IMG/VR virus record: IMGVR_UViG_3300035698_003099
Span: 1 to 53,478 of that record
Source: a virus
Length of the DNA: 53,478 nucleotides
Direction: 5' to 3' (one strand)
Under the pieces are notes generated by a model. That model worked only from the letters and a program-made list of their open reading frames with translations. It searched no databases and was not told where the DNA came from. This document shows positions 1 to 53,478 of the stretch, piece by piece. Numbering within the stretch: position 1 is the first letter of the stretch; each line of letters starts with the position of its first letter. The position numbers and the translations under genes were made by a program.

Positions 1-1
1 A

Positions 2-154
2 TATATGTATGTTGGAGATAAGTCAGTAAACTCAAATAAAGATGGTGAAGTATCGGATACAGAAAAAGATACTAGAACAGAGTTTGAAAAGGTTGTAGAT
101 GATTTTGTGGCAACGCAAGGTAAATATAATACACAAGTAAAACTTCTTATTTAA
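2..154 (+). CDS. C-terminal end of an unidentified protein (cut by window edge)
   Basis: An open frame runs from the window edge to a TAA stop at 152-154. The visible 50 residues are hydrophilic and rich in Asp, Glu, Lys and Thr, with no recognisable motif. An in-frame ATG at position 5 makes a very short complete gene possible, but a truncated longer gene is more likely. It lies 15 bp before folE and is probably in the same operon. QueD or QueE, which the pathway here lacks, could be encoded further upstream, but this tail shows no feature of either. Confidence 0.5.
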   Translation, partial: YMYVGDKSVNSNKDGEVSDTEKDTRTEFEKVVDDFVATQGKYNTQVKLLI

Positions 155-169
155 TAAAATTATAATTTT

Positions 170-748
170 ATGTCTAACCACGACGCAATAATAGAGGAAA
201 GAAAATCTCTAGTAAAAAAACTATTGGATACTATCCCTGGCGAAGATTCAAGCAGAGAGGGATTGGTAGAAACACCAAAAAGAGTAGCAAAAATGTATGA
301 TGAATTATTCAGTGGCTACGAGGCAGATATTGATGTGCTATTTAAAAACAAAGTATTTTCAACTGATAACAAAAGTATGGTTATTATTAAAGATATTAAC
401 TACTGGTCACATTGTGAACACCACGTAGTACCTTTCTTTGGTAAAGTCCATATTGGGTATATTCCTGATGGGAAAGTTTTGGGGTTAAGTAAATTTGCTA
501 GACTGGTTGAAGTATTCGCCAGACGGTTACAAATTCAAGAACAACTAACCCAACAAATAGCAGATGAACTTCAAGCAAGATTAGCACCAAAAGGTTTGGC
601 TGTTCTTATTGAGGGACAACATCTATGTATGTCTATGCGTGGCATTAAAAGTCATAATGCAAAAACAATTACTACTTCTATGTATGGGGACTTCTTAGAT
701 GAAGAAGCAGTAAGAAATGAGTTCTTAAAATCTTTACAATTAAACTAA
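170..748 (+). CDS. folE: GTP cyclohydrolase I (FolE)
   Basis: FolE converts GTP to 7,8-dihydroneopterin triphosphate, the first step towards folate and towards 7-deazaguanines (preQ0, queuosine, archaeosine). The 192-residue product has full family length. The zinc ligands are visible as Cys82 and His85 in the HCEHH motif and Cys153 in HLCMSMRG. The conserved core around [13 protein letters not shown] and the segment [12 protein letters not shown] are intact, so the enzyme should be active. The ATG follows an A/T-rich leader without Shine-Dalgarno. The QueC fusion starts 8 bp downstream, which places FolE in a deazaguanine pathway rather than folate synthesis. Confidence 0.96.
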
Positions 749-755
749 AAATTTT

Positions 756-2204
756 ATGTGTAGTATAAGTGGTTTTATAAAAACACCAAAACAAACTATT
801 AGCAAAAGTTTATTAACAAATATTCTTAGCAACGCCTCAAGCAGAGGAAGAGATAGTTTTGGTATGTTTTCAGTAAGATATAATCTTCAATCAAATAATA
901 ATACTTTTGTTATTGGAACAGAGCAAAAGACAGTAGACAAAGAAAAAATAGTTTCAGAGCAATATATAAAAGAGATTATTACAAAGCTTGATGAGAATGA
1001 TGACCATATAGGGATAGCTAATCATAGGGCAGAACCTACAACTGAATTTGTAGTTGATAAAAAAGAAAGAGATGTTCAACCATTCTCAGATAAGAGTAAA
1101 AGATTTTTTGTAGCTCATAATGGCGTGATAGCAAATGACAAAGAGTTGAAAGAAAAATATAATTTAGAAACAGAAACAAATATAGACACAGCAGTTATAC
1201 CTGAATTATTGGCAAAAAAATTAGATGGGGTAACCGAGAACACTTTTGAGAAGATTAAAGAAATATTCCAAAAAGAAATAAAGGGTTCTTACGCAATAGC
1301 AATCTATGATGTTGAAAATCCAGACGATTTAATTTTATTAAATAATTATAAACCTTTAGCATTGCTAAGGGGAACAGACACAGCATATTTTACTTCTCTA
1401 AGTTCTTTCTTCAATAATAAGACAAATGGTTATCAAGGTGTTACTTACATACCAGCCTATTCAGCAACAAAAATATCTATAACAGATAATGGTCTTACTT
1501 ACAGGACACAAAAATTGAGGCTTGAAAAAGAGGGGAAGAAAAAATGTTTAGTGGTTTGTTCAGGTGGGTTAGATAGTAGTGTTGTTGCTACTTATATGAA
1601 AGAGGTAAAAGGATATGATATTACTTTATTGCACTTCAAATATAAATGTAGAGCTGAGGAACAAGAAATAAAAGCAGTCAAAGATGTTGCAGAAGCTTTA
1701 GCTATGGAAGTTTTATTTGTTGAAACAGATATATTTAAAAGTGTAATTAAACATAGCCCACTCTTAGACGATAAAACTGAAGTAAAGAAAGGTGATGCTG
1801 GTGTAGAATTTGCCCACGAATGGATACCTGCTAGAAATTTGATTATGTTATCAATGGCAACAGGAATAGCAGAGGCACAAGGATTTGATGTAATTGCTTT
1901 AGGAAATAACTTGGAAGAGTCTGGTGCTTATCCTGACAATGAAGAGATATTTATTGAAAAGTTTGCTGAGATTTTACCCTTTGCCGTAAATGTTGATAAA
2001 GAAGTAAAAATTGAAATGCCCGTGGGTAATTTAATGAAACACGAAATAGTAAAATTAGGTATTGATTTAAAAGCCCCACTAGACAAGACTTGGAGTTGCT
2101 ATGAGGCAGGAGAAAAACATTGTGGAGAATGTGGACCTTGTAGAATGAGGAAAGTAGGCTTTCAGATGAATAATACACCTGAAGTAATTGACTATGAAAA
2201 ATAA
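756..2204 (+). CDS. queC: Class II glutamine amidotransferase-QueC fusion (Gat-QueC)
   Basis: Residues 1 to about 250 form an Ntn-type class II glutamine amidotransferase with the nucleophile Cys2 exposed after Met removal; RGRDSFGM, ANHRAEPT and VAHNGVIAND are typical active-site segments. Residues from about 262 are QueC (7-cyano-7-deazaguanine synthase) with the PP-loop SGGLDSS at 269-275 and four zinc cysteines at 448, 456, 459 and 462. QueC makes preQ0 from CDG. Gat-QueC fusions are known from archaea and from phages such as Enterobacteria phage 9g, where they are linked to archaeosine-type (amidine) bases. Here the fusion suggests a product beyond plain preQ0. The stop overlaps the next gene by 11 bp, indicating translational coupling. 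Confidence 0.93.
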   Translation: MCSISGFIKTPKQTISKSLLTNILSNASSRGRDSFGMFSVRYNLQSNNNTFVIGTEQKTVDKEKIVSEQYIKEIITKLDENDDHIGIANHRAEPTTEFVVDKKERDVQPFSDKSKRFFVAHNGVIANDKELKEKYNLETETNIDTAVIPELLAKKLDGVTENTFEKIKEIFQKEIKGSYAIAIYDVENPDDLILLNNYKPLALLRGTDTAYFTSLSSFFNNKTNGYQGVTYIPAYSATKISITDNGLTYRTQKLRLEKEGKKKCLVVCSGGLDSSVVATYMKEVKGYDITLLHFKYKCRAEEQEIKAVKDVAEALAMEVLFVETDIFKSVIKHSPLLDDKTEVKKGDAGVEFAHEWIPARNLIMLSMATGIAEAQGFDVIALGNNLEESGAYPDNEEIFIEKFAEILPFAVNVDKEVKIEMPVGNLMKHEIVKLGIDLKAPLDKTWSCYEAGEKHCGECGPCRMRKVGFQMNNTPEVIDYEK

Positions 2205-3009
2205 AAAAACAGTTTTAATAGTAGGAATAGGTGGCGTTGGTAAAGAACATATCAAAGCTGCCTATTCACTTGGGTTAAATATTATTGGTGTTGATAATAG
2301 TGTAGATGTTGAATTTGCATACCAAAGATATTTTAAAAGAGGAGAGATAACAAACCAATGGGCAGATGTGGTTGATAGATTTCCAATAAAAGAATTTCCT
2401 ATTTATTCTAGTATTGAAGAGGTGGAAGAAGATTATGACTTTGTTGTAATAGCTACACCAACCTCAACTCACAAACCAATATTCCTAAGTCTACCTGAAG
2501 ACAAGCCTAAGCTAATTGAAAAACCTATGGGCTTTAGGACAATAGATGAGAATGTATTTTGTGGGTATATGTATTTATATCAAACAGGAATAAAAGGAAA
2601 ATTTAAAAAAAGAGATACCGAACACAATTTCACTATGGTTGTTGATGACCATTATAACACTAAAGAATGGCGTTCAGGGCAAATTACAGGAGATTTATTT
2701 TCCCACTTATTATCTTTATATGTTTATATAACAAATGATACAAAGATTAAACTAACAGGGTGTATTAAAACTAAAAATTCTTTCATTGTACAGGGTTTTA
2801 GTGAGAAGTGGGGTAATATTGCATTTACTGGATTATATGGACAGACAGGTCAAAATCTTACAATAGATGGCAGTCCAGTAGTAGTTGATTACTCTAATTT
2901 GTTCAAGAAGCAATTAAAAGACCTTAAAAAAGGAAAACACAAATTATCTAATAAACAGTTAAATTTTATAGAATCTTATGTTGAGGATATTACTAGCTCC
3001 CGAATATAA
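2194..3009 (+). CDS. Gfo/Idh/MocA-like NAD(P)-dependent oxidoreductase
   Basis: The N-terminus carries a Rossmann dinucleotide-binding signature, VLIVGIGGVGKEH (residues 7-19), followed by VVIATPTSTH and the EKP motif (LIEKPMGF) characteristic of the Gfo/Idh/MocA family. These enzymes oxidise, reduce or epimerise sugars and cyclitols. At 271 residues it is shorter than the usual 330-350, so the C-terminal substrate domain is reduced. I chose ATG 2194, which overlaps the queC stop, over an upstream TTG at 2188. Its position inside the deazaguanine operon is unexpected. It may act on a nucleotide sugar for the following glycosyltransferase, or on the modified base itself. Confidence 0.78.
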   Translation: MKNKKTVLIVGIGGVGKEHIKAAYSLGLNIIGVDNSVDVEFAYQRYFKRGEITNQWADVVDRFPIKEFPIYSSIEEVEEDYDFVVIATPTSTHKPIFLSLPEDKPKLIEKPMGFRTIDENVFCGYMYLYQTGIKGKFKKRDTEHNFTMVVDDHYNTKEWRSGQITGDLFSHLLSLYVYITNDTKIKLTGCIKTKNSFIVQGFSEKWGNIAFTGLYGQTGQNLTIDGSPVVVDYSNLFKKQLKDLKKGKHKLSNKQLNFIESYVEDITSSRI

Positions 3010-4057
3010 AGGGAGACCCGAGGTGCATATAAATAAAGAAGTATTAAAAGCTGCTAAAGAAAGAATGGTAACAGATAGTGATTTTGATTACACTATTTAC
3101 AAATGTAGCGAAGAGCCACTTGAATTAAAAAAAGTTGGTGTTTGTTATAATTATGATGAAGCAGTACAAAATCAAAACAAACAATTTGGTGAGTTCTTAA
3201 AAGATTATGAAGATGGTGATGATATATTATTTTTAGAAGCTTTCAATCCAGCTATAATTTCATTGTGGTTGATGGATAAGAAGCCTAGAAAAGTTGGAGC
3301 ACTATTCCATTCTAGTGTAGAAATTGAAGCTGATTACTTACACGATATAAGGGGAATGTTAAATTTCCAAAGAGGTGTTCTTGATGCTATTGATTTTATA
3401 TTTTGTGCCACAGACCACTTAAAAAATGAATTGATAGGAAAAAATCCACTTGGAAGCACAGCAAATATTTATAAAATTGGTTTACCTTTTAACCCAGATG
3501 AGGGTGTTTATGTTGGTGGTAGAGAAACAGTAAAAGAAAATGTTGTTGTGTTCAATCATAGATGGGAGTTTGATAAGAACCCAGATATATTTATTGACTT
3601 TGCTGTTAAGTCATTAGACAGAGAATTAAAAACTAAATTTAGGTTGTTAACTCCAACACAGAATGTAGCTGACAGAGCAGTAAAAGATTATGAACACGCA
3701 CTATCAGAATTAAATTCACACTATGCAGAAGATAAAGAAAGCAATTTTGAAGTAGTAGTTTGTGATAGTAAAGAAAAATATTTTAATGAATTGGCAAAAG
3801 CTAAATTTCAATTCGCTTGTGCTGATTTGGAAACTTTTGGCTATTCAGTAATTGAGGGTGTAGCTATGGGAGCAATACCAATCTTAAATAAAATGCCTTG
3901 TTATGAAGAAATTTATCCTGAGAAATGTTTGTTTGATTTAAAAGATAAACATTACCCATTCCATCTATTAGAAGAAGACTACAAACTAGATTCAAATTTA
4001 GTAAACAGAGTTAGATGGTATAAGCGTTCAGGAAACAGGTTAATAAGTATGTTCTAA
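2978..4057 (+). CDS. GT-B fold glycosyltransferase (GT4-like)
   Basis: The 359-residue product has a GT-B pattern. The segment VVFNHRWEFDKNPDIFIDFA (around 190-210) opens the C-terminal nucleotide-sugar domain, and DLETFGYSVIEGVAMGAIPIL (around 290-310) matches the E-x7-E donor-binding region of GT4-like enzymes. It overlaps the oxidoreductase by 32 bp and ends 2 bp before the DpdA-like gene, so all three are translated together. Donor and acceptor cannot be read from the sequence. The context allows modified DNA bases, host surface glycans or virion proteins as acceptor. Confidence 0.75.
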   Translation: MLRILLAPEYKGRPEVHINKEVLKAAKERMVTDSDFDYTIYKCSEEPLELKKVGVCYNYDEAVQNQNKQFGEFLKDYEDGDDILFLEAFNPAIISLWLMDKKPRKVGALFHSSVEIEADYLHDIRGMLNFQRGVLDAIDFIFCATDHLKNELIGKNPLGSTANIYKIGLPFNPDEGVYVGGRETVKENVVVFNHRWEFDKNPDIFIDFAVKSLDRELKTKFRLLTPTQNVADRAVKDYEHALSELNSHYAEDKESNFEVVVCDSKEKYFNELAKAKFQFACADLETFGYSVIEGVAMGAIPILNKMPCYEEIYPEKCLFDLKDKHYPFHLLEEDYKLDSNLVNRVRWYKRSGNRLISMF

Positions 4058-4059
4058 TT

Positions 4060-4965
4060 ATGAAATTATTTTTAGTAGCATCAGGCTTAGATGCAGAAAA
4101 CAGAGAAGCATTAGTACAAGCAGGTCATAAGAATGTGTTGGCTAGTTTTTATTATCTAAGAAACAAAAAGCCAGAGAGAGTAGAAGAAGCTATGAAATGG
4201 GTTAAAGACAATAATATAAATTTATTCCTTGACTCTGGTGCTTTTTCATACAGAACATCTGAGGCTTTTGGTAAATTAACCAAACAAGAGAAACTTGTAG
4301 CTGTGGATAAATATGTGGATAAGTATGTAAAATTTGTGGATAAGTGGTATGACTACTTTTCAGTTTACGCTGAATTAGACATTGACCCAATGATTCCTTT
4401 TAGTGAAGTAAAGGCACTTAGAAACAGATTCCCAGCGAATAGATTGGCTAAAATGTCACCTGTTCATCACCCTGCTACTAGAACAAGACAAGACTTTATA
4501 GATGATTGCAAAAATTTTAAGTTTATAAGTTTTGGTACTGATGATGATATATTTAATAATAGTGGTGTTTCTTCAGATTATTACGCTCCCTATGTTAGAC
4601 ATTGCTATGAGAATGGTAATAAATTCCATTGCTTTGCAAAAATAGACCACAAGGTAATATCAAACGTACCCGTTTACTCTGCTGATAGTTCTACTTGGTT
4701 GTCGGCAAACAAATTTGGGCATATTTATTTCTTTGATAGACAAAAATCAAAACTTAGGACGTTCTGGTACAAAGATATAAAAGCGTTCAAGAAAAATATA
4801 CACAAATTACAATCCATAGATAAAGGCTACAGAAAAATTTATAATGATTTTACTGCAGAGAAAAGAGATACTAGAGTTTATAGACTTATTATCAATGCTA
4901 TGGCATATCACGAGTACGAAGCATACTTAACAAAGCTATGGGAAACACGTGGAATAAAATTCTAA
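4060..4965 (+). CDS. dpdA: DpdA-like 7-deazaguanine DNA transglycosylase (TGT superfamily)
   Basis: The 301-residue protein has features of phage DpdA relatives of tRNA-guanine transglycosylase. LFLDSGAFS places Asp58 where the TIM-barrel family has a catalytic Asp, and VPVYSADSSTW offers a second Asp (209) after a repeat of the barrel pattern. In between are AELDIDP (106-110) and SPVHHP. DpdA exchanges guanine in DNA for preQ0 or a derivative. Presence downstream of folE and gat-queC strongly supports this role. Assignment rests on motif resemblance and context, not alignment. The region around 4308-4345 encodes a short internal repeat of KYVDKYVKFVDKW type. The stop codon overlaps the first dispersed palindrome. 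Confidence 0.72.
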   Translation: MKLFLVASGLDAENREALVQAGHKNVLASFYYLRNKKPERVEEAMKWVKDNNINLFLDSGAFSYRTSEAFGKLTKQEKLVAVDKYVDKYVKFVDKWYDYFSVYAELDIDPMIPFSEVKALRNRFPANRLAKMSPVHHPATRTRQDFIDDCKNFKFISFGTDDDIFNNSGVSSDYYAPYVRHCYENGNKFHCFAKIDHKVISNVPVYSADSSTWLSANKFGHIYFFDRQKSKLRTFWYKDIKAFKKNIHKLQSIDKGYRKIYNDFTAEKRDTRVYRLIINAMAYHEYEAYLTKLWETRGIKF

Positions 4966-4984
4966 CCTAAAATGTATTTTAGGT
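4965..4984. repeat. Dispersed 20-bp palindrome, copy 1
   Basis: ACCTAAAATGTATTTTAGGT has perfect 9-bp arms around a GT centre. It begins at the last base of the dpdA stop and ends 24 bp before the parB-like start. A TATAAT follows at 4999-5004, so a -35 box at the usual distance would fall inside the right arm. This suits an operator or activator site for the ParB-like gene, or a partition site. Confidence 0.85.
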
Positions 4985-5008
4985 CATAACTAATTAAATA
5001 TAATCACT

Positions 5009-5809
5009 ATGTCAGAACATCTATTACCAGAGGTTATTGATTTGGACAAAGTAGAGCCAAATGTATATAACCCAAACAAAATGGACAAAGCTAAATTTGA
5101 GTCCCTAAAAATAAATATTGAAAAATTTGGCTTCTTTATGCCAATTATAGTAAGAGCAAATGAAGAGAAGACAGGCTTCTATACTATTATTGATGGAGAG
5201 CATAGATGGCGTGCTTTATGCGAGGTAGGAAAGTTTGAAACTATACCTGCATACAAAGTAGTAACAAAAGAAGATGAGGCAAAAGCAAAAACATTATCAA
5301 TGAACCACCTAAGAGGAGAGATGGAAAATATTGGGGTTGCAAACATAGTGGCAGAGTTGCTACAAACAATGTCAATCCAAGAGGTAGAAGAATGGACTGG
5401 TTACACAGAACAAGAAGTTATCAATTACAGAGAGCTTATAGAATTTGATTTTGATAAGTATGAAAAATTGGACGTGGGTGATGATGCTGATTTATCAGAA
5501 GCAATGGGTGATGATGCTCAAATGTCAGATACACCTGTAAAAACATTGACTATATTATTATCTCAATCACAGGCTGACTTGTATGATAGAGCTAAAAAGT
5601 TTTTGCCCAATGGAACATCTAAAGATGATGACCAAGTATGCTTTATTGCAATACTAAAAAGGTTTGCAGAAGTCTATGGAGAAGACTCTTCAGAAGTAGA
5701 GGATATAATAACAAAGATTGATAAGCCAGAAGAAGAAAAAATTGGCGGAGTGGAAGAACCTTTGGTGGATAAAAATTTGGGCGTCGGAGGGGTTGATTTG
5801 ACTGTATGA
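5009..5809 (+). CDS. ParB/Srx-like N-terminal domain protein
   Basis: Residues 1 to about 95 show the ParB N-terminal fold: VEPNVYNPNKM, GFFMPIIVRAN, then DGEHRWRALCEVG, the counterpart of the GERRxRA CTP-binding box of ParB. Residues about 105-145 (AELLQTMSIQEVEEWTGYTEQEV) resemble a helix-turn-helix. The acidic C-terminal third is unlike chromosomal ParB. Phage ParB-like proteins near terminase genes can be DNA-binding factors, CTP-dependent clamps or nucleases, and no function is certain. A perfect palindrome lies directly upstream. The TGA stop overlaps the ATG of the next small gene (ATGA). Confidence 0.8.
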   Translation: MSEHLLPEVIDLDKVEPNVYNPNKMDKAKFESLKINIEKFGFFMPIIVRANEEKTGFYTIIDGEHRWRALCEVGKFETIPAYKVVTKEDEAKAKTLSMNHLRGEMENIGVANIVAELLQTMSIQEVEEWTGYTEQEVINYRELIEFDFDKYEKLDVGDDADLSEAMGDDAQMSDTPVKTLTILLSQSQADLYDRAKKFLPNGTSKDDDQVCFIAILKRFAEVYGEDSSEVEDIITKIDKPEEEKIGGVEEPLVDKNLGVGGVDLTV

Positions 5810-5922
5810 AGAAGAAACAAAAGGTAAGTATAATACTAATAATATTACTAGCCTCTCTAACAGGATTAGTAAGTGGAATGATAGGAATAATATATGCTAT
5901 GATGTATATAGCAAAATACTAA
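5806..5922 (+). CDS. Small single-pass membrane protein (38 aa)
   Basis: The start overlaps the parB-like stop in an ATGA arrangement, which favours coupled translation. The product has a basic N-terminus (MKKKQKV) followed by one hydrophobic helix rich in Ile, Leu, Ala and Gly reaching almost to the C-terminus. It is too short for a family call. Role unknown; small membrane proteins of this type serve in exclusion or lysis timing in other phages. Confidence 0.6.
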   Translation: MKKKQKVSIILIILLASLTGLVSGMIGIIYAMMYIAKY

Positions 5923-5997
5923 AAAGGAAATTAAATAGCAATTAAATATTAAGAGAATTTGCCTAAGATTAGGTGAGTGTATAATTTAACCAATTCT

Positions 5998-6867
5998 ATG
6001 ACAGAATTTGAGGAACAATATATTGAGCCAACCTACACTCCTAGCGGTGTTGTAGTTGATAGTGTTGAGGAAATAACTACTGTTGTCTATAAAGAAAATG
6101 AAAACAACCCACCTGAACAAAAACCTGAAATAGAAAAACAAGTTGCAACTGAAGAGGTAGTGGGTGAAGAAGTAAAACCTTTTGTAGTTGAACATAGTAA
6201 TGAAGATTTAGATGATAAGACTGCTACTGTTAAGCGTGGGAGAAAAGCAGGAATAGATTTAGATAAAATTAGGGAACGAACCAAGAGAGCATATTTTATG
6301 CTTCAGATGGGAAATTCAAGAATGAGTATTTTAAATACTATCAATGCTCAAGCTGAAGAAAAGGGCTGGGGGGAGATAGGAAGAAGAGCATTAGATTTAA
6401 GCCTTTCAGAATATTCAGATAAGATTGGAACTTTATCACAAAAAGATATTTCTACTTTCCAGGAATCTGAAAGACGTATGCTTATAGACCACTTAGAGTA
6501 TTGGAGATGGAATTGTGCTAAACCCGTATATGATACAGCATTAGTAAAACCAAATGCCCAAGGTCAATTACCTACAAAAACAAAACCATTAACACCATTG
6601 GATATAGCAGCACTGGGTAGGACTGTTTTGGATATAAACAAATACATAGGAGAGTTGAAAGGTTTATCCAGTACGAATGGTAGGACGTCAGTAAATATAA
6701 ATAATTTAAATAACCAAACTAATAACGTCTATGCTAAGGGAGTTGAAGAATTACAACAAGAACGGGAAAGAAATGAAAGAGAAAATAGAGATAATAAAGA
6801 CCGAAATCCTCAAATCGACGGGAAACCAGCGGGAGTTCTTATTGACGCACTTAGAGATAATCAATAG
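5998..6867 (+). CDS. Putative terminase small subunit
   Basis: The gene directly precedes and overlaps the large terminase. The first 85 residues are acidic and low in complexity. From about residue 75 a basic stretch (KRGRKAGIDLDKIRERTKRAYFML) begins a helical region that could hold the DNA-binding helix-turn-helix, followed by charged helices to the C-terminus. Small subunits recognise the packaging site and stimulate the large subunit. I chose ATG 5998, which has the common attctATG context, over GTG 5977. The call rests on position and general character rather than a clear motif. Confidence 0.6.
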   Translation: MTEFEEQYIEPTYTPSGVVVDSVEEITTVVYKENENNPPEQKPEIEKQVATEEVVGEEVKPFVVEHSNEDLDDKTATVKRGRKAGIDLDKIRERTKRAYFMLQMGNSRMSILNTINAQAEEKGWGEIGRRALDLSLSEYSDKIGTLSQKDISTFQESERRMLIDHLEYWRWNCAKPVYDTALVKPNAQGQLPTKTKPLTPLDIAALGRTVLDINKYIGELKGLSSTNGRTSVNINNLNNQTNNVYAKGVEELQQERERNERENRDNKDRNPQIDGKPAGVLIDALRDNQ

Positions 6868-8644
6868 GAATGGTGACAGGTGGGACGATTGGGCTTTATT
6901 CCTAGATTTCTATGAAAATATACACCTCTATTCTAGACCTCGTGTCGGAATAAGGACTTTTATCAATGACGATTTTTATTTGGGCATTGGCGAAGTTACT
7001 TACCCAAAGATTAAAGACTTATGCGAAGATATGATTCTTGGTCATTATTCCGAGGGAGTAGAAGTTGCTGGTATTGGTTCTGGTAAATCTTTCTCTTCAG
7101 AAATACTTGCCTGTTATGCTGCCCATCATTTACTATGTCTTAAACAAGCCCACGGTTATTACAAATTAGCACCTGATAAAGATATTGCTATTATAAATAT
7201 GGGTATTAACGCTACGCAGGCATTGTCCGTTGTATTCTCAGGTATAAAAAGTTTTATTGAGAAGTCACCCTTTTTTAAAGATTTTGAACCAAAGATTTTA
7301 AATAACACTATTAGTTTTGAAAAAGAAAAGATATTACTGTTATCAGGTAATAGTAAGTCAACTACTCCTTTGGGATATAATATTTTTTGTGGAGTATTAG
7401 ATGAAGCTGCCTTTTTTATGGACACAGAGAATAAGTCCGTGGCAGAAGAGATTTATAATGCTTTGCAAAGACGTATTGTTTCTCGTTTTGGTTATGATGG
7501 ATTACTGATGATGATTAGCTCTCCTAGATATGTCAAAGATTTTATAATGACAAAGCTAAAAGAGTCCTACGACTTAGATTCAGTATATGGTATTAAATTA
7601 CCTACTTGTAAAATTAAGCGTAAGGAAAAACTAGATGTTGCAAACAAATTTTATTTTAATCACAGGACAGCAGAGATACTTGATACTATGCCCACTACTG
7701 GGACGGTTGATTTAATATTAGATAAAGAATTAAACCCAAGAGCAGAATGGTGGGAGATTCCAGGTGAGTTTAAGAAATCTTTTGTTCAGAACCCTGAAAA
7801 GGCAAAGCGTGATTTTGGTGCTACCCCTACTGAAACTATTGAGGGATTCTTAAAGCGTGAAATAATAGAAAAAATATTTAATAATGTTACTAGAGAAGAC
7901 CCTATACTTGAGCCAGGAGTCTATGACTTGCCAGGAGAGCCATTAAGAACAAGTTATTATATTCATATTGATTTGGCATTAAACAAGGGTGGCAAAGGTG
8001 ATTTTGCTGGTTTTGCTATGGTTCACCCAGAGGGTTATATAGAAGATGAAGAAACTGGCGATAAAGAATTAAAAGTCTTTGTTGATTTTGTAGAGCGTAT
8101 AGGTTGTGATGAGGAAACAGGAGAGATAGACTTCTCTAAAATAAGAAAGAGAATATACCAACTAAAAGATGCTGGTTATAGTATTGCTGTAGTAACCTTT
8201 GACCAATTCCAATCAAGCGACTCCCAACAAATACTAAAGAAGAGAGGAATAAGAAGCGACCTACTTTCTGTTGATAGAACTATTACTCCCTATGACACAC
8301 TTAAAGCATTGTTATACTCAGGAAGAATTGATTTTCATAAGCAAGACAAACTAAAAGAAGAGCTATGCAATTTAGAATTGATTAGAGGTGTAAAAGTAGA
8401 CCACCCTCCCCACGGAAGTAAGGATATGGCTGATGCTTTGACTGGAGCAGTATATAATTGCGTTCAGAAATCAACTTTCTCTTCAGTTGGCGTTGCCACG
8501 GGTAATATGCAAACAATTAGTTCTCCTATACAAGAAGAGTATAGTCCATATATGGGTGCACCAAAGCCCGGTTCTCCTATTGAAGACAGAATTAAATATT
8601 ATGACCACTTAGAGTCATTAAAAAATAAAGGCTTATTAGATTAA
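6773..8644 (+). CDS. terL: Terminase large subunit
   Basis: This is the packaging ATPase-nuclease. The ATPase domain has a Walker A-type segment VAGIGSGKSFSSE (around 105-117) and a Walker B CGVLDEAAFF (around 215). The nuclease domain shows acidic residues in YIHIDLALNKGGKGDFAG, in AVVTFDQFQSSDSQQ, and the final GSKDMADALTGAVY. Full length of about 623 residues fits the family. ATG 6773 gives a 95-bp overlap with the preceding gene; an upstream ATG at 6731 would lengthen the overlap. The true start could also lie downstream. Domains are complete, so packaging should work by the standard headful or cos mechanism. Confidence 0.95.
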   Translation: MKEKIEIIKTEILKSTGNQREFLLTHLEIINRNGDRWDDWALFLDFYENIHLYSRPRVGIRTFINDDFYLGIGEVTYPKIKDLCEDMILGHYSEGVEVAGIGSGKSFSSEILACYAAHHLLCLKQAHGYYKLAPDKDIAIINMGINATQALSVVFSGIKSFIEKSPFFKDFEPKILNNTISFEKEKILLLSGNSKSTTPLGYNIFCGVLDEAAFFMDTENKSVAEEIYNALQRRIVSRFGYDGLLMMISSPRYVKDFIMTKLKESYDLDSVYGIKLPTCKIKRKEKLDVANKFYFNHRTAEILDTMPTTGTVDLILDKELNPRAEWWEIPGEFKKSFVQNPEKAKRDFGATPTETIEGFLKREIIEKIFNNVTREDPILEPGVYDLPGEPLRTSYYIHIDLALNKGGKGDFAGFAMVHPEGYIEDEETGDKELKVFVDFVERIGCDEETGEIDFSKIRKRIYQLKDAGYSIAVVTFDQFQSSDSQQILKKRGIRSDLLSVDRTITPYDTLKALLYSGRIDFHKQDKLKEELCNLELIRGVKVDHPPHGSKDMADALTGAVYNCVQKSTFSSVGVATGNMQTISSPIQEEYSPYMGAPKPGSPIEDRIKYYDHLESLKNKGLLD

Positions 8645-8662
8645 ATAATTAAATAGATTAGT

Positions 8663-8956
8663 ATGTTTGAAGACAAAACAGGAGGGGTTAGATTCAATGC
8701 CCCAGAGAAGTACAATTCAAAGGCTGGAGATTATTCAGTACATTCCTTTTGTAAAAATTGTGGGAATAGAGAAATAATTACTTTAAGTAAAGGTTGCTAT
8801 GTTAGTACAGGTTTATGTTCTCATTGTGGTTGCAAAACTTTAAGTAGAGATACCAGTAGAGAAGATAGTATCCCTAAGCCTGAAAAGAAAAAGAAAAGAG
8901 TTACTAAACCCAAAACAAAAGTAGTAAAGAAACCAATTAAAAAGAAGAAAAAGTAA
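8663..8956 (+). CDS. Zinc-ribbon protein with lysine-rich tail
   Basis: The 97-residue product has one four-cysteine ribbon (CKNCG near residue 32 and CSHCGC near 53) followed by a strongly basic tail (KKKKRVTKPKTK and a run of lysines at the end). This suits nucleic-acid binding. It lies 18 bp after terL, and its end abuts the promoter at 8959. No family recognised. It is the first of many small cysteine-rich proteins in the window. Confidence 0.7.
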   Translation: MFEDKTGGVRFNAPEKYNSKAGDYSVHSFCKNCGNREIITLSKGCYVSTGLCSHCGCKTLSRDTSREDSIPKPEKKKKRVTKPKTKVVKKPIKKKKK

Positions 8957-8958
8957 AC

Positions 8959-8987
8959 TTGACAAAATACAAAAATCATAATAGAAT
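8959..8987 (+). promoter_or_regulatory. Sigma-70-type promoter driving the 9002 operon
   Basis: TTGACA at 8959-8964 and TAGAAT at 8982-8987 are separated by 17 bp. The -35 box continues as AAAATAC, shared with several other promoters in this window. Transcription would begin near 8994, a few bases before the ATG at 9002. Confidence 0.82.
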
Positions 8988-9001
8988 AACTATATAATTT
9001 T

Positions 9002-9472
9002 ATGTTAAAAGAATCTTTAAATAAATTTTTAAACCGAGCAAGTATGGGAAATAAAAATAAAGAAACAGTAGTTGTAGTATCAGGTGGTTTTGACCCAGTG
9101 CATATAGGTCATCTTAGAATGTTTCAAGATGCAAAGCGATTAGGAGATAAACTTATTGTGGTATTAAATTGTGATGATTGGTTACTTAGAAAGAAAGGTA
9201 AGTTTTTTATGTGTGCTAACGACAGAGCAGAGATTATAAAAGAATTTGCTTGTGTAGATGAAGTTTATATTTTAGAATCGTCAAGAGATGATGTGACTGA
9301 AGCATTAGAGGATATTAAACCAGATGTGTTTGCAAACGGAGGGGATAGAAAGAATACTAATGATATTCCTGAATATAAATATTGCGAAGAGAATGGAGTA
9401 GAGATGATATTCAATATAGGTGGAGGGAAGATAAGGTCATCTACAGATTTATTAACCAATTACAAAAAATAA
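9002..9472 (+). CDS. Cytidylyltransferase-like nucleotidyltransferase (RfaE2/HldE-like)
   Basis: The motif SGGFDPVHIGHLRMF (HxGH at residues 34-37) marks the nucleotidyltransferase superfamily that activates sugar or alcohol phosphates with CTP or ATP. The C-terminal half (FANGGDRKN, then a basic IRSSTDLL segment) resembles ADP-heptose and FAD synthetase-type enzymes, so a sugar-phosphate adenylyl- or cytidylyltransferase is the best reading. An internal ATG (residue 15) directly precedes the core fold. It is first in an operon driven by a near-consensus promoter and may supply activated sugars or polyols together with TagD and LicD further down. Confidence 0.8.
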   Translation: MLKESLNKFLNRASMGNKNKETVVVVSGGFDPVHIGHLRMFQDAKRLGDKLIVVLNCDDWLLRKKGKFFMCANDRAEIIKEFACVDEVYILESSRDDVTEALEDIKPDVFANGGDRKNTNDIPEYKYCEENGVEMIFNIGGGKIRSSTDLLTNYKK

Positions 9473-9497
9473 TTTATTCTTAAATAATAATAATAAT

Positions 9498-9977
9498 ATG
9501 GGACAAGCAATTTTATTAGCACCATTAAGTGTATGGTTTATGGCTATAGGAAGCATATTAAGCTTTGTAAATTTAATACTAATAGTATTATATATAATGC
9601 TTAACAAGGAATTTTTAGGGGATTTAAAAAAATACTTTCATAGCGAAGTAGATGATGAAAAAGATGACCGCCGTGACGAAGATTACAAATTGGAACGTAA
9701 GTTAGATGAGTTACGCAGTTTCACTAGAGATGAAATTACTAGATTGAGAGATATTTTATATGTTGAAGAATATTTTTCTAGAGATAAAAAAGGTCATAAT
9801 GGTGATATGTTGTTAAAATCAGACGCAGTAGCCTTTGATAAAGTAGGAAGAGTGATTGATAATACAACTAACATTAAACCTAGTGTAATGACTTTTTACA
9901 CAACAAAAAAGATAGCTAAAGAATATGCACCAATGATTGCTAAATGGGAAGTAGAAGCTAAAAAATTTAATAAATAA
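9498..9977 (+). CDS. Membrane-anchored protein with charged cytoplasmic domain
   Basis: Residues 5-35 form one hydrophobic helix (alanine/leucine-rich start, then FVNLILIVLYIML). The following 60 residues are highly charged and probably coiled coil (DDEKDDRRDEDYKLERKLDEL). The C-terminal part has no recognised motif. Family unknown. The layout suggests an inner-membrane anchor with a cytoplasmic helical domain. Confidence 0.6.
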   Translation: MGQAILLAPLSVWFMAIGSILSFVNLILIVLYIMLNKEFLGDLKKYFHSEVDDEKDDRRDEDYKLERKLDELRSFTRDEITRLRDILYVEEYFSRDKKGHNGDMLLKSDAVAFDKVGRVIDNTTNIKPSVMTFYTTKKIAKEYAPMIAKWEVEAKKFNK

Positions 9978-9981
9978 TTTT

Positions 9982-10212
9982 ATGGGAAATAAGAAAAAAA
10001 CACCTGAGCAAGAACAAATGGAAAAGACAGTAAATGATATAGCAGATAACCTAAGCAAATTAAGTGCATCTATTTCTATATTACTGCACGGAAAACTAAA
10101 AAGAAAAACACTACTAGTCTTATTATCACATAGCACAAAGATGAGTCAGTTTAGTGTGAATAAAGTATTAGGAGCATTAGAAAACTTAGACGAAGAATTT
10201 GTTAAAAAATAA
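9982..10212 (+). CDS. Small helical hypothetical protein (76 aa)
   Basis: The product begins with a charged segment (MGNKKKTPEQEQMEK), then amphipathic helices rich in Leu, Ser and Lys. No cysteine cluster or clear membrane helix is present. It starts 4 bp after its neighbour and uses the common aattttATG context. Function unknown. Confidence 0.55.
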   Translation: MGNKKKTPEQEQMEKTVNDIADNLSKLSASISILLHGKLKRKTLLVLLSHSTKMSQFSVNKVLGALENLDEEFVKK

Positions 10213-10223
10213 TTTATAATTTT

Positions 10224-10421
10224 ATGCCAACAAAGAAAGTAGGGGATATACCCGCAAGTGAATTGTGTGGTCACCCAGAACACAACCCGCCTGGATTTCA
10301 AAATCTAGAGCCAGGTCATTATGAACATACTTGCCCAGCGTGTGGCAATGTTCAGAAGTTTACAGTAAGCCCTGTTCATCATAGTATAAATAAAACAGGT
10401 GATGCTATGTTTAAGAAATAA
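10224..10421 (+). CDS. Small zinc-finger-like protein (65 aa)
   Basis: A cysteine/histidine pattern is visible: CGHPEH near residue 15, then HYEHTCPACG near 33-41, with a further HH near residue 53. This suggests a single zinc site. Function not known. Confidence 0.6.
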   Translation: MPTKKVGDIPASELCGHPEHNPPGFQNLEPGHYEHTCPACGNVQKFTVSPVHHSINKTGDAMFKK

Positions 10422-10424
10422 AAT

Positions 10425-10922
10425 ATGAGACCAAAAACAGATTACAATTATACGGCTAGAGATATAGCAAAGTTACTTACTTGGAAAGAGGTTAAGGGTG
10501 CTTTGGATTATTTTTATCCTAGTTACAAAAATAATTATAAACCTGTCTTTGATAGAGTAAGGGGATTTAGACGCAGGAAACAAGACAATGCTGATGAGAG
10601 AATAGTAATAAATTGTTTAATGCCTCAACAATGGAGAGAAGACCAGACACAAGAAGATTTGTTAGAAGATAAATATTATTCTATTGCCACAAATCTATAT
10701 TCTATGTCTTTCAGAAAGTGGTATGAAATATCAAACATCTTAATAGAAGAAGAAACATTAGACAGATATGATTTTAAAGAAATAGTAGCCCACTTTTTAT
10801 GGGAGATTACATTCTATGGTAATGAAAAGGATATGACTAAAAGAGGAAAGGCAATTAGAAAGAGTGCCAATGAAGTAAAGAAAATGTCAAAAGAAGAATT
10901 GGATAATTTACCTAAAGTTTAA
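10425..10922 (+). CDS. Hypothetical protein, possibly DUF6557-like
   Basis: The N-terminal part (TWKEVKGALDYFYPSYKNNYKPVFDRV) recalls a small phage and bacterial domain with the pattern W-x-EV-x6-YP followed by a Tyr-rich helix, which I associate from memory with DUF6557. The rest is charged and helical, ending in a Lys/Glu-rich segment. The start follows the previous stop by 3 bp. Function unknown. Confidence 0.55.
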   Translation: MRPKTDYNYTARDIAKLLTWKEVKGALDYFYPSYKNNYKPVFDRVRGFRRRKQDNADERIVINCLMPQQWREDQTQEDLLEDKYYSIATNLYSMSFRKWYEISNILIEEETLDRYDFKEIVAHFLWEITFYGNEKDMTKRGKAIRKSANEVKKMSKEELDNLPKV

Positions 10923-10926
10923 TATT

Positions 10927-11064
10927 ATGAAGAAAAAGAAAAATCAAATATGTTTAAAAAGTATTTCTTTTAGTGGTACAGGTGCTAGGGCAATAAAGCC
11001 TGGAGAGAAATCTAAAAAGAAAGAAACGGTAAAAGAATATATTAAGAGAATAAATAAAAAATAA
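10927..11064 (+). CDS. Small basic protein (45 aa)
   Basis: An ATG 4 bp after the previous stop opens a 45-codon frame ending in TAA at 11062-11064. The product is strongly basic, starting MKKKKNQIC and ending with lysine-rich segments. It fills an otherwise empty gap in a compact operon with the same start context as its neighbours, which supports it as real. Role unknown; a nucleic-acid-binding peptide is possible. Confidence 0.5.
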   Translation: MKKKKNQICLKSISFSGTGARAIKPGEKSKKKETVKEYIKRINKK

Positions 11065-11068
11065 TATT

Positions 11069-11323
11069 ATGAAAAAAATAACTAAAACAATATTACTAGC
11101 CGACGCTGTGTTCAGATATTTTGATGCAGTAGTAGGAGGCATATCTTCAGAGTTTGCTTATTATGAATTAGTTGAGGAAACAGATAAGTATATGAGGAAT
11201 GGAAACCAGACAGAGTTTATTAGTTACCTAGATTGCATATTTGGTATTAGTAAAAAGGATTTCATTAAGATAACAAAAAATTATAATCTAAAGGTAAAAG
11301 AAATGAAAGAATACTTAGATTAA
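11069..11323 (+). CDS. Hypothetical protein (84 aa)
   Basis: A mostly helical, acidic product begins with a basic and moderately hydrophobic segment (KKITKTILLADAVF). There are no cysteine pairs or known motifs. The stop is 2 bp before the tRNA-Gln, so gene and tRNA are probably co-transcribed and separated by processing. Confidence 0.5.
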   Translation: MKKITKTILLADAVFRYFDAVVGGISSEFAYYELVEETDKYMRNGNQTEFISYLDCIFGISKKDFIKITKNYNLKVKEMKEYLD

Positions 11324-11325
11324 AA

Positions 11326-11400
11326 ATCGCAGTAGACAAATTGGTAAAGTCACTTGCCTTTGAAGCAAGACCTCTGTGGGTTCGAAGCCTACCTGCGGTG
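11326..11400 (+). tRNA. tRNA-Gln (anticodon UUG)
   Basis: A complete cloverleaf can be drawn: acceptor 11326-11332 pairs with 11393-11399 (one G-U), D-arm GAC/GTC with GG in its loop, anticodon stem CTTGC/GCAAG with loop CTTTGAA (U33, anticodon UUG at 11360-11362), six-base variable region, and T-arm GTGGG/CCTAC with loop TTCGAAG. The discriminator is G11400. CCA is not encoded. CAA is the common Gln codon in these genes, so the tRNA would support late protein synthesis. A structured element follows immediately. Confidence 0.93.
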
Positions 11401-11403
11401 CAA

Positions 11404-11512
11404 GGGTTGTAGATGACTCTAAAAAGTAACACCTTATACCGAACAGTAGGCAAGGCAAAGCCTCCTAGTAGGGTTAGGAATACGTTTACTAATAATCCCT
11501 CTCTACCAGCCC
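11404..11512 (+). ncRNA. Putative branched structured RNA next to tRNA-Gln
   Basis: A closing helix of ten pairs joins 11404-11413 to 11502-11512 (GGGTTGTAGA with TCTACCAGCCC, one bulged C and one G-U). Inside are a hairpin at 11447-11467 (TAGG, AGGC, triloop AAA, GCCT, CCTA) and a hairpin at 11470-11500 (AGGGTTA with TAATCCCT). No valid T-arm or anticodon arm can be assigned, so this is not a standard tRNA. No open frame fits. It may be a tRNA-like or processing element. Confidence 0.5.
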
Positions 11513-11530
11513 AATATAAAATAAAACTAT

Positions 11531-11833
11531 ATGAAAAAAGCTGAACAATCTACAGTAGTTTATAACCTAAACAAAAACTACCAATTAACCTTTCGTAAGT
11601 TTAGTTCAAAAATATTTTTAGAGCTAGATGAATGTGATGGTTTTGACTACTTAGCCCACGCTAAAACTGTTTGTTTAGATTGTAGCGATATACCTTTGAT
11701 GTTTGATGCTAAAGATAAAAAAGGAAAGTTTTGTACTAAATGTTATAACTGGATTAGTAATGAAGATTTAGAAAAGCTACACGCTAATACCAGAAAGTTA
11801 ACTGCCTTAATTAGTCAATCTAATATAAATTAA
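11531..11833 (+). CDS. Zinc-binding hypothetical protein (100 aa)
   Basis: Two cysteine pairs, CLDC near residue 48 and CTKC near residue 68, form a likely zinc ribbon after a basic, beta-rich N-terminus. The first 17 bases around the start (TATGAAAAAAGCTGAAC) are identical to those of the next gene at 11842, although the proteins differ afterwards. Function unknown. Confidence 0.6.
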   Translation: MKKAEQSTVVYNLNKNYQLTFRKFSSKIFLELDECDGFDYLAHAKTVCLDCSDIPLMFDAKDKKGKFCTKCYNWISNEDLEKLHANTRKLTALISQSNIN

Positions 11834-11841
11834 ATTGCTCT

Positions 11842-12090
11842 ATGAAAAAAGCTGAACGATTACATAAGACAAATATGAAAATCAAAAAGCGATTAGAAAT
11901 TGTTAAGATGTGGGGAGATGATGGAATAATGACAGGAAAGCTACAACCACACCCATTAGAAAAATGTCCTCACAAGTTACACAAATGGAATCTAAATTGT
12001 GGGTGCAAGATGTGTAAGTATTACAAGCATATCGGTAATAACAAGGCTAAATTCAGTCATAGAGATAATAAATTAAAGTTAAAAGAATAA
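11842..12090 (+). CDS. Small basic Cys-rich protein (82 aa)
   Basis: The protein has a basic helical N-terminus, then CPHKLHKWNLNCGCKMCKYYKH, a Cys/His cluster ending in C-x-C-x2-C. It resembles a group of small phage and bacterial proteins with a Trp and a C-x-C-x2-C tail near the basic C-terminus; their function is not known to me. Nucleic-acid binding is plausible. Shares its 5-prime end with the preceding gene. Confidence 0.6.
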   Translation: MKKAERLHKTNMKIKKRLEIVKMWGDDGIMTGKLQPHPLEKCPHKLHKWNLNCGCKMCKYYKHIGNNKAKFSHRDNKLKLKE

Positions 12091-12094
12091 TTTT

Positions 12095-12301
12095 ATGCAA
12101 CACATACTAAACAAATGGCAATATTTATTCTATTGGGGAACAGACCCAATGCGTGGTCTTGATTCTAGACAATTTCACTTTGGGATATTCAAACTGATTT
12201 CATTTCCTAATGAGGGAGAAATGATTGAAAAGACAAACTACAAAGGATTTTGGATAAAGAAAAATTGGAGACCTTTTACTATTGAAATAAGTAGCAAATA
12301 A
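12095..12301 (+). CDS. Hypothetical protein (68 aa)
   Basis: The product is aromatic-rich (WQYLFYW, FHFGIF, KGFWIKKNWRPF), with no cysteine pair or clear membrane helix. It is 4 bp from each neighbour and uses the aattttATG context. Function unknown. Confidence 0.5.
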   Translation: MQHILNKWQYLFYWGTDPMRGLDSRQFHFGIFKLISFPNEGEMIEKTNYKGFWIKKNWRPFTIEISSK

Positions 12302-12305
12302 TTTT

Positions 12306-12518
12306 ATGAAAAAATATAGTGTAGAGTGGGCAAAAGAAAAAAGAAAGACTTGTAAACTATGTCAGAGAAAAATTGGATTTGGTTTTTGCAAAAGGCATAG
12401 TCCTAGAATGACAGTTGAAACGTGGCAATATAAACAAGTAGGTTTGGGTGTCACCTCAGAAGCATTACTAGAATATATAAAAAGAGGAGAATTATTTAGA
12501 AAAATTAAACTTGATTAG
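12306..12518 (+). CDS. Small basic zinc-finger-like protein (70 aa)
   Basis: A compact cluster CKLCQRKIGFGFCKRH (residues 16-31) gives a probable CxxC...CxxH zinc site in a basic context. The rest is helical. Function unknown. Confidence 0.55.
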   Translation: MKKYSVEWAKEKRKTCKLCQRKIGFGFCKRHSPRMTVETWQYKQVGLGVTSEALLEYIKRGELFRKIKLD

Positions 12519-12519
12519 T

Positions 12520-12852
12520 ATGGCAATGATAAATAAAATATCTCAGTTGGCTAAATTAGAATCTGAATATGAAATTCTAGTGAGGAAGAAAATGCAAAGA
12601 GTATCTGCAATTAAATATGATAGGCAGTCGGCGAGAGCTGAAGCAGAGTGTGAGATTGCCAAAGAGCGTAGTATTCAGAGTGATATAGAGAATTTAACTA
12701 TAGACATCTATGGTAAATCTGTAACTAACACAACTAGAAAAATAAAAACTTTATACGACAAAGGTTATAGCAATTTAAAAATAAGTGGTGAGCTAAAGGT
12801 TAGTCTAAGTACAGTCGCTAGACAATTATCTAATACCAAAATCTATGACTAA
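12520..12852 (+). CDS. Helix-turn-helix DNA-binding protein
   Basis: The C-terminal third (TLYDKGYSNLKISGELKVSLSTVARQL) is a clear helix-turn-helix of the type seen in recombinase and sigma-region-4-like regulators: a growing helix, a turn at KISGELKVS, and a recognition helix STVARQL. The N-terminal part is a charged, probably coiled-coil helix. I use ATG 12520 rather than TTG 12511. Last gene before a structured intergenic RNA and a dispersed palindrome, it is a candidate regulator of one or both. Confidence 0.65.
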   Translation: MAMINKISQLAKLESEYEILVRKKMQRVSAIKYDRQSARAEAECEIAKERSIQSDIENLTIDIYGKSVTNTTRKIKTLYDKGYSNLKISGELKVSLSTVARQLSNTKIYD

Positions 12853-12892
12853 TGTTAGAAAAAATGGTATGATAAATAAAGCAATTTAGATG

Positions 12893-13012
12893 TTATCAAA
12901 TGGGAAGATTTGATAAAGACTAGAACACTACACCTACTGGTTTATACCTTTAGGTGGAAGCGGGAAAGTTCTAGCTACTGTAGAATTGTAAAATTTTAAA
13001 ATCTTCCCGCTT
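12893..13012 (+). ncRNA. Pseudoknot-capable structured RNA in the tagD leader
   Basis: Hairpin P1 pairs TTATCAAA (12893-12900) with TTTGATAA (12909-12916). Its loop GGGAAGA (12902-12908) is complementary to TCTTCCC (13002-13008), a pseudoknot. P2 pairs CTAGAAC (12920-12926) with GTTCTAG (12968-12974), enclosing P3 CACCTA/TAGGTG (12931-12936, 12951-12956). A competing state pairs AAGCGGGAA (12958-12966) with TTCCCGCTT (13004-13012) and TTCTA/TAGAA (12969-12973, 12981-12985). No open frame covers the region. Mutually exclusive states just upstream of a start codon suggest a cis-regulatory RNA. Confidence 0.6.
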
Positions 13013-13023
13013 AATAATATTTA

Positions 13024-13043
13024 ACCTAAAATGTATTTTATGT
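13024..13043. repeat. Dispersed 20-bp palindrome, copy 2 (one mismatch)
   Basis: ACCTAAAATGTATTTTATGT differs from the consensus at one position (G to T), and that change creates the ATG of tagD at 13040. The site therefore overlaps the translation start and could couple regulation to this operon. Confidence 0.75.
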
Positions 13044-13441
13044 CTAAGATTAGAATACTTACCTATGGCACTTTTGATTTATTACACCACGGTCATATTA
13101 GATTATTAAAAAGGGCAAAAGCAATGGGAGATGAGTTGATAGTTGGATTATCAACTGATGGGTTTAATAAAATAAAAGGTAAAGAGTCCGCACTAGATTA
13201 TAAACACAGGAAAGAAGTACTAGAGGCAATTCAATATGTTGATAAAGTTATTCCTGAAAAGGGTTGGGGACAAAAGATAAAAGATATTGAAAAACACAAC
13301 ATAGATTTATTTGTAATGGGTAGCGATTGGAATGGAAAGTTTGATGATTTAAAATCCTATTGCACTGTAGTATATTTACCAAGAACAAAAAACATTTCAA
13401 CCACTAAATTAAAAAATTATGGGCTTTCTAAGAAACAATAG
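13040..13441 (+). CDS. tagD: Glycerol-3-phosphate cytidylyltransferase-like (TagD family)
   Basis: YGTFDLLHHGHIRLL (residues 9-23) holds the two HxGH histidines of cytidylyltransferases; FVMGSDWNGKFD and RTKNISTTKLK match the TagD signature. TagD makes CDP-glycerol from glycerol-3-phosphate and CTP for teichoic-acid-type polymers. Full family length (134 residues). An in-frame ATG at 13031 lies inside the palindrome; 13040 is preferred because the conserved N-terminus follows it directly. Overlaps licD by 23 bp. Confidence 0.88.
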   Translation: MSKIRILTYGTFDLLHHGHIRLLKRAKAMGDELIVGLSTDGFNKIKGKESALDYKHRKEVLEAIQYVDKVIPEKGWGQKIKDIEKHNIDLFVMGSDWNGKFDDLKSYCTVVYLPRTKNISTTKLKNYGLSKKQ

Positions 13442-14111
13442 AACAAACAACCACGAACAATTAAAAGAAATTTTATTTTTCGTTACAGATTTATTAAATA
13501 AACATAACATTAAATACTGGCTAGACTACGGAACGCTTCTAGGAGCAGTAAGAGGCAAAGATATTATCCCTTGGGATATAGATACTGATATTAGTTGCCT
13601 AGAAGAAGACAAAGAAAAAATATTTGCACTAATGCCAATTATAAATAAAAAGTTTTATTTTTGCCAACACAGTTTTAAAAATACTGGTTATCAAATTAGG
13701 TATGGAAAAGGTGAGAAGACTCACTTAGATATATTCCTTTGGTACAAAGATGAAGAGATGCTAAGACGAAGATATTACTTAGGATTAAATTCATACTATG
13801 GAACTGATGTTAGAAAAGGTAAAGACTTTCCTGCTGAATGGGTTAAAGAGCTTTCAGAAGTTACTTTGGCTGATAAAATATTTACCGCACCAAAAGACCC
13901 AGAGCAAATGTGTTTATTAAGATATGGCAGAAGTTGGAAAAGACCTTTACATATATACCAATGGAACATTACTAACCCAGCAACTAATCTAACACTTATT
14001 CCTGATGATAAATATAAAGATTACTTGAATATCAAAAGAAATAAGACTGGCGGTTTTGTAAGATTAAAATCACCTAAATTAAAAAAGAAAATTAAATTAT
14101 TTAAACAGTAA
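13419..14111 (+). CDS. LicD/fukutin-type phosphotransferase
   Basis: YWLDYGTLLGAVRGKDIIPWDIDTDI (around residues 30-55) is the hallmark of LicD proteins, with the nucleotidyltransferase-fold aspartates DIDTD; HLDIFLWY follows as a third acidic position. LicD enzymes transfer phosphocholine or polyol phosphates from CDP donors to glycans. Overlap with the CDP-glycerol-forming TagD makes glycerol-phosphate transfer a natural pairing. The acceptor is unknown: host wall polymer, virion glycan or modified DNA. Confidence 0.88.
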   Translation: MGFLRNNRTNNHEQLKEILFFVTDLLNKHNIKYWLDYGTLLGAVRGKDIIPWDIDTDISCLEEDKEKIFALMPIINKKFYFCQHSFKNTGYQIRYGKGEKTHLDIFLWYKDEEMLRRRYYLGLNSYYGTDVRKGKDFPAEWVKELSEVTLADKIFTAPKDPEQMCLLRYGRSWKRPLHIYQWNITNPATNLTLIPDDKYKDYLNIKRNKTGGFVRLKSPKLKKKIKLFKQ

Positions 14112-14116
14112 ATTCT

Positions 14117-14524
14117 ATGGGAAAAGAAGCAACATATATACAAAAGAAAGACAAAAGACCTTGGGGTTCGTTTGAGGTTTTATCTGGTATTAAAATAAAA
14201 TCAAACAAGCAAGTCAACTCTCTTCAGGGAGAGGATTGTGTTATCAAATACTTAAATGTAAAACCTGAACAAGTATTATCTTACCAAAGCCACAAAATGA
14301 GAAGAGAGAACTGGATTGTAGTTCAAGGTTGTGCTAAAATAACTATAGATGGACACGAACAAATATTATTTCCTGGTCAGTCTGCTGTTATACAAGCAAG
14401 ACAAAAACATAGATTGGCTAATCCTGATAAAACTAAAGATTTGATTGTGGTAGAAGTTAGTACAGGAACTTTTAATGAAAAAGACAATACTCGTTACGAC
14501 GATATTTATAACAGAAACAAATAA
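14117..14524 (+). CDS. Cupin, mannose-6-phosphate isomerase type II-like
   Basis: The sequence matches the C-terminal cupin of mannose-1-phosphate guanylyltransferase/phosphomannose isomerase: RPWGSFEVL near the start, LNVKPEQVLSYQSHKMRRENWIVVQG, PGQSAVIQARQKHRLANP and a final RYDDIYNR. It stands alone, without the nucleotidyltransferase domain. The usual metal-binding His pair is partly altered (SYQSHKMRREN), so isomerase activity is not certain. It probably interconverts sugar phosphates for the nearby transferases. Confidence 0.82.
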   Translation: MGKEATYIQKKDKRPWGSFEVLSGIKIKSNKQVNSLQGEDCVIKYLNVKPEQVLSYQSHKMRRENWIVVQGCAKITIDGHEQILFPGQSAVIQARQKHRLANPDKTKDLIVVEVSTGTFNEKDNTRYDDIYNRNK

Positions 14525-14526
14525 GT

Positions 14527-14934
14527 ATGCCACAAGTAAGAAAAATTGATATAAAAACAGTAAATAATAATTGCAAACAAATTGCTTCAAGATATAAACA
14601 CAAGAAGTTAGATTATATTATTGGAGTAGCAACTGGAGGTATTATCCCTGCATATATGGTCGCACAAAGGTTAAAATCTGAGGATAGATATATTAACCTA
14701 AGACCGAACAGACCAATGCCTAGGGAGTTAGAGAACAGTGATTGTGTACTAGTAATAGATGACCTGTCAGACACAGGTGCAACTAAAGAGAAATTACTGA
14801 AAGAGTTAAGTGAGATTGGTGTTCAAAAAGTTTACTTTGAAGTCGCCTATACTAAACCAAACCCAAAAGAGTGGGCGGTGTTTAGTTGGGAGTCTACTCA
14901 AGATGAAGTTGGAGAATATCAAACAAGCAACTAA
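14527..14934 (+). CDS. Class I phosphoribosyltransferase
   Basis: The PRPP-binding motif VLVIDDLSDTGAT (residues 77-89) and the preceding IIGVATGGIIPAYMVA are diagnostic. The short length (135 residues) and layout resemble xanthine-guanine phosphoribosyltransferase (Gpt)-like enzymes, which salvage purine bases to nucleotides. In a phage that may make deazaguanine bases, a base-salvage enzyme could handle either normal guanine or released base. Specificity cannot be read from the sequence. Last gene of the accessory block. Confidence 0.82.
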   Translation: MPQVRKIDIKTVNNNCKQIASRYKHKKLDYIIGVATGGIIPAYMVAQRLKSEDRYINLRPNRPMPRELENSDCVLVIDDLSDTGATKEKLLKELSEIGVQKVYFEVAYTKPNPKEWAVFSWESTQDEVGEYQTSN

Positions 14935-14942
14935 TTACTAAT

Positions 14943-14974
14943 AGTTATGGTAGCGAAGTCATAAATCCATAACT
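14943..14974 (+). terminator. Hairpin between accessory block and portal gene
   Basis: AGTTATGG (14943-14950) pairs with CCATAACT (14967-14974) across a 16-base loop. There is no T-run afterwards, so it may be an attenuator, processing site or weak terminator rather than a full intrinsic terminator. Confidence 0.4.
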
Positions 14975-14988
14975 TAATATTTAATACT

Positions 14989-16359
14989 ATGCAAAGAAAA
15001 GAACCAAATCTGTTCCACAGAGGGGCAGGAAAAATTGCTGGAGTGTTGGCTAATTTCTCCAAAGGCAAAGAGGGTAAATTCAATACCATAGCCAGTTACC
15101 CATCAGATAATGCTACTAGGTTTAATAGCAATTCTTATAACCCAGCACAAGACCAAGTTTTAAAAAAACCTACAAATATTTCTTTTGATACTCTAAGAAA
15201 TATTGCAAGGACAGACGCAGTTATTCGTATTTGTATAAATACAATTAAAAAGTCTGTTTCTCAGAGTGATTGGGCAATAGTGCCAAAGGATAAAAAAACA
15301 CCACAGGCAGAAAAGAACATAGAGCATTTTGAAAATTTATTTACTTTGCAAAATAAGAACAATGAAAATATGCGTTTGTTGTTAGATAGAGTAATTGAAG
15401 ATTTACTTACACTAGATGCAGGAGTATTTGAAAAAATTTATAATCCAGATGGAGAAATTGTTGGACTCAATTCAGTTGATGGTGCAACTATAAGACCTAT
15501 CTATAATGCTTATGGTGAATTAGGTGAACCTGCTTATGCTCAATATGTTAGTAACAAAAAAGTTGCTGATTTTGGTGCTGAAGAAATAGTTTACATAATG
15601 CAAAGCCCACAGAATGATATTACACGCTTTGGTTATGGTGCGTCACCCATTGAAAGTGTTTTACTTATTGTTCAGGCATCACTTGAAGCTGACCTACACA
15701 ATGCAAGAGTATTTTCAGAAGATAATATTCCACCAGGTATGGTTGACTTAGGTTCTATGAATGATGAAGAAGCTCAAAAGTTTACTTCTATGTGGAACGC
15801 AACTGTTATAGACTCAAACCATAAAATGAAATTTGTTTGGGGTGGAGAGGGCGTTAAAAAATATACTCCCTTTAAAACAAATAATAGAGATATGCAATTC
15901 CAAGAATATGTTGATTGGTTAACTAGAATTAAGTTAGCTGTTTTTGGTTTGACTCCACAAGATGCAAATATCACTCAAGACTTAAATAGAGCTACTGCCC
16001 AAGTGCAAGAGAATCTATCAAGGTCAAGAGGTGTTCAATCCGTTAAAAAATTATTTGAAGAATATTTTAACAGAGAAGTAATACTATCTTCAGGGGTTGA
16101 TGATGTAGAATTTAAATTTAGTGAAGCCGATACTTTAGATGAAAAGAAAAAACAAGCTGAGGTTGATAAGATTAGAGTAGAAACAGGAATTGAAACACCC
16201 GACGAAATTAGAATGAGAGATGGTTTAGAAGTTTATGAATTTACTGATGATGAAACTAACAAACCTCCTGTAGATGATAAAGACGTTGGTACTGAAGATG
16301 ATGCCACTAAAAGATATTCTGATAATAAGAAAAACTTTTATCCGCCCATTAACAAATAA
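14989..16359 (+). CDS. Portal protein
   Basis: This 456-residue protein has the HK97/SPP1-type portal layout: an N-terminal arm, the wing and stem region beginning ARTDAVIRICINTIKKSV, the segment EEIVYIMQSPQNDITRFGYGASPIESV typical of portals, and a C-terminal helical crown with acidic tail. Portals form the dodecameric ring through which DNA is packaged and to which terminase and connectors dock. Location directly before the Mu-F-like head gene and protease supports the call. Confidence 0.9.
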   Translation: MQRKEPNLFHRGAGKIAGVLANFSKGKEGKFNTIASYPSDNATRFNSNSYNPAQDQVLKKPTNISFDTLRNIARTDAVIRICINTIKKSVSQSDWAIVPKDKKTPQAEKNIEHFENLFTLQNKNNENMRLLLDRVIEDLLTLDAGVFEKIYNPDGEIVGLNSVDGATIRPIYNAYGELGEPAYAQYVSNKKVADFGAEEIVYIMQSPQNDITRFGYGASPIESVLLIVQASLEADLHNARVFSEDNIPPGMVDLGSMNDEEAQKFTSMWNATVIDSNHKMKFVWGGEGVKKYTPFKTNNRDMQFQEYVDWLTRIKLAVFGLTPQDANITQDLNRATAQVQENLSRSRGVQSVKKLFEEYFNREVILSSGVDDVEFKFSEADTLDEKKKQAEVDKIRVETGIETPDEIRMRDGLEVYEFTDDETNKPPVDDKDVGTEDDATKRYSDNKKNFYPPINK

Positions 16360-16370
16360 ATAGTAATTCT

Positions 16371-17570
16371 ATGCCAGATAGTAACTACAAGCCCAACAGG
16401 GCACTATTAGAATTGCTACGAACCAGGTCGGCAAAAGAGATTACTAATCTTTTAGAGAAAGCATTATATGAACAATGGGTAGCTTATATAGAATTAGACC
16501 AAACAAATTTATTGTTTTCCCGTTATCAACAATATCAAGCTAAACCTATTAAGCGAAGAAAGAAAAAGAAGTCCCACTCTGAAGATGAACATATTTGCCA
16601 CAACCCAGAACATTGCTTTTTCCAAAAGTCTGATATATCTGATAGACTTAGCGAAGATGGATTCCCAGAGTTTGTCACTTTAGATGCAGAGGAAAAAGAG
16701 AAAAGGGATTTGCCTACTATACCAATATCAGCAATATCCGCCGCTGTTCTTGGAGCTTTCATAGGTATAAGGTTGAAACTAATTGATATTCACCCAGCCA
16801 TAAAGCCTAAGTTAGATGGGTATATGACCTTTGTAGCAAATAAAGGTGGTCAATCCGTTATAAATAGATTGCCTGGAGTTGGAGATGTCAAATTCAGATT
16901 ATCAAAGAAGACCTACAAAAGAGCTATCAGTAAAAGAGTTGATAGTTTACTAGGTGACTTAGATAGGACTACGAGAAACCGATTTAAAAGCGTTCTAACG
17001 AAGGGTTTGTCTGAGAACTACACAAAGGGACAATTCATAAACAAACTTGAAGCATACGGTAAGAATATGGCGAAATACAGGGCTAAAATGATAGCTAGGA
17101 CAGAAACAATTGCTGCGTATGAATATATGAAGTCTGAAACAGCAAGAATAAATGGATTGAAGTACAAGGTATGGAGTGCACTAGGTCCAATGACTTGTCC
17201 TATATGCCAAGAGCTTGATGGAATAGAGCGTCCTATTAAAGGAACATTTCCTAATGACCTACTTATGCCACCAGCTCACCCAAACTGTGAATGTGAATTA
17301 CTATACTTTGAGTCTAAAGCAACAGCAAATGAATTTGCAGGAAAGATTAAAAAGGATTTCGTTTCAGACAAAGGCAATACATTATTTAACCCAGAGGCAG
17401 TATGGGCAGGAGGAGAAAGTATAGTAGGTAAAGATAAGCTAGTAGGATATTATTATGAAAAATTAAAAAGGTCATCTAATGCTCATACAGTTCAAACTCT
17501 ATGGGCAGAAGCAAAAGAGGAATTAACTCCTCTAGGAATTAAACAATTAAAACTTAAACTTAAATTTTAA
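16371..17570 (+). CDS. Head morphogenesis protein with phage Mu F-like domain
   Basis: The C-terminal half has the Mu F signature: MIARTETIAAYEYM, then WSALGPMTCPICQELDG and MPPAHPNCECELLYF, with conserved Cys and His residues. Such proteins are minor head proteins placed next to the portal. The N-terminal part has a basic patch (KRRKKKKSHSEDEH) followed by a Cys/His pair and a short hydrophobic stretch (AISAAVLGAFIG). Length 399 fits. Confidence 0.88.
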   Translation: MPDSNYKPNRALLELLRTRSAKEITNLLEKALYEQWVAYIELDQTNLLFSRYQQYQAKPIKRRKKKKSHSEDEHICHNPEHCFFQKSDISDRLSEDGFPEFVTLDAEEKEKRDLPTIPISAISAAVLGAFIGIRLKLIDIHPAIKPKLDGYMTFVANKGGQSVINRLPGVGDVKFRLSKKTYKRAISKRVDSLLGDLDRTTRNRFKSVLTKGLSENYTKGQFINKLEAYGKNMAKYRAKMIARTETIAAYEYMKSETARINGLKYKVWSALGPMTCPICQELDGIERPIKGTFPNDLLMPPAHPNCECELLYFESKATANEFAGKIKKDFVSDKGNTLFNPEAVWAGGESIVGKDKLVGYYYEKLKRSSNAHTVQTLWAEAKEELTPLGIKQLKLKLKF

Positions 17571-17580
17571 AGATAACTCT

Positions 17581-18024
17581 ATGGGAGAAGAATCAAAGCT
17601 ACAGCAACAAGAATCTGGTATATTTGAAGACAAGGTTACCAGACGAGAAGCGTTAAGTAAAAGCAATGGCGAAAAAGGTAATTGGCATTGTAATACTTGC
17701 AAAAGAACAATGTTTAAAGAAGACGTCAAATCTAAAGGCGAATTTGAGGCTGAAGTAATATGCCAAGGTTGTAGGAGAGTAAATTATGTAGGTCCTGCTA
17801 GAAACGCAAATGAAGCTATCGGATTACGAGGCGTTCAGTTTCAGTCACAATCTGTAAATTGCCTTTGCCCTAAATGTAATAAAATACTAGCAAGAATAAT
17901 TGGCGATACTATTGTTGATATTAAATGTACCAGATGCAAAGTTATTCATAAATTTGATACCAAGGCAATGAAAGATATTAGGTATAGAGGAAGAGTAAAA
18001 TCAAACCCTGATATAGCGATATAG
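17581..18024 (+). CDS. Double zinc-ribbon protein, Com-like C-terminus
   Basis: Two zinc sites are visible: WHCNTCKRTMF...VICQGCRRVNY (residues 37-75) and LCPKCNKILARIIGDTIVDIKCTRCKVIHKFD (residues 98-130). The second resembles the Mu Com family, whose zinc ribbon binds mRNA to switch on translation of the DNA-modification gene mom. Here it lies between head genes and directly upstream of the small-RNA locus at 18101. An RNA-binding regulator is an inference; a structural zinc protein is the alternative. Confidence 0.65.
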   Translation: MGEESKLQQQESGIFEDKVTRREALSKSNGEKGNWHCNTCKRTMFKEDVKSKGEFEAEVICQGCRRVNYVGPARNANEAIGLRGVQFQSQSVNCLCPKCNKILARIIGDTIVDIKCTRCKVIHKFDTKAMKDIRYRGRVKSNPDIAI

Positions 18025-18044
18025 ACATAAAATATATTTTAGGT
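18025..18044. repeat. Dispersed 20-bp palindrome, copy 3 (two changes)
   Basis: ACATAAAATATATTTTAGGT deviates at one arm position and in the centre. It lies directly after the Com-like gene and 21 bp before the promoter at 18066. Confidence 0.65.
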
Positions 18045-18065
18045 TTGCCTGTGGATAACTTTTCT

Positions 18066-18094
18066 ATGACAAACTGACAAATCTATGCTATTAT
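18066..18094 (+). promoter_or_regulatory. Sigma-70-type promoter of the small-RNA locus
   Basis: ATGACA (18066-18071) and TATTAT (18089-18094) are 17 bp apart. The start site would be near 18101. The dispersed palindrome lies just upstream. Confidence 0.65.
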
Positions 18095-18100
18095 AAAAAT

Positions 18101-18220
18101 AGAATAATGGAGAAACAATATTCTTTGGGGTTGGACGACCCTGAGACTTCCAATAAGAAGCCGACTAATTAGTTCAATTACTTCTAGCAAGTAGTGGTCT
18201 AATGGTCGGTTTCTTTTTTT
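18101..18220 (+). ncRNA. Putative small RNA ending in an intrinsic terminator
   Basis: From the promoter start near 18101 to the T-run at 18214-18220 is about 120 bases with no convincing open frame. The 3-prime end is a strong intrinsic terminator: GAAGCCGAC (18157-18165) pairs with GTCGGTTTC (18205-18213, one G-U), with inner helices TTAG/CTAA and TACTT/AAGTA, then seven T. Upstream, GGGT-TGGACG-ACCC forms a hairpin, and CGACC at 18136-18140 could compete for GGTCG of the terminator. It is either a stand-alone small RNA or an attenuated leader of the protease gene. Confidence 0.62.
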
Positions 18221-18417
18221 GAGAAAGAGATTATCCATTAGCTCATTTCCCATAGAGCTAATATACTACTTGCTTTTTAAAATGGTTTAAACTGTTTTAC
18301 TTCATTATCTACCTTGCTTGTGTAGGTAATGACGTAAGTTAGTTTTCTGCTTTCAAACTTATTATATCAGTGAAATTTCGTGTAGCTATAAGTGAATTTA
18401 ATTTACTAAAGACGTGT
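18221..18417 (+). promoter_or_regulatory. Structured leader of the protease-scaffold gene
   Basis: This noncoding stretch holds two good hairpins: TTAGCTC/GAGCTAA (18238-18244, 18255-18261) and CATTATCTAC/GTAGGTAATG (18303-18312, 18322-18331, one G-U). There is no T-run after either, and no further promoter is evident. They may protect or regulate the head-gene mRNA. A GTG at 18370 extends the downstream frame but has no supporting start context. Confidence 0.45.
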
Positions 18418-20772
18418 ATGTTTAAATTAAATATACCAATAACCAAAACCAAAAAATTACCCAATGGGAAACTATTGGTAAAAGGTGTTGCCTCAGACCC
18501 AACCATAGATAGAGATATGGAAAGGTTTGATTCTAATGCTGTTACCAAAATGGAACAGGCGGTAAATGGTGGAGGAATACCAATCCGTGTAGAACACGAA
18601 GATAAGTTCTATACTGATATTGGCGTGTGGAAAAGTGGTACGTTGGACAAAGACTACAAACTACACGTTGAAGGTGAAATAGACACTGAATTATCCTTAG
18701 GCAAGGATTTTGAGGTTTTAGTGAAACGTGGCAACCCTGTTGCTTTATCCGTAGGTGGTAGAGTGATTGATGCTGTCTACGAATACTCACAAGAGTTGAG
18801 TAAAAACATTAAAGTCTATAAAGACATTATATTAGATGAAATTTCAGTCGTGAAAAACCCATCTAATTACAATGCTTCATTGTCATTGGCTAAGTCAATT
18901 GCCTGGAACAAATTAGGTTCTCTTCAGAAGTCTGATAAAGAATCTAAGGTTGTCTATAGTACCGAAGCCCAAAATTTAATAAATATCTATCGTTCTATGA
19001 TTTCAGTATCTACAGATAGATTTCAAGAATTGAATGAGGTTGAAAAAAACCCACTTAGTTCTTCTGACAAAGCGAAACTAAATGATAGTCAATTTGCTTA
19101 TGTTCAGGTTAATGCTGACGGTAAAAAAACTAGGAAACTCCCGATTAACGACGCTAGTCGTGTAAGTAATGCTGTAGCGGTATTACGTGGTGCACGTGGC
19201 GGTGTGAATATTCCTAAAGAGGATTTATCTAACGTTTGGAAAAAAGTTAGAGAAGCTGCTAAAGAATTTGATGTGAAAATATCAAAAGAAGTAACAGCTA
19301 AATCTTGGGACGTATTGTCTGATAATGTGGTGTCTATTATAAAAGACGCTTATAAGAAAAGTGGAAAAGAAATTAAAAAAGACTATGACTGTGCGGAAGA
19401 GTGCAGTATGTATGGAATGTCTGGTTTAGATGTTCAAACCGTAATACAGATTTCTAAATTCCTTAATGAAGTTGAGATACCTGACCAAATGGTTACACCA
19501 TCTCAGTTAGAAGACTTCAATTTTGTAGACACATTACCAGAAGAAGCATATATCGTTATGGCTAATAGAGAGATGGTACTTCCTCATCACAACGCTGACC
19601 TTTCAGTAAATAAGGAATTTATTTCTTATGCACTAAAGAGATTGTTTGATGGGCAAGGTTACTGGAAACCGAAAGAATATGGTATTGCCATTAACCATTT
19701 GTATTATCACTTAAAGGAACTTTCTATGTTAAAAAGTTCTACCAAGTCAGCAGAGAAATCTGTTGCATCTAATAAAAATACCGAAGAACAAGACGTTTCT
19801 TTTGGAGAAGACGAGTTGGCTTTATTCAAACAAGCTAATGACTATTGCAAAGGATTACCAGTTGGTAAACCCACTTGGAATAATCAAGAGCTTACTGATG
19901 AAGCTATCAACCGACTCTCTAAGGCACATACTGTTCTGAAAGTTAAATCTAACACTACTTCTATGGATAAAAACATAAAGAAGAATGAGGAAGCAGTAGA
20001 AGAAACTACTGTCACTCCAGAATCCACTGAGGAAACAAAAGTGGAAACTCCTTCAGAAGAAGAAGCAGTTGTAGAAGAAACTAAAACTGAGGAAGAAACT
20101 GTGGAGGAAACTCCTACAGAAGAAGCCGAAGTAAAAGAAGAAGCTACTCCTGAAGAAACTACTGAGGAAAAACCTGCTGAAGAAACAGCAGAAAAAGCTG
20201 TTGAAGAAGAAACAGTTGAAGAACCTAAAACTGAAGAAACGGTTGAAGAAACTCCTGCACCCGCAGAAGAAGAAGCAAATGAAGAAAAAGTTGAAGAAGA
20301 AACAACTGAAGAAGCTCCTGCAGTTGAAGAAAAAGTAGAGGAAGCTGTTGAAGAAACAGTAGAAGAAGAAAAAGTAGAAGAAGCTCCTGCCGAAGCTGAG
20401 AAGTCAGTTAAAACAGAAGTTGAAAATACTTTTGGTAAAAAAGAAATGAATGAATTTACTAAGACTATGGCAAGTTTTGGTAAAGCGATTACAGATTTAA
20501 ATGCCCGCTTTGACAAATTAGAAAATACAGCTACAGAAGTTGAAGCTGTTAAAACTGATGTGTCGGAAATCGTTAAAAGTGTTTCAAAAATTTCTAATTA
20601 TGTTACTTCCCGCAAATCCGTGACTAATTTCCAAGCTTTAGAAAAAACTTGGGCAACAACTCACGAAGTGGCAAAGACAGAATCAGAAAAGATTGAGGGT
20701 TTAATGGGTGAAGATAAATTATCTTTCCAAGATGCCTACAAAAAAATCAAACTAGAACAGGCAGAGGCTTAA
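18418..20772 (+). CDS. Prohead protease fused to acidic linker and scaffold-like C-terminus
   Basis: Residues 1 to about 165 form an HK97/XkdF-type prohead serine protease: RVEHEDKF supplies the His and NPVALSVGGRV the Ser. Residues about 200-300 (SQFAYVQVNADGKKTRKLPINDASRVSNAV) look like a DUF6582-type domain. From about 510 to 675 is a low-complexity repeat of Glu, Thr, Val, Pro and Ala (EETPTEEAEV and variants). The last 100 residues are helical (MNEFTKTMASFGKAITDLNARFDKLE) and scaffold-like. One 784-residue polypeptide therefore carries protease and scaffold, presumably self-processed in the prohead. I start at ATG 18418, where the protease fold begins, rather than GTG 18370. Confidence 0.82.
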   Translation: MFKLNIPITKTKKLPNGKLLVKGVASDPTIDRDMERFDSNAVTKMEQAVNGGGIPIRVEHEDKFYTDIGVWKSGTLDKDYKLHVEGEIDTELSLGKDFEVLVKRGNPVALSVGGRVIDAVYEYSQELSKNIKVYKDIILDEISVVKNPSNYNASLSLAKSIAWNKLGSLQKSDKESKVVYSTEAQNLINIYRSMISVSTDRFQELNEVEKNPLSSSDKAKLNDSQFAYVQVNADGKKTRKLPINDASRVSNAVAVLRGARGGVNIPKEDLSNVWKKVREAAKEFDVKISKEVTAKSWDVLSDNVVSIIKDAYKKSGKEIKKDYDCAEECSMYGMSGLDVQTVIQISKFLNEVEIPDQMVTPSQLEDFNFVDTLPEEAYIVMANREMVLPHHNADLSVNKEFISYALKRLFDGQGYWKPKEYGIAINHLYYHLKELSMLKSSTKSAEKSVASNKNTEEQDVSFGEDELALFKQANDYCKGLPVGKPTWNNQELTDEAINRLSKAHTVLKVKSNTTSMDKNIKKNEEAVEETTVTPESTEETKVETPSEEEAVVEETKTEEETVEETPTEEAEVKEEATPEETTEEKPAEETAEKAVEEETVEEPKTEETVEETPAPAEEEANEEKVEEETTEEAPAVEEKVEEAVEETVEEEKVEEAPAEAEKSVKTEVENTFGKKEMNEFTKTMASFGKAITDLNARFDKLENTATEVEAVKTDVSEIVKSVSKISNYVTSRKSVTNFQALEKTWATTHEVAKTESEKIEGLMGEDKLSFQDAYKKIKLEQAEA

Positions 20773-20815
20773 CTCGTACTCCCCTGAATTAACTTAATTA
20801 TTATCTCTTACTAAT

Positions 20816-21781
20816 ATGGAAAAAGATATAAACAAAACTTTAGCTGATGTGAATAAAGTTTTATCAACTCCTACTTACGTGCAAGGTGCTATCCTTGTTA
20901 GAGAAAATCTATCTGGATATATTGACAGACTTCCTGAAAAGGATACACCTGTTCGTGATAGACTTACTCGTAAAAAAGGTAGCGGTTTAGCAGCATCTTG
21001 GAACGTGATGACTGCAATGGGTGTAGGTAACTCTGCATTTGCCGAGGGCGGAACACCAACTGAAGACGCAACAAGTTATGTTCGTCGTTCAGCTGTATAT
21101 AAAGAATTAGGTAAAACTAAATCTATTACAGACAAAATGCTTGCTGCTGGTATGACTTTTGTTGACCAAGAATCAGAACAAACAGAAGTTGCTATGCGTG
21201 AAGTTATCCAAGATGAGGAACAATTCCTAATCTCTGGTAACTCTGCAGTTAACACATTAGAATTTGATGGCTTAGATAAGTATATCACTTCTAATATCAT
21301 AAATGATGCTAATAACGCATTAGGTTTCAGAACAGAATTGCTTGAAAGAGCTATTGCTAATTTAGTTAAAAATGTTGGTGTTAAACCAACAGCTATCTGG
21401 GTTTCTTACGGAATGAAGAAAGCAATTAACGAAAGTTTAGCTGGTGATGTTCGTGTGAACTTAGACCAAACTAACTCAGTTTCTACAGGTGTAGACGTAA
21501 ACTTCTATCAATCAATGATTGGTAAATTACCTATTATCGGTACATTTGCTATCTCTGATGATACAACTAGTTATCCAGGTAACACAGTTTCAGATATTTA
21601 TGTTGTAACTGAAAAGACTCGTGGACAAGATGTTCTTTATCTTGAAGATTTATACCCATTGGGAAAATCTATGCTAGATAGAACTGGGGCTGCTATCAAA
21701 TTTATGGTAACAGAAGCTACAGTTTTAGTATGTCGTGCTGAAGAAATGCAAACTAAAATTGGAAACGTACGTATTCAATAG
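20816..21781 (+). CDS. Major capsid protein (HK97 fold)
   Basis: The 321-residue product follows the protease-scaffold gene. It has an N-arm (DINKTLADVNKVL), the segment GTPTEDATSYVRRSAVYKELGKTKSIT of E-loop/P-domain type, a spine helix ERAIANLVKNVG, and a C-terminal A-domain with DLYPLGKSMLDRTGAAIKF. This is the pattern of short HK97-fold capsid proteins without delta domain. Position and composition make it the capsomer subunit. Confidence 0.88.
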   Translation: MEKDINKTLADVNKVLSTPTYVQGAILVRENLSGYIDRLPEKDTPVRDRLTRKKGSGLAASWNVMTAMGVGNSAFAEGGTPTEDATSYVRRSAVYKELGKTKSITDKMLAAGMTFVDQESEQTEVAMREVIQDEEQFLISGNSAVNTLEFDGLDKYITSNIINDANNALGFRTELLERAIANLVKNVGVKPTAIWVSYGMKKAINESLAGDVRVNLDQTNSVSTGVDVNFYQSMIGKLPIIGTFAISDDTTSYPGNTVSDIYVVTEKTRGQDVLYLEDLYPLGKSMLDRTGAAIKFMVTEATVLVCRAEEMQTKIGNVRIQ

Positions 21782-21836
21782 TCTTAAAAAGACGCTCTAC
21801 AGCTTTTAATGGAGTATAATATAGTGGAGTAATATA

Positions 21837-21885
21837 AGGGTATAAGTTGAGCTAAAGCTGGAACTCCATAGCTCAATCTATCCCT
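21837..21885 (+). promoter_or_regulatory. Hairpin in the gap after the capsid gene
   Basis: TTGAGCT (21847-21853) pairs with AGCTCAA (21870-21876), extended by an outer helix AGGG/CCCT (21837-21840, 21882-21885). A TATAAT occurs upstream at 21815-21820, but without a good -35 box. No T-run follows. Possible roles are stabilising the abundant capsid mRNA or reducing read-through. Confidence 0.4.
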
Positions 21886-21909
21886 CAATTATTCATTAAA
21901 TTTAATTTT

Positions 21910-22614
21910 ATGATAAAACGCAGACTTTCACAAACTCTAGGTGCTATTAAGAAAGGTTATGGTGTAGATACTTTTGAAGGTGGTTTTTTACACCAAGATA
22001 TAGCTCTATTTATGGGCGGAGGAGAACCGTCAGTTAGTGGTATGTTACCAATGACAGCTTTGTCTGGTGTTGAACAAATTATCACATCTGGTATGTTAAA
22101 CCAACCAGGTAATTACAGATGTTTGATTGCTTCAGGCAACCAAGCTTCCATAGATGGTGATGTGGTTATTACTGGTAAAGATTGGGCTGGTCGTACTATT
22201 GTTGAAACTTTAGCAATAGATGGATTAACTCCTTTAGCAACAAAGAATCCTTTTGCTTCAGTAGACGAAGTTGAACTACCTGAATTGGTAGCTTCTGGTG
22301 ACGCTATTACATTAGGATTTGCTACTGTTATGGGTCTTACAAGACCAATCGTAACAGACTTATCTGGTCTTCACAGTCAAGTTCCTGTACTTGTTGAGGT
22401 TATGGTAGAGATGGACGAAGATTTAGATTTTGGACTATGGGTTCACGTTCCTGAACTATCAAATGAAACTATTATAGATGAAGATTATGGCACAATTAGA
22501 TGGGACGAAGACCCAACTGTTTTAATGCCAGAAGCTTATGATGTACTAGCAAGTGGTTTTGGAGATGATATGCCAGAAGTATATAAATACACTTATTACA
22601 CAGACGTATTCTAG
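21910..22614 (+). CDS. Putative head decoration/structural protein
   Basis: The 234-residue product is beta-rich and Gly/Val-rich with an acidic C-terminus. It is placed directly after the major capsid gene, where decoration or fibre-knob proteins are usual. The central part (NYRCLIASGNQASIDGDVVI, then GRTIVETLAIDG) looks like a repeated beta-sandwich. No family recognised; a virion role is inferred from position. Confidence 0.5.
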   Translation: MIKRRLSQTLGAIKKGYGVDTFEGGFLHQDIALFMGGGEPSVSGMLPMTALSGVEQIITSGMLNQPGNYRCLIASGNQASIDGDVVITGKDWAGRTIVETLAIDGLTPLATKNPFASVDEVELPELVASGDAITLGFATVMGLTRPIVTDLSGLHSQVPVLVEVMVEMDEDLDFGLWVHVPELSNETIIDEDYGTIRWDEDPTVLMPEAYDVLASGFGDDMPEVYKYTYYTDVF

Positions 22615-22643
22615 TAATTAACTAGTCTATTCCAAATTATTAA

Positions 22644-22680
22644 AACCCGCCTAAGACCTAAAATACATTTTAGGTGGGTT
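22644..22680 (+). terminator. Terminator-like hairpin containing a dispersed palindrome
   Basis: AACCCGCCTAA (22644-22654) pairs with TTAGGTGGGTT (22670-22680, one G-U) around a 15-base loop. The right arm uses the right half of palindrome copy 4 (22656-22675), so outer and inner pairings exclude each other. The following bases (ctataaaattt) are only weakly T-rich. Confidence 0.5.
22656..22675. repeat. Dispersed 20-bp palindrome, copy 4
   Basis: ACCTAAAATACATTTTAGGT is the exact reverse complement of copy 1, with perfect arms. It lies between the putative decoration gene and the next structural gene. Confidence 0.85.
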
Positions 22681-22712
22681 CTATAAAATTTAGAATATAA
22701 TTAACAACCTCT

Positions 22713-22973
22713 ATGATTTCAGTCAAAGGATTTACAACTATATCCATTAAAGACATAATGAATCCAGTTACCTCTCCTGCAATAAAGGAATTCTTTGTTG
22801 CTAACGAAAGTGGTGATATTACGGATATTTATTATGCCCAAGCAACAGCGTCAGGTGGAGAAAAATGTCTTCGCCAAAGATTGGCTTACGCCACAGTATC
22901 AGGTATTGATGTAATACAAAAAGAAGCGTGGGAAAACGCAACTTGGTCTGGTTCAACTTGGGATATTTTATAG
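22713..22973 (+). CDS. Small putative structural protein (86 aa)
   Basis: The product has no cysteine cluster or membrane helix. A segment VTSPAIKEFFVANESGDITDIYYAQATASG leads to a C-terminal tryptophan-rich tail (AWENATWSGSTWDIL). It lies among virion genes and may be a minor structural or fibre-associated protein. Not recognised. Confidence 0.5.
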   Translation: MISVKGFTTISIKDIMNPVTSPAIKEFFVANESGDITDIYYAQATASGGEKCLRQRLAYATVSGIDVIQKEAWENATWSGSTWDIL

Positions 22974-23000
22974 AAAACAAAATACTTCAATTTCTGACTA

Positions 23001-23038
23001 CAGGTAAAAGACCTGCCCACAAGATTTAATTAACTTGT
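23001..23038 (+). promoter_or_regulatory. Two small hairpins in the intergenic gap
   Basis: CAGGT-aaaag-ACCTG (23001-23015) and ACAAG/CTTGT (23019-23023, 23034-23038) sit between stop and next start. No T-run follows. They may be mRNA processing or stability elements. Confidence 0.35.
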
Positions 23039-23054
23039 TCACAGAAATAATAAT

Positions 23055-24062
23055 ATGGTAGAGATACTTCACAAGGGACAACACCCTTATCGCCACAAGG
23101 CTCAAGAAGTCAACTACGTACGCTCAGGAGTAAATAAAGGAGTTAAAACTGCTTTAGATGAACTTTACTCTTCCATAGGTGCAATAGTTACTTGGAAAGA
23201 CCCTGTGGCTACAAAAGCTTTATTGCCTTTAACAGGTAATTCCATAAACGACGCTCGTATTGTTCAAGATGATGGGGATACTAACCCCGCCGTCTATGTT
23301 TGTATTGCAGTTGTTGGAACAGTAGACCAACAATGGGTTAAGATTGCTGATGTTGATTGGGGTGATATATTTGATGCTACAGTAAATGATGGAGATTTAG
23401 TAAAAAAATCGGGTAATGATTTAACAAAAGTAACAGGTATATCCGAGTTGCTTATTGTTGCTGCCCAAGCATTAGCTAGTTTTTCAAACGACGCAGGGGT
23501 ACAAGAAGTAGGTTCAACATTAAATACCTTTAACTTGTCTTGGGCTTACAATAGAGATTCTGACAACCCAGCCTCTCAATCAATCAATCAAGGTATTGGT
23601 GCAATAGCTGTTGCCAATAGAACTTATGCAGTAGCAGTAGCAGGGTTAACAGCATCTACAACTTATGCACTTTCAGCCATAGGTGATGATACAAACCCAT
23701 CTTCATTAAACTCAACTGTGTACTTCAGAAATAAAAGATACTATGGGGTTGATGGTTCAGTAATTACAACTGGTGCAGATGTAATGAGTATAATTGACCC
23801 ACAAGGAAATGAATTTGGAACTAGTAGAGCAGTAACAAAAACTTTTGATGCTAGTATTGGAACACCTCCAAATTATTTATACATCTGTTATCCTCAATCT
23901 TGGGGTTCTCCTAGCTCTACAAAATTTGGTGGATTTACTTTTACTGATTATACAGAAACAGTTGCTAGTTTAACAAACGATTCTGGGCATACTGAAAACT
24001 ACATTATACTGAAGACAAATAATCAATATAATGGTTCAGGTCTTACTTGGCAAATACTTTAA
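23055..24062 (+). CDS. Structural/fibre-like protein (335 aa)
   Basis: The N-terminus (about 1-110) is a small mixed domain. Residues from about 140 (VQEVGSTLNTFNLSWAYNRDSDNPASQSINQGIGAI) form beta-sandwich repeats of the type seen in phage surface proteins, rich in Ser, Thr, Asn and Gly. Probably part of a head or tail fibre. Its position before a large fibre-like protein supports this. Confidence 0.55.
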   Translation: MVEILHKGQHPYRHKAQEVNYVRSGVNKGVKTALDELYSSIGAIVTWKDPVATKALLPLTGNSINDARIVQDDGDTNPAVYVCIAVVGTVDQQWVKIADVDWGDIFDATVNDGDLVKKSGNDLTKVTGISELLIVAAQALASFSNDAGVQEVGSTLNTFNLSWAYNRDSDNPASQSINQGIGAIAVANRTYAVAVAGLTASTTYALSAIGDDTNPSSLNSTVYFRNKRYYGVDGSVITTGADVMSIIDPQGNEFGTSRAVTKTFDASIGTPPNYLYICYPQSWGSPSSTKFGGFTFTDYTETVASLTNDSGHTENYIILKTNNQYNGSGLTWQIL

Positions 24063-24081
24063 TAATTAACTTACCTTTAAT

Positions 24082-26541
24082 ATGACTGCAATATCAGGAA
24101 TCAACGTCGGTGCTCCAGTAGTACCCTTTGACGACGCTGACAACCAAGCTTCCCACGAAGCTCAATATGGAGAGGGTGGGTTAAGAACGGTTGCCGACAA
24201 TACAGCTAGAAATTTAATCTACTCTTCACGTTGTGAGGCAGGTATGATTGTTTATGTTTCTGGCGACGACAAATATTATAAATTAAAAATTGGATATACT
24301 CCAGGTACTCTTGTTGACGGAGATTTTGAAGAAGTAATTTCTAACTATGTAAATGATTGGGTTAGAGATGCTGGTAATGGTTACACTTATTTAGCAAACC
24401 TTACAGACAAAGTTGGAGTAGGAACAGCAACGCCAGATGCAAAATTTGATGTTCAATATATAGCTCTAGTAACAGATATTTCTCCTGTAGCAATTTATGG
24501 TTCTGTACTTGGTCAAACTATTAACCAAACAATAATAGCAGGTCACTTTGTTGCTACGAATGACACAACTAAAGTTAGTTCAATTACGGGCTTATTGGTG
24601 GAAGTTGACCCACAAATAGATGATACAATATTAAGAAACAATACTTACGGAATCCAAATAGATTTAAAAAATACAACTACGTTAGCCCAAGGTGGAGATG
24701 CTTTAGCACTTAATGGTGCTTGGGAAACAGGAATAGTTTATGAAAATGACGTTTCCACAGTAACAGATTTACCAATCCAACGTGGTCTTAATTTCAATTT
24801 ACACAATTATACTGATAATGGCTCTCTTAGAGGATATTACATAACTCTTACTGATGAATTGCCTGGAACGACTTACGCTGATTCTATTACAGGTTTAAAT
24901 CTTCAATTAAAACCATCTAGTTCAAATACTACTTTACGTGGTATTGATATGAACAATACTGCCTCTGGTTTAAATGTGGGTACTGGCTTCAGAATGTTAG
25001 GAGAATGGGCTTATGGTTTACAATTTTCAGGTACGTTCAATAATAACGTAATGATAATGTCAACAAATACTACCGAGTATGCTATCAAGATGAACGCTGG
25101 TGCAGGTGGTGGTATATATATTGTTGACTCTAATAATGTTGGTTCTACTGATACTTGGTCTATAAGGGCTAAAAACGCAGGTCAAACAACTATTGGTTCA
25201 CCCGAATCTAAAGCTGGTGGTATTTATAGTGAATCTGCAAACTCAAATGGTGTTGCAGGTTACTTTGTAAACTCTGCCTCTTCAGGAGGTACTGGTTATT
25301 GCTTGTTAGCTGAAACTACTGATGGTACAGACATATTTTTAGCAAGAACAAATGTTGCTAGTCATTATACAGCAATGGAAATTATAGGCTCAGGTCAAAC
25401 TGGTTTTGGAGATGTCGCTGTGGTTAATAAAGCAGTAAGAATCGCGGGTACTAATATTACTAGCTCAGGTTATGTAGCAGGTCTTGTCATTGAACCTAGT
25501 TTAACTGATGTTGATACTGGTGACAGAATCTATGGACTAGATATAAATTTAGACTTTACTTATGCTTCTCACGCAGATGTATCTGTAGTTGGTGCAAGAC
25601 TTGTACCAGACAGAATAAACCAAGCTTCATTGCTAATATCTGACGTTTTAACAGACGCTACAGCCAAATACCCTACAATGTGTGCTTATCAATATTCTAG
25701 CACAGCAGATTGGGTTGCTATGTTCTCAATGGTGAATAATGCTACAGAAAATATTGTTTACATAGGTGCTGGTACTTCTGGTGCTTACGCTTCTGCTACA
25801 AGTGCAGAGTTTAGATTTGCTCCTGCAGTAAATACTGTTGATTCTTCTGCGGTGTCAGTAATGAAGATGAATGATGTAGGTGTTTGTGCTAAAAAAGCTT
25901 TTTGTATAGAGCCTGGAACAACTAATGAAATGCTAGTTGGAGAAACTTTAGCTTCAACAAATTCTTATGTAAAAGTTGAGGGCAATACAGGTCCAGTTAT
26001 CTTAACAAGTACACCAAATATAGCAGATGGTCAATTTGATGGTCAAATAATAGTAGTACAAGGTGATGACAATACGGATACCGTTACTTTCAGAGATTTA
26101 TCAAACTTATCTGGCTCAAAACTAATATTAGAAAAAGCTCAAGATTGTACTTTAAGGGCTGGCGATACACTTACTCTAATATGGAACTCAGAAGCGGGCG
26201 GTGCTTGGTATGAAATATCTAGAGCAGTTGTTGAAACAACTTTAAAATCTATATCCTATGTCACTACAGCGACTTACGATACAAATGCTTACTCAGATAT
26301 ATATCAAATTTCTTACACTAATACTGGAGCAGTTACTAGCTTTACTTTATTGGACGAAACAACTATAAAAGGTAAGGTAATTACTATCAAAGATACAGGA
26401 TTAAATGCTGGTACAAATAACATAACGATTGATACTGAAACTACCGCAACTATTGATGGTCAAAATACTTTGATAATAGGCGGAGATGGAGATTGGGTTG
26501 TACTTTACTGTGATGGAACAAACTGGCATAGAATCGGGTAA
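24082..26541 (+). CDS. Large fibre/appendage protein (819 aa)
   Basis: The sequence is beta-rich and repetitive. VGVGTATPDAKFDV near residue 115 is a motif common in phage fibres and adhesins as a start of a beta-helical stalk. The middle alternates Gly/Asn/Thr-rich strands. The C-terminal 120 residues (ITIKDTGLNAGTNNITIDTE, then DGDWVVLYCDGTNWHRIG) resemble a fibre tip. It probably binds the host surface or decorates the virion. No chaperone or endosialidase domain is evident. Confidence 0.65.
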   Translation: MTAISGINVGAPVVPFDDADNQASHEAQYGEGGLRTVADNTARNLIYSSRCEAGMIVYVSGDDKYYKLKIGYTPGTLVDGDFEEVISNYVNDWVRDAGNGYTYLANLTDKVGVGTATPDAKFDVQYIALVTDISPVAIYGSVLGQTINQTIIAGHFVATNDTTKVSSITGLLVEVDPQIDDTILRNNTYGIQIDLKNTTTLAQGGDALALNGAWETGIVYENDVSTVTDLPIQRGLNFNLHNYTDNGSLRGYYITLTDELPGTTYADSITGLNLQLKPSSSNTTLRGIDMNNTASGLNVGTGFRMLGEWAYGLQFSGTFNNNVMIMSTNTTEYAIKMNAGAGGGIYIVDSNNVGSTDTWSIRAKNAGQTTIGSPESKAGGIYSESANSNGVAGYFVNSASSGGTGYCLLAETTDGTDIFLARTNVASHYTAMEIIGSGQTGFGDVAVVNKAVRIAGTNITSSGYVAGLVIEPSLTDVDTGDRIYGLDINLDFTYASHADVSVVGARLVPDRINQASLLISDVLTDATAKYPTMCAYQYSSTADWVAMFSMVNNATENIVYIGAGTSGAYASATSAEFRFAPAVNTVDSSAVSVMKMNDVGVCAKKAFCIEPGTTNEMLVGETLASTNSYVKVEGNTGPVILTSTPNIADGQFDGQIIVVQGDDNTDTVTFRDLSNLSGSKLILEKAQDCTLRAGDTLTLIWNSEAGGAWYEISRAVVETTLKSISYVTTATYDTNAYSDIYQISYTNTGAVTSFTLLDETTIKGKVITIKDTGLNAGTNNITIDTETTATIDGQNTLIIGGDGDWVVLYCDGTNWHRIG

Positions 26542-26564
26542 TAATTAAATAAAAAAATAATTAT

Positions 26565-27146
26565 ATGGGCAAACCACAAAGAGCACAACAAGATTTAGAT
26601 TTAAGATGGGAAGACTTACGAATAGTCCCTGGAGCTTTTAGTTTTGGTGGTAGTTCTGACCCAGGTCTTTATGATTATCAACCCTCAGGTGCAGGAGCTT
26701 CGTTTAAAGTTTACAAATTCAATAAAAATGACCAAGCTTTTGCCACTTGTCAAATGCCTCACACGTACAAACAGGGTTCTGATTTACTAGCACATATTCA
26801 TTGGACTCCCGCAAACAGAGGAGTAGCAGAAGGAGCAGTAGAGGTAGGCTGGAAAGTTGATTATTCAATTTCAAATATTGGAAATAATTTTGTTGAGTCT
26901 GGCACTATTGACCTATCTGACTCTTGTAGCGGGGTAGATGACAAGCACGAACTTACTGCTAGTGTTTCTATTCCTGGAACAGGGTTAGGAATATCCCATA
27001 TAATATTGTTAAGAATTTATAGAAGTGATACTGGGGCAGATGATACTTGGGCTGGCACTGGTTCACAAGCACCTGCATTATTAGAATTTGATATTCATTT
27101 TCAAATAGATGATAGAGGCTCACAAGAAGAGAAATTTAAGAACTAA
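26565..27146 (+). CDS. Putative virion protein with jelly-roll character (193 aa)
   Basis: The beta-rich protein contains LLAHIHWTPANRG and AVEVGWKVDYS, a pattern I have seen in hypothetical phage surface proteins next to fibres. The C-terminal part repeats strands ending EFDIHFQIDDRG. No enzyme motif. Role inferred from neighbours. Confidence 0.5.
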   Translation: MGKPQRAQQDLDLRWEDLRIVPGAFSFGGSSDPGLYDYQPSGAGASFKVYKFNKNDQAFATCQMPHTYKQGSDLLAHIHWTPANRGVAEGAVEVGWKVDYSISNIGNNFVESGTIDLSDSCSGVDDKHELTASVSIPGTGLGISHIILLRIYRSDTGADDTWAGTGSQAPALLEFDIHFQIDDRGSQEEKFKN

Positions 27147-27154
27147 TATAGATT

Positions 27155-27295
27155 ATGATTTTTTACACAAACTCTGGAATGTACACCTATATAAACAAAA
27201 AAGTAGGTGTACCTGCTAAGATTTGTTGTAGAGTAATTGGTGCAAAAGTACAAGTCATTATATTAAACCCACTAATAAGAATATACCAAAGGTAA
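27155..27295 (+). CDS. Small hypothetical protein (46 aa)
   Basis: An ATG 8 bp after the previous stop opens a 46-codon frame ending at TAA 27293-27295. The product is basic with a beta-like, partly hydrophobic C-terminus (KVQVIILNPLIRIYQR) and a CC pair. It fills the gap exactly, which supports coding. Confidence 0.42.
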   Translation: MIFYTNSGMYTYINKKVGVPAKICCRVIGAKVQVIILNPLIRIYQR

Positions 27296-27306
27296 TATTT
27301 AACACT

Positions 27307-27705
27307 ATGAGTGAAGACATAAAAAAAGAAATACTGGCATTTTTAAAGAGTGCAGAATTTTCAAAACATCTATCAAACAATGATACTAGTTTAGATACCC
27401 TAAAAGTTTTAAATGATGTAAACGTAAAAATGACAGTGATGTCTTCAGATATGAAGTACCTACAAAAAAGAGTAGATAAGGTTGTTACTACTTTAGATGG
27501 TAATGGTAAGCCTGGATTGATTGAAGTTTGTAGGGATAATAGCAAATGGATTAAAGACAATAAAGTAAATGTAGATGATTTAGTTAAAAACCAAAATGGA
27601 AGAAATTATTTTAGAAGTGCGTTAAACACGCTGATTTCAGTAGTAGGTGGTGGAGGAATATTTGCCACTATCCAATTTTTACTGAAGTATTATACACCAA
27701 AGTAA
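27307..27705 (+). CDS. Coiled-coil protein with C-terminal membrane helix
   Basis: Residues 20-65 are probably coiled coil (TLKVLNDVNVKMTVMSSDMKYLQKRVDKVV). A C-terminal hydrophobic helix (LISVVGGGGIFATIQFLLKYY) would anchor it in the membrane. Close to the endolysin and holin candidate, it may belong to the lysis module, for example as a spanin-like or antiholin-type factor, though the family is not recognised. Confidence 0.55.
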   Translation: MSEDIKKEILAFLKSAEFSKHLSNNDTSLDTLKVLNDVNVKMTVMSSDMKYLQKRVDKVVTTLDGNGKPGLIEVCRDNSKWIKDNKVNVDDLVKNQNGRNYFRSALNTLISVVGGGGIFATIQFLLKYYTPK

Positions 27706-27715
27706 GGAGGTTAAA

Positions 27716-27736
27716 ATGCGGAGTGGATTTAGTTAA
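27716..27736 (+). CDS. Possible six-codon leader peptide with strong Shine-Dalgarno
   Basis: AAGGAGG at 27704-27710 lies 5 bp before an ATG that opens a six-codon frame (MRSGFS). Strong Shine-Dalgarno sequences are otherwise absent from nearly all genes here. A hairpin GGGAGAA/TTCTCCC (27752-27758, 27774-27780) follows, as expected for a leader-peptide or attenuation arrangement. Confidence 0.3.
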   Translation: MRSGFS

Positions 27737-27813
27737 TAACTGTGGTACTTTGGGAGAAGCCACCCTAAATAAATTCTCCCGTCCAAAATCGTTCTTTGAA
27801 AAGGTGGTATATA

Positions 27814-28080
27814 ATGAACAAAAAGAAAAGGAAAAATAAGACTAAAAATAAGTTTAAGAATAGAACAGATAGACACCATACCAAACCTCAATCTAGGGGT
27901 GGTAAAGATTATGCTAATATAGTTGAGTGGGATATGATGTTCCACAGACATTGGCACGAACTTTTCCAAAATTTAACTGTAATAGAAATCTATGAGTTTA
28001 TAGAGATAATTACAGAACCCAACAAAGTATGGTCTAGCAATGATTTAGCTAGACTTAGAGGGAGGTTGATGTGTGGTTAA
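27814..28080 (+). CDS. Small HNH-like protein
   Basis: After a lysine-rich start, DRHHTKPQSRGGKDYANIVEWDMMFHRHWHELFQNLT carries the spacing of a compact HNH/treble-clef motif (HH, GG, N, H, H) found in small phage proteins. Typical HNH endonucleases also have cysteines, which are missing here, so nuclease activity is not assured. AAGGTGG before ATG 27814 is a Shine-Dalgarno, unlike most genes. The stop overlaps the following GTG start. Confidence 0.65.
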   Translation: MNKKKRKNKTKNKFKNRTDRHHTKPQSRGGKDYANIVEWDMMFHRHWHELFQNLTVIEIYEFIEIITEPNKVWSSNDLARLRGRLMCG

Positions 28081-28345
28081 TCAAGTTTGTGAGAATAGGC
28101 ATATTCTACGAAGAGATGATACTAGTGGAGGTAGAATAATGTTTAAACCCATTGACCCAGACAATCCTATCTATGGATTCAAAAGATGCCCTAAGTGTAA
28201 AAAAGAATTTGCTCAATTAGTTGGTCACGAAACTGATGACAAGAGCCATAAAGTTTTGCACAAGTGCAAGAATTGTTTACACGTTTCCCCTTATTGGCTT
28301 GAAGCCGAAAGAAAGGAGGTGATACCTATCTCTAGCTTACGCTAG
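28073..28345 (+). CDS. Zinc-ribbon protein (90 aa)
   Basis: CPKCKK (near residue 39) and CKNCLH (near residue 66) form a single ribbon. The GTG at 28073 follows GGAGG and overlaps the HNH-like gene. An in-frame ATG at 28139 also has a good GGAGGT 6 bp upstream and would give a 68-residue protein that still contains the whole ribbon. The end of the gene contains AAAGGAGGTGAT (28313-28324), a perfect complement of the usual 16S 3-prime end, with no ATG at proper distance. Confidence 0.55.
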   Translation: MVNQVCENRHILRRDDTSGGRIMFKPIDPDNPIYGFKRCPKCKKEFAQLVGHETDDKSHKVLHKCKNCLHVSPYWLEAERKEVIPISSLR

Positions 28346-28383
28346 TCCTACCCCATTTCCCACCAGTTCTCTCCCACCTAAGG

Positions 28384-28415
28384 TTTGGCTACCTATCCTT
28401 AAACAGCCAATTTTT
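28384..28415 (+). terminator. Intrinsic terminator before the endolysin gene
   Basis: TTGGCT (28385-28390) pairs with AGCCAA (28405-28410) across 14 bases, followed directly by TTTTT. Confidence 0.6.
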
Positions 28416-28423
28416 AAAAACTG

Positions 28424-28452
28424 AAAGTCGTAACTGGGCAAAACCGACTTTT
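28424..28452 (+). terminator. Second terminator-like hairpin before the endolysin gene
   Basis: AAAGTCG (28424-28430) pairs with CGACTTT (28445-28451), followed by a short TTTT-rich end. Two successive terminator hairpins separate the SD-led genes from the endolysin. Confidence 0.5.
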
Positions 28453-28487
28453 ATCCCACCCCTTTGCCCCACTTTATCAATTAACTT

Positions 28488-29600
28488 ATGTGTATGGAAA
28501 AAGAAAAATTACAAAACCCAGACGTGGATTTAGTATTGGGTACTGGTAATCTTGAGGAAGAAGAAGATGAAAGAGATTACCGTAATGAAGAAGTTTCCTC
28601 TGCGTCACCATTTGTTTGGGTTGAAAAAACTCAAGATGAATGGAGAAAATTTCCTGTTCGCTATCAAAATGGTAGTGGCAGTTGTGTTGGTCAAACTATT
28701 GCCAAAGTTTTAGGGATTGAAAATTCTCTAGAAGAGGATTTGTTCCTTGAACTTTCAGCGTTAGATATTTATGACCGACGTACAAATAAACCTAGCTCGG
28801 GAATGAACTCAAGACAGGCTATGCTATTCGCAAGTAAGTATGGTGCAACTCTTGAATCTTTAATGCCCTCACAAGGTATGTCTGATGGTGAGATGAACGC
28901 TCCTTTGAAACGTACTACTTTTATGTTGAAGGTAGCAGAGATTATAAAAGGTGGTTCAGTTATTACTATTAACACTTATGCAAAAGATGCTATTGACCAA
29001 ATAGCAAAAGTTGTACACGAAACAGGCAAAGGTATTGCTCTGGGAATAAACTTTGGTAGAGGGTATAATCAATCTGTACCTCAATTACCAACAGACAAAA
29101 AATATCCTTACTACCATCTTATTACTGTGGTAGACTTTACTATGTGGAATGGTAAAAAAGCATTAGTGATTGATGACAGTTGGGGAGAAACTTATGGCTT
29201 CAAAGGTCAAAGAATTATTACTGAAGAATGGTTTGAGGCAAATAAGATTAGGTCGGCAAGATATTTTCTTAATTTGGGAAATGATTGGGCAGACAAGAAA
29301 GAAGACCCAACACCTACTCCACAACCAAATTCAAACAAGCCTAGATATGAGTTTAAAACAAACCTAAAAGTAGGAATGAAAAACTCTGACGTGGCTATGC
29401 TTCAGAAGTGTTTGAAATATTTAAAACTTTTCCCAGACTCAGTTGACTGTACAGGATACTTTGGCGGTATTACTATGAAGTCAGTCAAACTATTTCAAGA
29501 GGCTTATGCCAAAGATATATTACACCCTTGGAATTTATCTTCAGGAACAGGTCTTGTTGGTAGAACGACTAGGAAAAAATTAAATGAATTATTTAACTAA
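28488..29600 (+). CDS. Papain-like cysteine peptidase with peptidoglycan-binding domain (endolysin candidate)
   Basis: Residues 40-280 form a C1-type peptidase: NGSGSCVGQT gives catalytic Cys66, YYHLITVVD gives His210, and VIDDSWGETYG corresponds to the NSWG box, with Asp in place of the usual Asn. A Pro/Asn-rich linker follows. Residues about 290-368 are a peptidoglycan-binding type 1 domain (VAMLQKCLKYLKLF, YFGGITMKSVKLFQEAY, GTGLVGRTTRKKLNEL). The combination fits an endolysin or virion lysin that cuts the peptide stem. A cysteine peptidase in this role is unusual. A holin candidate follows 15 bp later. A second in-frame ATG lies two codons downstream. Confidence 0.8.
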   Translation: MCMEKEKLQNPDVDLVLGTGNLEEEEDERDYRNEEVSSASPFVWVEKTQDEWRKFPVRYQNGSGSCVGQTIAKVLGIENSLEEDLFLELSALDIYDRRTNKPSSGMNSRQAMLFASKYGATLESLMPSQGMSDGEMNAPLKRTTFMLKVAEIIKGGSVITINTYAKDAIDQIAKVVHETGKGIALGINFGRGYNQSVPQLPTDKKYPYYHLITVVDFTMWNGKKALVIDDSWGETYGFKGQRIITEEWFEANKIRSARYFLNLGNDWADKKEDPTPTPQPNSNKPRYEFKTNLKVGMKNSDVAMLQKCLKYLKLFPDSVDCTGYFGGITMKSVKLFQEAYAKDILHPWNLSSGTGLVGRTTRKKLNELFN

Positions 29601-29615
29601 GTAAACATAATTTCT

Positions 29616-29891
29616 ATGGAAATTTTACTAGGTATTGCAACTTCAATATTACTTGAATTGTACAAAAAGGTTTCTGCCAAATTTGGTAAAGAAGCTACAA
29701 AGAGAGCAACCTATTTAGGGTTATTTGCTCTGACACTAGTTTGGACTATAATAAGTGCAAAAGGTTGGGTTACAACTGATATGATACAAAGCTATATTGC
29801 GTTGTTATCTATTGCCATTGCTAGTTATGAATTAGCGTTAAAAAGACTATTACCATTGTTTATTAAAAAGGTTTTGTCACCAAAAAAATAA
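29616..29891 (+). CDS. Putative holin
   Basis: The 91-residue protein has two or three hydrophobic segments (ILLGIATSILLEL, ATYLGLFALTLVWTIIS and IQSYIALLSIAIASYELAL) and a basic C-terminus (IKKVLSPKK), the usual layout of class II holins. It follows the peptidase by 15 bp. Holins form membrane holes to release the endolysin and set lysis time. Family assignment is by topology and position. Confidence 0.68.
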   Translation: MEILLGIATSILLELYKKVSAKFGKEATKRATYLGLFALTLVWTIISAKGWVTTDMIQSYIALLSIAIASYELALKRLLPLFIKKVLSPKK

Positions 29892-29893
29892 AC

Positions 29894-29922
29894 TTGACAA
29901 AATGCCAAATAGGTAATAGAAT
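29894..29922 (+). promoter_or_regulatory. Sigma-70-type promoter for the connector and tail operon
   Basis: TTGACA (29894-29899), 17 bp, TAGAAT (29917-29922); the -35 continues as AAAATGC. The 60-bp leader holds a hairpin with TGAGT/ACTCA (29937-29941, 29959-29963). It starts a late block of at least fifteen genes. Confidence 0.8.
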
Positions 29923-29987
29923 ATAGGTATAAGTAATGAGTGGTATGCCACCATATCTACTCAATTAAATATTAAATTATAATTACT

Positions 29988-30335
29988 ATGTTCGTAATTA
30001 AAGCGTTAGACGAAGAGTTAAGAACTTTTCAAGGTGAACCTATTAAAGATGGTAAAGATAAAGCCGTTACTGTTCGTGATGTTCTAGTTAATAAACTAGG
30101 GAGTGCAACCAGCCAAGAATTAGCATCTGGCGAAGAAATGATTAAAGCTTATGACTTAGGTCAAAAAGTTTTCCGTGCAAAAGAAGAAGTAGAGCTTGAT
30201 GATGACCAAGCAAAATTCTTAGAAAAATTACTATCAAGTGCTAGTATTTATTCTGCGGTAATTATGGGGTTTGTACTTAAAAAATTACAAGATTCAAAAG
30301 TTAAAGAGGAAATTAATCAAACTCCTCAAAACTAA
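29988..30335 (+). CDS. Hypothetical protein at head of tail operon (115 aa)
   Basis: The product is acidic and helical in its C-terminal part (ELDDDQAKFLEKLLSSASIYSAVIMGFVLKKLQ). It precedes the connector genes and may be a virion or assembly factor. Not recognised. Confidence 0.5.
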   Translation: MFVIKALDEELRTFQGEPIKDGKDKAVTVRDVLVNKLGSATSQELASGEEMIKAYDLGQKVFRAKEEVELDDDQAKFLEKLLSSASIYSAVIMGFVLKKLQDSKVKEEINQTPQN

Positions 30336-30347
30336 ATAATTTAGTTT

Positions 30348-31016
30348 ATGTCAAATCTAATCACTTTAGAAGAGTACAAAAACGCAAAAGGAATAAAGAG
30401 TTCTGAATTAGACCTCCAGATAAATACGCTAATCCCAATGGTTAGTGATTTAATAAAAGATTATTGTAGTAATGATCTTACTAGAGATACCTATGATGAA
30501 CAACAAGAGGGCTTAATTGACCAACGTGGTTTTTATATGTTCTTTTTTAAGAATACTCCTATTGTTACTTTGAACTCTATCAAATTAAAGTTCTATGGTG
30601 TAGACCAAGAAGTAGATATTGACGTTACTAAAGTAGATATAAATAAAAATGCTGGATACGCCACCTATGCAGGTGCTCTTGATTTATCAAATGGTATCGT
30701 AATTCGTAGTGAATATAAAAATAATTTCTATTCATTGCTAAATTACATAGGTGGTCCTGCATCTGTTCCTGAGGGAGTGAAAATGGCAACGATTACTGCC
30801 TTATCCGAAGTTATGCTTTCCTTTTATGGAGAGCAAGTAGCTTCAGGAAGTTCTACTTATGTCGGAGAGAAGAAGAAACTTAAAATTGGAGATTACACTA
30901 TTGACTTAGCAGTGATGTCTGATAAGTTAAAAAATAATAATAACAAAGGGTTGCTATTGTCCGACAACGTCAAACTAATGTTGACACCTTACAAGAACTC
31001 CTCACAAAGCATCTAA
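30348..31016 (+). CDS. Head-tail connector (HK97 gp6-like adaptor)
   Basis: Start MSNLITLEEYKNAKGIKSSELDLQI and following DLIKDYC match the helical N-terminal half of gp6/gp15-type adaptors. The C-terminal half has the terminal helix VPEGVKMATITALSEVMLSF. These proteins form a ring beneath the portal. Position immediately before stopper, gp10 and terminator genes fits the canonical order. Confidence 0.75.
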   Translation: MSNLITLEEYKNAKGIKSSELDLQINTLIPMVSDLIKDYCSNDLTRDTYDEQQEGLIDQRGFYMFFFKNTPIVTLNSIKLKFYGVDQEVDIDVTKVDINKNAGYATYAGALDLSNGIVIRSEYKNNFYSLLNYIGGPASVPEGVKMATITALSEVMLSFYGEQVASGSSTYVGEKKKLKIGDYTIDLAVMSDKLKNNNNKGLLLSDNVKLMLTPYKNSSQSI

Positions 31017-31032
31017 TTAAAAAAATAATTTT

Positions 31033-31410
31033 ATGTCGTTCACAGATATTGACGAAATTTTACTAAACTCAAATATAATGATTACACGTAGAGTGGAAAC
31101 CGTTGATGATATTGGAGATTTTACTGAGGATTGGTCTTCAGATGTTATAGTAAGTGGGATAAGAACTTCTATCCAGCCAATGTCTGTTAAGGAAATAAAA
31201 GATATGCAAGGTTTAGAATTTATGGGCAACTATAAAATGTATTCTAACCTAGGAGATTATCCGAATGAACCTGCTAATCACGATAGAGTGATTGATATAG
31301 ATACCAATAAATACTACACAATAACAGCAGTACAATTACAAAAAAATCCATTAGGTAATAATGGGCATCACTATAAATTTTTGATGAAGTCCGAAGATTT
31401 AGATTCTTAA
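31033..31410 (+). CDS. Head closure (stopper) protein
   Basis: The 125-residue beta-barrel-like protein (ITRRVETVDDIGDFTEDWS, IQPMSVKEIKDMQG, HDRVIDIDTNKYYTITAVQ) has the layout of SPP1 gp16/HK97-type stopper proteins that seal packaged heads. It lies between adaptor and gp10-like genes. Confidence 0.7.
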   Translation: MSFTDIDEILLNSNIMITRRVETVDDIGDFTEDWSSDVIVSGIRTSIQPMSVKEIKDMQGLEFMGNYKMYSNLGDYPNEPANHDRVIDIDTNKYYTITAVQLQKNPLGNNGHHYKFLMKSEDLDS

Positions 31411-31417
31411 TAATTAT

Positions 31418-31822
31418 ATGGCTAAGAACTTAATACAAGTTAGCGGTGGAAAAAGCTTTGCTAAAACAGCCTTGATGATAAAGAAGATGGACACAAATAT
31501 AAGTAAGGCTATTGTTGATACTCTTGAACTGACTGGTAAATATGCTGAAAGAGAATTGAAAGAGAATACGCCAGTAGATACAGGAAAATTGCAACGAAGT
31601 ATTGGGATATTAAGTTTCAATATGGTACAAGGAAGAATAGTAGTTGGTCCTGACCCAGCAACAGCTCCGTATGCTAAATGGGTTGAGTATGGTCATCACT
31701 TGAAAAATGGAAAATTCTTATCTGGGCAATACTTTGTTCAGAAAACTAAAATCCAAATATCTGATGATGTAATAAAGTTCTTTAATTCTGCTATTTTAAA
31801 AGCAGTTGATAAAGCATATTAA
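31418..31822 (+). CDS. HK97 gp10-like neck protein
   Basis: RELKENTPVDTGKLQRSI and APYAKWVEYG are diagnostic for the HK97 gp10 family (tail completion/neck). The 134-residue length is typical. It works with stopper and terminator to join head and tail. Confidence 0.88.
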   Translation: MAKNLIQVSGGKSFAKTALMIKKMDTNISKAIVDTLELTGKYAERELKENTPVDTGKLQRSIGILSFNMVQGRIVVGPDPATAPYAKWVEYGHHLKNGKFLSGQYFVQKTKIQISDDVIKFFNSAILKAVDKAY

Positions 31823-31824
31823 AT

Positions 31825-32256
31825 ATGGCAAACCGTTCAACAAACAATTTAAAAAAATTAGTCTATGATAGATTAAAGGGTGATACTATACTTGTTAACC
31901 TATTGGGTGGTGCTAGTAAAATAAGACACGCAAATCCTTTAAAAGATGTAGATGATTATCCTTGCCTAGTATATAATCTGATTGCTGAGGAAGATAATCC
32001 ATATCACGAAGATAGAGATACTGGAATTGCCACTTCAGGATTTTCAATAGAGATATTTAGCAAGAATACAACTAGTAAGGAATCTGATGCCATTGAAGAT
32101 AGAGTTTATGCCTTGTTTCATAACCAAAGGGTTTCTGACAGCAATGTTCTAGCCTTTACTAGCTTCAGAGTACAAAAAACACCCCTTTTTGAGACGATTA
32201 CAGATATTTATAGGGTATTTACCCTTTATCGTATTACAAACGTCCCTAGCAGTTAA
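31825..32256 (+). CDS. Tail terminator (DUF3168/gp17-like)
   Basis: The pattern LKKLVYDRLKGDTILVNLLGG at the start, DDYPCLVYNLI in the centre and a beta-rich C-terminus matches tail-completion proteins that cap the tail tube. It is 2 bp from the gp10-like gene and ends the connector group. Confidence 0.75.
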   Translation: MANRSTNNLKKLVYDRLKGDTILVNLLGGASKIRHANPLKDVDDYPCLVYNLIAEEDNPYHEDRDTGIATSGFSIEIFSKNTTSKESDAIEDRVYALFHNQRVSDSNVLAFTSFRVQKTPLFETITDIYRVFTLYRITNVPSS

Positions 32257-32275
32257 TTTTTAGTTAATATAGCGT

Positions 32276-32683
32276 ATGCAACCAAAGAAAAAATTTACCT
32301 TTGATGAGAAGGTTAAAAAGCGATTTAAAAGATGGTTTCCTGATGAAAAAGAAGACGTAGAATTACAAGAAGCCCTAAGAGATTTAACGGGAGATACATA
32401 CTTTGAACTTAGACGATTAGAAGCTCAATTACTTGAGATGATAGAAAAGTATATTGCCAGAGGATTGTATTCAGGGTATATTAAAGGTAAGCCTTTGAAT
32501 GATGAGGAAAAAAATGCTATAATACACTTACTGAAAGATGCACCGCAGGAAGACCTGAAAGAAGAAACAAAGTCTATCTTGAGAAAGACGTGGGGAAGCA
32601 TTTTAAGTAAACAATTCTATGGTGCAGATAAATTGTTTATGGCTTTAAAAGATAAGAAAGAACAAGATGACGAAACAAAATAA
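32276..32683 (+). CDS. Hypothetical helical protein (135 aa)
   Basis: A charged helical protein (KKRFKRWFPDEKEDVELQEAL; LRRLEAQLLEMIEKYIARGLY) with no recognised domain lies between terminator and tail-tube genes. An assembly role is possible. Its 3-prime end overlaps the next gene by 17 bp. Confidence 0.5.
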   Translation: MQPKKKFTFDEKVKKRFKRWFPDEKEDVELQEALRDLTGDTYFELRRLEAQLLEMIEKYIARGLYSGYIKGKPLNDEEKNAIIHLLKDAPQEDLKEETKSILRKTWGSILSKQFYGADKLFMALKDKKEQDDETK

Positions 32684-32891
32684 GCGAAAACTAATTTGTT
32701 TAGTGGTAGCGATTAGTCCTTTTACAACTTTAAAATATGGGGGATATGCCTTTGGTTACTCCAAGGATTTAAAACCAATTCCAGTTGAAGTAGACTCTGA
32801 GGTCGCAGAGATGCTTTTGGAGATGGTTGATAAGCCTTGTAGATGCCATAGGAGTGTCCCAAAACCATTATTTAAAGAAATAAAGGGTTAA
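32667..32891 (+). CDS. Hypothetical protein (74 aa)
   Basis: The product begins with a basic stretch and a mildly hydrophobic segment (LICLVVAISPF), followed by an acidic part and a C-terminal CRCH cluster. Overlap with its upstream neighbour suggests coupled translation. Function unknown. Confidence 0.48.
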   Translation: MTKQNKRKLICLVVAISPFTTLKYGGYAFGYSKDLKPIPVEVDSEVAEMLLEMVDKPCRCHRSVPKPLFKEIKG

Positions 32892-32948
32892 GCTAGAATA
32901 AAATGCAGAAAGCAGAAAACTTCGTTTTATTCACTAATTATTATTATT

Positions 32949-33500
32949 ATGTCTATAGATGTCAATAATATAAATACTGGTGGTGCAGTTGTTAGTGTTG
33001 GTGGCAATGTAAATGCCGTTGACGTTGATGGGTACTACTGGGGTACAGTTTCGGGTGTAGATTTAGGTTGTACACAAGGTGGTGTTACTGTTTCTTATAA
33101 CTATGAGAAACAAGACATCTTTTGTGACCAAACTTTAGCTGCCGTTGATACTTCTATCACTTCAGAAAGTGCTGAGGTTACAGTAAGTATGCTTGAAACT
33201 AGTCTTGATAAGTTAAGACTTGCTATCGCAAACGCAACATACGACGAGAGTGTTTCAGAAAGAAAAATAGGTGTGGGTGGTCAAACTTCACTTTCTTACG
33301 TCCCTTTGATGTTAGAAATTGCAGACGACCAAACTGGCTTATTAACTACTTGGACATTCTTCAAGGTGTTGTCAAACGGTATTGAGGTAAACTTTGAAAG
33401 AGATAATCCTACAGCTTGTGCGGTTACGTTTACAGCTTATGCTGATACTACCCACGCAGTTGGACACCAGTTATTTTCAATTCACGAAGCACTTGTTTAA
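32949..33500 (+). CDS. Major tail (tube) protein
   Basis: The 183-residue beta-rich protein lies immediately before the tail chaperone pair, the normal site for the tube subunit. Repeated strands (VSGVDLGCTQGGVTVSYNYEKQD; ESAEVTVSMLETSLDKL) and C-terminal TACAVTFTAYAD are typical for Ig-like/tube-fold tail proteins. Codon use favours frequent codons as expected for an abundant protein. Confidence 0.78.
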   Translation: MSIDVNNINTGGAVVSVGGNVNAVDVDGYYWGTVSGVDLGCTQGGVTVSYNYEKQDIFCDQTLAAVDTSITSESAEVTVSMLETSLDKLRLAIANATYDESVSERKIGVGGQTSLSYVPLMLEIADDQTGLLTTWTFFKVLSNGIEVNFERDNPTACAVTFTAYADTTHAVGHQLFSIHEALV

Positions 33501-33512
33501 AACTAAACAAGA

Positions 33513-33544
33513 CTATGGGTGGGGCTTTATTGCTCTGCCCATAG
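33513..33544 (+). terminator. Hairpin after the tail-tube gene
   Basis: CTATGGGTGGGGC (33513-33525) pairs with GCTCTGCCCATAG (33532-33544), including three G-U pairs, around a six-base loop. No T-run follows. It may limit read-through from the highly expressed tube gene or protect its mRNA end. Confidence 0.5.
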
Positions 33545-33562
33545 GCTACTGGATAGCGTAAA

Positions 33563-33582
33563 ACCTAAAATACATTTTAGGT
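33563..33582. repeat. Dispersed 20-bp palindrome, copy 5
   Basis: ACCTAAAATACATTTTAGGT, perfect arms, lies between the tube and tail-chaperone genes, 19 bp after the hairpin. Confidence 0.85.
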
Positions 33583-33612
33583 CTAGATATTAAATTATTA
33601 AGTAAAATTCCT

Positions 33613-34158
33613 ATGGAAGATGAAGCTAAAAAAGTGGTGGGAACTAATCCTCCACAAAAAGAAAAAGAAGTAGAACCACAAGTTGAGTCTGTGGCTACTC
33701 CTACAATTTTATCAAAAAAATTAACCTTGTCTGATGGACAAGAAATTGAAGTATTTAAATTTAAAGCTGGTGCTTATTATCAAGCACAAAAAGTTTTTGC
33801 AGAATGGATAGCACAAGTAAATACTTTAGTAAATAACACTGGGGTTAACTATGAAAAATATAAAGATGAAAAAGGAAACCCAGATTTAAAAAAAATAGAA
33901 GAAGAACTTGCCGAGAAATTAAGCAAAGAAAATGCTGTTACTAAAATGACTGAGATGATGGCAGTAGCAGGTAAGATGGGTAAGTACAAGATTGAATTAG
34001 TCAGTCTTGCTTTGGGTTTTACAAAAGAAGAAATAGAAGTTGATTTCTATGCTGAAGATATTGATAAAATTGCAAGTGTAGTTTTAGATTTGAACCAGTT
34101 TGTCAAAAACTTAAAAAACTCCGTAGCCCCTATCGCAGGTCTGGGGGCGACCAAATAA
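33613..34158 (+). CDS. Tail assembly chaperone (G-like)
   Basis: The protein sits between tube and tape-measure genes, where siphoviruses encode the chaperone that coats the tape measure. After an acidic, Pro-rich start it has TILSKKLTLSDGQEIEVFKF and a helical C-terminal part ending YAEDIDKIASVVLDLNQFVKNL. It ends at a G-run just before its stop, a classic frameshift position. Its TAA overlaps the ATG of the next gene (TAATG). Confidence 0.75.
   Translation: MEDEAKKVVGTNPPQKEKEVEPQVESVATPTILSKKLTLSDGQEIEVFKFKAGAYYQAQKVFAEWIAQVNTLVNNTGVNYEKYKDEKGNPDLKKIEEELAEKLSKENAVTKMTEMMAVAGKMGKYKIELVSLALGFTKEEIEVDFYAEDIDKIASVVLDLNQFVKNLKNSVAPIAGLGATK
34143..34149 (+). promoter_or_regulatory. Candidate -1 ribosomal frameshift site
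   Basis: The zero-frame codons are CTG GGG GCG ACC AAA TAA. A slip of the GGG codon by one base back re-pairs with GGG (34143-34145) and continues GGC GAC CAA ATA ATG into the frame of the next gene without a stop. This would give a G-GT fusion of about 344 residues as in lambda-like tails. Confidence 0.6.
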
Positions 34159-34643
34159 TGGGAATACCATTGCCACCTACAGACTTATTAATATCTATAA
34201 TAGATGTATTAGGCAAGCGATATGGGTGGTCATTCAGGGAAGTTACTGAGGATATGTATTGGGAAGACATATACCAGATGTATGAATATTCCAGTAATAT
34301 GGAAACCCTTGAAAACAACGAACAAATGAAATTTAACTATCTTCTCCACGCTCAAACAAAAGATGCTTTGAATAAGTGGCAAGATGTACCTGTACCTTAT
34401 CCTGATAGAACGTGGCAACCTCAAACAAGCCGACAGCAAGATGACCCAAATAAATTATCTGGGTTTAGGGAGCTAGTAAAAACGGAAAAAGCCACACCAG
34501 AACAAAGGAAGCGATTTAGTGAAGTGTCAGCACGCCTAGCAAACCATAGACTAGAGATAGCTAGGGGAAACTACACCTATGATAAAACACCTTTAACCGA
34601 AAGAGAGAAAGAGATTATAAAAAAGGTGAAACTAAAATACTAA
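34158..34643 (+). CDS. Tail assembly chaperone T-like extension
   Basis: The 161-residue frame is in -1 register to its upstream partner and has its own ATG in a TAATG overlap. It contains a Trp/Tyr-rich helical part (YGWSFREVTEDMYWEDIYQMYEY) and a basic C-terminal end. As in lambda GT, it may be made mainly as a frameshift fusion, but the ATG also allows independent translation. Confidence 0.7.
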   Translation: MGIPLPPTDLLISIIDVLGKRYGWSFREVTEDMYWEDIYQMYEYSSNMETLENNEQMKFNYLLHAQTKDALNKWQDVPVPYPDRTWQPQTSRQQDDPNKLSGFRELVKTEKATPEQRKRFSEVSARLANHRLEIARGNYTYDKTPLTEREKEIIKKVKLKY

Positions 34644-34649
34644 AATAAT

Positions 34650-37600
34650 ATGCCAGTCTTAGATGACCCAACAATAGTGGTTAAGGCGATTAATGAGGCT
34701 TCCAAAATTCTCAAACAGGTAGAAAAAGATTTAGTCGGCTTAGGCACTCAAACAGATAAAACAACTAAAGGTATGTCTGCTTCTTTCCAAAAGATGCAGG
34801 GTACTTTTAGTACGCTAAGAAGTGTAGGAACAAAAATGACTTTGGGTCTTACTACTCCCTTATTATTGTTGGGTAAAACAGCAATAAAAACGGCAGCGGA
34901 ATTTGAAAAAGGAATGACGAACGCCTTTTCAGTTATGGGTGATGTAGCAGCGGATACTAGAGTAGAGCTTACAGCTTTCGCTGAACAATTAGGAAGAGAT
35001 ACTGCTTTCAGTGCAGTAGAAGCAGCGGACTCTATGTATAAATTAGCATCTGCGGGTTTAGCTGTTGATGAGATAATGGGTTCTCTCCCAGGCATCTTAG
35101 ATTTAGCAGCAGCAACCCAATCGGAATTAGCTGAGGTGGCAGAACAAACTTCCGTTGCTCTTACTGTTTATGGTTTAGCAGCAGAAGAAGCAAACAGAGT
35201 TACTGATAGTTTCGCTGCGGGCATAGCAAATTCAAATTTGACTTTTGAAAGAATAAAAGAGTCAATGAAATTTGCAGGTCCAGCTATGGCTACGTTTGGT
35301 AAATCTGTTGAAGAAACAACCGCAGCATTAGGATTTTTTGCTAACGCAGGTATATTTGGTGCTAGAGCTGGTACAGCCCTTAGAGGGATACTTACACGAC
35401 TAGCAGACCCTACTTCAGAGATGACAAAGATATTTGATAACTTAAAAATATCTGTAGAGGATTTAAACCCACAAACAAAAAGTCTTGGGGAAATTTTTGA
35501 TACCTTGCAAGAATCAGGTATAAATTCTGCCCAAGTATTTCAAGCCTTTGGTAAAATTGTAGGCCCAACTGTTGCTCTAGCTTTAGACCAAGCTGTTAGA
35601 GCAGGTAAACCTGTTAGTGAATTGTTAGATGAACTTGAAAGTAAAATGGGAGCTACGGGTATAGCAGCAAGGATAGCTTCTGCTCAATTAGACAACCTGT
35701 CAGGTGATTGGAAAATTTTAGGTTCATCTATAGACAATGTATTTATACAATTTCAAAAAGATGTAATAGGAGAGTCTTTGAGAGGTTTAGTACAAACTTT
35801 AATTGACGTAACAAATGCTATTGCTTCATTATCTCCTGCAACTAAAAAAATGATTGCAGGGTTCTTAGGATTTTTAGCAGTAGCAGGTCCAGTAGCTTTA
35901 GCTGTAGGTGCAATAGGAAAGGCATTAACTGTAGCGTTAAACCCTATTGCCTTGATAGCGATTGCTATTGGAATTTTAATACCTATTTTAATAAAAGCTA
36001 AATCTGTTTTTGATGACTGGTTAGACAGTCTAGGAAATATTGATGGTTTAAGTATTGAAAAAGAATTAGACAAAAAAGTTAAAGACCCTATTTTAAGAAC
36101 TATTATTGAAACAGAAAAAGGGGTTGATTTAGGTGTGGATAAAATAAAGAGAAGTTTTAAAAAAATTCAAGATACTAAAAACTTAACATTAAAAGTTGAT
36201 ATTGATATTGATGGTGACAACACAGAAATTGATTTAGCAAAACCTATTGCAAATTTAAAAAGTTTTTCTAAGACTACAGAAGAAGAAACAGTAAAAGTAA
36301 ATAAAGCACTAAAAACAGTTTCAAAAGCAGCGGAAAGAAATTCTAAAGCAATAGGTGAGGCACTAGATACAGAAATTGAAGATAGAATGTCAACGATTGA
36401 CGCTATGATAGAACAAGGAGATGTGTCTGTAGAAACAGCAACTAAAATGAAAGAGTCGGCTAAAAGTCAGGCTGATATTGTTACTAAAGCAAATGACGAA
36501 ATTATAAAATCAATAACTGACCTAACTACTAGGGCAAATGAAGAAACAGGTAAAAGAGAGCTTTTCATTACTGAAGAAAATTTAGAAGAGTTAGATGTAT
36601 TATTACAACGACAAAGAGATTTAGCTGTAAATGCTTTGGGTGGAACAAAAGATGAAATAATTAAAATACAAGAATTGATAGCAAGTAATCAACAAGCCAT
36701 AGCTGTTGATAATTTACAAAAACTAATAGCAATACAGACTAAAGAAACTGCTGATACTGTAAATGAATTAAGAAATCGTTATGGTAAAGAGATAGAAGTT
36801 TTTGAACGTTACGCTGATGAATCTGTTGAGGGTGAAAAAGAACTAGCTACTAAAAAAGTAGAATTACTAAAAAAACAAAGAGATGAACTGATTAGAATTG
36901 CAGTGCAACAAAAAATTGATTTAGTAAACGAAGCAGTTAGACAAGCCAAAGCAGTTGGTGGAGTTTATGATGCTGTAAATAATCAAATACTTACAGGTAA
37001 TAAAGCATTTTGGTTTAGTCTAAAAAAAGGATTTAGTGCTGGACTATCAACTATCTTAATTGTTGTTAGAGGTTTTGGTAGAACAATTACTAGTCTTTTT
37101 GCAAATATAATGTTTTCTGTTTATCAAGGTTTCATTTCAGCATTAGATAAAATAAAAGACGCTTGGGAAAAATTAAAAAAAGGACAAATAGTTGAGGCTA
37201 GAGCAGCATTAAAAGATGGATTAAGTGTTTCTGATTTTGCAACAGAAATTTCTACTACTTTTGTAACTGAGGGATATGCTGACGCTAAGAAAAACTCTAA
37301 ACAAACAGCAAAAGAAATAGCTGAGGTATGGGCTGACTACAATGACAGTTTAGGAAAGAATTTAAATTTAGAAGATGAACTAGCTAAAATAGAGAGTGGC
37401 ATTACTGCTACAACTAAAAAAATAGCTGATGATGTTGCTGGTCTATCTAACCAAGCAAGTGAGGCTTCTATGCAAGCCGTTGAGGCAGTTGCAAATGGTT
37501 TAGATGCAGATGCAAAAGCATACGCTGAACAGGCAAGAGAGTACGCTACTATTGCACGTTCTTTAGCAAAAGGTGTTGGTACTGAATCTGATATAATGGC

Positions 37601-39191
37601 AAAAAAAGCAGAAACAGCAGCGGATATTGCCGAGAACGCAATTAAAGGAATTAGTGGAAGTGCCGAGGGCGGTGCAAAAAAAGTTGAGGAGTTAGGAAAA
37701 GAATTAGAGGGACTTGGAGTATTTGCTATTAAAGCAGGTGGTGAAACACTTGAATCTTTCTCTTCAGTTGAAGAGGGAGTTGAGGCAGCAAAAAAAGCTA
37801 TTGTAGATTTAACTAACCAATATGAAAATCAACAAGCAGAAATAGTAAGTTTAACAGGACTTATAAAACAAGAATTAGAAGATGCCTTTAGTGTAGATAA
37901 TGAAGTTGATAGTCTTACAGAAGTAGATGAAGAATTGAAAAAAATAAAAGATTCTGTTACTAAAGTAATTGAAGAACACGATAAATGGCTTAAAGGTGTT
38001 CAAACTGATTTAGATAATTATGCTAGTAAACTTGATGAGATAAATAAAAAGTTTGATGAACAAGCTGGTAAACTTTCCCAACAAGGTGCAGTTGGGGCTA
38101 CTGAGGATTACATTACTGCTTTAGAAAAAATAAAAAAATTACAAGATGATTTGTCTAACGCTGATGTGGAAAGAAAAGCTGATATTCAAGCCCAAATTAC
38201 TGAGTTAAAAAAATTCACTAATGAGTTTTCTAAATTACAAAAAGCAGCGGACGGCGTTGACTACACTGGGAAGATTGATGAACTAAAAGCCCAACTAGAA
38301 GATACTGAAAGTAGTTCTAAAACAGAAAAACTTGAAAGAGAAATTGCTATCTTATTAGGACAGCAAAAGATTTTTGTTGAACAAAGACAAGAGGTTGAAA
38401 AAGCACTCGCTGAACAAAAGGCAAAAGACCAGTTGTCAGAGTTAGATTTTGTAGCTTTCAAATTAGGAAAAGAATTAGAAGCTATTGAAGTTAAACGTCA
38501 AGCAGAATTAAAATCTGCCGAAGAGATAAGACAAATTCAAGAAAAAATTATAGATGGAACTATAAAAGATTTAAACATTGATGACTTAACAGAACAAGGA
38601 TTTTCTGCTGAGGCAATTGCTGTAGCACAAGACGCTATAAACCAAGAAGCAATTTACGCAGCAACTCTTGAAAGAGAATTAGCTGAGTTAGAAGCTTTCA
38701 AAGAAGCATCTACTACTATCTACGCTGATATGACTAATGAAGTTATTGCCAAACAACAAATTTTAGAAAATTATCTAACATTAAGTTATGATAGATTGAT
38801 ACAAAAATTAAACCAAGTAGCAGAAGCGGCGAAAAAAGCCTTAGCAGCAAAACTAGCAGCCGCTAGGGGAAGTAGTGGAGGTTCAACTATACCCGCTCCA
38901 GGATTTGCTAAAGGTGGGTTTACAGGTGGTGGAAACAAAAGTGATGTTGCTGGAGTAGTACACAAAGGAGAATGGGTAGCACCAAAATGGATGGTAAATT
39001 CTTTTAGACCTTTCTTTGGTCAATTAGAATCACTAAGATTAAACAAAGGATTTGCTTCAGGTGGATTTACAAGCCCTGCGGGAAGTACAAGTTCTTACAA
39101 CCAACCAATAACAATGAATAATAATATAAACAGCTCTGTGGACTTTATGACTGTGGCTAAAAACCTACATTGGCAATTAAGAAGAAGATAA
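34650..39191 (+). CDS. Tape measure protein
   Basis: The longest gene (1513 residues) follows the tail chaperones. Residues about 60-330 match the TP901-type tape-measure domain (TAAEFEKGMTNAFSVMGD, EAADSMYKLASAGL, FFANAGIFGARAGTALRG). Hydrophobic segments lie around 405-455 and 790-820. Long coiled-coil stretches rich in Ala, Glu and Lys fill the middle and the C-terminal half. A Gly-rich end (FAKGGFTGGG, KGFASGGFTSP) is typical. It sets tail length, which by family rule (about 0.15 nm per residue) would be roughly 200 nm or more. Confidence 0.93.
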   Translation: MPVLDDPTIVVKAINEASKILKQVEKDLVGLGTQTDKTTKGMSASFQKMQGTFSTLRSVGTKMTLGLTTPLLLLGKTAIKTAAEFEKGMTNAFSVMGDVAADTRVELTAFAEQLGRDTAFSAVEAADSMYKLASAGLAVDEIMGSLPGILDLAAATQSELAEVAEQTSVALTVYGLAAEEANRVTDSFAAGIANSNLTFERIKESMKFAGPAMATFGKSVEETTAALGFFANAGIFGARAGTALRGILTRLADPTSEMTKIFDNLKISVEDLNPQTKSLGEIFDTLQESGINSAQVFQAFGKIVGPTVALALDQAVRAGKPVSELLDELESKMGATGIAARIASAQLDNLSGDWKILGSSIDNVFIQFQKDVIGESLRGLVQTLIDVTNAIASLSPATKKMIAGFLGFLAVAGPVALAVGAIGKALTVALNPIALIAIAIGILIPILIKAKSVFDDWLDSLGNIDGLSIEKELDKKVKDPILRTIIETEKGVDLGVDKIKRSFKKIQDTKNLTLKVDIDIDGDNTEIDLAKPIANLKSFSKTTEEETVKVNKALKTVSKAAERNSKAIGEALDTEIEDRMSTIDAMIEQGDVSVETATKMKESAKSQADIVTKANDEIIKSITDLTTRANEETGKRELFITEENLEELDVLLQRQRDLAVNALGGTKDEIIKIQELIASNQQAIAVDNLQKLIAIQTKETADTVNELRNRYGKEIEVFERYADESVEGEKELATKKVELLKKQRDELIRIAVQQKIDLVNEAVRQAKAVGGVYDAVNNQILTGNKAFWFSLKKGFSAGLSTILIVVRGFGRTITSLFANIMFSVYQGFISALDKIKDAWEKLKKGQIVEARAALKDGLSVSDFATEISTTFVTEGYADAKKNSKQTAKEIAEVWADYNDSLGKNLNLEDELAKIESGITATTKKIADDVAGLSNQASEASMQAVEAVANGLDADAKAYAEQAREYATIARSLAKGVGTESDIMAKKAETAADIAENAIKGISGSAEGGAKKVEELGKELEGLGVFAIKAGGETLESFSSVEEGVEAAKKAIVDLTNQYENQQAEIVSLTGLIKQELEDAFSVDNEVDSLTEVDEELKKIKDSVTKVIEEHDKWLKGVQTDLDNYASKLDEINKKFDEQAGKLSQQGAVGATEDYITALEKIKKLQDDLSNADVERKADIQAQITELKKFTNEFSKLQKAADGVDYTGKIDELKAQLEDTESSSKTEKLEREIAILLGQQKIFVEQRQEVEKALAEQKAKDQLSELDFVAFKLGKELEAIEVKRQAELKSAEEIRQIQEKIIDGTIKDLNIDDLTEQGFSAEAIAVAQDAINQEAIYAATLERELAELEAFKEASTTIYADMTNEVIAKQQILENYLTLSYDRLIQKLNQVAEAAKKALAAKLAAARGSSGGSTIPAPGFAKGGFTGGGNKSDVAGVVHKGEWVAPKWMVNSFRPFFGQLESLRLNKGFASGGFTSPAGSTSSYNQPITMNNNINSSVDFMTVAKNLHWQLRRR

Positions 39192-39195
39192 CTAT

Positions 39196-41133
39196 ATGAT
39201 GGCATATACTTTTACAATTTTAAACACTTACACAGGCGAGAGTTTAGAAATAAACCCTTGCTTAACCTTTTCAGATGCCTATACACCAGGCACGGGTATT
39301 ATATTACAAGAATACCCAAGCTTTTTATCTGAGATTAAAAATGATGAAATTACTAAATATGGTCAACACGGTATCTGGGACTCTTATAGTTTTTATGGCA
39401 AAAAGAATATATCTTTCCAAGGTATAATCAAACAACCAAACCACTTAAAGCTAATGCAGACTGAAGAGTTGATGAAAAGAATTTTTGCTTTACCTCCACA
39501 ACCAGTTGAGGGTACTAATGACGGGTATATTGAAATATCTTGGGTTGATGGTGAGGGAAATTCTTGGAATATAAATGCCAAAGTAGAACAAGATGTTGAT
39601 ATAAGAAGACAAATGGGAAATAAACTTGTTGCTGAATTTAATTTGAATTTAAAAGCGTCCGACCCTTTTGTTTATTCTTCAACAGAATTTTCCGAAACTG
39701 GTTTGATGGGTTGGCGTCAAGGTATGGCTTTCCCGTTGATATTTGTTCCTATTAGCGTAAATATTTTATATAATAATGTAGTTCAAATTTATCAAGCAGG
39801 TACAATAGAAGCTCCTGCTACTTATAGGTTATATGGCTACGCAGAAAATCCTAGAATGGTTAGGCTTGACGAGTCTGTTACCTCAGAATCTATTGTGGCA
39901 AATTTTGATTCTACTGAGGGTTGGAGTGGTGGGGTTGTTGATGATGTACACTTTATATATGGAACTGAGTCTTTAAAATTAACTTCAACGAACAATGTAA
40001 ACGATTCTATGAGCCTTACAGGCACTTTTGACCTAGACTTTGATACAACATACGAAGATACGCTACAACTCAATTATTTCGACAGTTTAACGAATGATGG
40101 GACAATGGTTGAAGAGGGTGATGCTGAAGATTTAGTAGTTGACTACTCAATTAAGACGGAGGGAAATGCCAGTCTTAAATTTGATATTGATGTGTCTAAA
40201 ACAGTTAATAATTACGCAGGAGTTTATACTAACAATATGTCCTCAAAAGATATTCGTGGTTACGAAGAGGGATATATAGAATGTGATGTGTTTGTTCCTT
40301 TAGTAACAAATATTACTAACATAAGATTAGATATAGCAACTGCTTTAGGTGTTGATGGTCAATATCTTGAAGCCACAACTAAAAATGATGGCTCGGCTTT
40401 TACTGATGGCTGGAATACTGTTAGAGCAGATTTATTATCAATGACTAGATATGGTTCTGGGGCTGATTATTCAGCTTTGACTTATTTGGGTGTTAGATTT
40501 AATTATTCTGCAGGTCAATCTGATATGGCTGATTGTAGAATAGACAATTTCAAAGTAGTAGCTCCCATTAAAAGACAATGGTTATCAATGTTTGTATATA
40601 TTGATGATGTAGATAATATGGAAATTGGTGATTATATTGCTGGTACAAACTATGTTAAATTTATTGAAACCGTTGGTGTAGATGAATTTGTTTTACAATT
40701 TTCTGAGACAAATGCTACATTAAGAAATGGTTGGAATTATTTAAGAATGTTAAAAGACCAATTTGATGTAATTGGTGCTCCTAGTTGGGAAGATATTATA
40801 AAAATAGAATGTAAAATTAAATCTAAGGTAGGAACTACTTTAAATGTTTCTTTCAATAAACTTAGATGTAAAAATATATCTTTCATTGAAAAAGAATTAA
40901 AAATAAATACAACTTTAGCTGCGGGTGAATATGTTGACTTTGATATTCAGAATGGAACAGTTGTAAAAAATGATGGAACAGATTTATCGGGTTACTTAGA
41001 TGGTGCTAGTGATTGGTTTGGTGTGAAGCCTGGTGAAAATTCCTTTATGTATGAAAGTGATTATAACCCATTAGTGACTTGGGTATTCCCTACTCAAAGA
41101 GTAGATGTTACTTGGAAAAACGCTAAAATATAA
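39196..41133 (+). CDS. Distal tail protein (Dit-like) with inserted domains
   Basis: The N-terminal 170 residues have the Dit pattern (FTILNTYTGESLEINP, KYGQHGIWDSYSFYGKKNISFQGII, ending with LKASDPF). The protein is 645 residues, much longer than minimal Dit, because of an insertion (about 220-560) of jelly-roll/carbohydrate-binding type (WSGGVVDDVHFIYGTESLKL; GNASLKFDIDVSK). This would make it an evolved Dit that binds host glycans at the tail tip. Two ATGs in a row start the gene. Confidence 0.78.
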   Translation: MMAYTFTILNTYTGESLEINPCLTFSDAYTPGTGIILQEYPSFLSEIKNDEITKYGQHGIWDSYSFYGKKNISFQGIIKQPNHLKLMQTEELMKRIFALPPQPVEGTNDGYIEISWVDGEGNSWNINAKVEQDVDIRRQMGNKLVAEFNLNLKASDPFVYSSTEFSETGLMGWRQGMAFPLIFVPISVNILYNNVVQIYQAGTIEAPATYRLYGYAENPRMVRLDESVTSESIVANFDSTEGWSGGVVDDVHFIYGTESLKLTSTNNVNDSMSLTGTFDLDFDTTYEDTLQLNYFDSLTNDGTMVEEGDAEDLVVDYSIKTEGNASLKFDIDVSKTVNNYAGVYTNNMSSKDIRGYEEGYIECDVFVPLVTNITNIRLDIATALGVDGQYLEATTKNDGSAFTDGWNTVRADLLSMTRYGSGADYSALTYLGVRFNYSAGQSDMADCRIDNFKVVAPIKRQWLSMFVYIDDVDNMEIGDYIAGTNYVKFIETVGVDEFVLQFSETNATLRNGWNYLRMLKDQFDVIGAPSWEDIIKIECKIKSKVGTTLNVSFNKLRCKNISFIEKELKINTTLAAGEYVDFDIQNGTVVKNDGTDLSGYLDGASDWFGVKPGENSFMYESDYNPLVTWVFPTQRVDVTWKNAKI

Positions 41134-42220
41134 TATCTATAAAATAACTCTATACGACAAAAGTTTTAATACTATAACAACACTTTTAAATACTAATTTC
41201 TATGATGTAGAATATAGTAGTGAGCTTAACAAAGCGGGTGGCGCTAGTTTTAAGATTAGAGTTTTAGACCCAAAGGCAACTTTGACTAACTTACAATTAT
41301 ATAATAGAATAAGAATATACAAAGGTAGTGATATTAAGTTTACTGGATTTATTGAAGACCTAGAAAGTACCGCTACTGAAATTACTGTGAACTGTATTGG
41401 AATGTTGGGGCTATTTAAAAAAAGGCTGACTAGCAGAAACATAAATTCAGGTAGTGCCTCCACAGAATTATATAATATCTTAACCGACACAAATGCTTTA
41501 GATGATACAATTATTACTCAAGGAATTACAAACGTTTCTTACACTATTACCGAAGTTGAATTTTCTCGCTCATCAGTATTCTCTGCTTGGGATAAAATAG
41601 CAAAAATGTCTGACAATGCAGAGTTTAAAATTAACCAAGTTACATTGGCGTTAGATTTTAAACAATCCATAGGAACAGACAAGTCTGCTAGTATAATTCT
41701 TCAATATAATATTAACCAAGTAGCTAGAGCAAACCTATTTAATTTTGATGTCAAAGTAGATGGTGGTGATATGGTTAATAGTGTTACTGGTGTAGGAAAG
41801 AGTAGTATTACTTCAACAAAAAGTGATGCTACTTCCAAAACTAAATATGGATTACTAGAAGATACAGAAAACTTTTCCCAAACTGTTGATGTTACTGACT
41901 TGGGAAATGAAGCTCAAAATTTCTTAGATGAACATAAAGTAGAGTTCTATGTTCCTAAACTAAAAATAGATACCAGTAAAATAGACCACGAATTGTTTGA
42001 TACTGGAGATATAATAAATGTCTATTTAAACAATGGATTTATATCCTTTAACCAATCTGTTAGGATAATGAAAAAAGAAATTACTATAAATGAAACTGGT
42101 ACTGAAGAAGTGGAAATTAAAATAGTTAGTGAAGATTTGAAAACATTACCAGCAGAACCAATTATAGGGGATATTGATTATTTAAAAAAACAAGTTGCCT
42201 TGTTAAATGGGCAAATTTAA
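41105..42220 (+). CDS. Tail tip hub / baseplate protein (gp37- or Tal-like)
   Basis: The start overlaps Dit by 29 bp. VEYSSELNKAGGASFKIRVLDP and RIRIYKGSDIKFTGFIEDLES are characteristic of gp27/ReqiPepy6 gp37-like hub proteins, whose trimers form the tip channel. The C-terminal segment (FDTGDIINVYLNNGFISFNQSVRIMKKEITI) completes the fold. No lytic domain is fused, so it lacks a tail-associated hydrolase. Confidence 0.78.
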   Translation: MLLGKTLKYNIYKITLYDKSFNTITTLLNTNFYDVEYSSELNKAGGASFKIRVLDPKATLTNLQLYNRIRIYKGSDIKFTGFIEDLESTATEITVNCIGMLGLFKKRLTSRNINSGSASTELYNILTDTNALDDTIITQGITNVSYTITEVEFSRSSVFSAWDKIAKMSDNAEFKINQVTLALDFKQSIGTDKSASIILQYNINQVARANLFNFDVKVDGGDMVNSVTGVGKSSITSTKSDATSKTKYGLLEDTENFSQTVDVTDLGNEAQNFLDEHKVEFYVPKLKIDTSKIDHELFDTGDIINVYLNNGFISFNQSVRIMKKEITINETGTEEVEIKIVSEDLKTLPAEPIIGDIDYLKKQVALLNGQI

Positions 42221-42238
42221 TAGCTAATATATAATTCT

Positions 42239-44362
42239 ATGAGTACAAAAATTTATATCATAGACTCAAACCAAGCCCAATACACAGCCGAAGAGTTGAG
42301 TGGGTTTGTAAATGAATTGATGGGCGAGGGCGTATTTGACGCTGAGGGTTCAAACAATGATTTAGAAGTCTACGAATCTACTCCAAATGCAATGTCGGTT
42401 GAAGTACGACCTGGTGCGTGTTTGATTGAGTACACAAAAAATGGTGTGACTTGGAAAGTTATCACTGAAAACAATGACGCAGAAGTTTTAACTATCGCTG
42501 GTAATTCTTCAGGTAGCAATAGACTTGATGCTATCGTTATGCACTTGGCACAAGATGAACCAAACGCATTAAAAAATAATGTAGCTACAATGGAAGTAGT
42601 TTTAGGTTCAGGTGTTACAGCTTTAACTAACGGAGATATTGATACGGCTTTAGGTGATGGAAATTGGTATAGACTTGCTGATGTGACTGTTCCTGATAGT
42701 GCAGTTGCAATTTCTAACGCAAATATTTCTGATGAAAGATTAACCGTTTCATTTGGTAAAAATGACGGCGGGTATATCTCAAGAATACGTGGTGATGCTT
42801 TAACTAATCCTGTTTCTGCTGATATTGATTTTGCAAATTACGAGGCTACAAATATAAAAAATATTGAAGTAAACAACAATGGTTCTTTTGGTGGAGATGT
42901 TGTAATTTCAGGAAACCAAAATGTTGAAGGTAATGGTGCTTATGGAGGAGATGTTGTCGTTTCAGGTAATGAACAAGTAGTAGGAAATTTAACTGCAGGT
43001 TACTTTATAGGTGATGGTTCTCAACTTACAAATTTACCTAATGAAAAAAATTACGAAACTGGAGAAGCTATTACTTTAGGTGACCCATTAAAAGTAGTGG
43101 ATTATGACGGTGCTGGGGATAAAATATGGAAAGTTTTAGGGCTTACTTCTGGTTCTAGTGTTGGTGGTGGCGTACATTGTAGTTTAGGTGATAACTATAT
43201 AGCAGAGGTTCATACGACTGTTGGAACAACAATAACTAGAGTGTATTCTTACAATAGTTCTTATGCTGTTACTTTAGAAGATAGTTCTACCGATTCTAGT
43301 ATAGGTGGTACTGTAGGTGTAAAGATAGCTAGGTTAGGTGAATATAGTTTTGTAATATTTTGGGATACCACTGGCTCTGCTGGGGTATATGGAAAAGTTT
43401 TTAGCTTTGTTCCTGGAACTTCAACGTTAACGGCTGGTACTACTTTTTCTATAAACACTAGCACAAATGCAATTCTTTTAGATGCTATCGGTATTTCTGT
43501 TACCGACGAGATAGCTGTTGTTGCTTTTTCTATAGGCTCTCCTAATTATGGTTGTTATAACATAGCAATTAAAAGAAATGGTGCGACAGCAACGGTTGGT
43601 GCTCTTGCTCAATATAGTGATGTTGGTTATATAACATTAGCTATAACTGGCACAGATAATAAATTTTTGTCTTCCTACCGCGAAAGTTATTCCCACCCAG
43701 ATTCTTCACGTGGTTATTGTTCTACAGTGAATACTTCAACTTTGGCTATAACTAATGGTAGTATTCTTTTAGAATCGGAAAGTCAAAATATCAAAGGTTG
43801 TGGATATTTAGATGACTCTCACGTATATTATTACTACCAAGATATATCCGCAAATAAACTAATTAGGAAATGTAGCATATCGGGTACAACCATAACTAGT
43901 ATTTCTTCTCTTACACCACCAGTAGCTTTTGGGGCTTCCGCTAGAATGTTCCCATTTGATGATAGATATATGTGTATCTATGGAGATAGCAATATGGTTA
44001 TCTTAGATACACAAACTGACGAATTTATTGACTATAGTAATTACTTTAGTGGCGGTAGTACAGTATCTATGATTGATGATAGTAATATTGCTATAGTAAA
44101 CAATGGTTCTACTTTACAATTTGGATTACCTGATTGGGTAGGATTTATGGGCATAGCTGATGAGTCTGCTTTAATTGGGGTAGATTTATCCCCAGCGGTA
44201 GTAGGTGATATAGTAAGTGGTTTAACGAGTTTAGAAAATAATAATACTTATTATCTAGCTAGTGATGGCTCATTAACAAGAACGCACACAAACAATGTAA
44301 AAGCGTACAGGGCAATTACCGCAACTGAGGCTTATATCCTAGCTGGAATTGATATTGCTTAA
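42239..44362 (+). CDS. Putative receptor-binding / tail fibre protein (707 aa)
   Basis: The N-terminal 180 residues (QYTAEELSGFVNELMGEG, MSVEVRPGACLIEY, SNRLDAIVMHL) match a baseplate-attachment domain seen in fibre proteins. Around residues 225-265 is a short repeat (GGDVVISGNQNVEGNG / GGDVVVSGNEQVVGN), a likely beta-helical stalk, followed by GYFIGDGSQLTNLP. The last 420 residues look like a propeller or sandwich of repeated strands. It is the last gene of the tail block, as expected for the receptor binder. Confidence 0.72.
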   Translation: MSTKIYIIDSNQAQYTAEELSGFVNELMGEGVFDAEGSNNDLEVYESTPNAMSVEVRPGACLIEYTKNGVTWKVITENNDAEVLTIAGNSSGSNRLDAIVMHLAQDEPNALKNNVATMEVVLGSGVTALTNGDIDTALGDGNWYRLADVTVPDSAVAISNANISDERLTVSFGKNDGGYISRIRGDALTNPVSADIDFANYEATNIKNIEVNNNGSFGGDVVISGNQNVEGNGAYGGDVVVSGNEQVVGNLTAGYFIGDGSQLTNLPNEKNYETGEAITLGDPLKVVDYDGAGDKIWKVLGLTSGSSVGGGVHCSLGDNYIAEVHTTVGTTITRVYSYNSSYAVTLEDSSTDSSIGGTVGVKIARLGEYSFVIFWDTTGSAGVYGKVFSFVPGTSTLTAGTTFSINTSTNAILLDAIGISVTDEIAVVAFSIGSPNYGCYNIAIKRNGATATVGALAQYSDVGYITLAITGTDNKFLSSYRESYSHPDSSRGYCSTVNTSTLAITNGSILLESESQNIKGCGYLDDSHVYYYYQDISANKLIRKCSISGTTITSISSLTPPVAFGASARMFPFDDRYMCIYGDSNMVILDTQTDEFIDYSNYFSGGSTVSMIDDSNIAIVNNGSTLQFGLPDWVGFMGIADESALIGVDLSPAVVGDIVSGLTSLENNNTYYLASDGSLTRTHTNNVKAYRAITATEAYILAGIDIA

Positions 44363-44372
44363 GAAACCAAAC

Positions 44373-44401
44373 TTGACAAAATACAAAATACACTATACAA
44401 T
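44373..44401 (+). promoter_or_regulatory. Sigma-70-type promoter of recA
   Basis: TTGACA (44373-44378), 17 bp, TACAAT (44396-44401). The -10 lies inside the large palindrome at 44385-44419, so a protein bound there would block RNA polymerase. Confidence 0.8.
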
Positions 44402-44419
44402 TATGTTATAGTGTATTTT
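44385..44419. terminator. 13-bp-arm palindrome: terminator of tail operon and possible recA operator
   Basis: AAAATACACTATA (44385-44397) is perfectly complementary to TATAGTGTATTTT (44407-44419), with a 9-base loop and TATTTTT-rich continuation. For transcripts from upstream it is a good intrinsic terminator. It also overlaps the -10 and start region of the recA promoter, which gives it a second, operator-like reading. Confidence 0.7.
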
Positions 44420-44437
44420 ATTTTTAACTAAAATTTT

Positions 44438-45439
44438 ATGCCAAGCGACAGCGAAAAAAAGACCGTAGATAAGTCATTATCCTCGGCAATTAAAATTCTT
44501 ACCAAGAAATATGGTGAGGGTAGTTTAATGGATTTAGGTAAAAATTCAAAACTAAACATAGAAACAATTACCACAGGTTTACCATCATTAGATTTAATCT
44601 TAGGTGGTGGATTACCAAAGGGAAGAATAATTGAAGTGTTTGGGTTAGAGTCTTCAGGAAAGACTACTTTGTGTTTGCAATTTATTGCTGAAATTCAAAA
44701 AGCAACTAAAAAGAAAGTAGCTTTTATTGATGTGGAAAATGCTTTTGACCCAGAATATGCTGAAGCATTAGGAGTAGATATAAAAAATATAATAGTAGCA
44801 CAACCTAACTCTGGGGAAGAGGCTTTAGATATTATGGAAAAGTTATGTCAGTCACATAGTGTAGCAGGAATAGTTTGTGATTCTGTGGCTCAATTAGTAC
44901 CTATGTCAGACTCGGCAAAAGAGATTGATGGTACAATGAATATAGGAACAAGGGCAAGGTTGTTATCCCAACATTTACCAAGGATTAGTAATGTTGCTAG
45001 ACAATCTGGTACAATATTATTATTCACTAATCAAGTAAGAATGAAGATTGGTGTATTATATGGAAACCCAGAAACAACACCTGGAGGATTGGCATTAAAA
45101 TTTGCTTCAAGTATTAGGTTGAATGTCAGGAGTAGAAAAGCTGAAGAGTTAAATGGAAAAGAGGGACAACCAACATTGATTAAAGTAGCAAAAAATAAAA
45201 TCGCAGCACCCTTTAAAACAACAACAATATTCTTAACCTATGGAGAGGGCTTTGATAAGTTAAACGATTTATTAGGCTTAGGACTTCAGTTTGAATTGGT
45301 AAAACAAACAGGTGGTTGGTATGAATATAAAACATTAAAAGTACAGGGTTGGCAAAACTTTGTAGCAGAACTTCTTGAAGATAAAAACAAAACATTATTT
45401 AAAGAATTAAGCGAAGAGATTACTTCAATTAAACAATAA
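44438..45439 (+). CDS. recA: RecA recombinase
   Basis: All core RecA motifs are present: Walker A GLESSGKTT (69-77), VAFIDVENAFDPEYAEALGVD, Walker B-type VAGIVCDSVAQLVP, and the DNA-binding loop segment FTNQVRMKIGVLYGNPETTPGG. The 333-residue length is slightly short because the C-terminal tail is reduced. RecA mediates strand exchange and recombination-dependent replication or repair. It has its own promoter with an overlapping palindrome. It is the only recombination gene visible. Confidence 0.96.
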   Translation: MPSDSEKKTVDKSLSSAIKILTKKYGEGSLMDLGKNSKLNIETITTGLPSLDLILGGGLPKGRIIEVFGLESSGKTTLCLQFIAEIQKATKKKVAFIDVENAFDPEYAEALGVDIKNIIVAQPNSGEEALDIMEKLCQSHSVAGIVCDSVAQLVPMSDSAKEIDGTMNIGTRARLLSQHLPRISNVARQSGTILLFTNQVRMKIGVLYGNPETTPGGLALKFASSIRLNVRSRKAEELNGKEGQPTLIKVAKNKIAAPFKTTTIFLTYGEGFDKLNDLLGLGLQFELVKQTGGWYEYKTLKVQGWQNFVAELLEDKNKTLFKELSEEITSIKQ

Positions 45440-45452
45440 TTTAAAAACTTCT

Positions 45453-45740
45453 ATGGCAAATAAAAAATCGCATATACCTGCGAATAAATTAAAACAACCT
45501 GTACGCATACCTATATCCAAAGAGGAGGCAGAAAAACTAAGACAGCAAATACCACCAGATAAGCAACCAATAAATTACTTGTTCAAAGTTGCTTTTCACG
45601 GTTCACCCCCAAGTACCTACCTAAAATGTATTTTAGGTTTCCTATTTCAACCAATTATTATGCCCTTTATGGTAGTGCTTAGTATAATATTAGGTAGAGA
45701 AGTTAAGTTTTTAGAATTGAAAAAAAGAGATATAAAATAA
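45453..45740 (+). CDS. Small membrane protein containing a dispersed palindrome
   Basis: The 95-residue product has a charged N-terminus (ISKEEAEKLRQQIPPDK) and a C-terminal hydrophobic region (LGFLFQPIIMPFMVVLSIILG), probably a hairpin or single membrane span. The exact 20-bp palindrome at 45619-45638 is read as YLKCILG within the frame. No family recognised. Confidence 0.6.
   Translation: MANKKSHIPANKLKQPVRIPISKEEAEKLRQQIPPDKQPINYLFKVAFHGSPPSTYLKCILGFLFQPIIMPFMVVLSIILGREVKFLELKKRDIK
45619..45638. repeat. Dispersed 20-bp palindrome, copy 6 (inside a gene)
   Basis: ACCTAAAATGTATTTTAGGT, identical to copy 1, lies wholly inside a coding frame. Perfect preservation there suggests selection on the DNA itself. 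Confidence 0.85.
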
Positions 45741-45747
45741 ATAGATT

Positions 45748-46265
45748 ATGCAAAACAAAACAGACAATCTTTCTGACTATTATTTTAAAGGCTTTAAATG
45801 GGAATATAGAGCAAAGCAATTTGCTGGTTTAATTAAGCCAGGTAGTTCTGTTTTGGATTTAGGTGGGGTTATGAAGTCTTAAAAGATTATATTATTTCTC
45901 CTACTAAATATCTTAGTATAGACAAATTTCCTGTTACTGATTCTACTTTAGTATTTGATTTAGAGCAGGGATTTTTACCTGAAGACATAGGGCAATTTGA
46001 TTATATTACTGCTCAAGGTTTATTTGAATATATAAAAGACAAAAAAATTATAACTTCACTATTTAATGACTGCTCTAAATATGGTAAAAAATTTATACTA
46101 TCTTACTACGCTGATAAAGAAGTAGCCAATGTAAATGGTGAAGATGAAAAATTAAAAACTATGTCGTTTGAAGAATTGCTAAAATCTTTAGATGCTTGGA
46201 AGATTGATTTTGTTTATAAGATTAAAGAAAATAATCAACGTATTTATACTCTAATTAAAAAATAA
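45748..46265 (+). pseudogene. SAM-dependent methyltransferase-like gene with a frameshift
   Basis: A frame from ATG 45748 reads up to SSVLDLGG and then meets TAA at 45880-45882. The -1 frame continues without stop from about 45867 to TAA 46263-46265 (GYEVLKDYIISPTKYLSIDKF, FDYITAQGLFEYIKD, ending IYTLIKK). One extra G in the run 45865-45868 would restore DLGGGYEVLK, the glycine-rich SAM motif I, and a methyltransferase of about 172 residues. The remainder of the fold looks intact. It is either a recent mutation or a one-base sequencing error. It heads a cluster of glycan-modifying genes. Confidence 0.75.
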
Positions 46266-46269
46266 TTCT

Positions 46270-47178
46270 ATGCAAAAAATATTATTCGCTGGTGCAAGTG
46301 GTTATGGAAATTTAGGTGATGATAGTTATAAAGTATTATTCACTAGTCATTTTCAAAAATTAGGATATGATGTTTCTTTTGATAGTCCTTACCCAGAATT
46401 AAAAAAAGTTGATTGGGCAGACCACGTTGTTATAGGTGGTGGTGGTTTAATCTATGTAAATAAAACAGCTCACTTGGGTTATATGACTTCCTACTTAGAT
46501 AGAGCGATTAAAAACAAAACACCCTTTTCTTTTATCTCTTGTGGCGTTCAGGTATTTGAGTCCGACTCTAATATGAGTATTGAAGAAATTGTTAAAAAAG
46601 GAAAAGAACAATTAAAGCCTTGGGTTAAATATTTAAAATTAGCAAAAGTAATTACTGTCCGTTCTAAAAGATGTAAAGAAATTATTGATTGTGCTACTGA
46701 TAATCAAGCTAACTGTCATTATGTTCCTGATTTAGCATATAGTTTTGTACCTCCAAAAGATACAACAAAAAAATTAGGCACAGGTGTATTTATTGCCACA
46801 AAAGCAGGAAGTAATAATCCTAAATTTGAATGGGTATGGCGTCATCTAAATAATGTATGCGACGAAATACTGGTCTTAGCAATGGCAAAAGATGATTATG
46901 ATATAACAAAACTATTGGGCAAACAACTTCAAGAGAAAGGTAAGGGTGGTTACTTGACTGGGGTTGAACCAAGAAAGGCTTTAGGTATTATTGCAAAGGC
47001 AGAATATGTTGCTTCAGCAAGATACCACGGAAATATATTTGCACGAGTAGCAAAGGTTGACCCTGAAAAATTATATAATTTAGATTTGAGATACAAGAGT
47101 AGGGTAGAAGAGCCACCTGAAGATTTAAAAGAAGCATTAAAAAACATTATTATTTTAGAAGAATATGTCAAAAAATAA
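46270..47178 (+). CDS. Polysaccharide pyruvyl transferase family protein
   Basis: GASGYGNLGDDSYKVLF (8-24), HVVIGGGGLIYVN (around 56-68), ITVRSKRCKEI and the C-terminal YVASARYHGNIFA are the motifs of the WcaK/CsaB family. These enzymes add ketal-pyruvate to sugars of surface polymers. Full length at 302 residues. It overlaps the FkbM gene by 14 bp. Probable substrate is a glycan made or altered by the neighbouring transferases. Confidence 0.88.
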   Translation: MQKILFAGASGYGNLGDDSYKVLFTSHFQKLGYDVSFDSPYPELKKVDWADHVVIGGGGLIYVNKTAHLGYMTSYLDRAIKNKTPFSFISCGVQVFESDSNMSIEEIVKKGKEQLKPWVKYLKLAKVITVRSKRCKEIIDCATDNQANCHYVPDLAYSFVPPKDTTKKLGTGVFIATKAGSNNPKFEWVWRHLNNVCDEILVLAMAKDDYDITKLLGKQLQEKGKGGYLTGVEPRKALGIIAKAEYVASARYHGNIFARVAKVDPEKLYNLDLRYKSRVEEPPEDLKEALKNIIILEEYVKK

Positions 47179-47866
47179 AATCATAGAAAAACACAATTTA
47201 AAATGGTTGATTAGAGAAGACTCTAAGATAGGTCAGTTGACTCAGGATTATTTAGGTCCGAATGACAGAGAAGTTGAACTGTTTGAATTTATAGAGAAGA
47301 ATAGTAATCCAGATAAAATATTTGTTGATATTGGGGCAATGGTTGGTGGGGTTAGTTTACGAAATGCAGATAACTATAAAAAAGTTTATTCCTTTGAACC
47401 TTGTCATTTTAATTACCAAGGACTTTGTAGAAATATTGCACTGAATGATTTAGGTAAAAAAGTTTTCGCTTTCAATTCAGCAATAGGCGAAGAAAGTGGG
47501 ACAGCCTTTATTCCTAAAAAAAGTGGTGGCACAGGCTCAGTATCTTTTGAAAATGATGAAGATAAAGATGTAGTACCTATCTTCTGTTTAGATGATTTTA
47601 GCATTGATTATACTATTGGAATGATTAAGATTGATACCGAGGGTTTTGAATATGAAATTTTAAAAGGTGCTAGAAGTATTATTAAAGAAGAACGACCTTA
47701 TATTATTTTAGAAACCCACGACTTTGATATGAAAGGGAATAGAGTCAGGGAACAAACAATGCTTATAATAAGATTTCTTGAAGAGTTAGATTATGAATTT
47801 GAAATTTTAAGAACATCTAAAAATAATGATAGGCACTTAGCTTTTACTCCTAACAAATTAGTATGA
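47165..47866 (+). CDS. FkbM family methyltransferase
   Basis: KIFVDIGAMVGGVSLR (SAM motif I), VYSFEPCHFNYQGLCRNIALN, and MIKIDTEGFEYEILKGARSII are the characteristic FkbM sequence. FkbM enzymes O-methylate sugars and natural products. The gene overlaps both neighbours (14 bp upstream, ATGA downstream), so the cluster is translationally coupled. Confidence 0.9.
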   Translation: MSKNKIIEKHNLKWLIREDSKIGQLTQDYLGPNDREVELFEFIEKNSNPDKIFVDIGAMVGGVSLRNADNYKKVYSFEPCHFNYQGLCRNIALNDLGKKVFAFNSAIGEESGTAFIPKKSGGTGSVSFENDEDKDVVPIFCLDDFSIDYTIGMIKIDTEGFEYEILKGARSIIKEERPYIILETHDFDMKGNRVREQTMLIIRFLEELDYEFEILRTSKNNDRHLAFTPNKLV

Positions 47867-48513
47867 CCCCTCCACCAAAAAAACAAAAATCAAATATCAA
47901 CAAAACAGTTGTAGATTTAAAAACTTTTAATTACAAACCTAAAGACAAGATTAGCAATAAAAAGTTTTCAGTAGTTATATTTACTGGTGTGGAAGAAAAT
48001 GTTATAGATGATATGATTAGATGCTATTCTTCTATACTTGACCACAAAGATGATGCTGAACTAATATTACTATGTAGAAAATCCCAGATGAGAGAAGTAG
48101 ATGATGTAGCTGGTAAGAAATACAAGATAAAAAATTATTCATTAAAAGTTTATAATGACACAGGTAGATATACTGATTGCCTAAGGTCGGGTACTGTTTA
48201 TATGGATTTATCAAGTAATCTAAATTCAAATACTTGTAGAAATTCCTTAATCCGTATGTTAGAAGCTATGGCGTGTGGTAATCCCATCATTGGTGTGAAT
48301 ACAAAACACAACGTAAGCTCTATTCTAAACGATTTTAACGCATTTCTCTGCCCACTTGATACATTGTACAAAATTGACCTTGTAGAGTCACAGAGAGCCA
48401 TTTTGAGAGCATACACACTATGGAAAAAGCAACCTTTTCAATGGCTAGGTAGAATAGATGCAAGTTTAAACACGGCAAGAGATACAAAATTTAAAAATTT
48501 AATCCTTAAATAA
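47863..48513 (+). CDS. Short GT-B glycosyltransferase-like protein
   Basis: The 216-residue protein resembles the C-terminal nucleotide-binding domain of GT4 enzymes: VYMDLSSNLNSNTCRNSLIRMLEAMACGNPIIGVN corresponds to the E-x7-E segment. The N-terminal acceptor domain is missing, so it may be a degraded enzyme or partner subunit of the full-length transferase that follows 6 bp later. Start overlaps fkbM in ATGA. Confidence 0.65.
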   Translation: MTPPPKKQKSNINKTVVDLKTFNYKPKDKISNKKFSVVIFTGVEENVIDDMIRCYSSILDHKDDAELILLCRKSQMREVDDVAGKKYKIKNYSLKVYNDTGRYTDCLRSGTVYMDLSSNLNSNTCRNSLIRMLEAMACGNPIIGVNTKHNVSSILNDFNAFLCPLDTLYKIDLVESQRAILRAYTLWKKQPFQWLGRIDASLNTARDTKFKNLILK

Positions 48514-48519
48514 AATTTT

Positions 48520-49872
48520 ATGATGGACTTTCCCAAAGCGGAAGCCTTATCACAACCAGCGATAAAGCTACAAAAGATGAAGAGAACACCAGGGGGCAAA
48601 ATTCGTGTCCTATGGTATAGCGATTTTCTATTCCCTACTGGGTTTGGAAATGTTGCTGATGAGATTATTACCAGGCTACAAAAGACTGGCAAATATGATA
48701 TTGAAGTGTTAGGAATAAACGCTACAGGCGAACCTTACAATATACCCAGTAGCCCTTACTACCACTTAAAAGACATTCCTGTATATCCTGCCTTTGATAG
48801 ACGCAGTAATGATATGTTAGGAAGACAAAAATTTGTAGATTTAATATCAAAGAATGACTATGATATTATTTTTGCTTTGCAAGACCCTTTTAATATGACT
48901 GGTTTTGCTGATATGTTTAAAAGTGCTAGAAAGGCAAAGAACTTTAAATATATTTATTACTTCCCTGTTGATGGTGTTATTAAAAAAGATTGGGTAGATA
49001 AAGCTATTGCTGTTGCTGACAAGCCTGTGGTATATACAAATTTTGGTAAAGAAAAAGTATTAGAACATTTACCATCATTAGATTTAGAAATTTTAGAACA
49101 CGGTGTGGACGAGAAATTATTTAAACCTATTGAAACTAACACAGAAAGAAATGAATTTAGAGAAAAATTCTTTTTGGTAAAAGATGAAAAGACTATTGTA
49201 GTTACAAATGTAAATAGAAATCAACCTAGAAAAGATTTACCTAGAACTTTAGAAGCCTATTTTAAATTCGCTGAAAAGTACCCTAACAGTAAATTATATT
49301 TACATTGTTTATCTTCTGACCCTGCTGGTCACGATTTAAAAGCATACATTGATACTTATGTCCCAGATTATTTAAGGGATAAAGTCATTCTGCCTGTTCA
49401 GGAAAAAATGGCTAAGGGCGGTTACCCAAGAAGTATGATGCCTTATATTTATGCAGGTTCAGATATTGTTGTTTCTACTACTCTTGGAGAGGGTTGGGGA
49501 TTATCAACAACTGAAGCAATGGCGTGTGAAACACCTGTGGTTGTTCCTAACAATACTTCTACTACTGAAATTGTCGGAGCAAATGAAGAAAGAGGTTATC
49601 TAACAAAATGTGGTGAAACAGAATCAAACTGGTTTGTTCAGAAGATGGACAACAACCAAAAAAGACCTTTGGTTGATATTGATGATATGGTTGCTAAAAT
49701 GTGTAGAGTAGTAGAACACCCTGAAGAGTCAAAAGCTAAGGCAAAAGAAGCTAGAAAGTTTTTAGTTGAAAATTGGACTTGGGATATTATGACTAAAAAG
49801 TGGGACGAGATATTCACTAAGCAATATAAGAAGATGTACCCAGATGCAGAATTGACAACAAACAAAAAATAA
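48520..49872 (+). CDS. Glycosyltransferase, GT4 family
   Basis: The 450-residue protein has complete GT-B architecture: IRVLWYSDFLFPTGFGNVADEI starts the acceptor domain; VVTNVNRNQPRKDLPRTLEAY opens the donor domain; IVVSTTLGEGWGLSTTEAMACETPVVVP is the GT4 donor-binding E-x7-E region. It is the last gene of the glycan cluster, and its 3-prime end carries the -35 of a promoter. The donor sugar cannot be determined. Confidence 0.88.
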   Translation: MMDFPKAEALSQPAIKLQKMKRTPGGKIRVLWYSDFLFPTGFGNVADEIITRLQKTGKYDIEVLGINATGEPYNIPSSPYYHLKDIPVYPAFDRRSNDMLGRQKFVDLISKNDYDIIFALQDPFNMTGFADMFKSARKAKNFKYIYYFPVDGVIKKDWVDKAIAVADKPVVYTNFGKEKVLEHLPSLDLEILEHGVDEKLFKPIETNTERNEFREKFFLVKDEKTIVVTNVNRNQPRKDLPRTLEAYFKFAEKYPNSKLYLHCLSSDPAGHDLKAYIDTYVPDYLRDKVILPVQEKMAKGGYPRSMMPYIYAGSDIVVSTTLGEGWGLSTTEAMACETPVVVPNNTSTTEIVGANEERGYLTKCGETESNWFVQKMDNNQKRPLVDIDDMVAKMCRVVEHPEESKAKAKEARKFLVENWTWDIMTKKWDEIFTKQYKKMYPDAELTTNKK

Positions 49873-49880
49873 AATATAAT
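49852..49880 (+). promoter_or_regulatory. Perfect consensus sigma-70 promoter at the end of the GT4 gene
   Basis: TTGACA (49852-49857), 17 bp, TATAAT (49875-49880). Both boxes match consensus fully. The -35 lies inside the coding sequence. A terminator 55-80 bp downstream limits the transcript to a short RNA. Confidence 0.75.
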
Positions 49881-49886
49881 ACTTGG

Positions 49887-49959
49887 GCATAAAAATTATT
49901 ATTATTTAGTTAATAATAAAAAACGGCAGAAGACCACTAACAAGCATTAGTGGTTTTTT
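49887..49959 (+). ncRNA. Putative short RNA between promoter and terminator
   Basis: From the expected start near 49887 to the T-run ending at 49959 is about 73 bases. The 5-prime half is unstructured and A/T-rich; the 3-prime half is the terminator hairpin. No open frame of note. The layout repeats that of the locus at 18066-18220. Confidence 0.5.
49933..49959 (+). terminator. Intrinsic terminator
   Basis: ACCACTAA (49933-49940) pairs with TTAGTGGT (49947-49954) around a six-base loop, with T54-T59 completing a six-base T-run. It ends both the glycan cluster and the short RNA. Confidence 0.85.
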
Positions 49960-49987
49960 GTTTGTTTCTTTTATCCACAGAAAGCCA

Positions 49988-50016
49988 TTGACAAAATGAC
50001 AAAAAACAAATATAAT
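49988..50016 (+). promoter_or_regulatory. Perfect consensus sigma-70 promoter of the small-gene cluster
   Basis: TTGACA (49988-49993), 17 bp, TATAAT (50011-50016); the -35 is followed by AAAATGAC as in the other phage promoters. It is ideally placed to transcribe the run of small genes from 50053 early in infection. Confidence 0.88.
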
Positions 50017-50052
50017 ATATATATCATTAAATAACAAATAACAAACAAATGT

Positions 50053-50208
50053 ATGGCAAATTTAAAAAGAAATGAATACATAAATTTACAAGGTGAAATA
50101 AAAACAGGCATAAGTAAAAATGAACACGGAAGAGAAATACAAAGATTAAGAAAGAAAGGTTATTCAATGGAAGAAATACAAAAAATTACAGGTGTAAAAA
50201 ATTATTAA
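50053..50208 (+). CDS. Small basic HTH-like protein (51 aa)
   Basis: An ATG 37 bp after the promoter -10 opens a 51-codon frame ending at TAA 50206-50208. The C-terminal half (GREIQRLRKKGYSMEEIQKITGV) looks like a short helix-turn-helix. As the first gene behind a strong promoter it may be an early regulator. Too short for a firm family call. Confidence 0.55.
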   Translation: MANLKRNEYINLQGEIKTGISKNEHGREIQRLRKKGYSMEEIQKITGVKNY

Positions 50209-50233
50209 GTAATATATATTTAATTAAAAATAT

Positions 50234-50422
50234 ATGACAGCAAAAAAATTGTGGGAAAATTGTACAGATGAATTTGATAAAGGAGATATTGCAAGAAAAT
50301 ATGGGTTGTGTAGAAAATGTGGTGATAAATTAACAGGTAAAGAAAAAGGAGTTCATTGTGAGAAATGCAATTTAGATTATGAAAACCAATGTGTGGGAAT
50401 TTTAAAAGAAATAAATAAATAA
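50234..50422 (+). CDS. Small zinc-ribbon protein (62 aa)
   Basis: CRKCGDKL (residues 26-33) and CEKCNLDY (42-49) form one ribbon, with further Cys at 10 and 53. Function unknown; one of five zinc proteins in this early block. Confidence 0.6.
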   Translation: MTAKKLWENCTDEFDKGDIARKYGLCRKCGDKLTGKEKGVHCEKCNLDYENQCVGILKEINK

Positions 50423-50426
50423 ATAT

Positions 50427-50603
50427 ATGCCAAAATACTCAATAGATTTCAAAGGGTTAGCAGGTAATAAAATTAGAGTAAGAATTTGGAATAATGAATC
50501 AGGAGCAATAGTGGAAAGAGAATACAAAACATTAAAAGATTATAAGGCAATTAAACCTTACACAAAAAAATGGAAAGACAAAGTTAAAAAATTAAACAAA
50601 TAA
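50427..50603 (+). CDS. Small basic protein (58 aa)
   Basis: The frame starts 4 bp after the previous stop and ends 2 bp before the next start. The product begins with a beta-like stretch (YSIDFKGLAGNKIRVRIW) and ends strongly basic (KKWKDKVKKLNK). Function unknown. Confidence 0.52.
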   Translation: MPKYSIDFKGLAGNKIRVRIWNNESGAIVEREYKTLKDYKAIKPYTKKWKDKVKKLNK

Positions 50604-50605
50604 AT

Positions 50606-50794
50606 ATGAATTTAAAAATATGTGATGTATGTCACGAAGAGAATGATACAATTAGTAAAGCAAAATATAGAATAGGAAGAAAAGCAGGTGGAGCAAGTTT
50701 TAGAATAGATGTTTGTGAAAAACATAAAGGATTCTTAGATGGCAATTTATCAGTAGAAGAATGTCTTAAAAAATATAATGAAATTAAAAAATAA
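50606..50794 (+). CDS. Small zinc-binding protein (62 aa)
   Basis: CDVC (6-9) pairs with CEKH (37-40) around a basic, Gly-rich segment (IGRKAGGASFRI), similar to small zinc proteins of other phages. C-terminal helix acidic-basic mixed. Function unknown. Confidence 0.58.
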   Translation: MNLKICDVCHEENDTISKAKYRIGRKAGGASFRIDVCEKHKGFLDGNLSVEECLKKYNEIKK

Positions 50795-50797
50795 AAT

Positions 50798-51010
50798 ATG
50801 TCAGATAATAAAAAAGCATTAAAGCAATGTGAACAAGATAGAGAAAATGAAAAGACAAATATAGAACAAGAAGATGATAGTCGTTGTGATTGTGGGGGGG
50901 AACTAGAAGAAGAATATTTTTGGGTAAATGGAATTAAAGGAGAACCCACAGGAGATGTGATTTGTTCGGATTGTGAAAAAAGATATAAGTCCCACATAAC
51001 TAATTTATAA
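50798..51010 (+). CDS. Small acidic zinc-ribbon protein (70 aa)
   Basis: The N-terminal half is a charged helix. CDCGGELEEEYFW (30-42) and CSDCEKRY (56-63) form a zinc ribbon. Starts 3 bp after the preceding gene. Function unknown. Confidence 0.57.
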   Translation: MSDNKKALKQCEQDRENEKTNIEQEDDSRCDCGGELEEEYFWVNGIKGEPTGDVICSDCEKRYKSHITNL

Positions 51011-51014
51011 AAAT

Positions 51015-51200
51015 ATGGGTGGTACAAAAAAATGGATAGCATTTGATTATTTTACAAAAAAAATATCAAACCAAATAAAACACAGGTTTAACACAGAAGA
51101 AGAATGTAAAGAATATATAAGAGTGTGGAAAAAACAAAACATCAGAGATAAAACAATATTTAATATACTAACTTACCCATTAAGGGAGGATAAAATTTAA
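51015..51200 (+). CDS. Hypothetical protein (61 aa)
   Basis: A basic product with WIAFDYFTKKISNQIKHRFNTEEECKEYIRVWKKQ has alternating strand and helix, reminiscent of small dsRBD- or KTSC-like folds, but no family is certain. Four-bp spacing to its neighbour. Confidence 0.5.
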   Translation: MGGTKKWIAFDYFTKKISNQIKHRFNTEEECKEYIRVWKKQNIRDKTIFNILTYPLREDKI

Positions 51201-51208
51201 AGTAATAT

Positions 51209-51463
51209 ATGAAGAAAAAAGATTTATCTAAAGAAGCACAACAAATTTTAAAAATTTGGGAAGCACAAATAGAAGCAGATGGAGCGTCAAGCCTTTTAGC
51301 AGAGGGAGATATAACACAAGAATTATATAAGAATGGTTATGTTGAAAAATCGCCATTTGGAGATACCTATTCAGTCATTACTTGTGAAAAATGTGGGAAA
51401 ATAGAAAGTGTACACAATATGACAGGAGGAGATGGAGAGTATATGTGTAAAAATTGTTACTAA
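51209..51463 (+). CDS. Zinc-binding hypothetical protein (84 aa)
   Basis: The N-terminal helix (LSKEAQQILKIWEAQIEADG) is followed by VITCEKCGKIESVHN and a C-terminal MCKNCY, a four-Cys site. Function unknown. Confidence 0.57.
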   Translation: MKKKDLSKEAQQILKIWEAQIEADGASSLLAEGDITQELYKNGYVEKSPFGDTYSVITCEKCGKIESVHNMTGGDGEYMCKNCY

Positions 51464-51466
51464 AAT

Positions 51467-51706
51467 ATGTCAGGAGTTTTAAATATAAACAATTTTAAGA
51501 AGAAGAAATTTAGCAAAGAGCTTTTAAATGAAGTTAAATTATTTAAAGAAGTAGTAGAAGTTATAAATGACAAGGATTTAACAGACAGACCTGAAGAATT
51601 AAATATGTCTGAGTGGATAGAATTATTAGAGTTAAGAAAAACTTTAGGTAAATTCACAAATGACTATGGGGAGTTTTTAGCAAAAATTATAAAGGAATCT
51701 AAATAA
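51467..51706 (+). CDS. Helical hypothetical protein (79 aa)
   Basis: An acidic-basic helical product (LLNEVKLFKEVVEVINDKDL; MSEWIELLELRKTLGKF). Its first five residues (MSGVL) and the 14 bases around the start are identical to the next gene, suggesting a copied 5-prime end. Function unknown. Confidence 0.52.
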   Translation: MSGVLNINNFKKKKFSKELLNEVKLFKEVVEVINDKDLTDRPEELNMSEWIELLELRKTLGKFTNDYGEFLAKIIKESK

Positions 51707-51707
51707 T

Positions 51708-51920
51708 ATGTCAGGAGTATTAAAATTAAAACAACTTACACCAATTAGATGTGATGATATTGTAGTGACAGATTTTTACAGAAAACTTTGGCATTTGAGA
51801 AGACAGAATTGGAAAGTAGATGCATTACTAAAAAATGTTGATAATAAGTTTATGCAATTACCAGAACACCAAAGGATACTAATAAAGAAAAATTTACTTA
51901 AAAATTTTAATAATATATAA
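51708..51920 (+). CDS. Helical hypothetical protein (70 aa)
   Basis: It starts 1 bp after its neighbour with the same MSGVL opening. The rest is basic and helical (FYRKLWHLRRQNWKVDALLKNV). No family recognised. Confidence 0.52.
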   Translation: MSGVLKLKQLTPIRCDDIVVTDFYRKLWHLRRQNWKVDALLKNVDNKFMQLPEHQRILIKKNLLKNFNNI

Positions 51921-51922
51921 AT

Positions 51923-52141
51923 ATGGATAGTGCAAAAAATAAAAAATTACAAAAAGAGATTGATGGTTTAAGCCAAATTGAAATGGCTAGATTACACAGG
52001 TTTGCTCCTTGTGGTCATAAATATTTTACACAAGAGGGTGGTGTATATGATTATTTTGAAGCAAGATTAAAAAAATTAGGTGGTATAACGCCAACAATTT
52101 CAAAACAAATAGGTTGGGAGGGGTTAACAAGTAAATATTAA
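51923..52141 (+). CDS. Conserved small phage protein (72 aa)
   Basis: The core MARLHRFAPCGHKYFTQEGGVYDYFEARLKKLGGITPTISKQIGW resembles a small protein I have seen in many unrelated phages (pattern ARLxRFAPxGHxYF...F..R...LGG.T...S..IGW). Its function is not known to me. The similarity supports this as a true gene. Confidence 0.65.
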   Translation: MDSAKNKKLQKEIDGLSQIEMARLHRFAPCGHKYFTQEGGVYDYFEARLKKLGGITPTISKQIGWEGLTSKY

Positions 52142-52145
52142 ATCT

Positions 52146-52454
52146 ATGATAGTAAAATTATACAATGATATTAGACAAGATAAAGTTATAAAAGATTATT
52201 GGAGATGGCGTTGTCCTAAATGTGATGGTGTTTATTCACACTCACAGGAGATTGCTGAAAGGTTTGGGATACCTAATGGAAAAGTATATTGTGCCTGTTG
52301 TGGTATTCTATATACATATTCAAAGACAAAAGAAATAACAAAAAATATACCTAGACAACTTCCCAATAAAAATAAAAGATTAGCAATTTTATTAGGAGCT
52401 TTAGTAGGTGTTTTGTTAAATTTAATAATCGCAATTTTAATTATAAAATTTTAA
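52146..52454 (+). CDS. Zinc ribbon with C-terminal membrane helix (102 aa)
   Basis: RCPKCDGVYSHS (near 22-33) and YCACCGILY (near 48-56) form a zinc ribbon. The last 24 residues (LAILLGALVGVLLNLIIAIL) are one membrane helix, so the ribbon is held at the membrane. Possibly a host-interaction or exclusion factor. Confidence 0.6.
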   Translation: MIVKLYNDIRQDKVIKDYWRWRCPKCDGVYSHSQEIAERFGIPNGKVYCACCGILYTYSKTKEITKNIPRQLPNKNKRLAILLGALVGVLLNLIIAILIIKF

Positions 52455-52458
52455 AAGT

Positions 52459-53151
52459 ATGATTACAAAAGTATTAAGCAAAAAAGATTTAGAGGAGTTA
52501 TATTCAAAAATAAAGTTAGACCACTTACCAATGGTTGCAGTTAGTGATGTGGTAAATAATTTTGATTTGATAAAATTACAACCAACCTCAAAAGATGCAA
52601 AGACAATGGTTGATATGGAATTGCATAAAATGGAAATAATAAAAAAGTTAGCTAGTAATAAATTATCTGTAGATGATATTAAAAAACAAATTGATATTAT
52701 ATTAGATGATGGTGGAAAAAATACATTAAGACTATTACAAATTAGAATTAGTAGAATGTTTCAGGAATTATATAAGTCTAATAAAAATAACTCTTATAAT
52801 AAAGCTAAAGATTTTGAATTTATATTTCCACAAGTAATAGACAATGATGGTATGGTAGTTCCGCAAGAGGGATATTCAGATGTTATAGATACAAAAAATC
52901 TATATTCATTAAACAGGTGTATTTTGAATTTAACTGATGATTTAGAAGTAGATGATTTTGTGGTTAGCAGTAGATTTTTTAGGGTAAAAGACCCAACAGA
53001 TATTCACAATTCTGACCTAGAAGAAATTAAAGGAGTACAAGCAAGTGATGATTTTCAAGTAAAAGTACATAAATTTTTTAGTGTGTTTGTTGCTGACTCC
53101 AGCATTAAACATTATAGGGATTTAGATGACTTTTACACTAATGAGATTTAA
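52459..53151 (+). CDS. Hypothetical protein (230 aa)
   Basis: The largest gene of the early block is acidic and helical (VVNNFDLIKLQPTSKDAKTM; LASNKLSVDDIKKQIDIIL), with a beta-richer C-terminal half (CILNLTDDLEVDDFVVSSRFFRVKDP). No motif recognised. Five-bp spacing to its upstream neighbour. Confidence 0.55.
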   Translation: MITKVLSKKDLEELYSKIKLDHLPMVAVSDVVNNFDLIKLQPTSKDAKTMVDMELHKMEIIKKLASNKLSVDDIKKQIDIILDDGGKNTLRLLQIRISRMFQELYKSNKNNSYNKAKDFEFIFPQVIDNDGMVVPQEGYSDVIDTKNLYSLNRCILNLTDDLEVDDFVVSSRFFRVKDPTDIHNSDLEEIKGVQASDDFQVKVHKFFSVFVADSSIKHYRDLDDFYTNEI

Positions 53152-53155
53152 ATAT

Positions 53156-53362
53156 ATGGAAAAACCAAATTATGAAGTGTTGGTGTATAAAGCTCCTTTG
53201 TCCTATTCAGTAAAGGCAGACTCACCAACAGAAGCAGAAGCCTTGGTAACAACAAACAATCTAATGGGCTTTTATGATGAGATAGATAAGATTGAAGTTA
53301 GGTTGATACCAGACAATAAAAGGATAAGCAAAGAAGTACCTAAAACACATTTTAGGTCTTGA
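53156..53362 (+). CDS. Small hypothetical protein (68 aa)
   Basis: I chose ATG 53156 (aaatatATG, the local norm) over in-frame ATGs at 53126 and 53141, which overlap the previous gene. The product has beta-alpha-beta character (YEVLVYKAPLSYSVKADSPTEAEALV; IEVRLIP). Palindrome copy 7 forms its last codons (VPKTHFR). It stops with TGA, 3 bp into the -35 box of the next promoter. Confidence 0.55.
   Translation: MEKPNYEVLVYKAPLSYSVKADSPTEAEALVTTNNLMGFYDEIDKIEVRLIPDNKRISKEVPKTHFRS
53338..53357. repeat. Dispersed 20-bp palindrome, copy 7 (one mismatch)
   Basis: ACCTAAAACACATTTTAGGT has one mismatch in the left arm. It ends 1 bp before the -35 box at 53359, the closest link between palindrome and promoter in this window. 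Confidence 0.78.
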
Positions 53363-53387
53363 CAAAATACAAAAAATGTAATAAAAT
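53359..53387 (+). promoter_or_regulatory. Sigma-70-type promoter next to palindrome copy 7
   Basis: TTGACA (53359-53364), 17 bp, TAAAAT (53382-53387); the -35 continues as AAAATAC. It drives the gene starting at 53435. Confidence 0.82.
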
Positions 53388-53434
53388 AAACTAGTAAAAA
53401 GGTCGTTATTATAAACAATAAGGAAAGGACAAAT

Positions 53435-53478
53435 ATGTTAAAAAAAGTATCGGAAAATTTAAGAGATAAAGTTAAAGA
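53435..53478 (+). CDS. Start of an unidentified gene (cut by window edge)
   Basis: The frame opens MLKKVSENLRDKVK and runs off the window. Unlike most genes here it has a Shine-Dalgarno-like AGGAAAGGA 5 bp upstream. It is the first gene behind the promoter with the adjoining palindrome. Nothing more can be said from 14 codons. Confidence 0.5.
   Translation, partial: MLKKVSENLRDKVK

Follow-up and report, generated by a model that had tools for sequence, protein, structure and literature searches.

A glycosyltransferase and an oxidoreductase within a viral deazaguanine operon: probable sugar-bearing 7-deazaguanine in phage DNA

Five genes at the start of a viral contig (IMG/VR record IMGVR_UViG_3300035698_003099; the whole 53,478-nucleotide stretch analysed is termed the window) probably represent one DNA-hypermodification operon, whose product would be a sugar-bearing 7-deazaguanine in phage DNA. 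The reading is based on gene content, gene overlaps, homology, recurrence, conserved motifs and a moderate-confidence GT-B model. The link of the glycosyltransferase (GT) to the 7-deazaguanine pathway is well supported. If the reading is correct, one system would unite base replacement with base glycosylation, both of them classic chemistries by which phages protect their DNA.

The operon and its products

The genes that bear on the argument are as follows.

170..748, + strand: folE, for GTP cyclohydrolase I, which opens 7-deazaguanine synthesis (PF01227, E 3.2e-71; TIGR00063 over cut-off)
756..2204, + strand: gat-queC, N-terminal (MCS) class II glutamine amidotransferase fused to QueC (PF06508, GATase_7, phrog_10428)
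2194..3009, + strand: short Gfo/Idh/MocA-type NAD(P) oxidoreductase (Gfo), predicted sugar-tailoring step (PF01408, E 3.3e-7)
2978..4057, + strand: GT-B glycosyltransferase, predicted to glycosylate 7-deazaguanine (homologues, motifs, model)
4060..4965, + strand: DpdA-type DNA guanine transglycosylase (phrog_887, E 1.6e-24)
5009..5809, + strand: ParB-like protein (PF02195, E 3.2e-12)
6731..8644, + strand: terminase large subunit, TerL (phrog_2 terminase, E 8e-14)

The first five form a single overlapping operon. The positions and overlaps of the Gfo and GT genes are as the sequence-only reading had described them, exactly 11 bp between gat-queC and Gfo and exactly 32 bp between Gfo and GT; a 2-bp gap separates GT from dpdA. 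The contig is an open fragment that begins 169 bp ahead of folE, and no PTPS/QueD gene was found in it.

The Gat-QueC protein carries PF06508 (E 1.9e-56) and GATase_7 (E 4.4e-16) domains in library profile searches, is covered over its full length by phrog_10428 (E 2.1e-136) and is 39-43% identical, full length, to Gat-QueC of phages 9g, Vid5, NP1 and others. It is predicted to be an archaeosine/preQ0-forming enzyme. The DpdA protein matches a family annotated as queuine tRNA-ribosyltransferase, and its D58-S-G-A, D107, H190 and D209-S align with 9g DpdA. The window thus carries two features of a phage Dpd system, a DpdA-type transglycosylase with catalytic motifs and FolE with Gat-QueC in the same cluster.

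Family libraries recognise the GT weakly (Glycos_transf_1, E 0.01; phage GT phrog_4356, E 6e-4). It misses the curated PF00534 cut-off, with 15.9 bits vs 26.4, while the homologue in contig L018 clears it with 28.2 bits. Residues H111, R195, K200 and E285-T-F-G are invariant in the GT of the window, L005, L018 and L019, and the fold, the R/K donor-phosphate motif and the E-x-F-G motif place the protein among GT-B enzymes (GT4/GT72-like). A model built from four sequences (pLDDT 70, moderate confidence) matches GT-B enzymes (Foldseek, VIA; Z about 22). Its top structural neighbour is a tetrahydrobiopterin glucosyltransferase (9v0l, E 9e-10) and the second is DNA-bound T4 DNA alpha-glucosyltransferase (1y6f, E 5e-9); MshA and BshA are also among the top neighbours.

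Does the GT then act on DNA? As the top structural match acts on a pterin, a small-molecule acceptor is possible, either a FolE-derived pterin or free deazaguanine before insertion by DpdA. The presence of folE in nearly every cluster agrees with this, as does the acidic character of the window GT (pI 5.2), which does not by itself point to DNA binding; in addition, Gat-QueC of 9g may act either before or after insertion (PMC6884629). Nevertheless such an acceptor is considered unlikely. The T4 enzyme scores nearly as high as the pterin enzyme, a free pterin glycoside would be of no obvious benefit to a phage, and the GT gene immediately precedes dpdA in four records (the window, L005, L018 and G001), with an overlap in three of them (4 bp in L018, 1 bp in G001), whereas folE is found elsewhere in the cluster.

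The Gfo protein is 271 aa long counted from the ATG at 2194; the PF01408 match spans residues 8-116 of the TTG-started open reading frame (31.5 bits vs a cut-off of 24). Homologues adjoin the GT gene in L005 (E 9e-23) and in Xanthomonas phage PhiXhv-12 (E 7e-11), and E109-K110-P111 and D167-x3-H171 are invariant across the three proteins. The PF01408 Rossmann domain, the EKP lysine and the D-x3-H motif together assign it to the Gfo/Idh/MocA family. The predicted structure (pLDDT 44) was too poor for structural search, and a relaxed motif scan returned L005 only. In all three records Gfo adjoins the GT, and these GTs fall on one side of a branch in the GT tree (support 89/90); judged from sequence, Gfo travels with one GT clade.

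What does the oxidoreductase act on? The sequence-only reading proposed a sugar-bearing or reduced base. Its sugar-bearing half is strengthened by the GT relatives in 7-deazaguanine clusters and by the association of Gfo with a GT clade; the reduced half gained no specific support, since the library-named relatives of Gfo are sugar or inositol dehydrogenases (best matches UDP-GlcNAc 3-dehydrogenase and inositol 2-dehydrogenase, far below equivalog cut-offs). A role for Gfo in reduction or other remodelling of the base or its 7-side chain, and not of the sugar, is accordingly rather improbable. The 11-bp overlap with gat-queC would fit such a role, and QueF sets a precedent as the nicotinamide-dependent reductase of preQ0 in the tRNA pathway, but the QueF fold differs from that of Gfo, and in PhiXhv-12 Gfo adjoins the GT and is separated from gat-queC by two genes.

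Recurrence in other phages

Viral contigs were scanned for one degenerate GT motif, so that relatives were picked by motif and not by neighbourhood. Contig L005 has the order folE-queC-Gfo-GT-DpdA-ParB-TerS-TerL, which is the order of the window; the proteins are 24-41% identical and the 11-bp queC/Gfo overlap is also present. The gene order whose conservation the sequence-only reading had proposed to check is thus found in another phage. ParB homologues lie between DpdA and terminase at the equivalent place in L005 and L018. With TerL identity as the yardstick of kinship among phages, the window TerL is 48% identical to that of L018 and 34% to that of L005. The L018 contig has an additional GT-A-like gene, and in G001 a PIG-L deacetylase is suggested beside the GT by a 28-residue profile match that is below cut-off. 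Because L005 keeps both order and overlap, and Xanthomonas jumbo phages have a homologous set of gat-queC, GT and Gfo, the arrangement is more than chance.

Several candidates were set aside: the motif matches in L003 and L004 are due to chance, the GT profile does not recognise L013-L016, and L026, the sole weak relative from a motif scan of genome contigs (tblastn E 3e-5), was not confirmed by that profile. Direct searches of IMG/VR by peptide pattern gave no match, whether the patterns came from the GT, Gfo and DpdA of the window or from two-sequence alignments.

Among annotated phages, GT relatives at E<1e-12 are found in 20 records, all within six lineages. One representative of each was opened (PhiXhv-12, Phosso, ACP17, PAC2, X1 and BUCT-ZZ01), and in all six a few kb at most separate the GT from queE, folE, queD or gat-queC. 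A search of plasmids for GT relatives gave no match, and Lipothrixvirus matches (E 1e-3 and weaker) were set aside as generic GTs. All told, GT homologues occur in about ten lineages of very different phages, with 7-deazaguanine clusters in those examined. As the GT relatives adjoin base-making genes of this kind in about ten very different phages, these phages probably put sugars on the unusual guanine-like base in their DNA.

This distribution also bears on the possibility, raised at the outset, that GT and Gfo are a passenger pair that makes virion or cell-surface glycans and lies in the deazaguanine operon by chance. The window does carry other glycan genes: positions 46270-49872 encode two GTs along with a pyruvyl transferase and an FkbM methyltransferase, and positions 9002-14111 encode LicD with cytidylyltransferases. 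However, the operon GT and the GT at 48520 belong to different families, gene overlaps bind the operon GT to its neighbours, and its relatives stay in deazaguanine clusters of unrelated phages in every lineage examined. A passenger pair is therefore disfavoured and seems very improbable.

The family is not uniform in its surroundings. QueC is absent from Phosso, ACP17, PAC2 and BUCT-ZZ01 although the GT is present, which makes it hard to name a single constant acceptor group (amidine, nitrile or carboxyl). BUCT-ZZ01 has a second GT. Beside its GT, PhiXhv-12 has a PIG-L (GlcNAc-type) deacetylase, and it also encodes LFTR/GNAT/FemAB-type acyl- or aminoacyl-transferases. The phrog_887 profile detected no DpdA in PhiXhv-12; its protein P0014, about 93 kb away, is a DSGGFQ-motif protein with a weak phrog_10773 match. 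The likeness of phrog_10773 proteins to DpdA comes from motifs and from the name given by the X1 depositor, and profile comparison does not support it.

Proposed modification pathway

The pathway given here is inferred on five points: that the base is the acceptor, which sugar it receives, what Gfo does, in what order the steps run and that phage DNA is protected. The 7-deazaguanine produced by FolE and Gat-QueC would most likely be archaeosine (G+), the base of 9g, with preQ0 as the alternative; QueD and QueE may be supplied by the host or encoded beyond the contig end. DpdA would swap this base into phage DNA in place of guanine, and the GT-B enzyme would then move a sugar, probably a hexose or N-acetylhexosamine, from a nucleotide sugar onto the inserted base, transfer to the free base before insertion being less likely. 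Gfo may oxidise or otherwise remodel that sugar or its donor, and the bulky sugar-bearing 7-deazaguanine would shield phage DNA from nucleases.

More tentatively, the phages may share a modular toolkit, where the deazaguanine-tied GT sets the first sugar and exchangeable enzymes (Gfo, PIG-L, further GTs and the LFTR/GNAT/FemAB-type transferases of PhiXhv-12) elaborate it. If true, DNA bases with oxidised sugars or aminoacylated aminosugars might be expected. As the linked GT occurs in lineages of which some are cultured (PhiXhv-12, ACP17, PA5oct-like phages, X1 and Phosso), the prediction of a sugar-bearing 7-deazaguanine can be put to the test by mass spectrometry of phages that collections already provide. 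The reading also offers a function for a GT family often labelled only 'hypothetical protein'.

Comparison with known systems

The closest parallel is the Dpd system of phage 9g, which likewise clusters folE, a gat-queC whose product is 39% identical and a DpdA that shares the aligned motifs, and in which Gat-QueC and DpdA place dG+ in DNA (PMC6884629). The clusters of 9g, Vid5, NP1, BA3 and R7M include queE and queD and are without GT and Gfo; in the window these two are encoded between gat-queC and dpdA, and the contig has no queD. Relatives that lack both genes, which the sequence-only reading had weighed against itself should they carry the same base, thus do exist. The base in 9g is plain dG+ (PMC6884629), so GT and Gfo look like an added tailoring step and not part of base synthesis.

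A full-text search for DpdA together with glycosyltransferase gave no relevant paper, and in the literature, of which coverage was incomplete, no published glycosylated 7-deazaguanine in DNA was found. Known phage 7-deazaguanines carry, to our knowledge, only small side chains such as cyano and formamidine groups. A 7-deazaguanine nucleoside that bears a sugar is described in the mannosyl- and galactosyl-queuosine of animal tRNA (PMC8654956, PMC7384130). There the sugar is attached in tRNA, through the cyclopentene diol of queuosine, whereas a DNA base is predicted here.

MshA and BshA of mycothiol and bacillithiol synthesis show the same retaining GT-B fold in the VIA comparison (Z about 22), but their acceptors are inositol phosphate or malate. 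Their pairing with MshB and BshB, a GT with a PIG-L enzyme, is mirrored in PhiXhv-12 and, weakly, in G001; no PIG-L deacetylase gene was found in the window. T4 DNA alpha-glucosyltransferase is likewise a GT-B enzyme, and the window GT is predicted, like it, to add a sugar to a modified phage DNA base. The T4 acceptor, however, is 5-hydroxymethylcytosine, and the two proteins are 12-15% identical in structural alignments, with no evident sequence relation. The window GT, in addition, is encoded inside a deazaguanine operon.

The window operon

A sequence-only reading of the window placed a short Gfo/Idh/MocA-type oxidoreductase (Gfo) and a GT-B glycosyltransferase (GT) between gat-queC and dpdA, with overlaps of 11 and 32 bp; coordinates and overlaps prove exact on an ORF check.

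Gene junctions in the window
Gfo: ATG at 2194; 11-bp overlap with gat-queC (stop at 2204)
GT: start at 2978; 32-bp overlap with Gfo (stop at 3009)
DpdA, a DpdA-type DNA guanine transglycosylase: first base 3 bp past the end of the GT stop codon

Searches against protein families identify FolE, a Gat-QueC fusion over its full length, the Gfo/Idh/MocA Rossmann domain and a phrog_887 DpdA; the GT has weak library matches only. QueD was not found in the contig, an open fragment beginning 169 bp before folE.

An AlphaFold2 model of the GT, built from four phage sequences (pLDDT 70, pTM 0.68), has as best Foldseek matches tetrahydrobiopterin glucosyltransferase (9v0l), T4 DNA alpha-glucosyltransferase with DNA (1y6f), MshA and BshA, and a VIA Z of about 22 against MshA, OtsA and BshA. 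These matches show a predicted GT-B fold, without naming a substrate. H111, R195, K200 and E285-TFG are invariant across four aligned sequences. Another window glycosyltransferase, at 48520, does not belong to this family.

Recurrence in viral contigs

Is the gene order conserved in other phages, the check proposed with the sequence-only reading? The GT motif ETFGYSVI[ED], scanned across 2.9 million viral contigs, gives three matches. One, L005, has the window order folE-queC-Gfo-GT-DpdA-ParB-TerS-TerL, matching from folE through TerL, and the same 11-bp queC/Gfo overlap. Identities to the window are 41% (FolE), 24% (QueC), 24% (DpdA), 34% (TerL), 29% (Gfo, E 9e-23) and 32% (GT, E 2e-44); QueC of L005 lacks the amidotransferase domain, whereas that of the window is a Gat-QueC fusion. 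A looser motif adds L018, its fragment L017, and L019.

Gene orders from the looser scan
L018: queE, folE, queD-like gene, GT-A-like gene, GT-B, DpdA, two ParBs, TerL
L032 (enlarged L019 record): radical SAM gene, QueC, PIG-L-like gene, GT-B, DpdA, sliding clamp; 1-4 bp overlaps from PIG-L through clamp

The GT-A assignment (L018 4245-4973) is weak (GT2 E 0.035), and the queD-like gene is so labelled only from where it lies and how its sequence reads, since the PTPS profile has no match in L018. QueC is absent from this 19-kb contig.

The window TerL is nearer to that of L018 (48%) than to that of L005 (34%). Despite this, window and L005 have a common Gfo and GT clade, and L018 carries its GT-A-like gene with a GT of another clade. 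Common TerL ancestry makes these three related phages, and the slot between base-synthesis and terminase genes appears to swap tailoring modules. PhiXhv-12, Phosso, ACP17, PAC2, X1, BUCT-ZZ01 and G001, a viral record with GT directly upstream of DpdA, supply more independent cases.

Other features of the L018 phage
L018 9527-12460 and L033 3318-6000: on a sequence reading only, apparent intein-like insertions in its TerL and DNA polymerase A

GT relatives in annotated phages

The window GT as query finds only four phage records, Xanthomonas and Erwinia jumbo phages (29% identity over 92%, E 5e-28). In the Xanthomonas jumbo phage PhiXhv-12, gat-queC, a PIG-L deacetylase, GT and a 'hypothetical protein' lie end to end; the last is a Gfo/Idh/MocA protein (PF01408 E 3e-9) homologous to the window Gfo (BLASTP E 7e-11). 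The window trio is thus present again in a much larger phage that is unrelated. A search with the L018 GT gives 20 phage records at E<1e-12, falling in six lineages, and additionally matches in four lipothrixviruses, none better than E 1e-3. The GT lies within a 7-deazaguanine cluster in the one representative examined for each lineage (6/6).

7-Deazaguanine genes clustered with GT
Phosso: folE, queE
ACP17: queD, folE, queE
PAC2 (PA5oct-like phage): queE
X1: folE, 'queuine tRNA-ribosyltransferase', queE
BUCT-ZZ01: queE, queD, folE
PhiXhv-12: gat-queC

Chance is not a reasonable explanation of this linkage, because a QueC-like match of any kind is rare (226 among 50,697 phage records) and neighbourhood played no part in recovering the GT relatives. 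The BUCT-ZZ01 copy may be degenerate or altered, since it has lost ETFG. Comparative genomics had earlier noted a deazaguanine system in PA5oct (PMC7824862), in a passage that makes no mention of glycosylation of the base.

The rival reading, that GT and Gfo are a passenger glycan pair, is kept only weakly alive by glycan genes at other window sites.

Other glycan-type genes in the window
46270-49872: second glycan block, with a short GT, a polysaccharide pyruvyl transferase, an FkbM methyltransferase and a GT4 whose family is not that of the operon GT
9002-9472, 13031-13441, 13419-14111: two proteins resembling cytidylyltransferases; the second overlaps one of the LicD family

The cytidylyltransferase-like and LicD pair is suggestive of CDP-activated phospho-group transfer, which could decorate virion, host surface or a DNA sugar.

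DpdA candidates elsewhere
L036 9555-11261 (PhiXhv-12): protein of 568 aa with the TGT-like motifs DSGGFQ and SDSSSH (PF01702 E 0.07); it lies about 93 kb away from the gat-queC cluster, and no other DpdA candidate emerged from this phage
L028 5715-6986, L030 8103-9413, L031 5337-6584: phrog_10773 proteins near or beside GT, with TGT-like motifs DSGG-x-Q and SFDE; possibly a divergent DpdA subfamily

Putative tailoring partners

PF01408 is found in three of ten GT-bearing records (window, L005 and PhiXhv-12), adjoining GT each time, and these three GTs lie on one side of a branch in the GT tree (support 89/90). The Gfo proteins retain the nucleotide-binding glycines and the E-K-P lysine and D-x3-H that are catalytic within the superfamily; the top-scoring equivalogs, UDP-GlcNAc 3-dehydrogenase and inositol 2-dehydrogenase, match them far below cut-off. 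PhiXhv-12 has a clear PIG-L match (31 bits, above cut-off), G001 a weak one. An LFTR-type gene (PF03588 E 2e-29) and genes of GNAT/FemAB-like type also occur in PhiXhv-12. These partners suggest a sugar, possibly an aminosugar, that may be elaborated further.

Neighbouring genes in PhiXhv-12 and Ps15
L001 4684-9849 (PhiXhv-12): LFTR-type (PF03588) and GNAT/FemAB-like run immediately upstream of gat-queC; also one protein that matches DUF5591 weakly (E 0.056)
L038 3316-4566 (Stenotrophomonas phage Ps15): myo-inositol-1-phosphate synthase (PF01658 E 1e-21), a further polyol enzyme within a deazaguanine cluster, between folE and queC; no window-type GT in this cluster

A proposed pathway and known systems

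For the sequence-only reading, relatives with folE, queC and dpdA but without GT and Gfo would count against a sugar-bearing base if they showed the same base. Relatives with this gene set exist: the standard Gat-QueC phages 9g, Vid5, NP1, BA3 and R7M have queE, gat-queC, queD, folE and dpdA and no GT or Gfo; the base of 9g is plain dG+. GT and Gfo are also absent from Nicole72, which has synthesis genes, and from a Fusobacterium phage that encodes a DpdA relative together with a transporter for queuosine precursors. Together, gat-queC and dpdA of 9g suffice to place dG+ in plasmid DNA of E. coli (PMC6884629). GT and Gfo thus look like a supplement to base synthesis and no part of it.

Most likely, a 7-deazaguanine base would be synthesised and exchanged into DNA by DpdA, the GT would then glycosylate it (transfer on DNA and to the free base are both conceivable), and Gfo would alter the sugar. 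The acceptor in the window phage would be the G+ amidine or a nitrile; in Phosso, ACP17, PAC2 and BUCT-ZZ01, which lack QueC, it may instead be a carboxylate at the 7-position.

No report of glycosylated 7-deazaguanine in DNA was found in the searchable literature, although these GTs may have been mentioned before. Glycosylated phage bases, as in T4, and the glycosylated queuosine of tRNA are already known.
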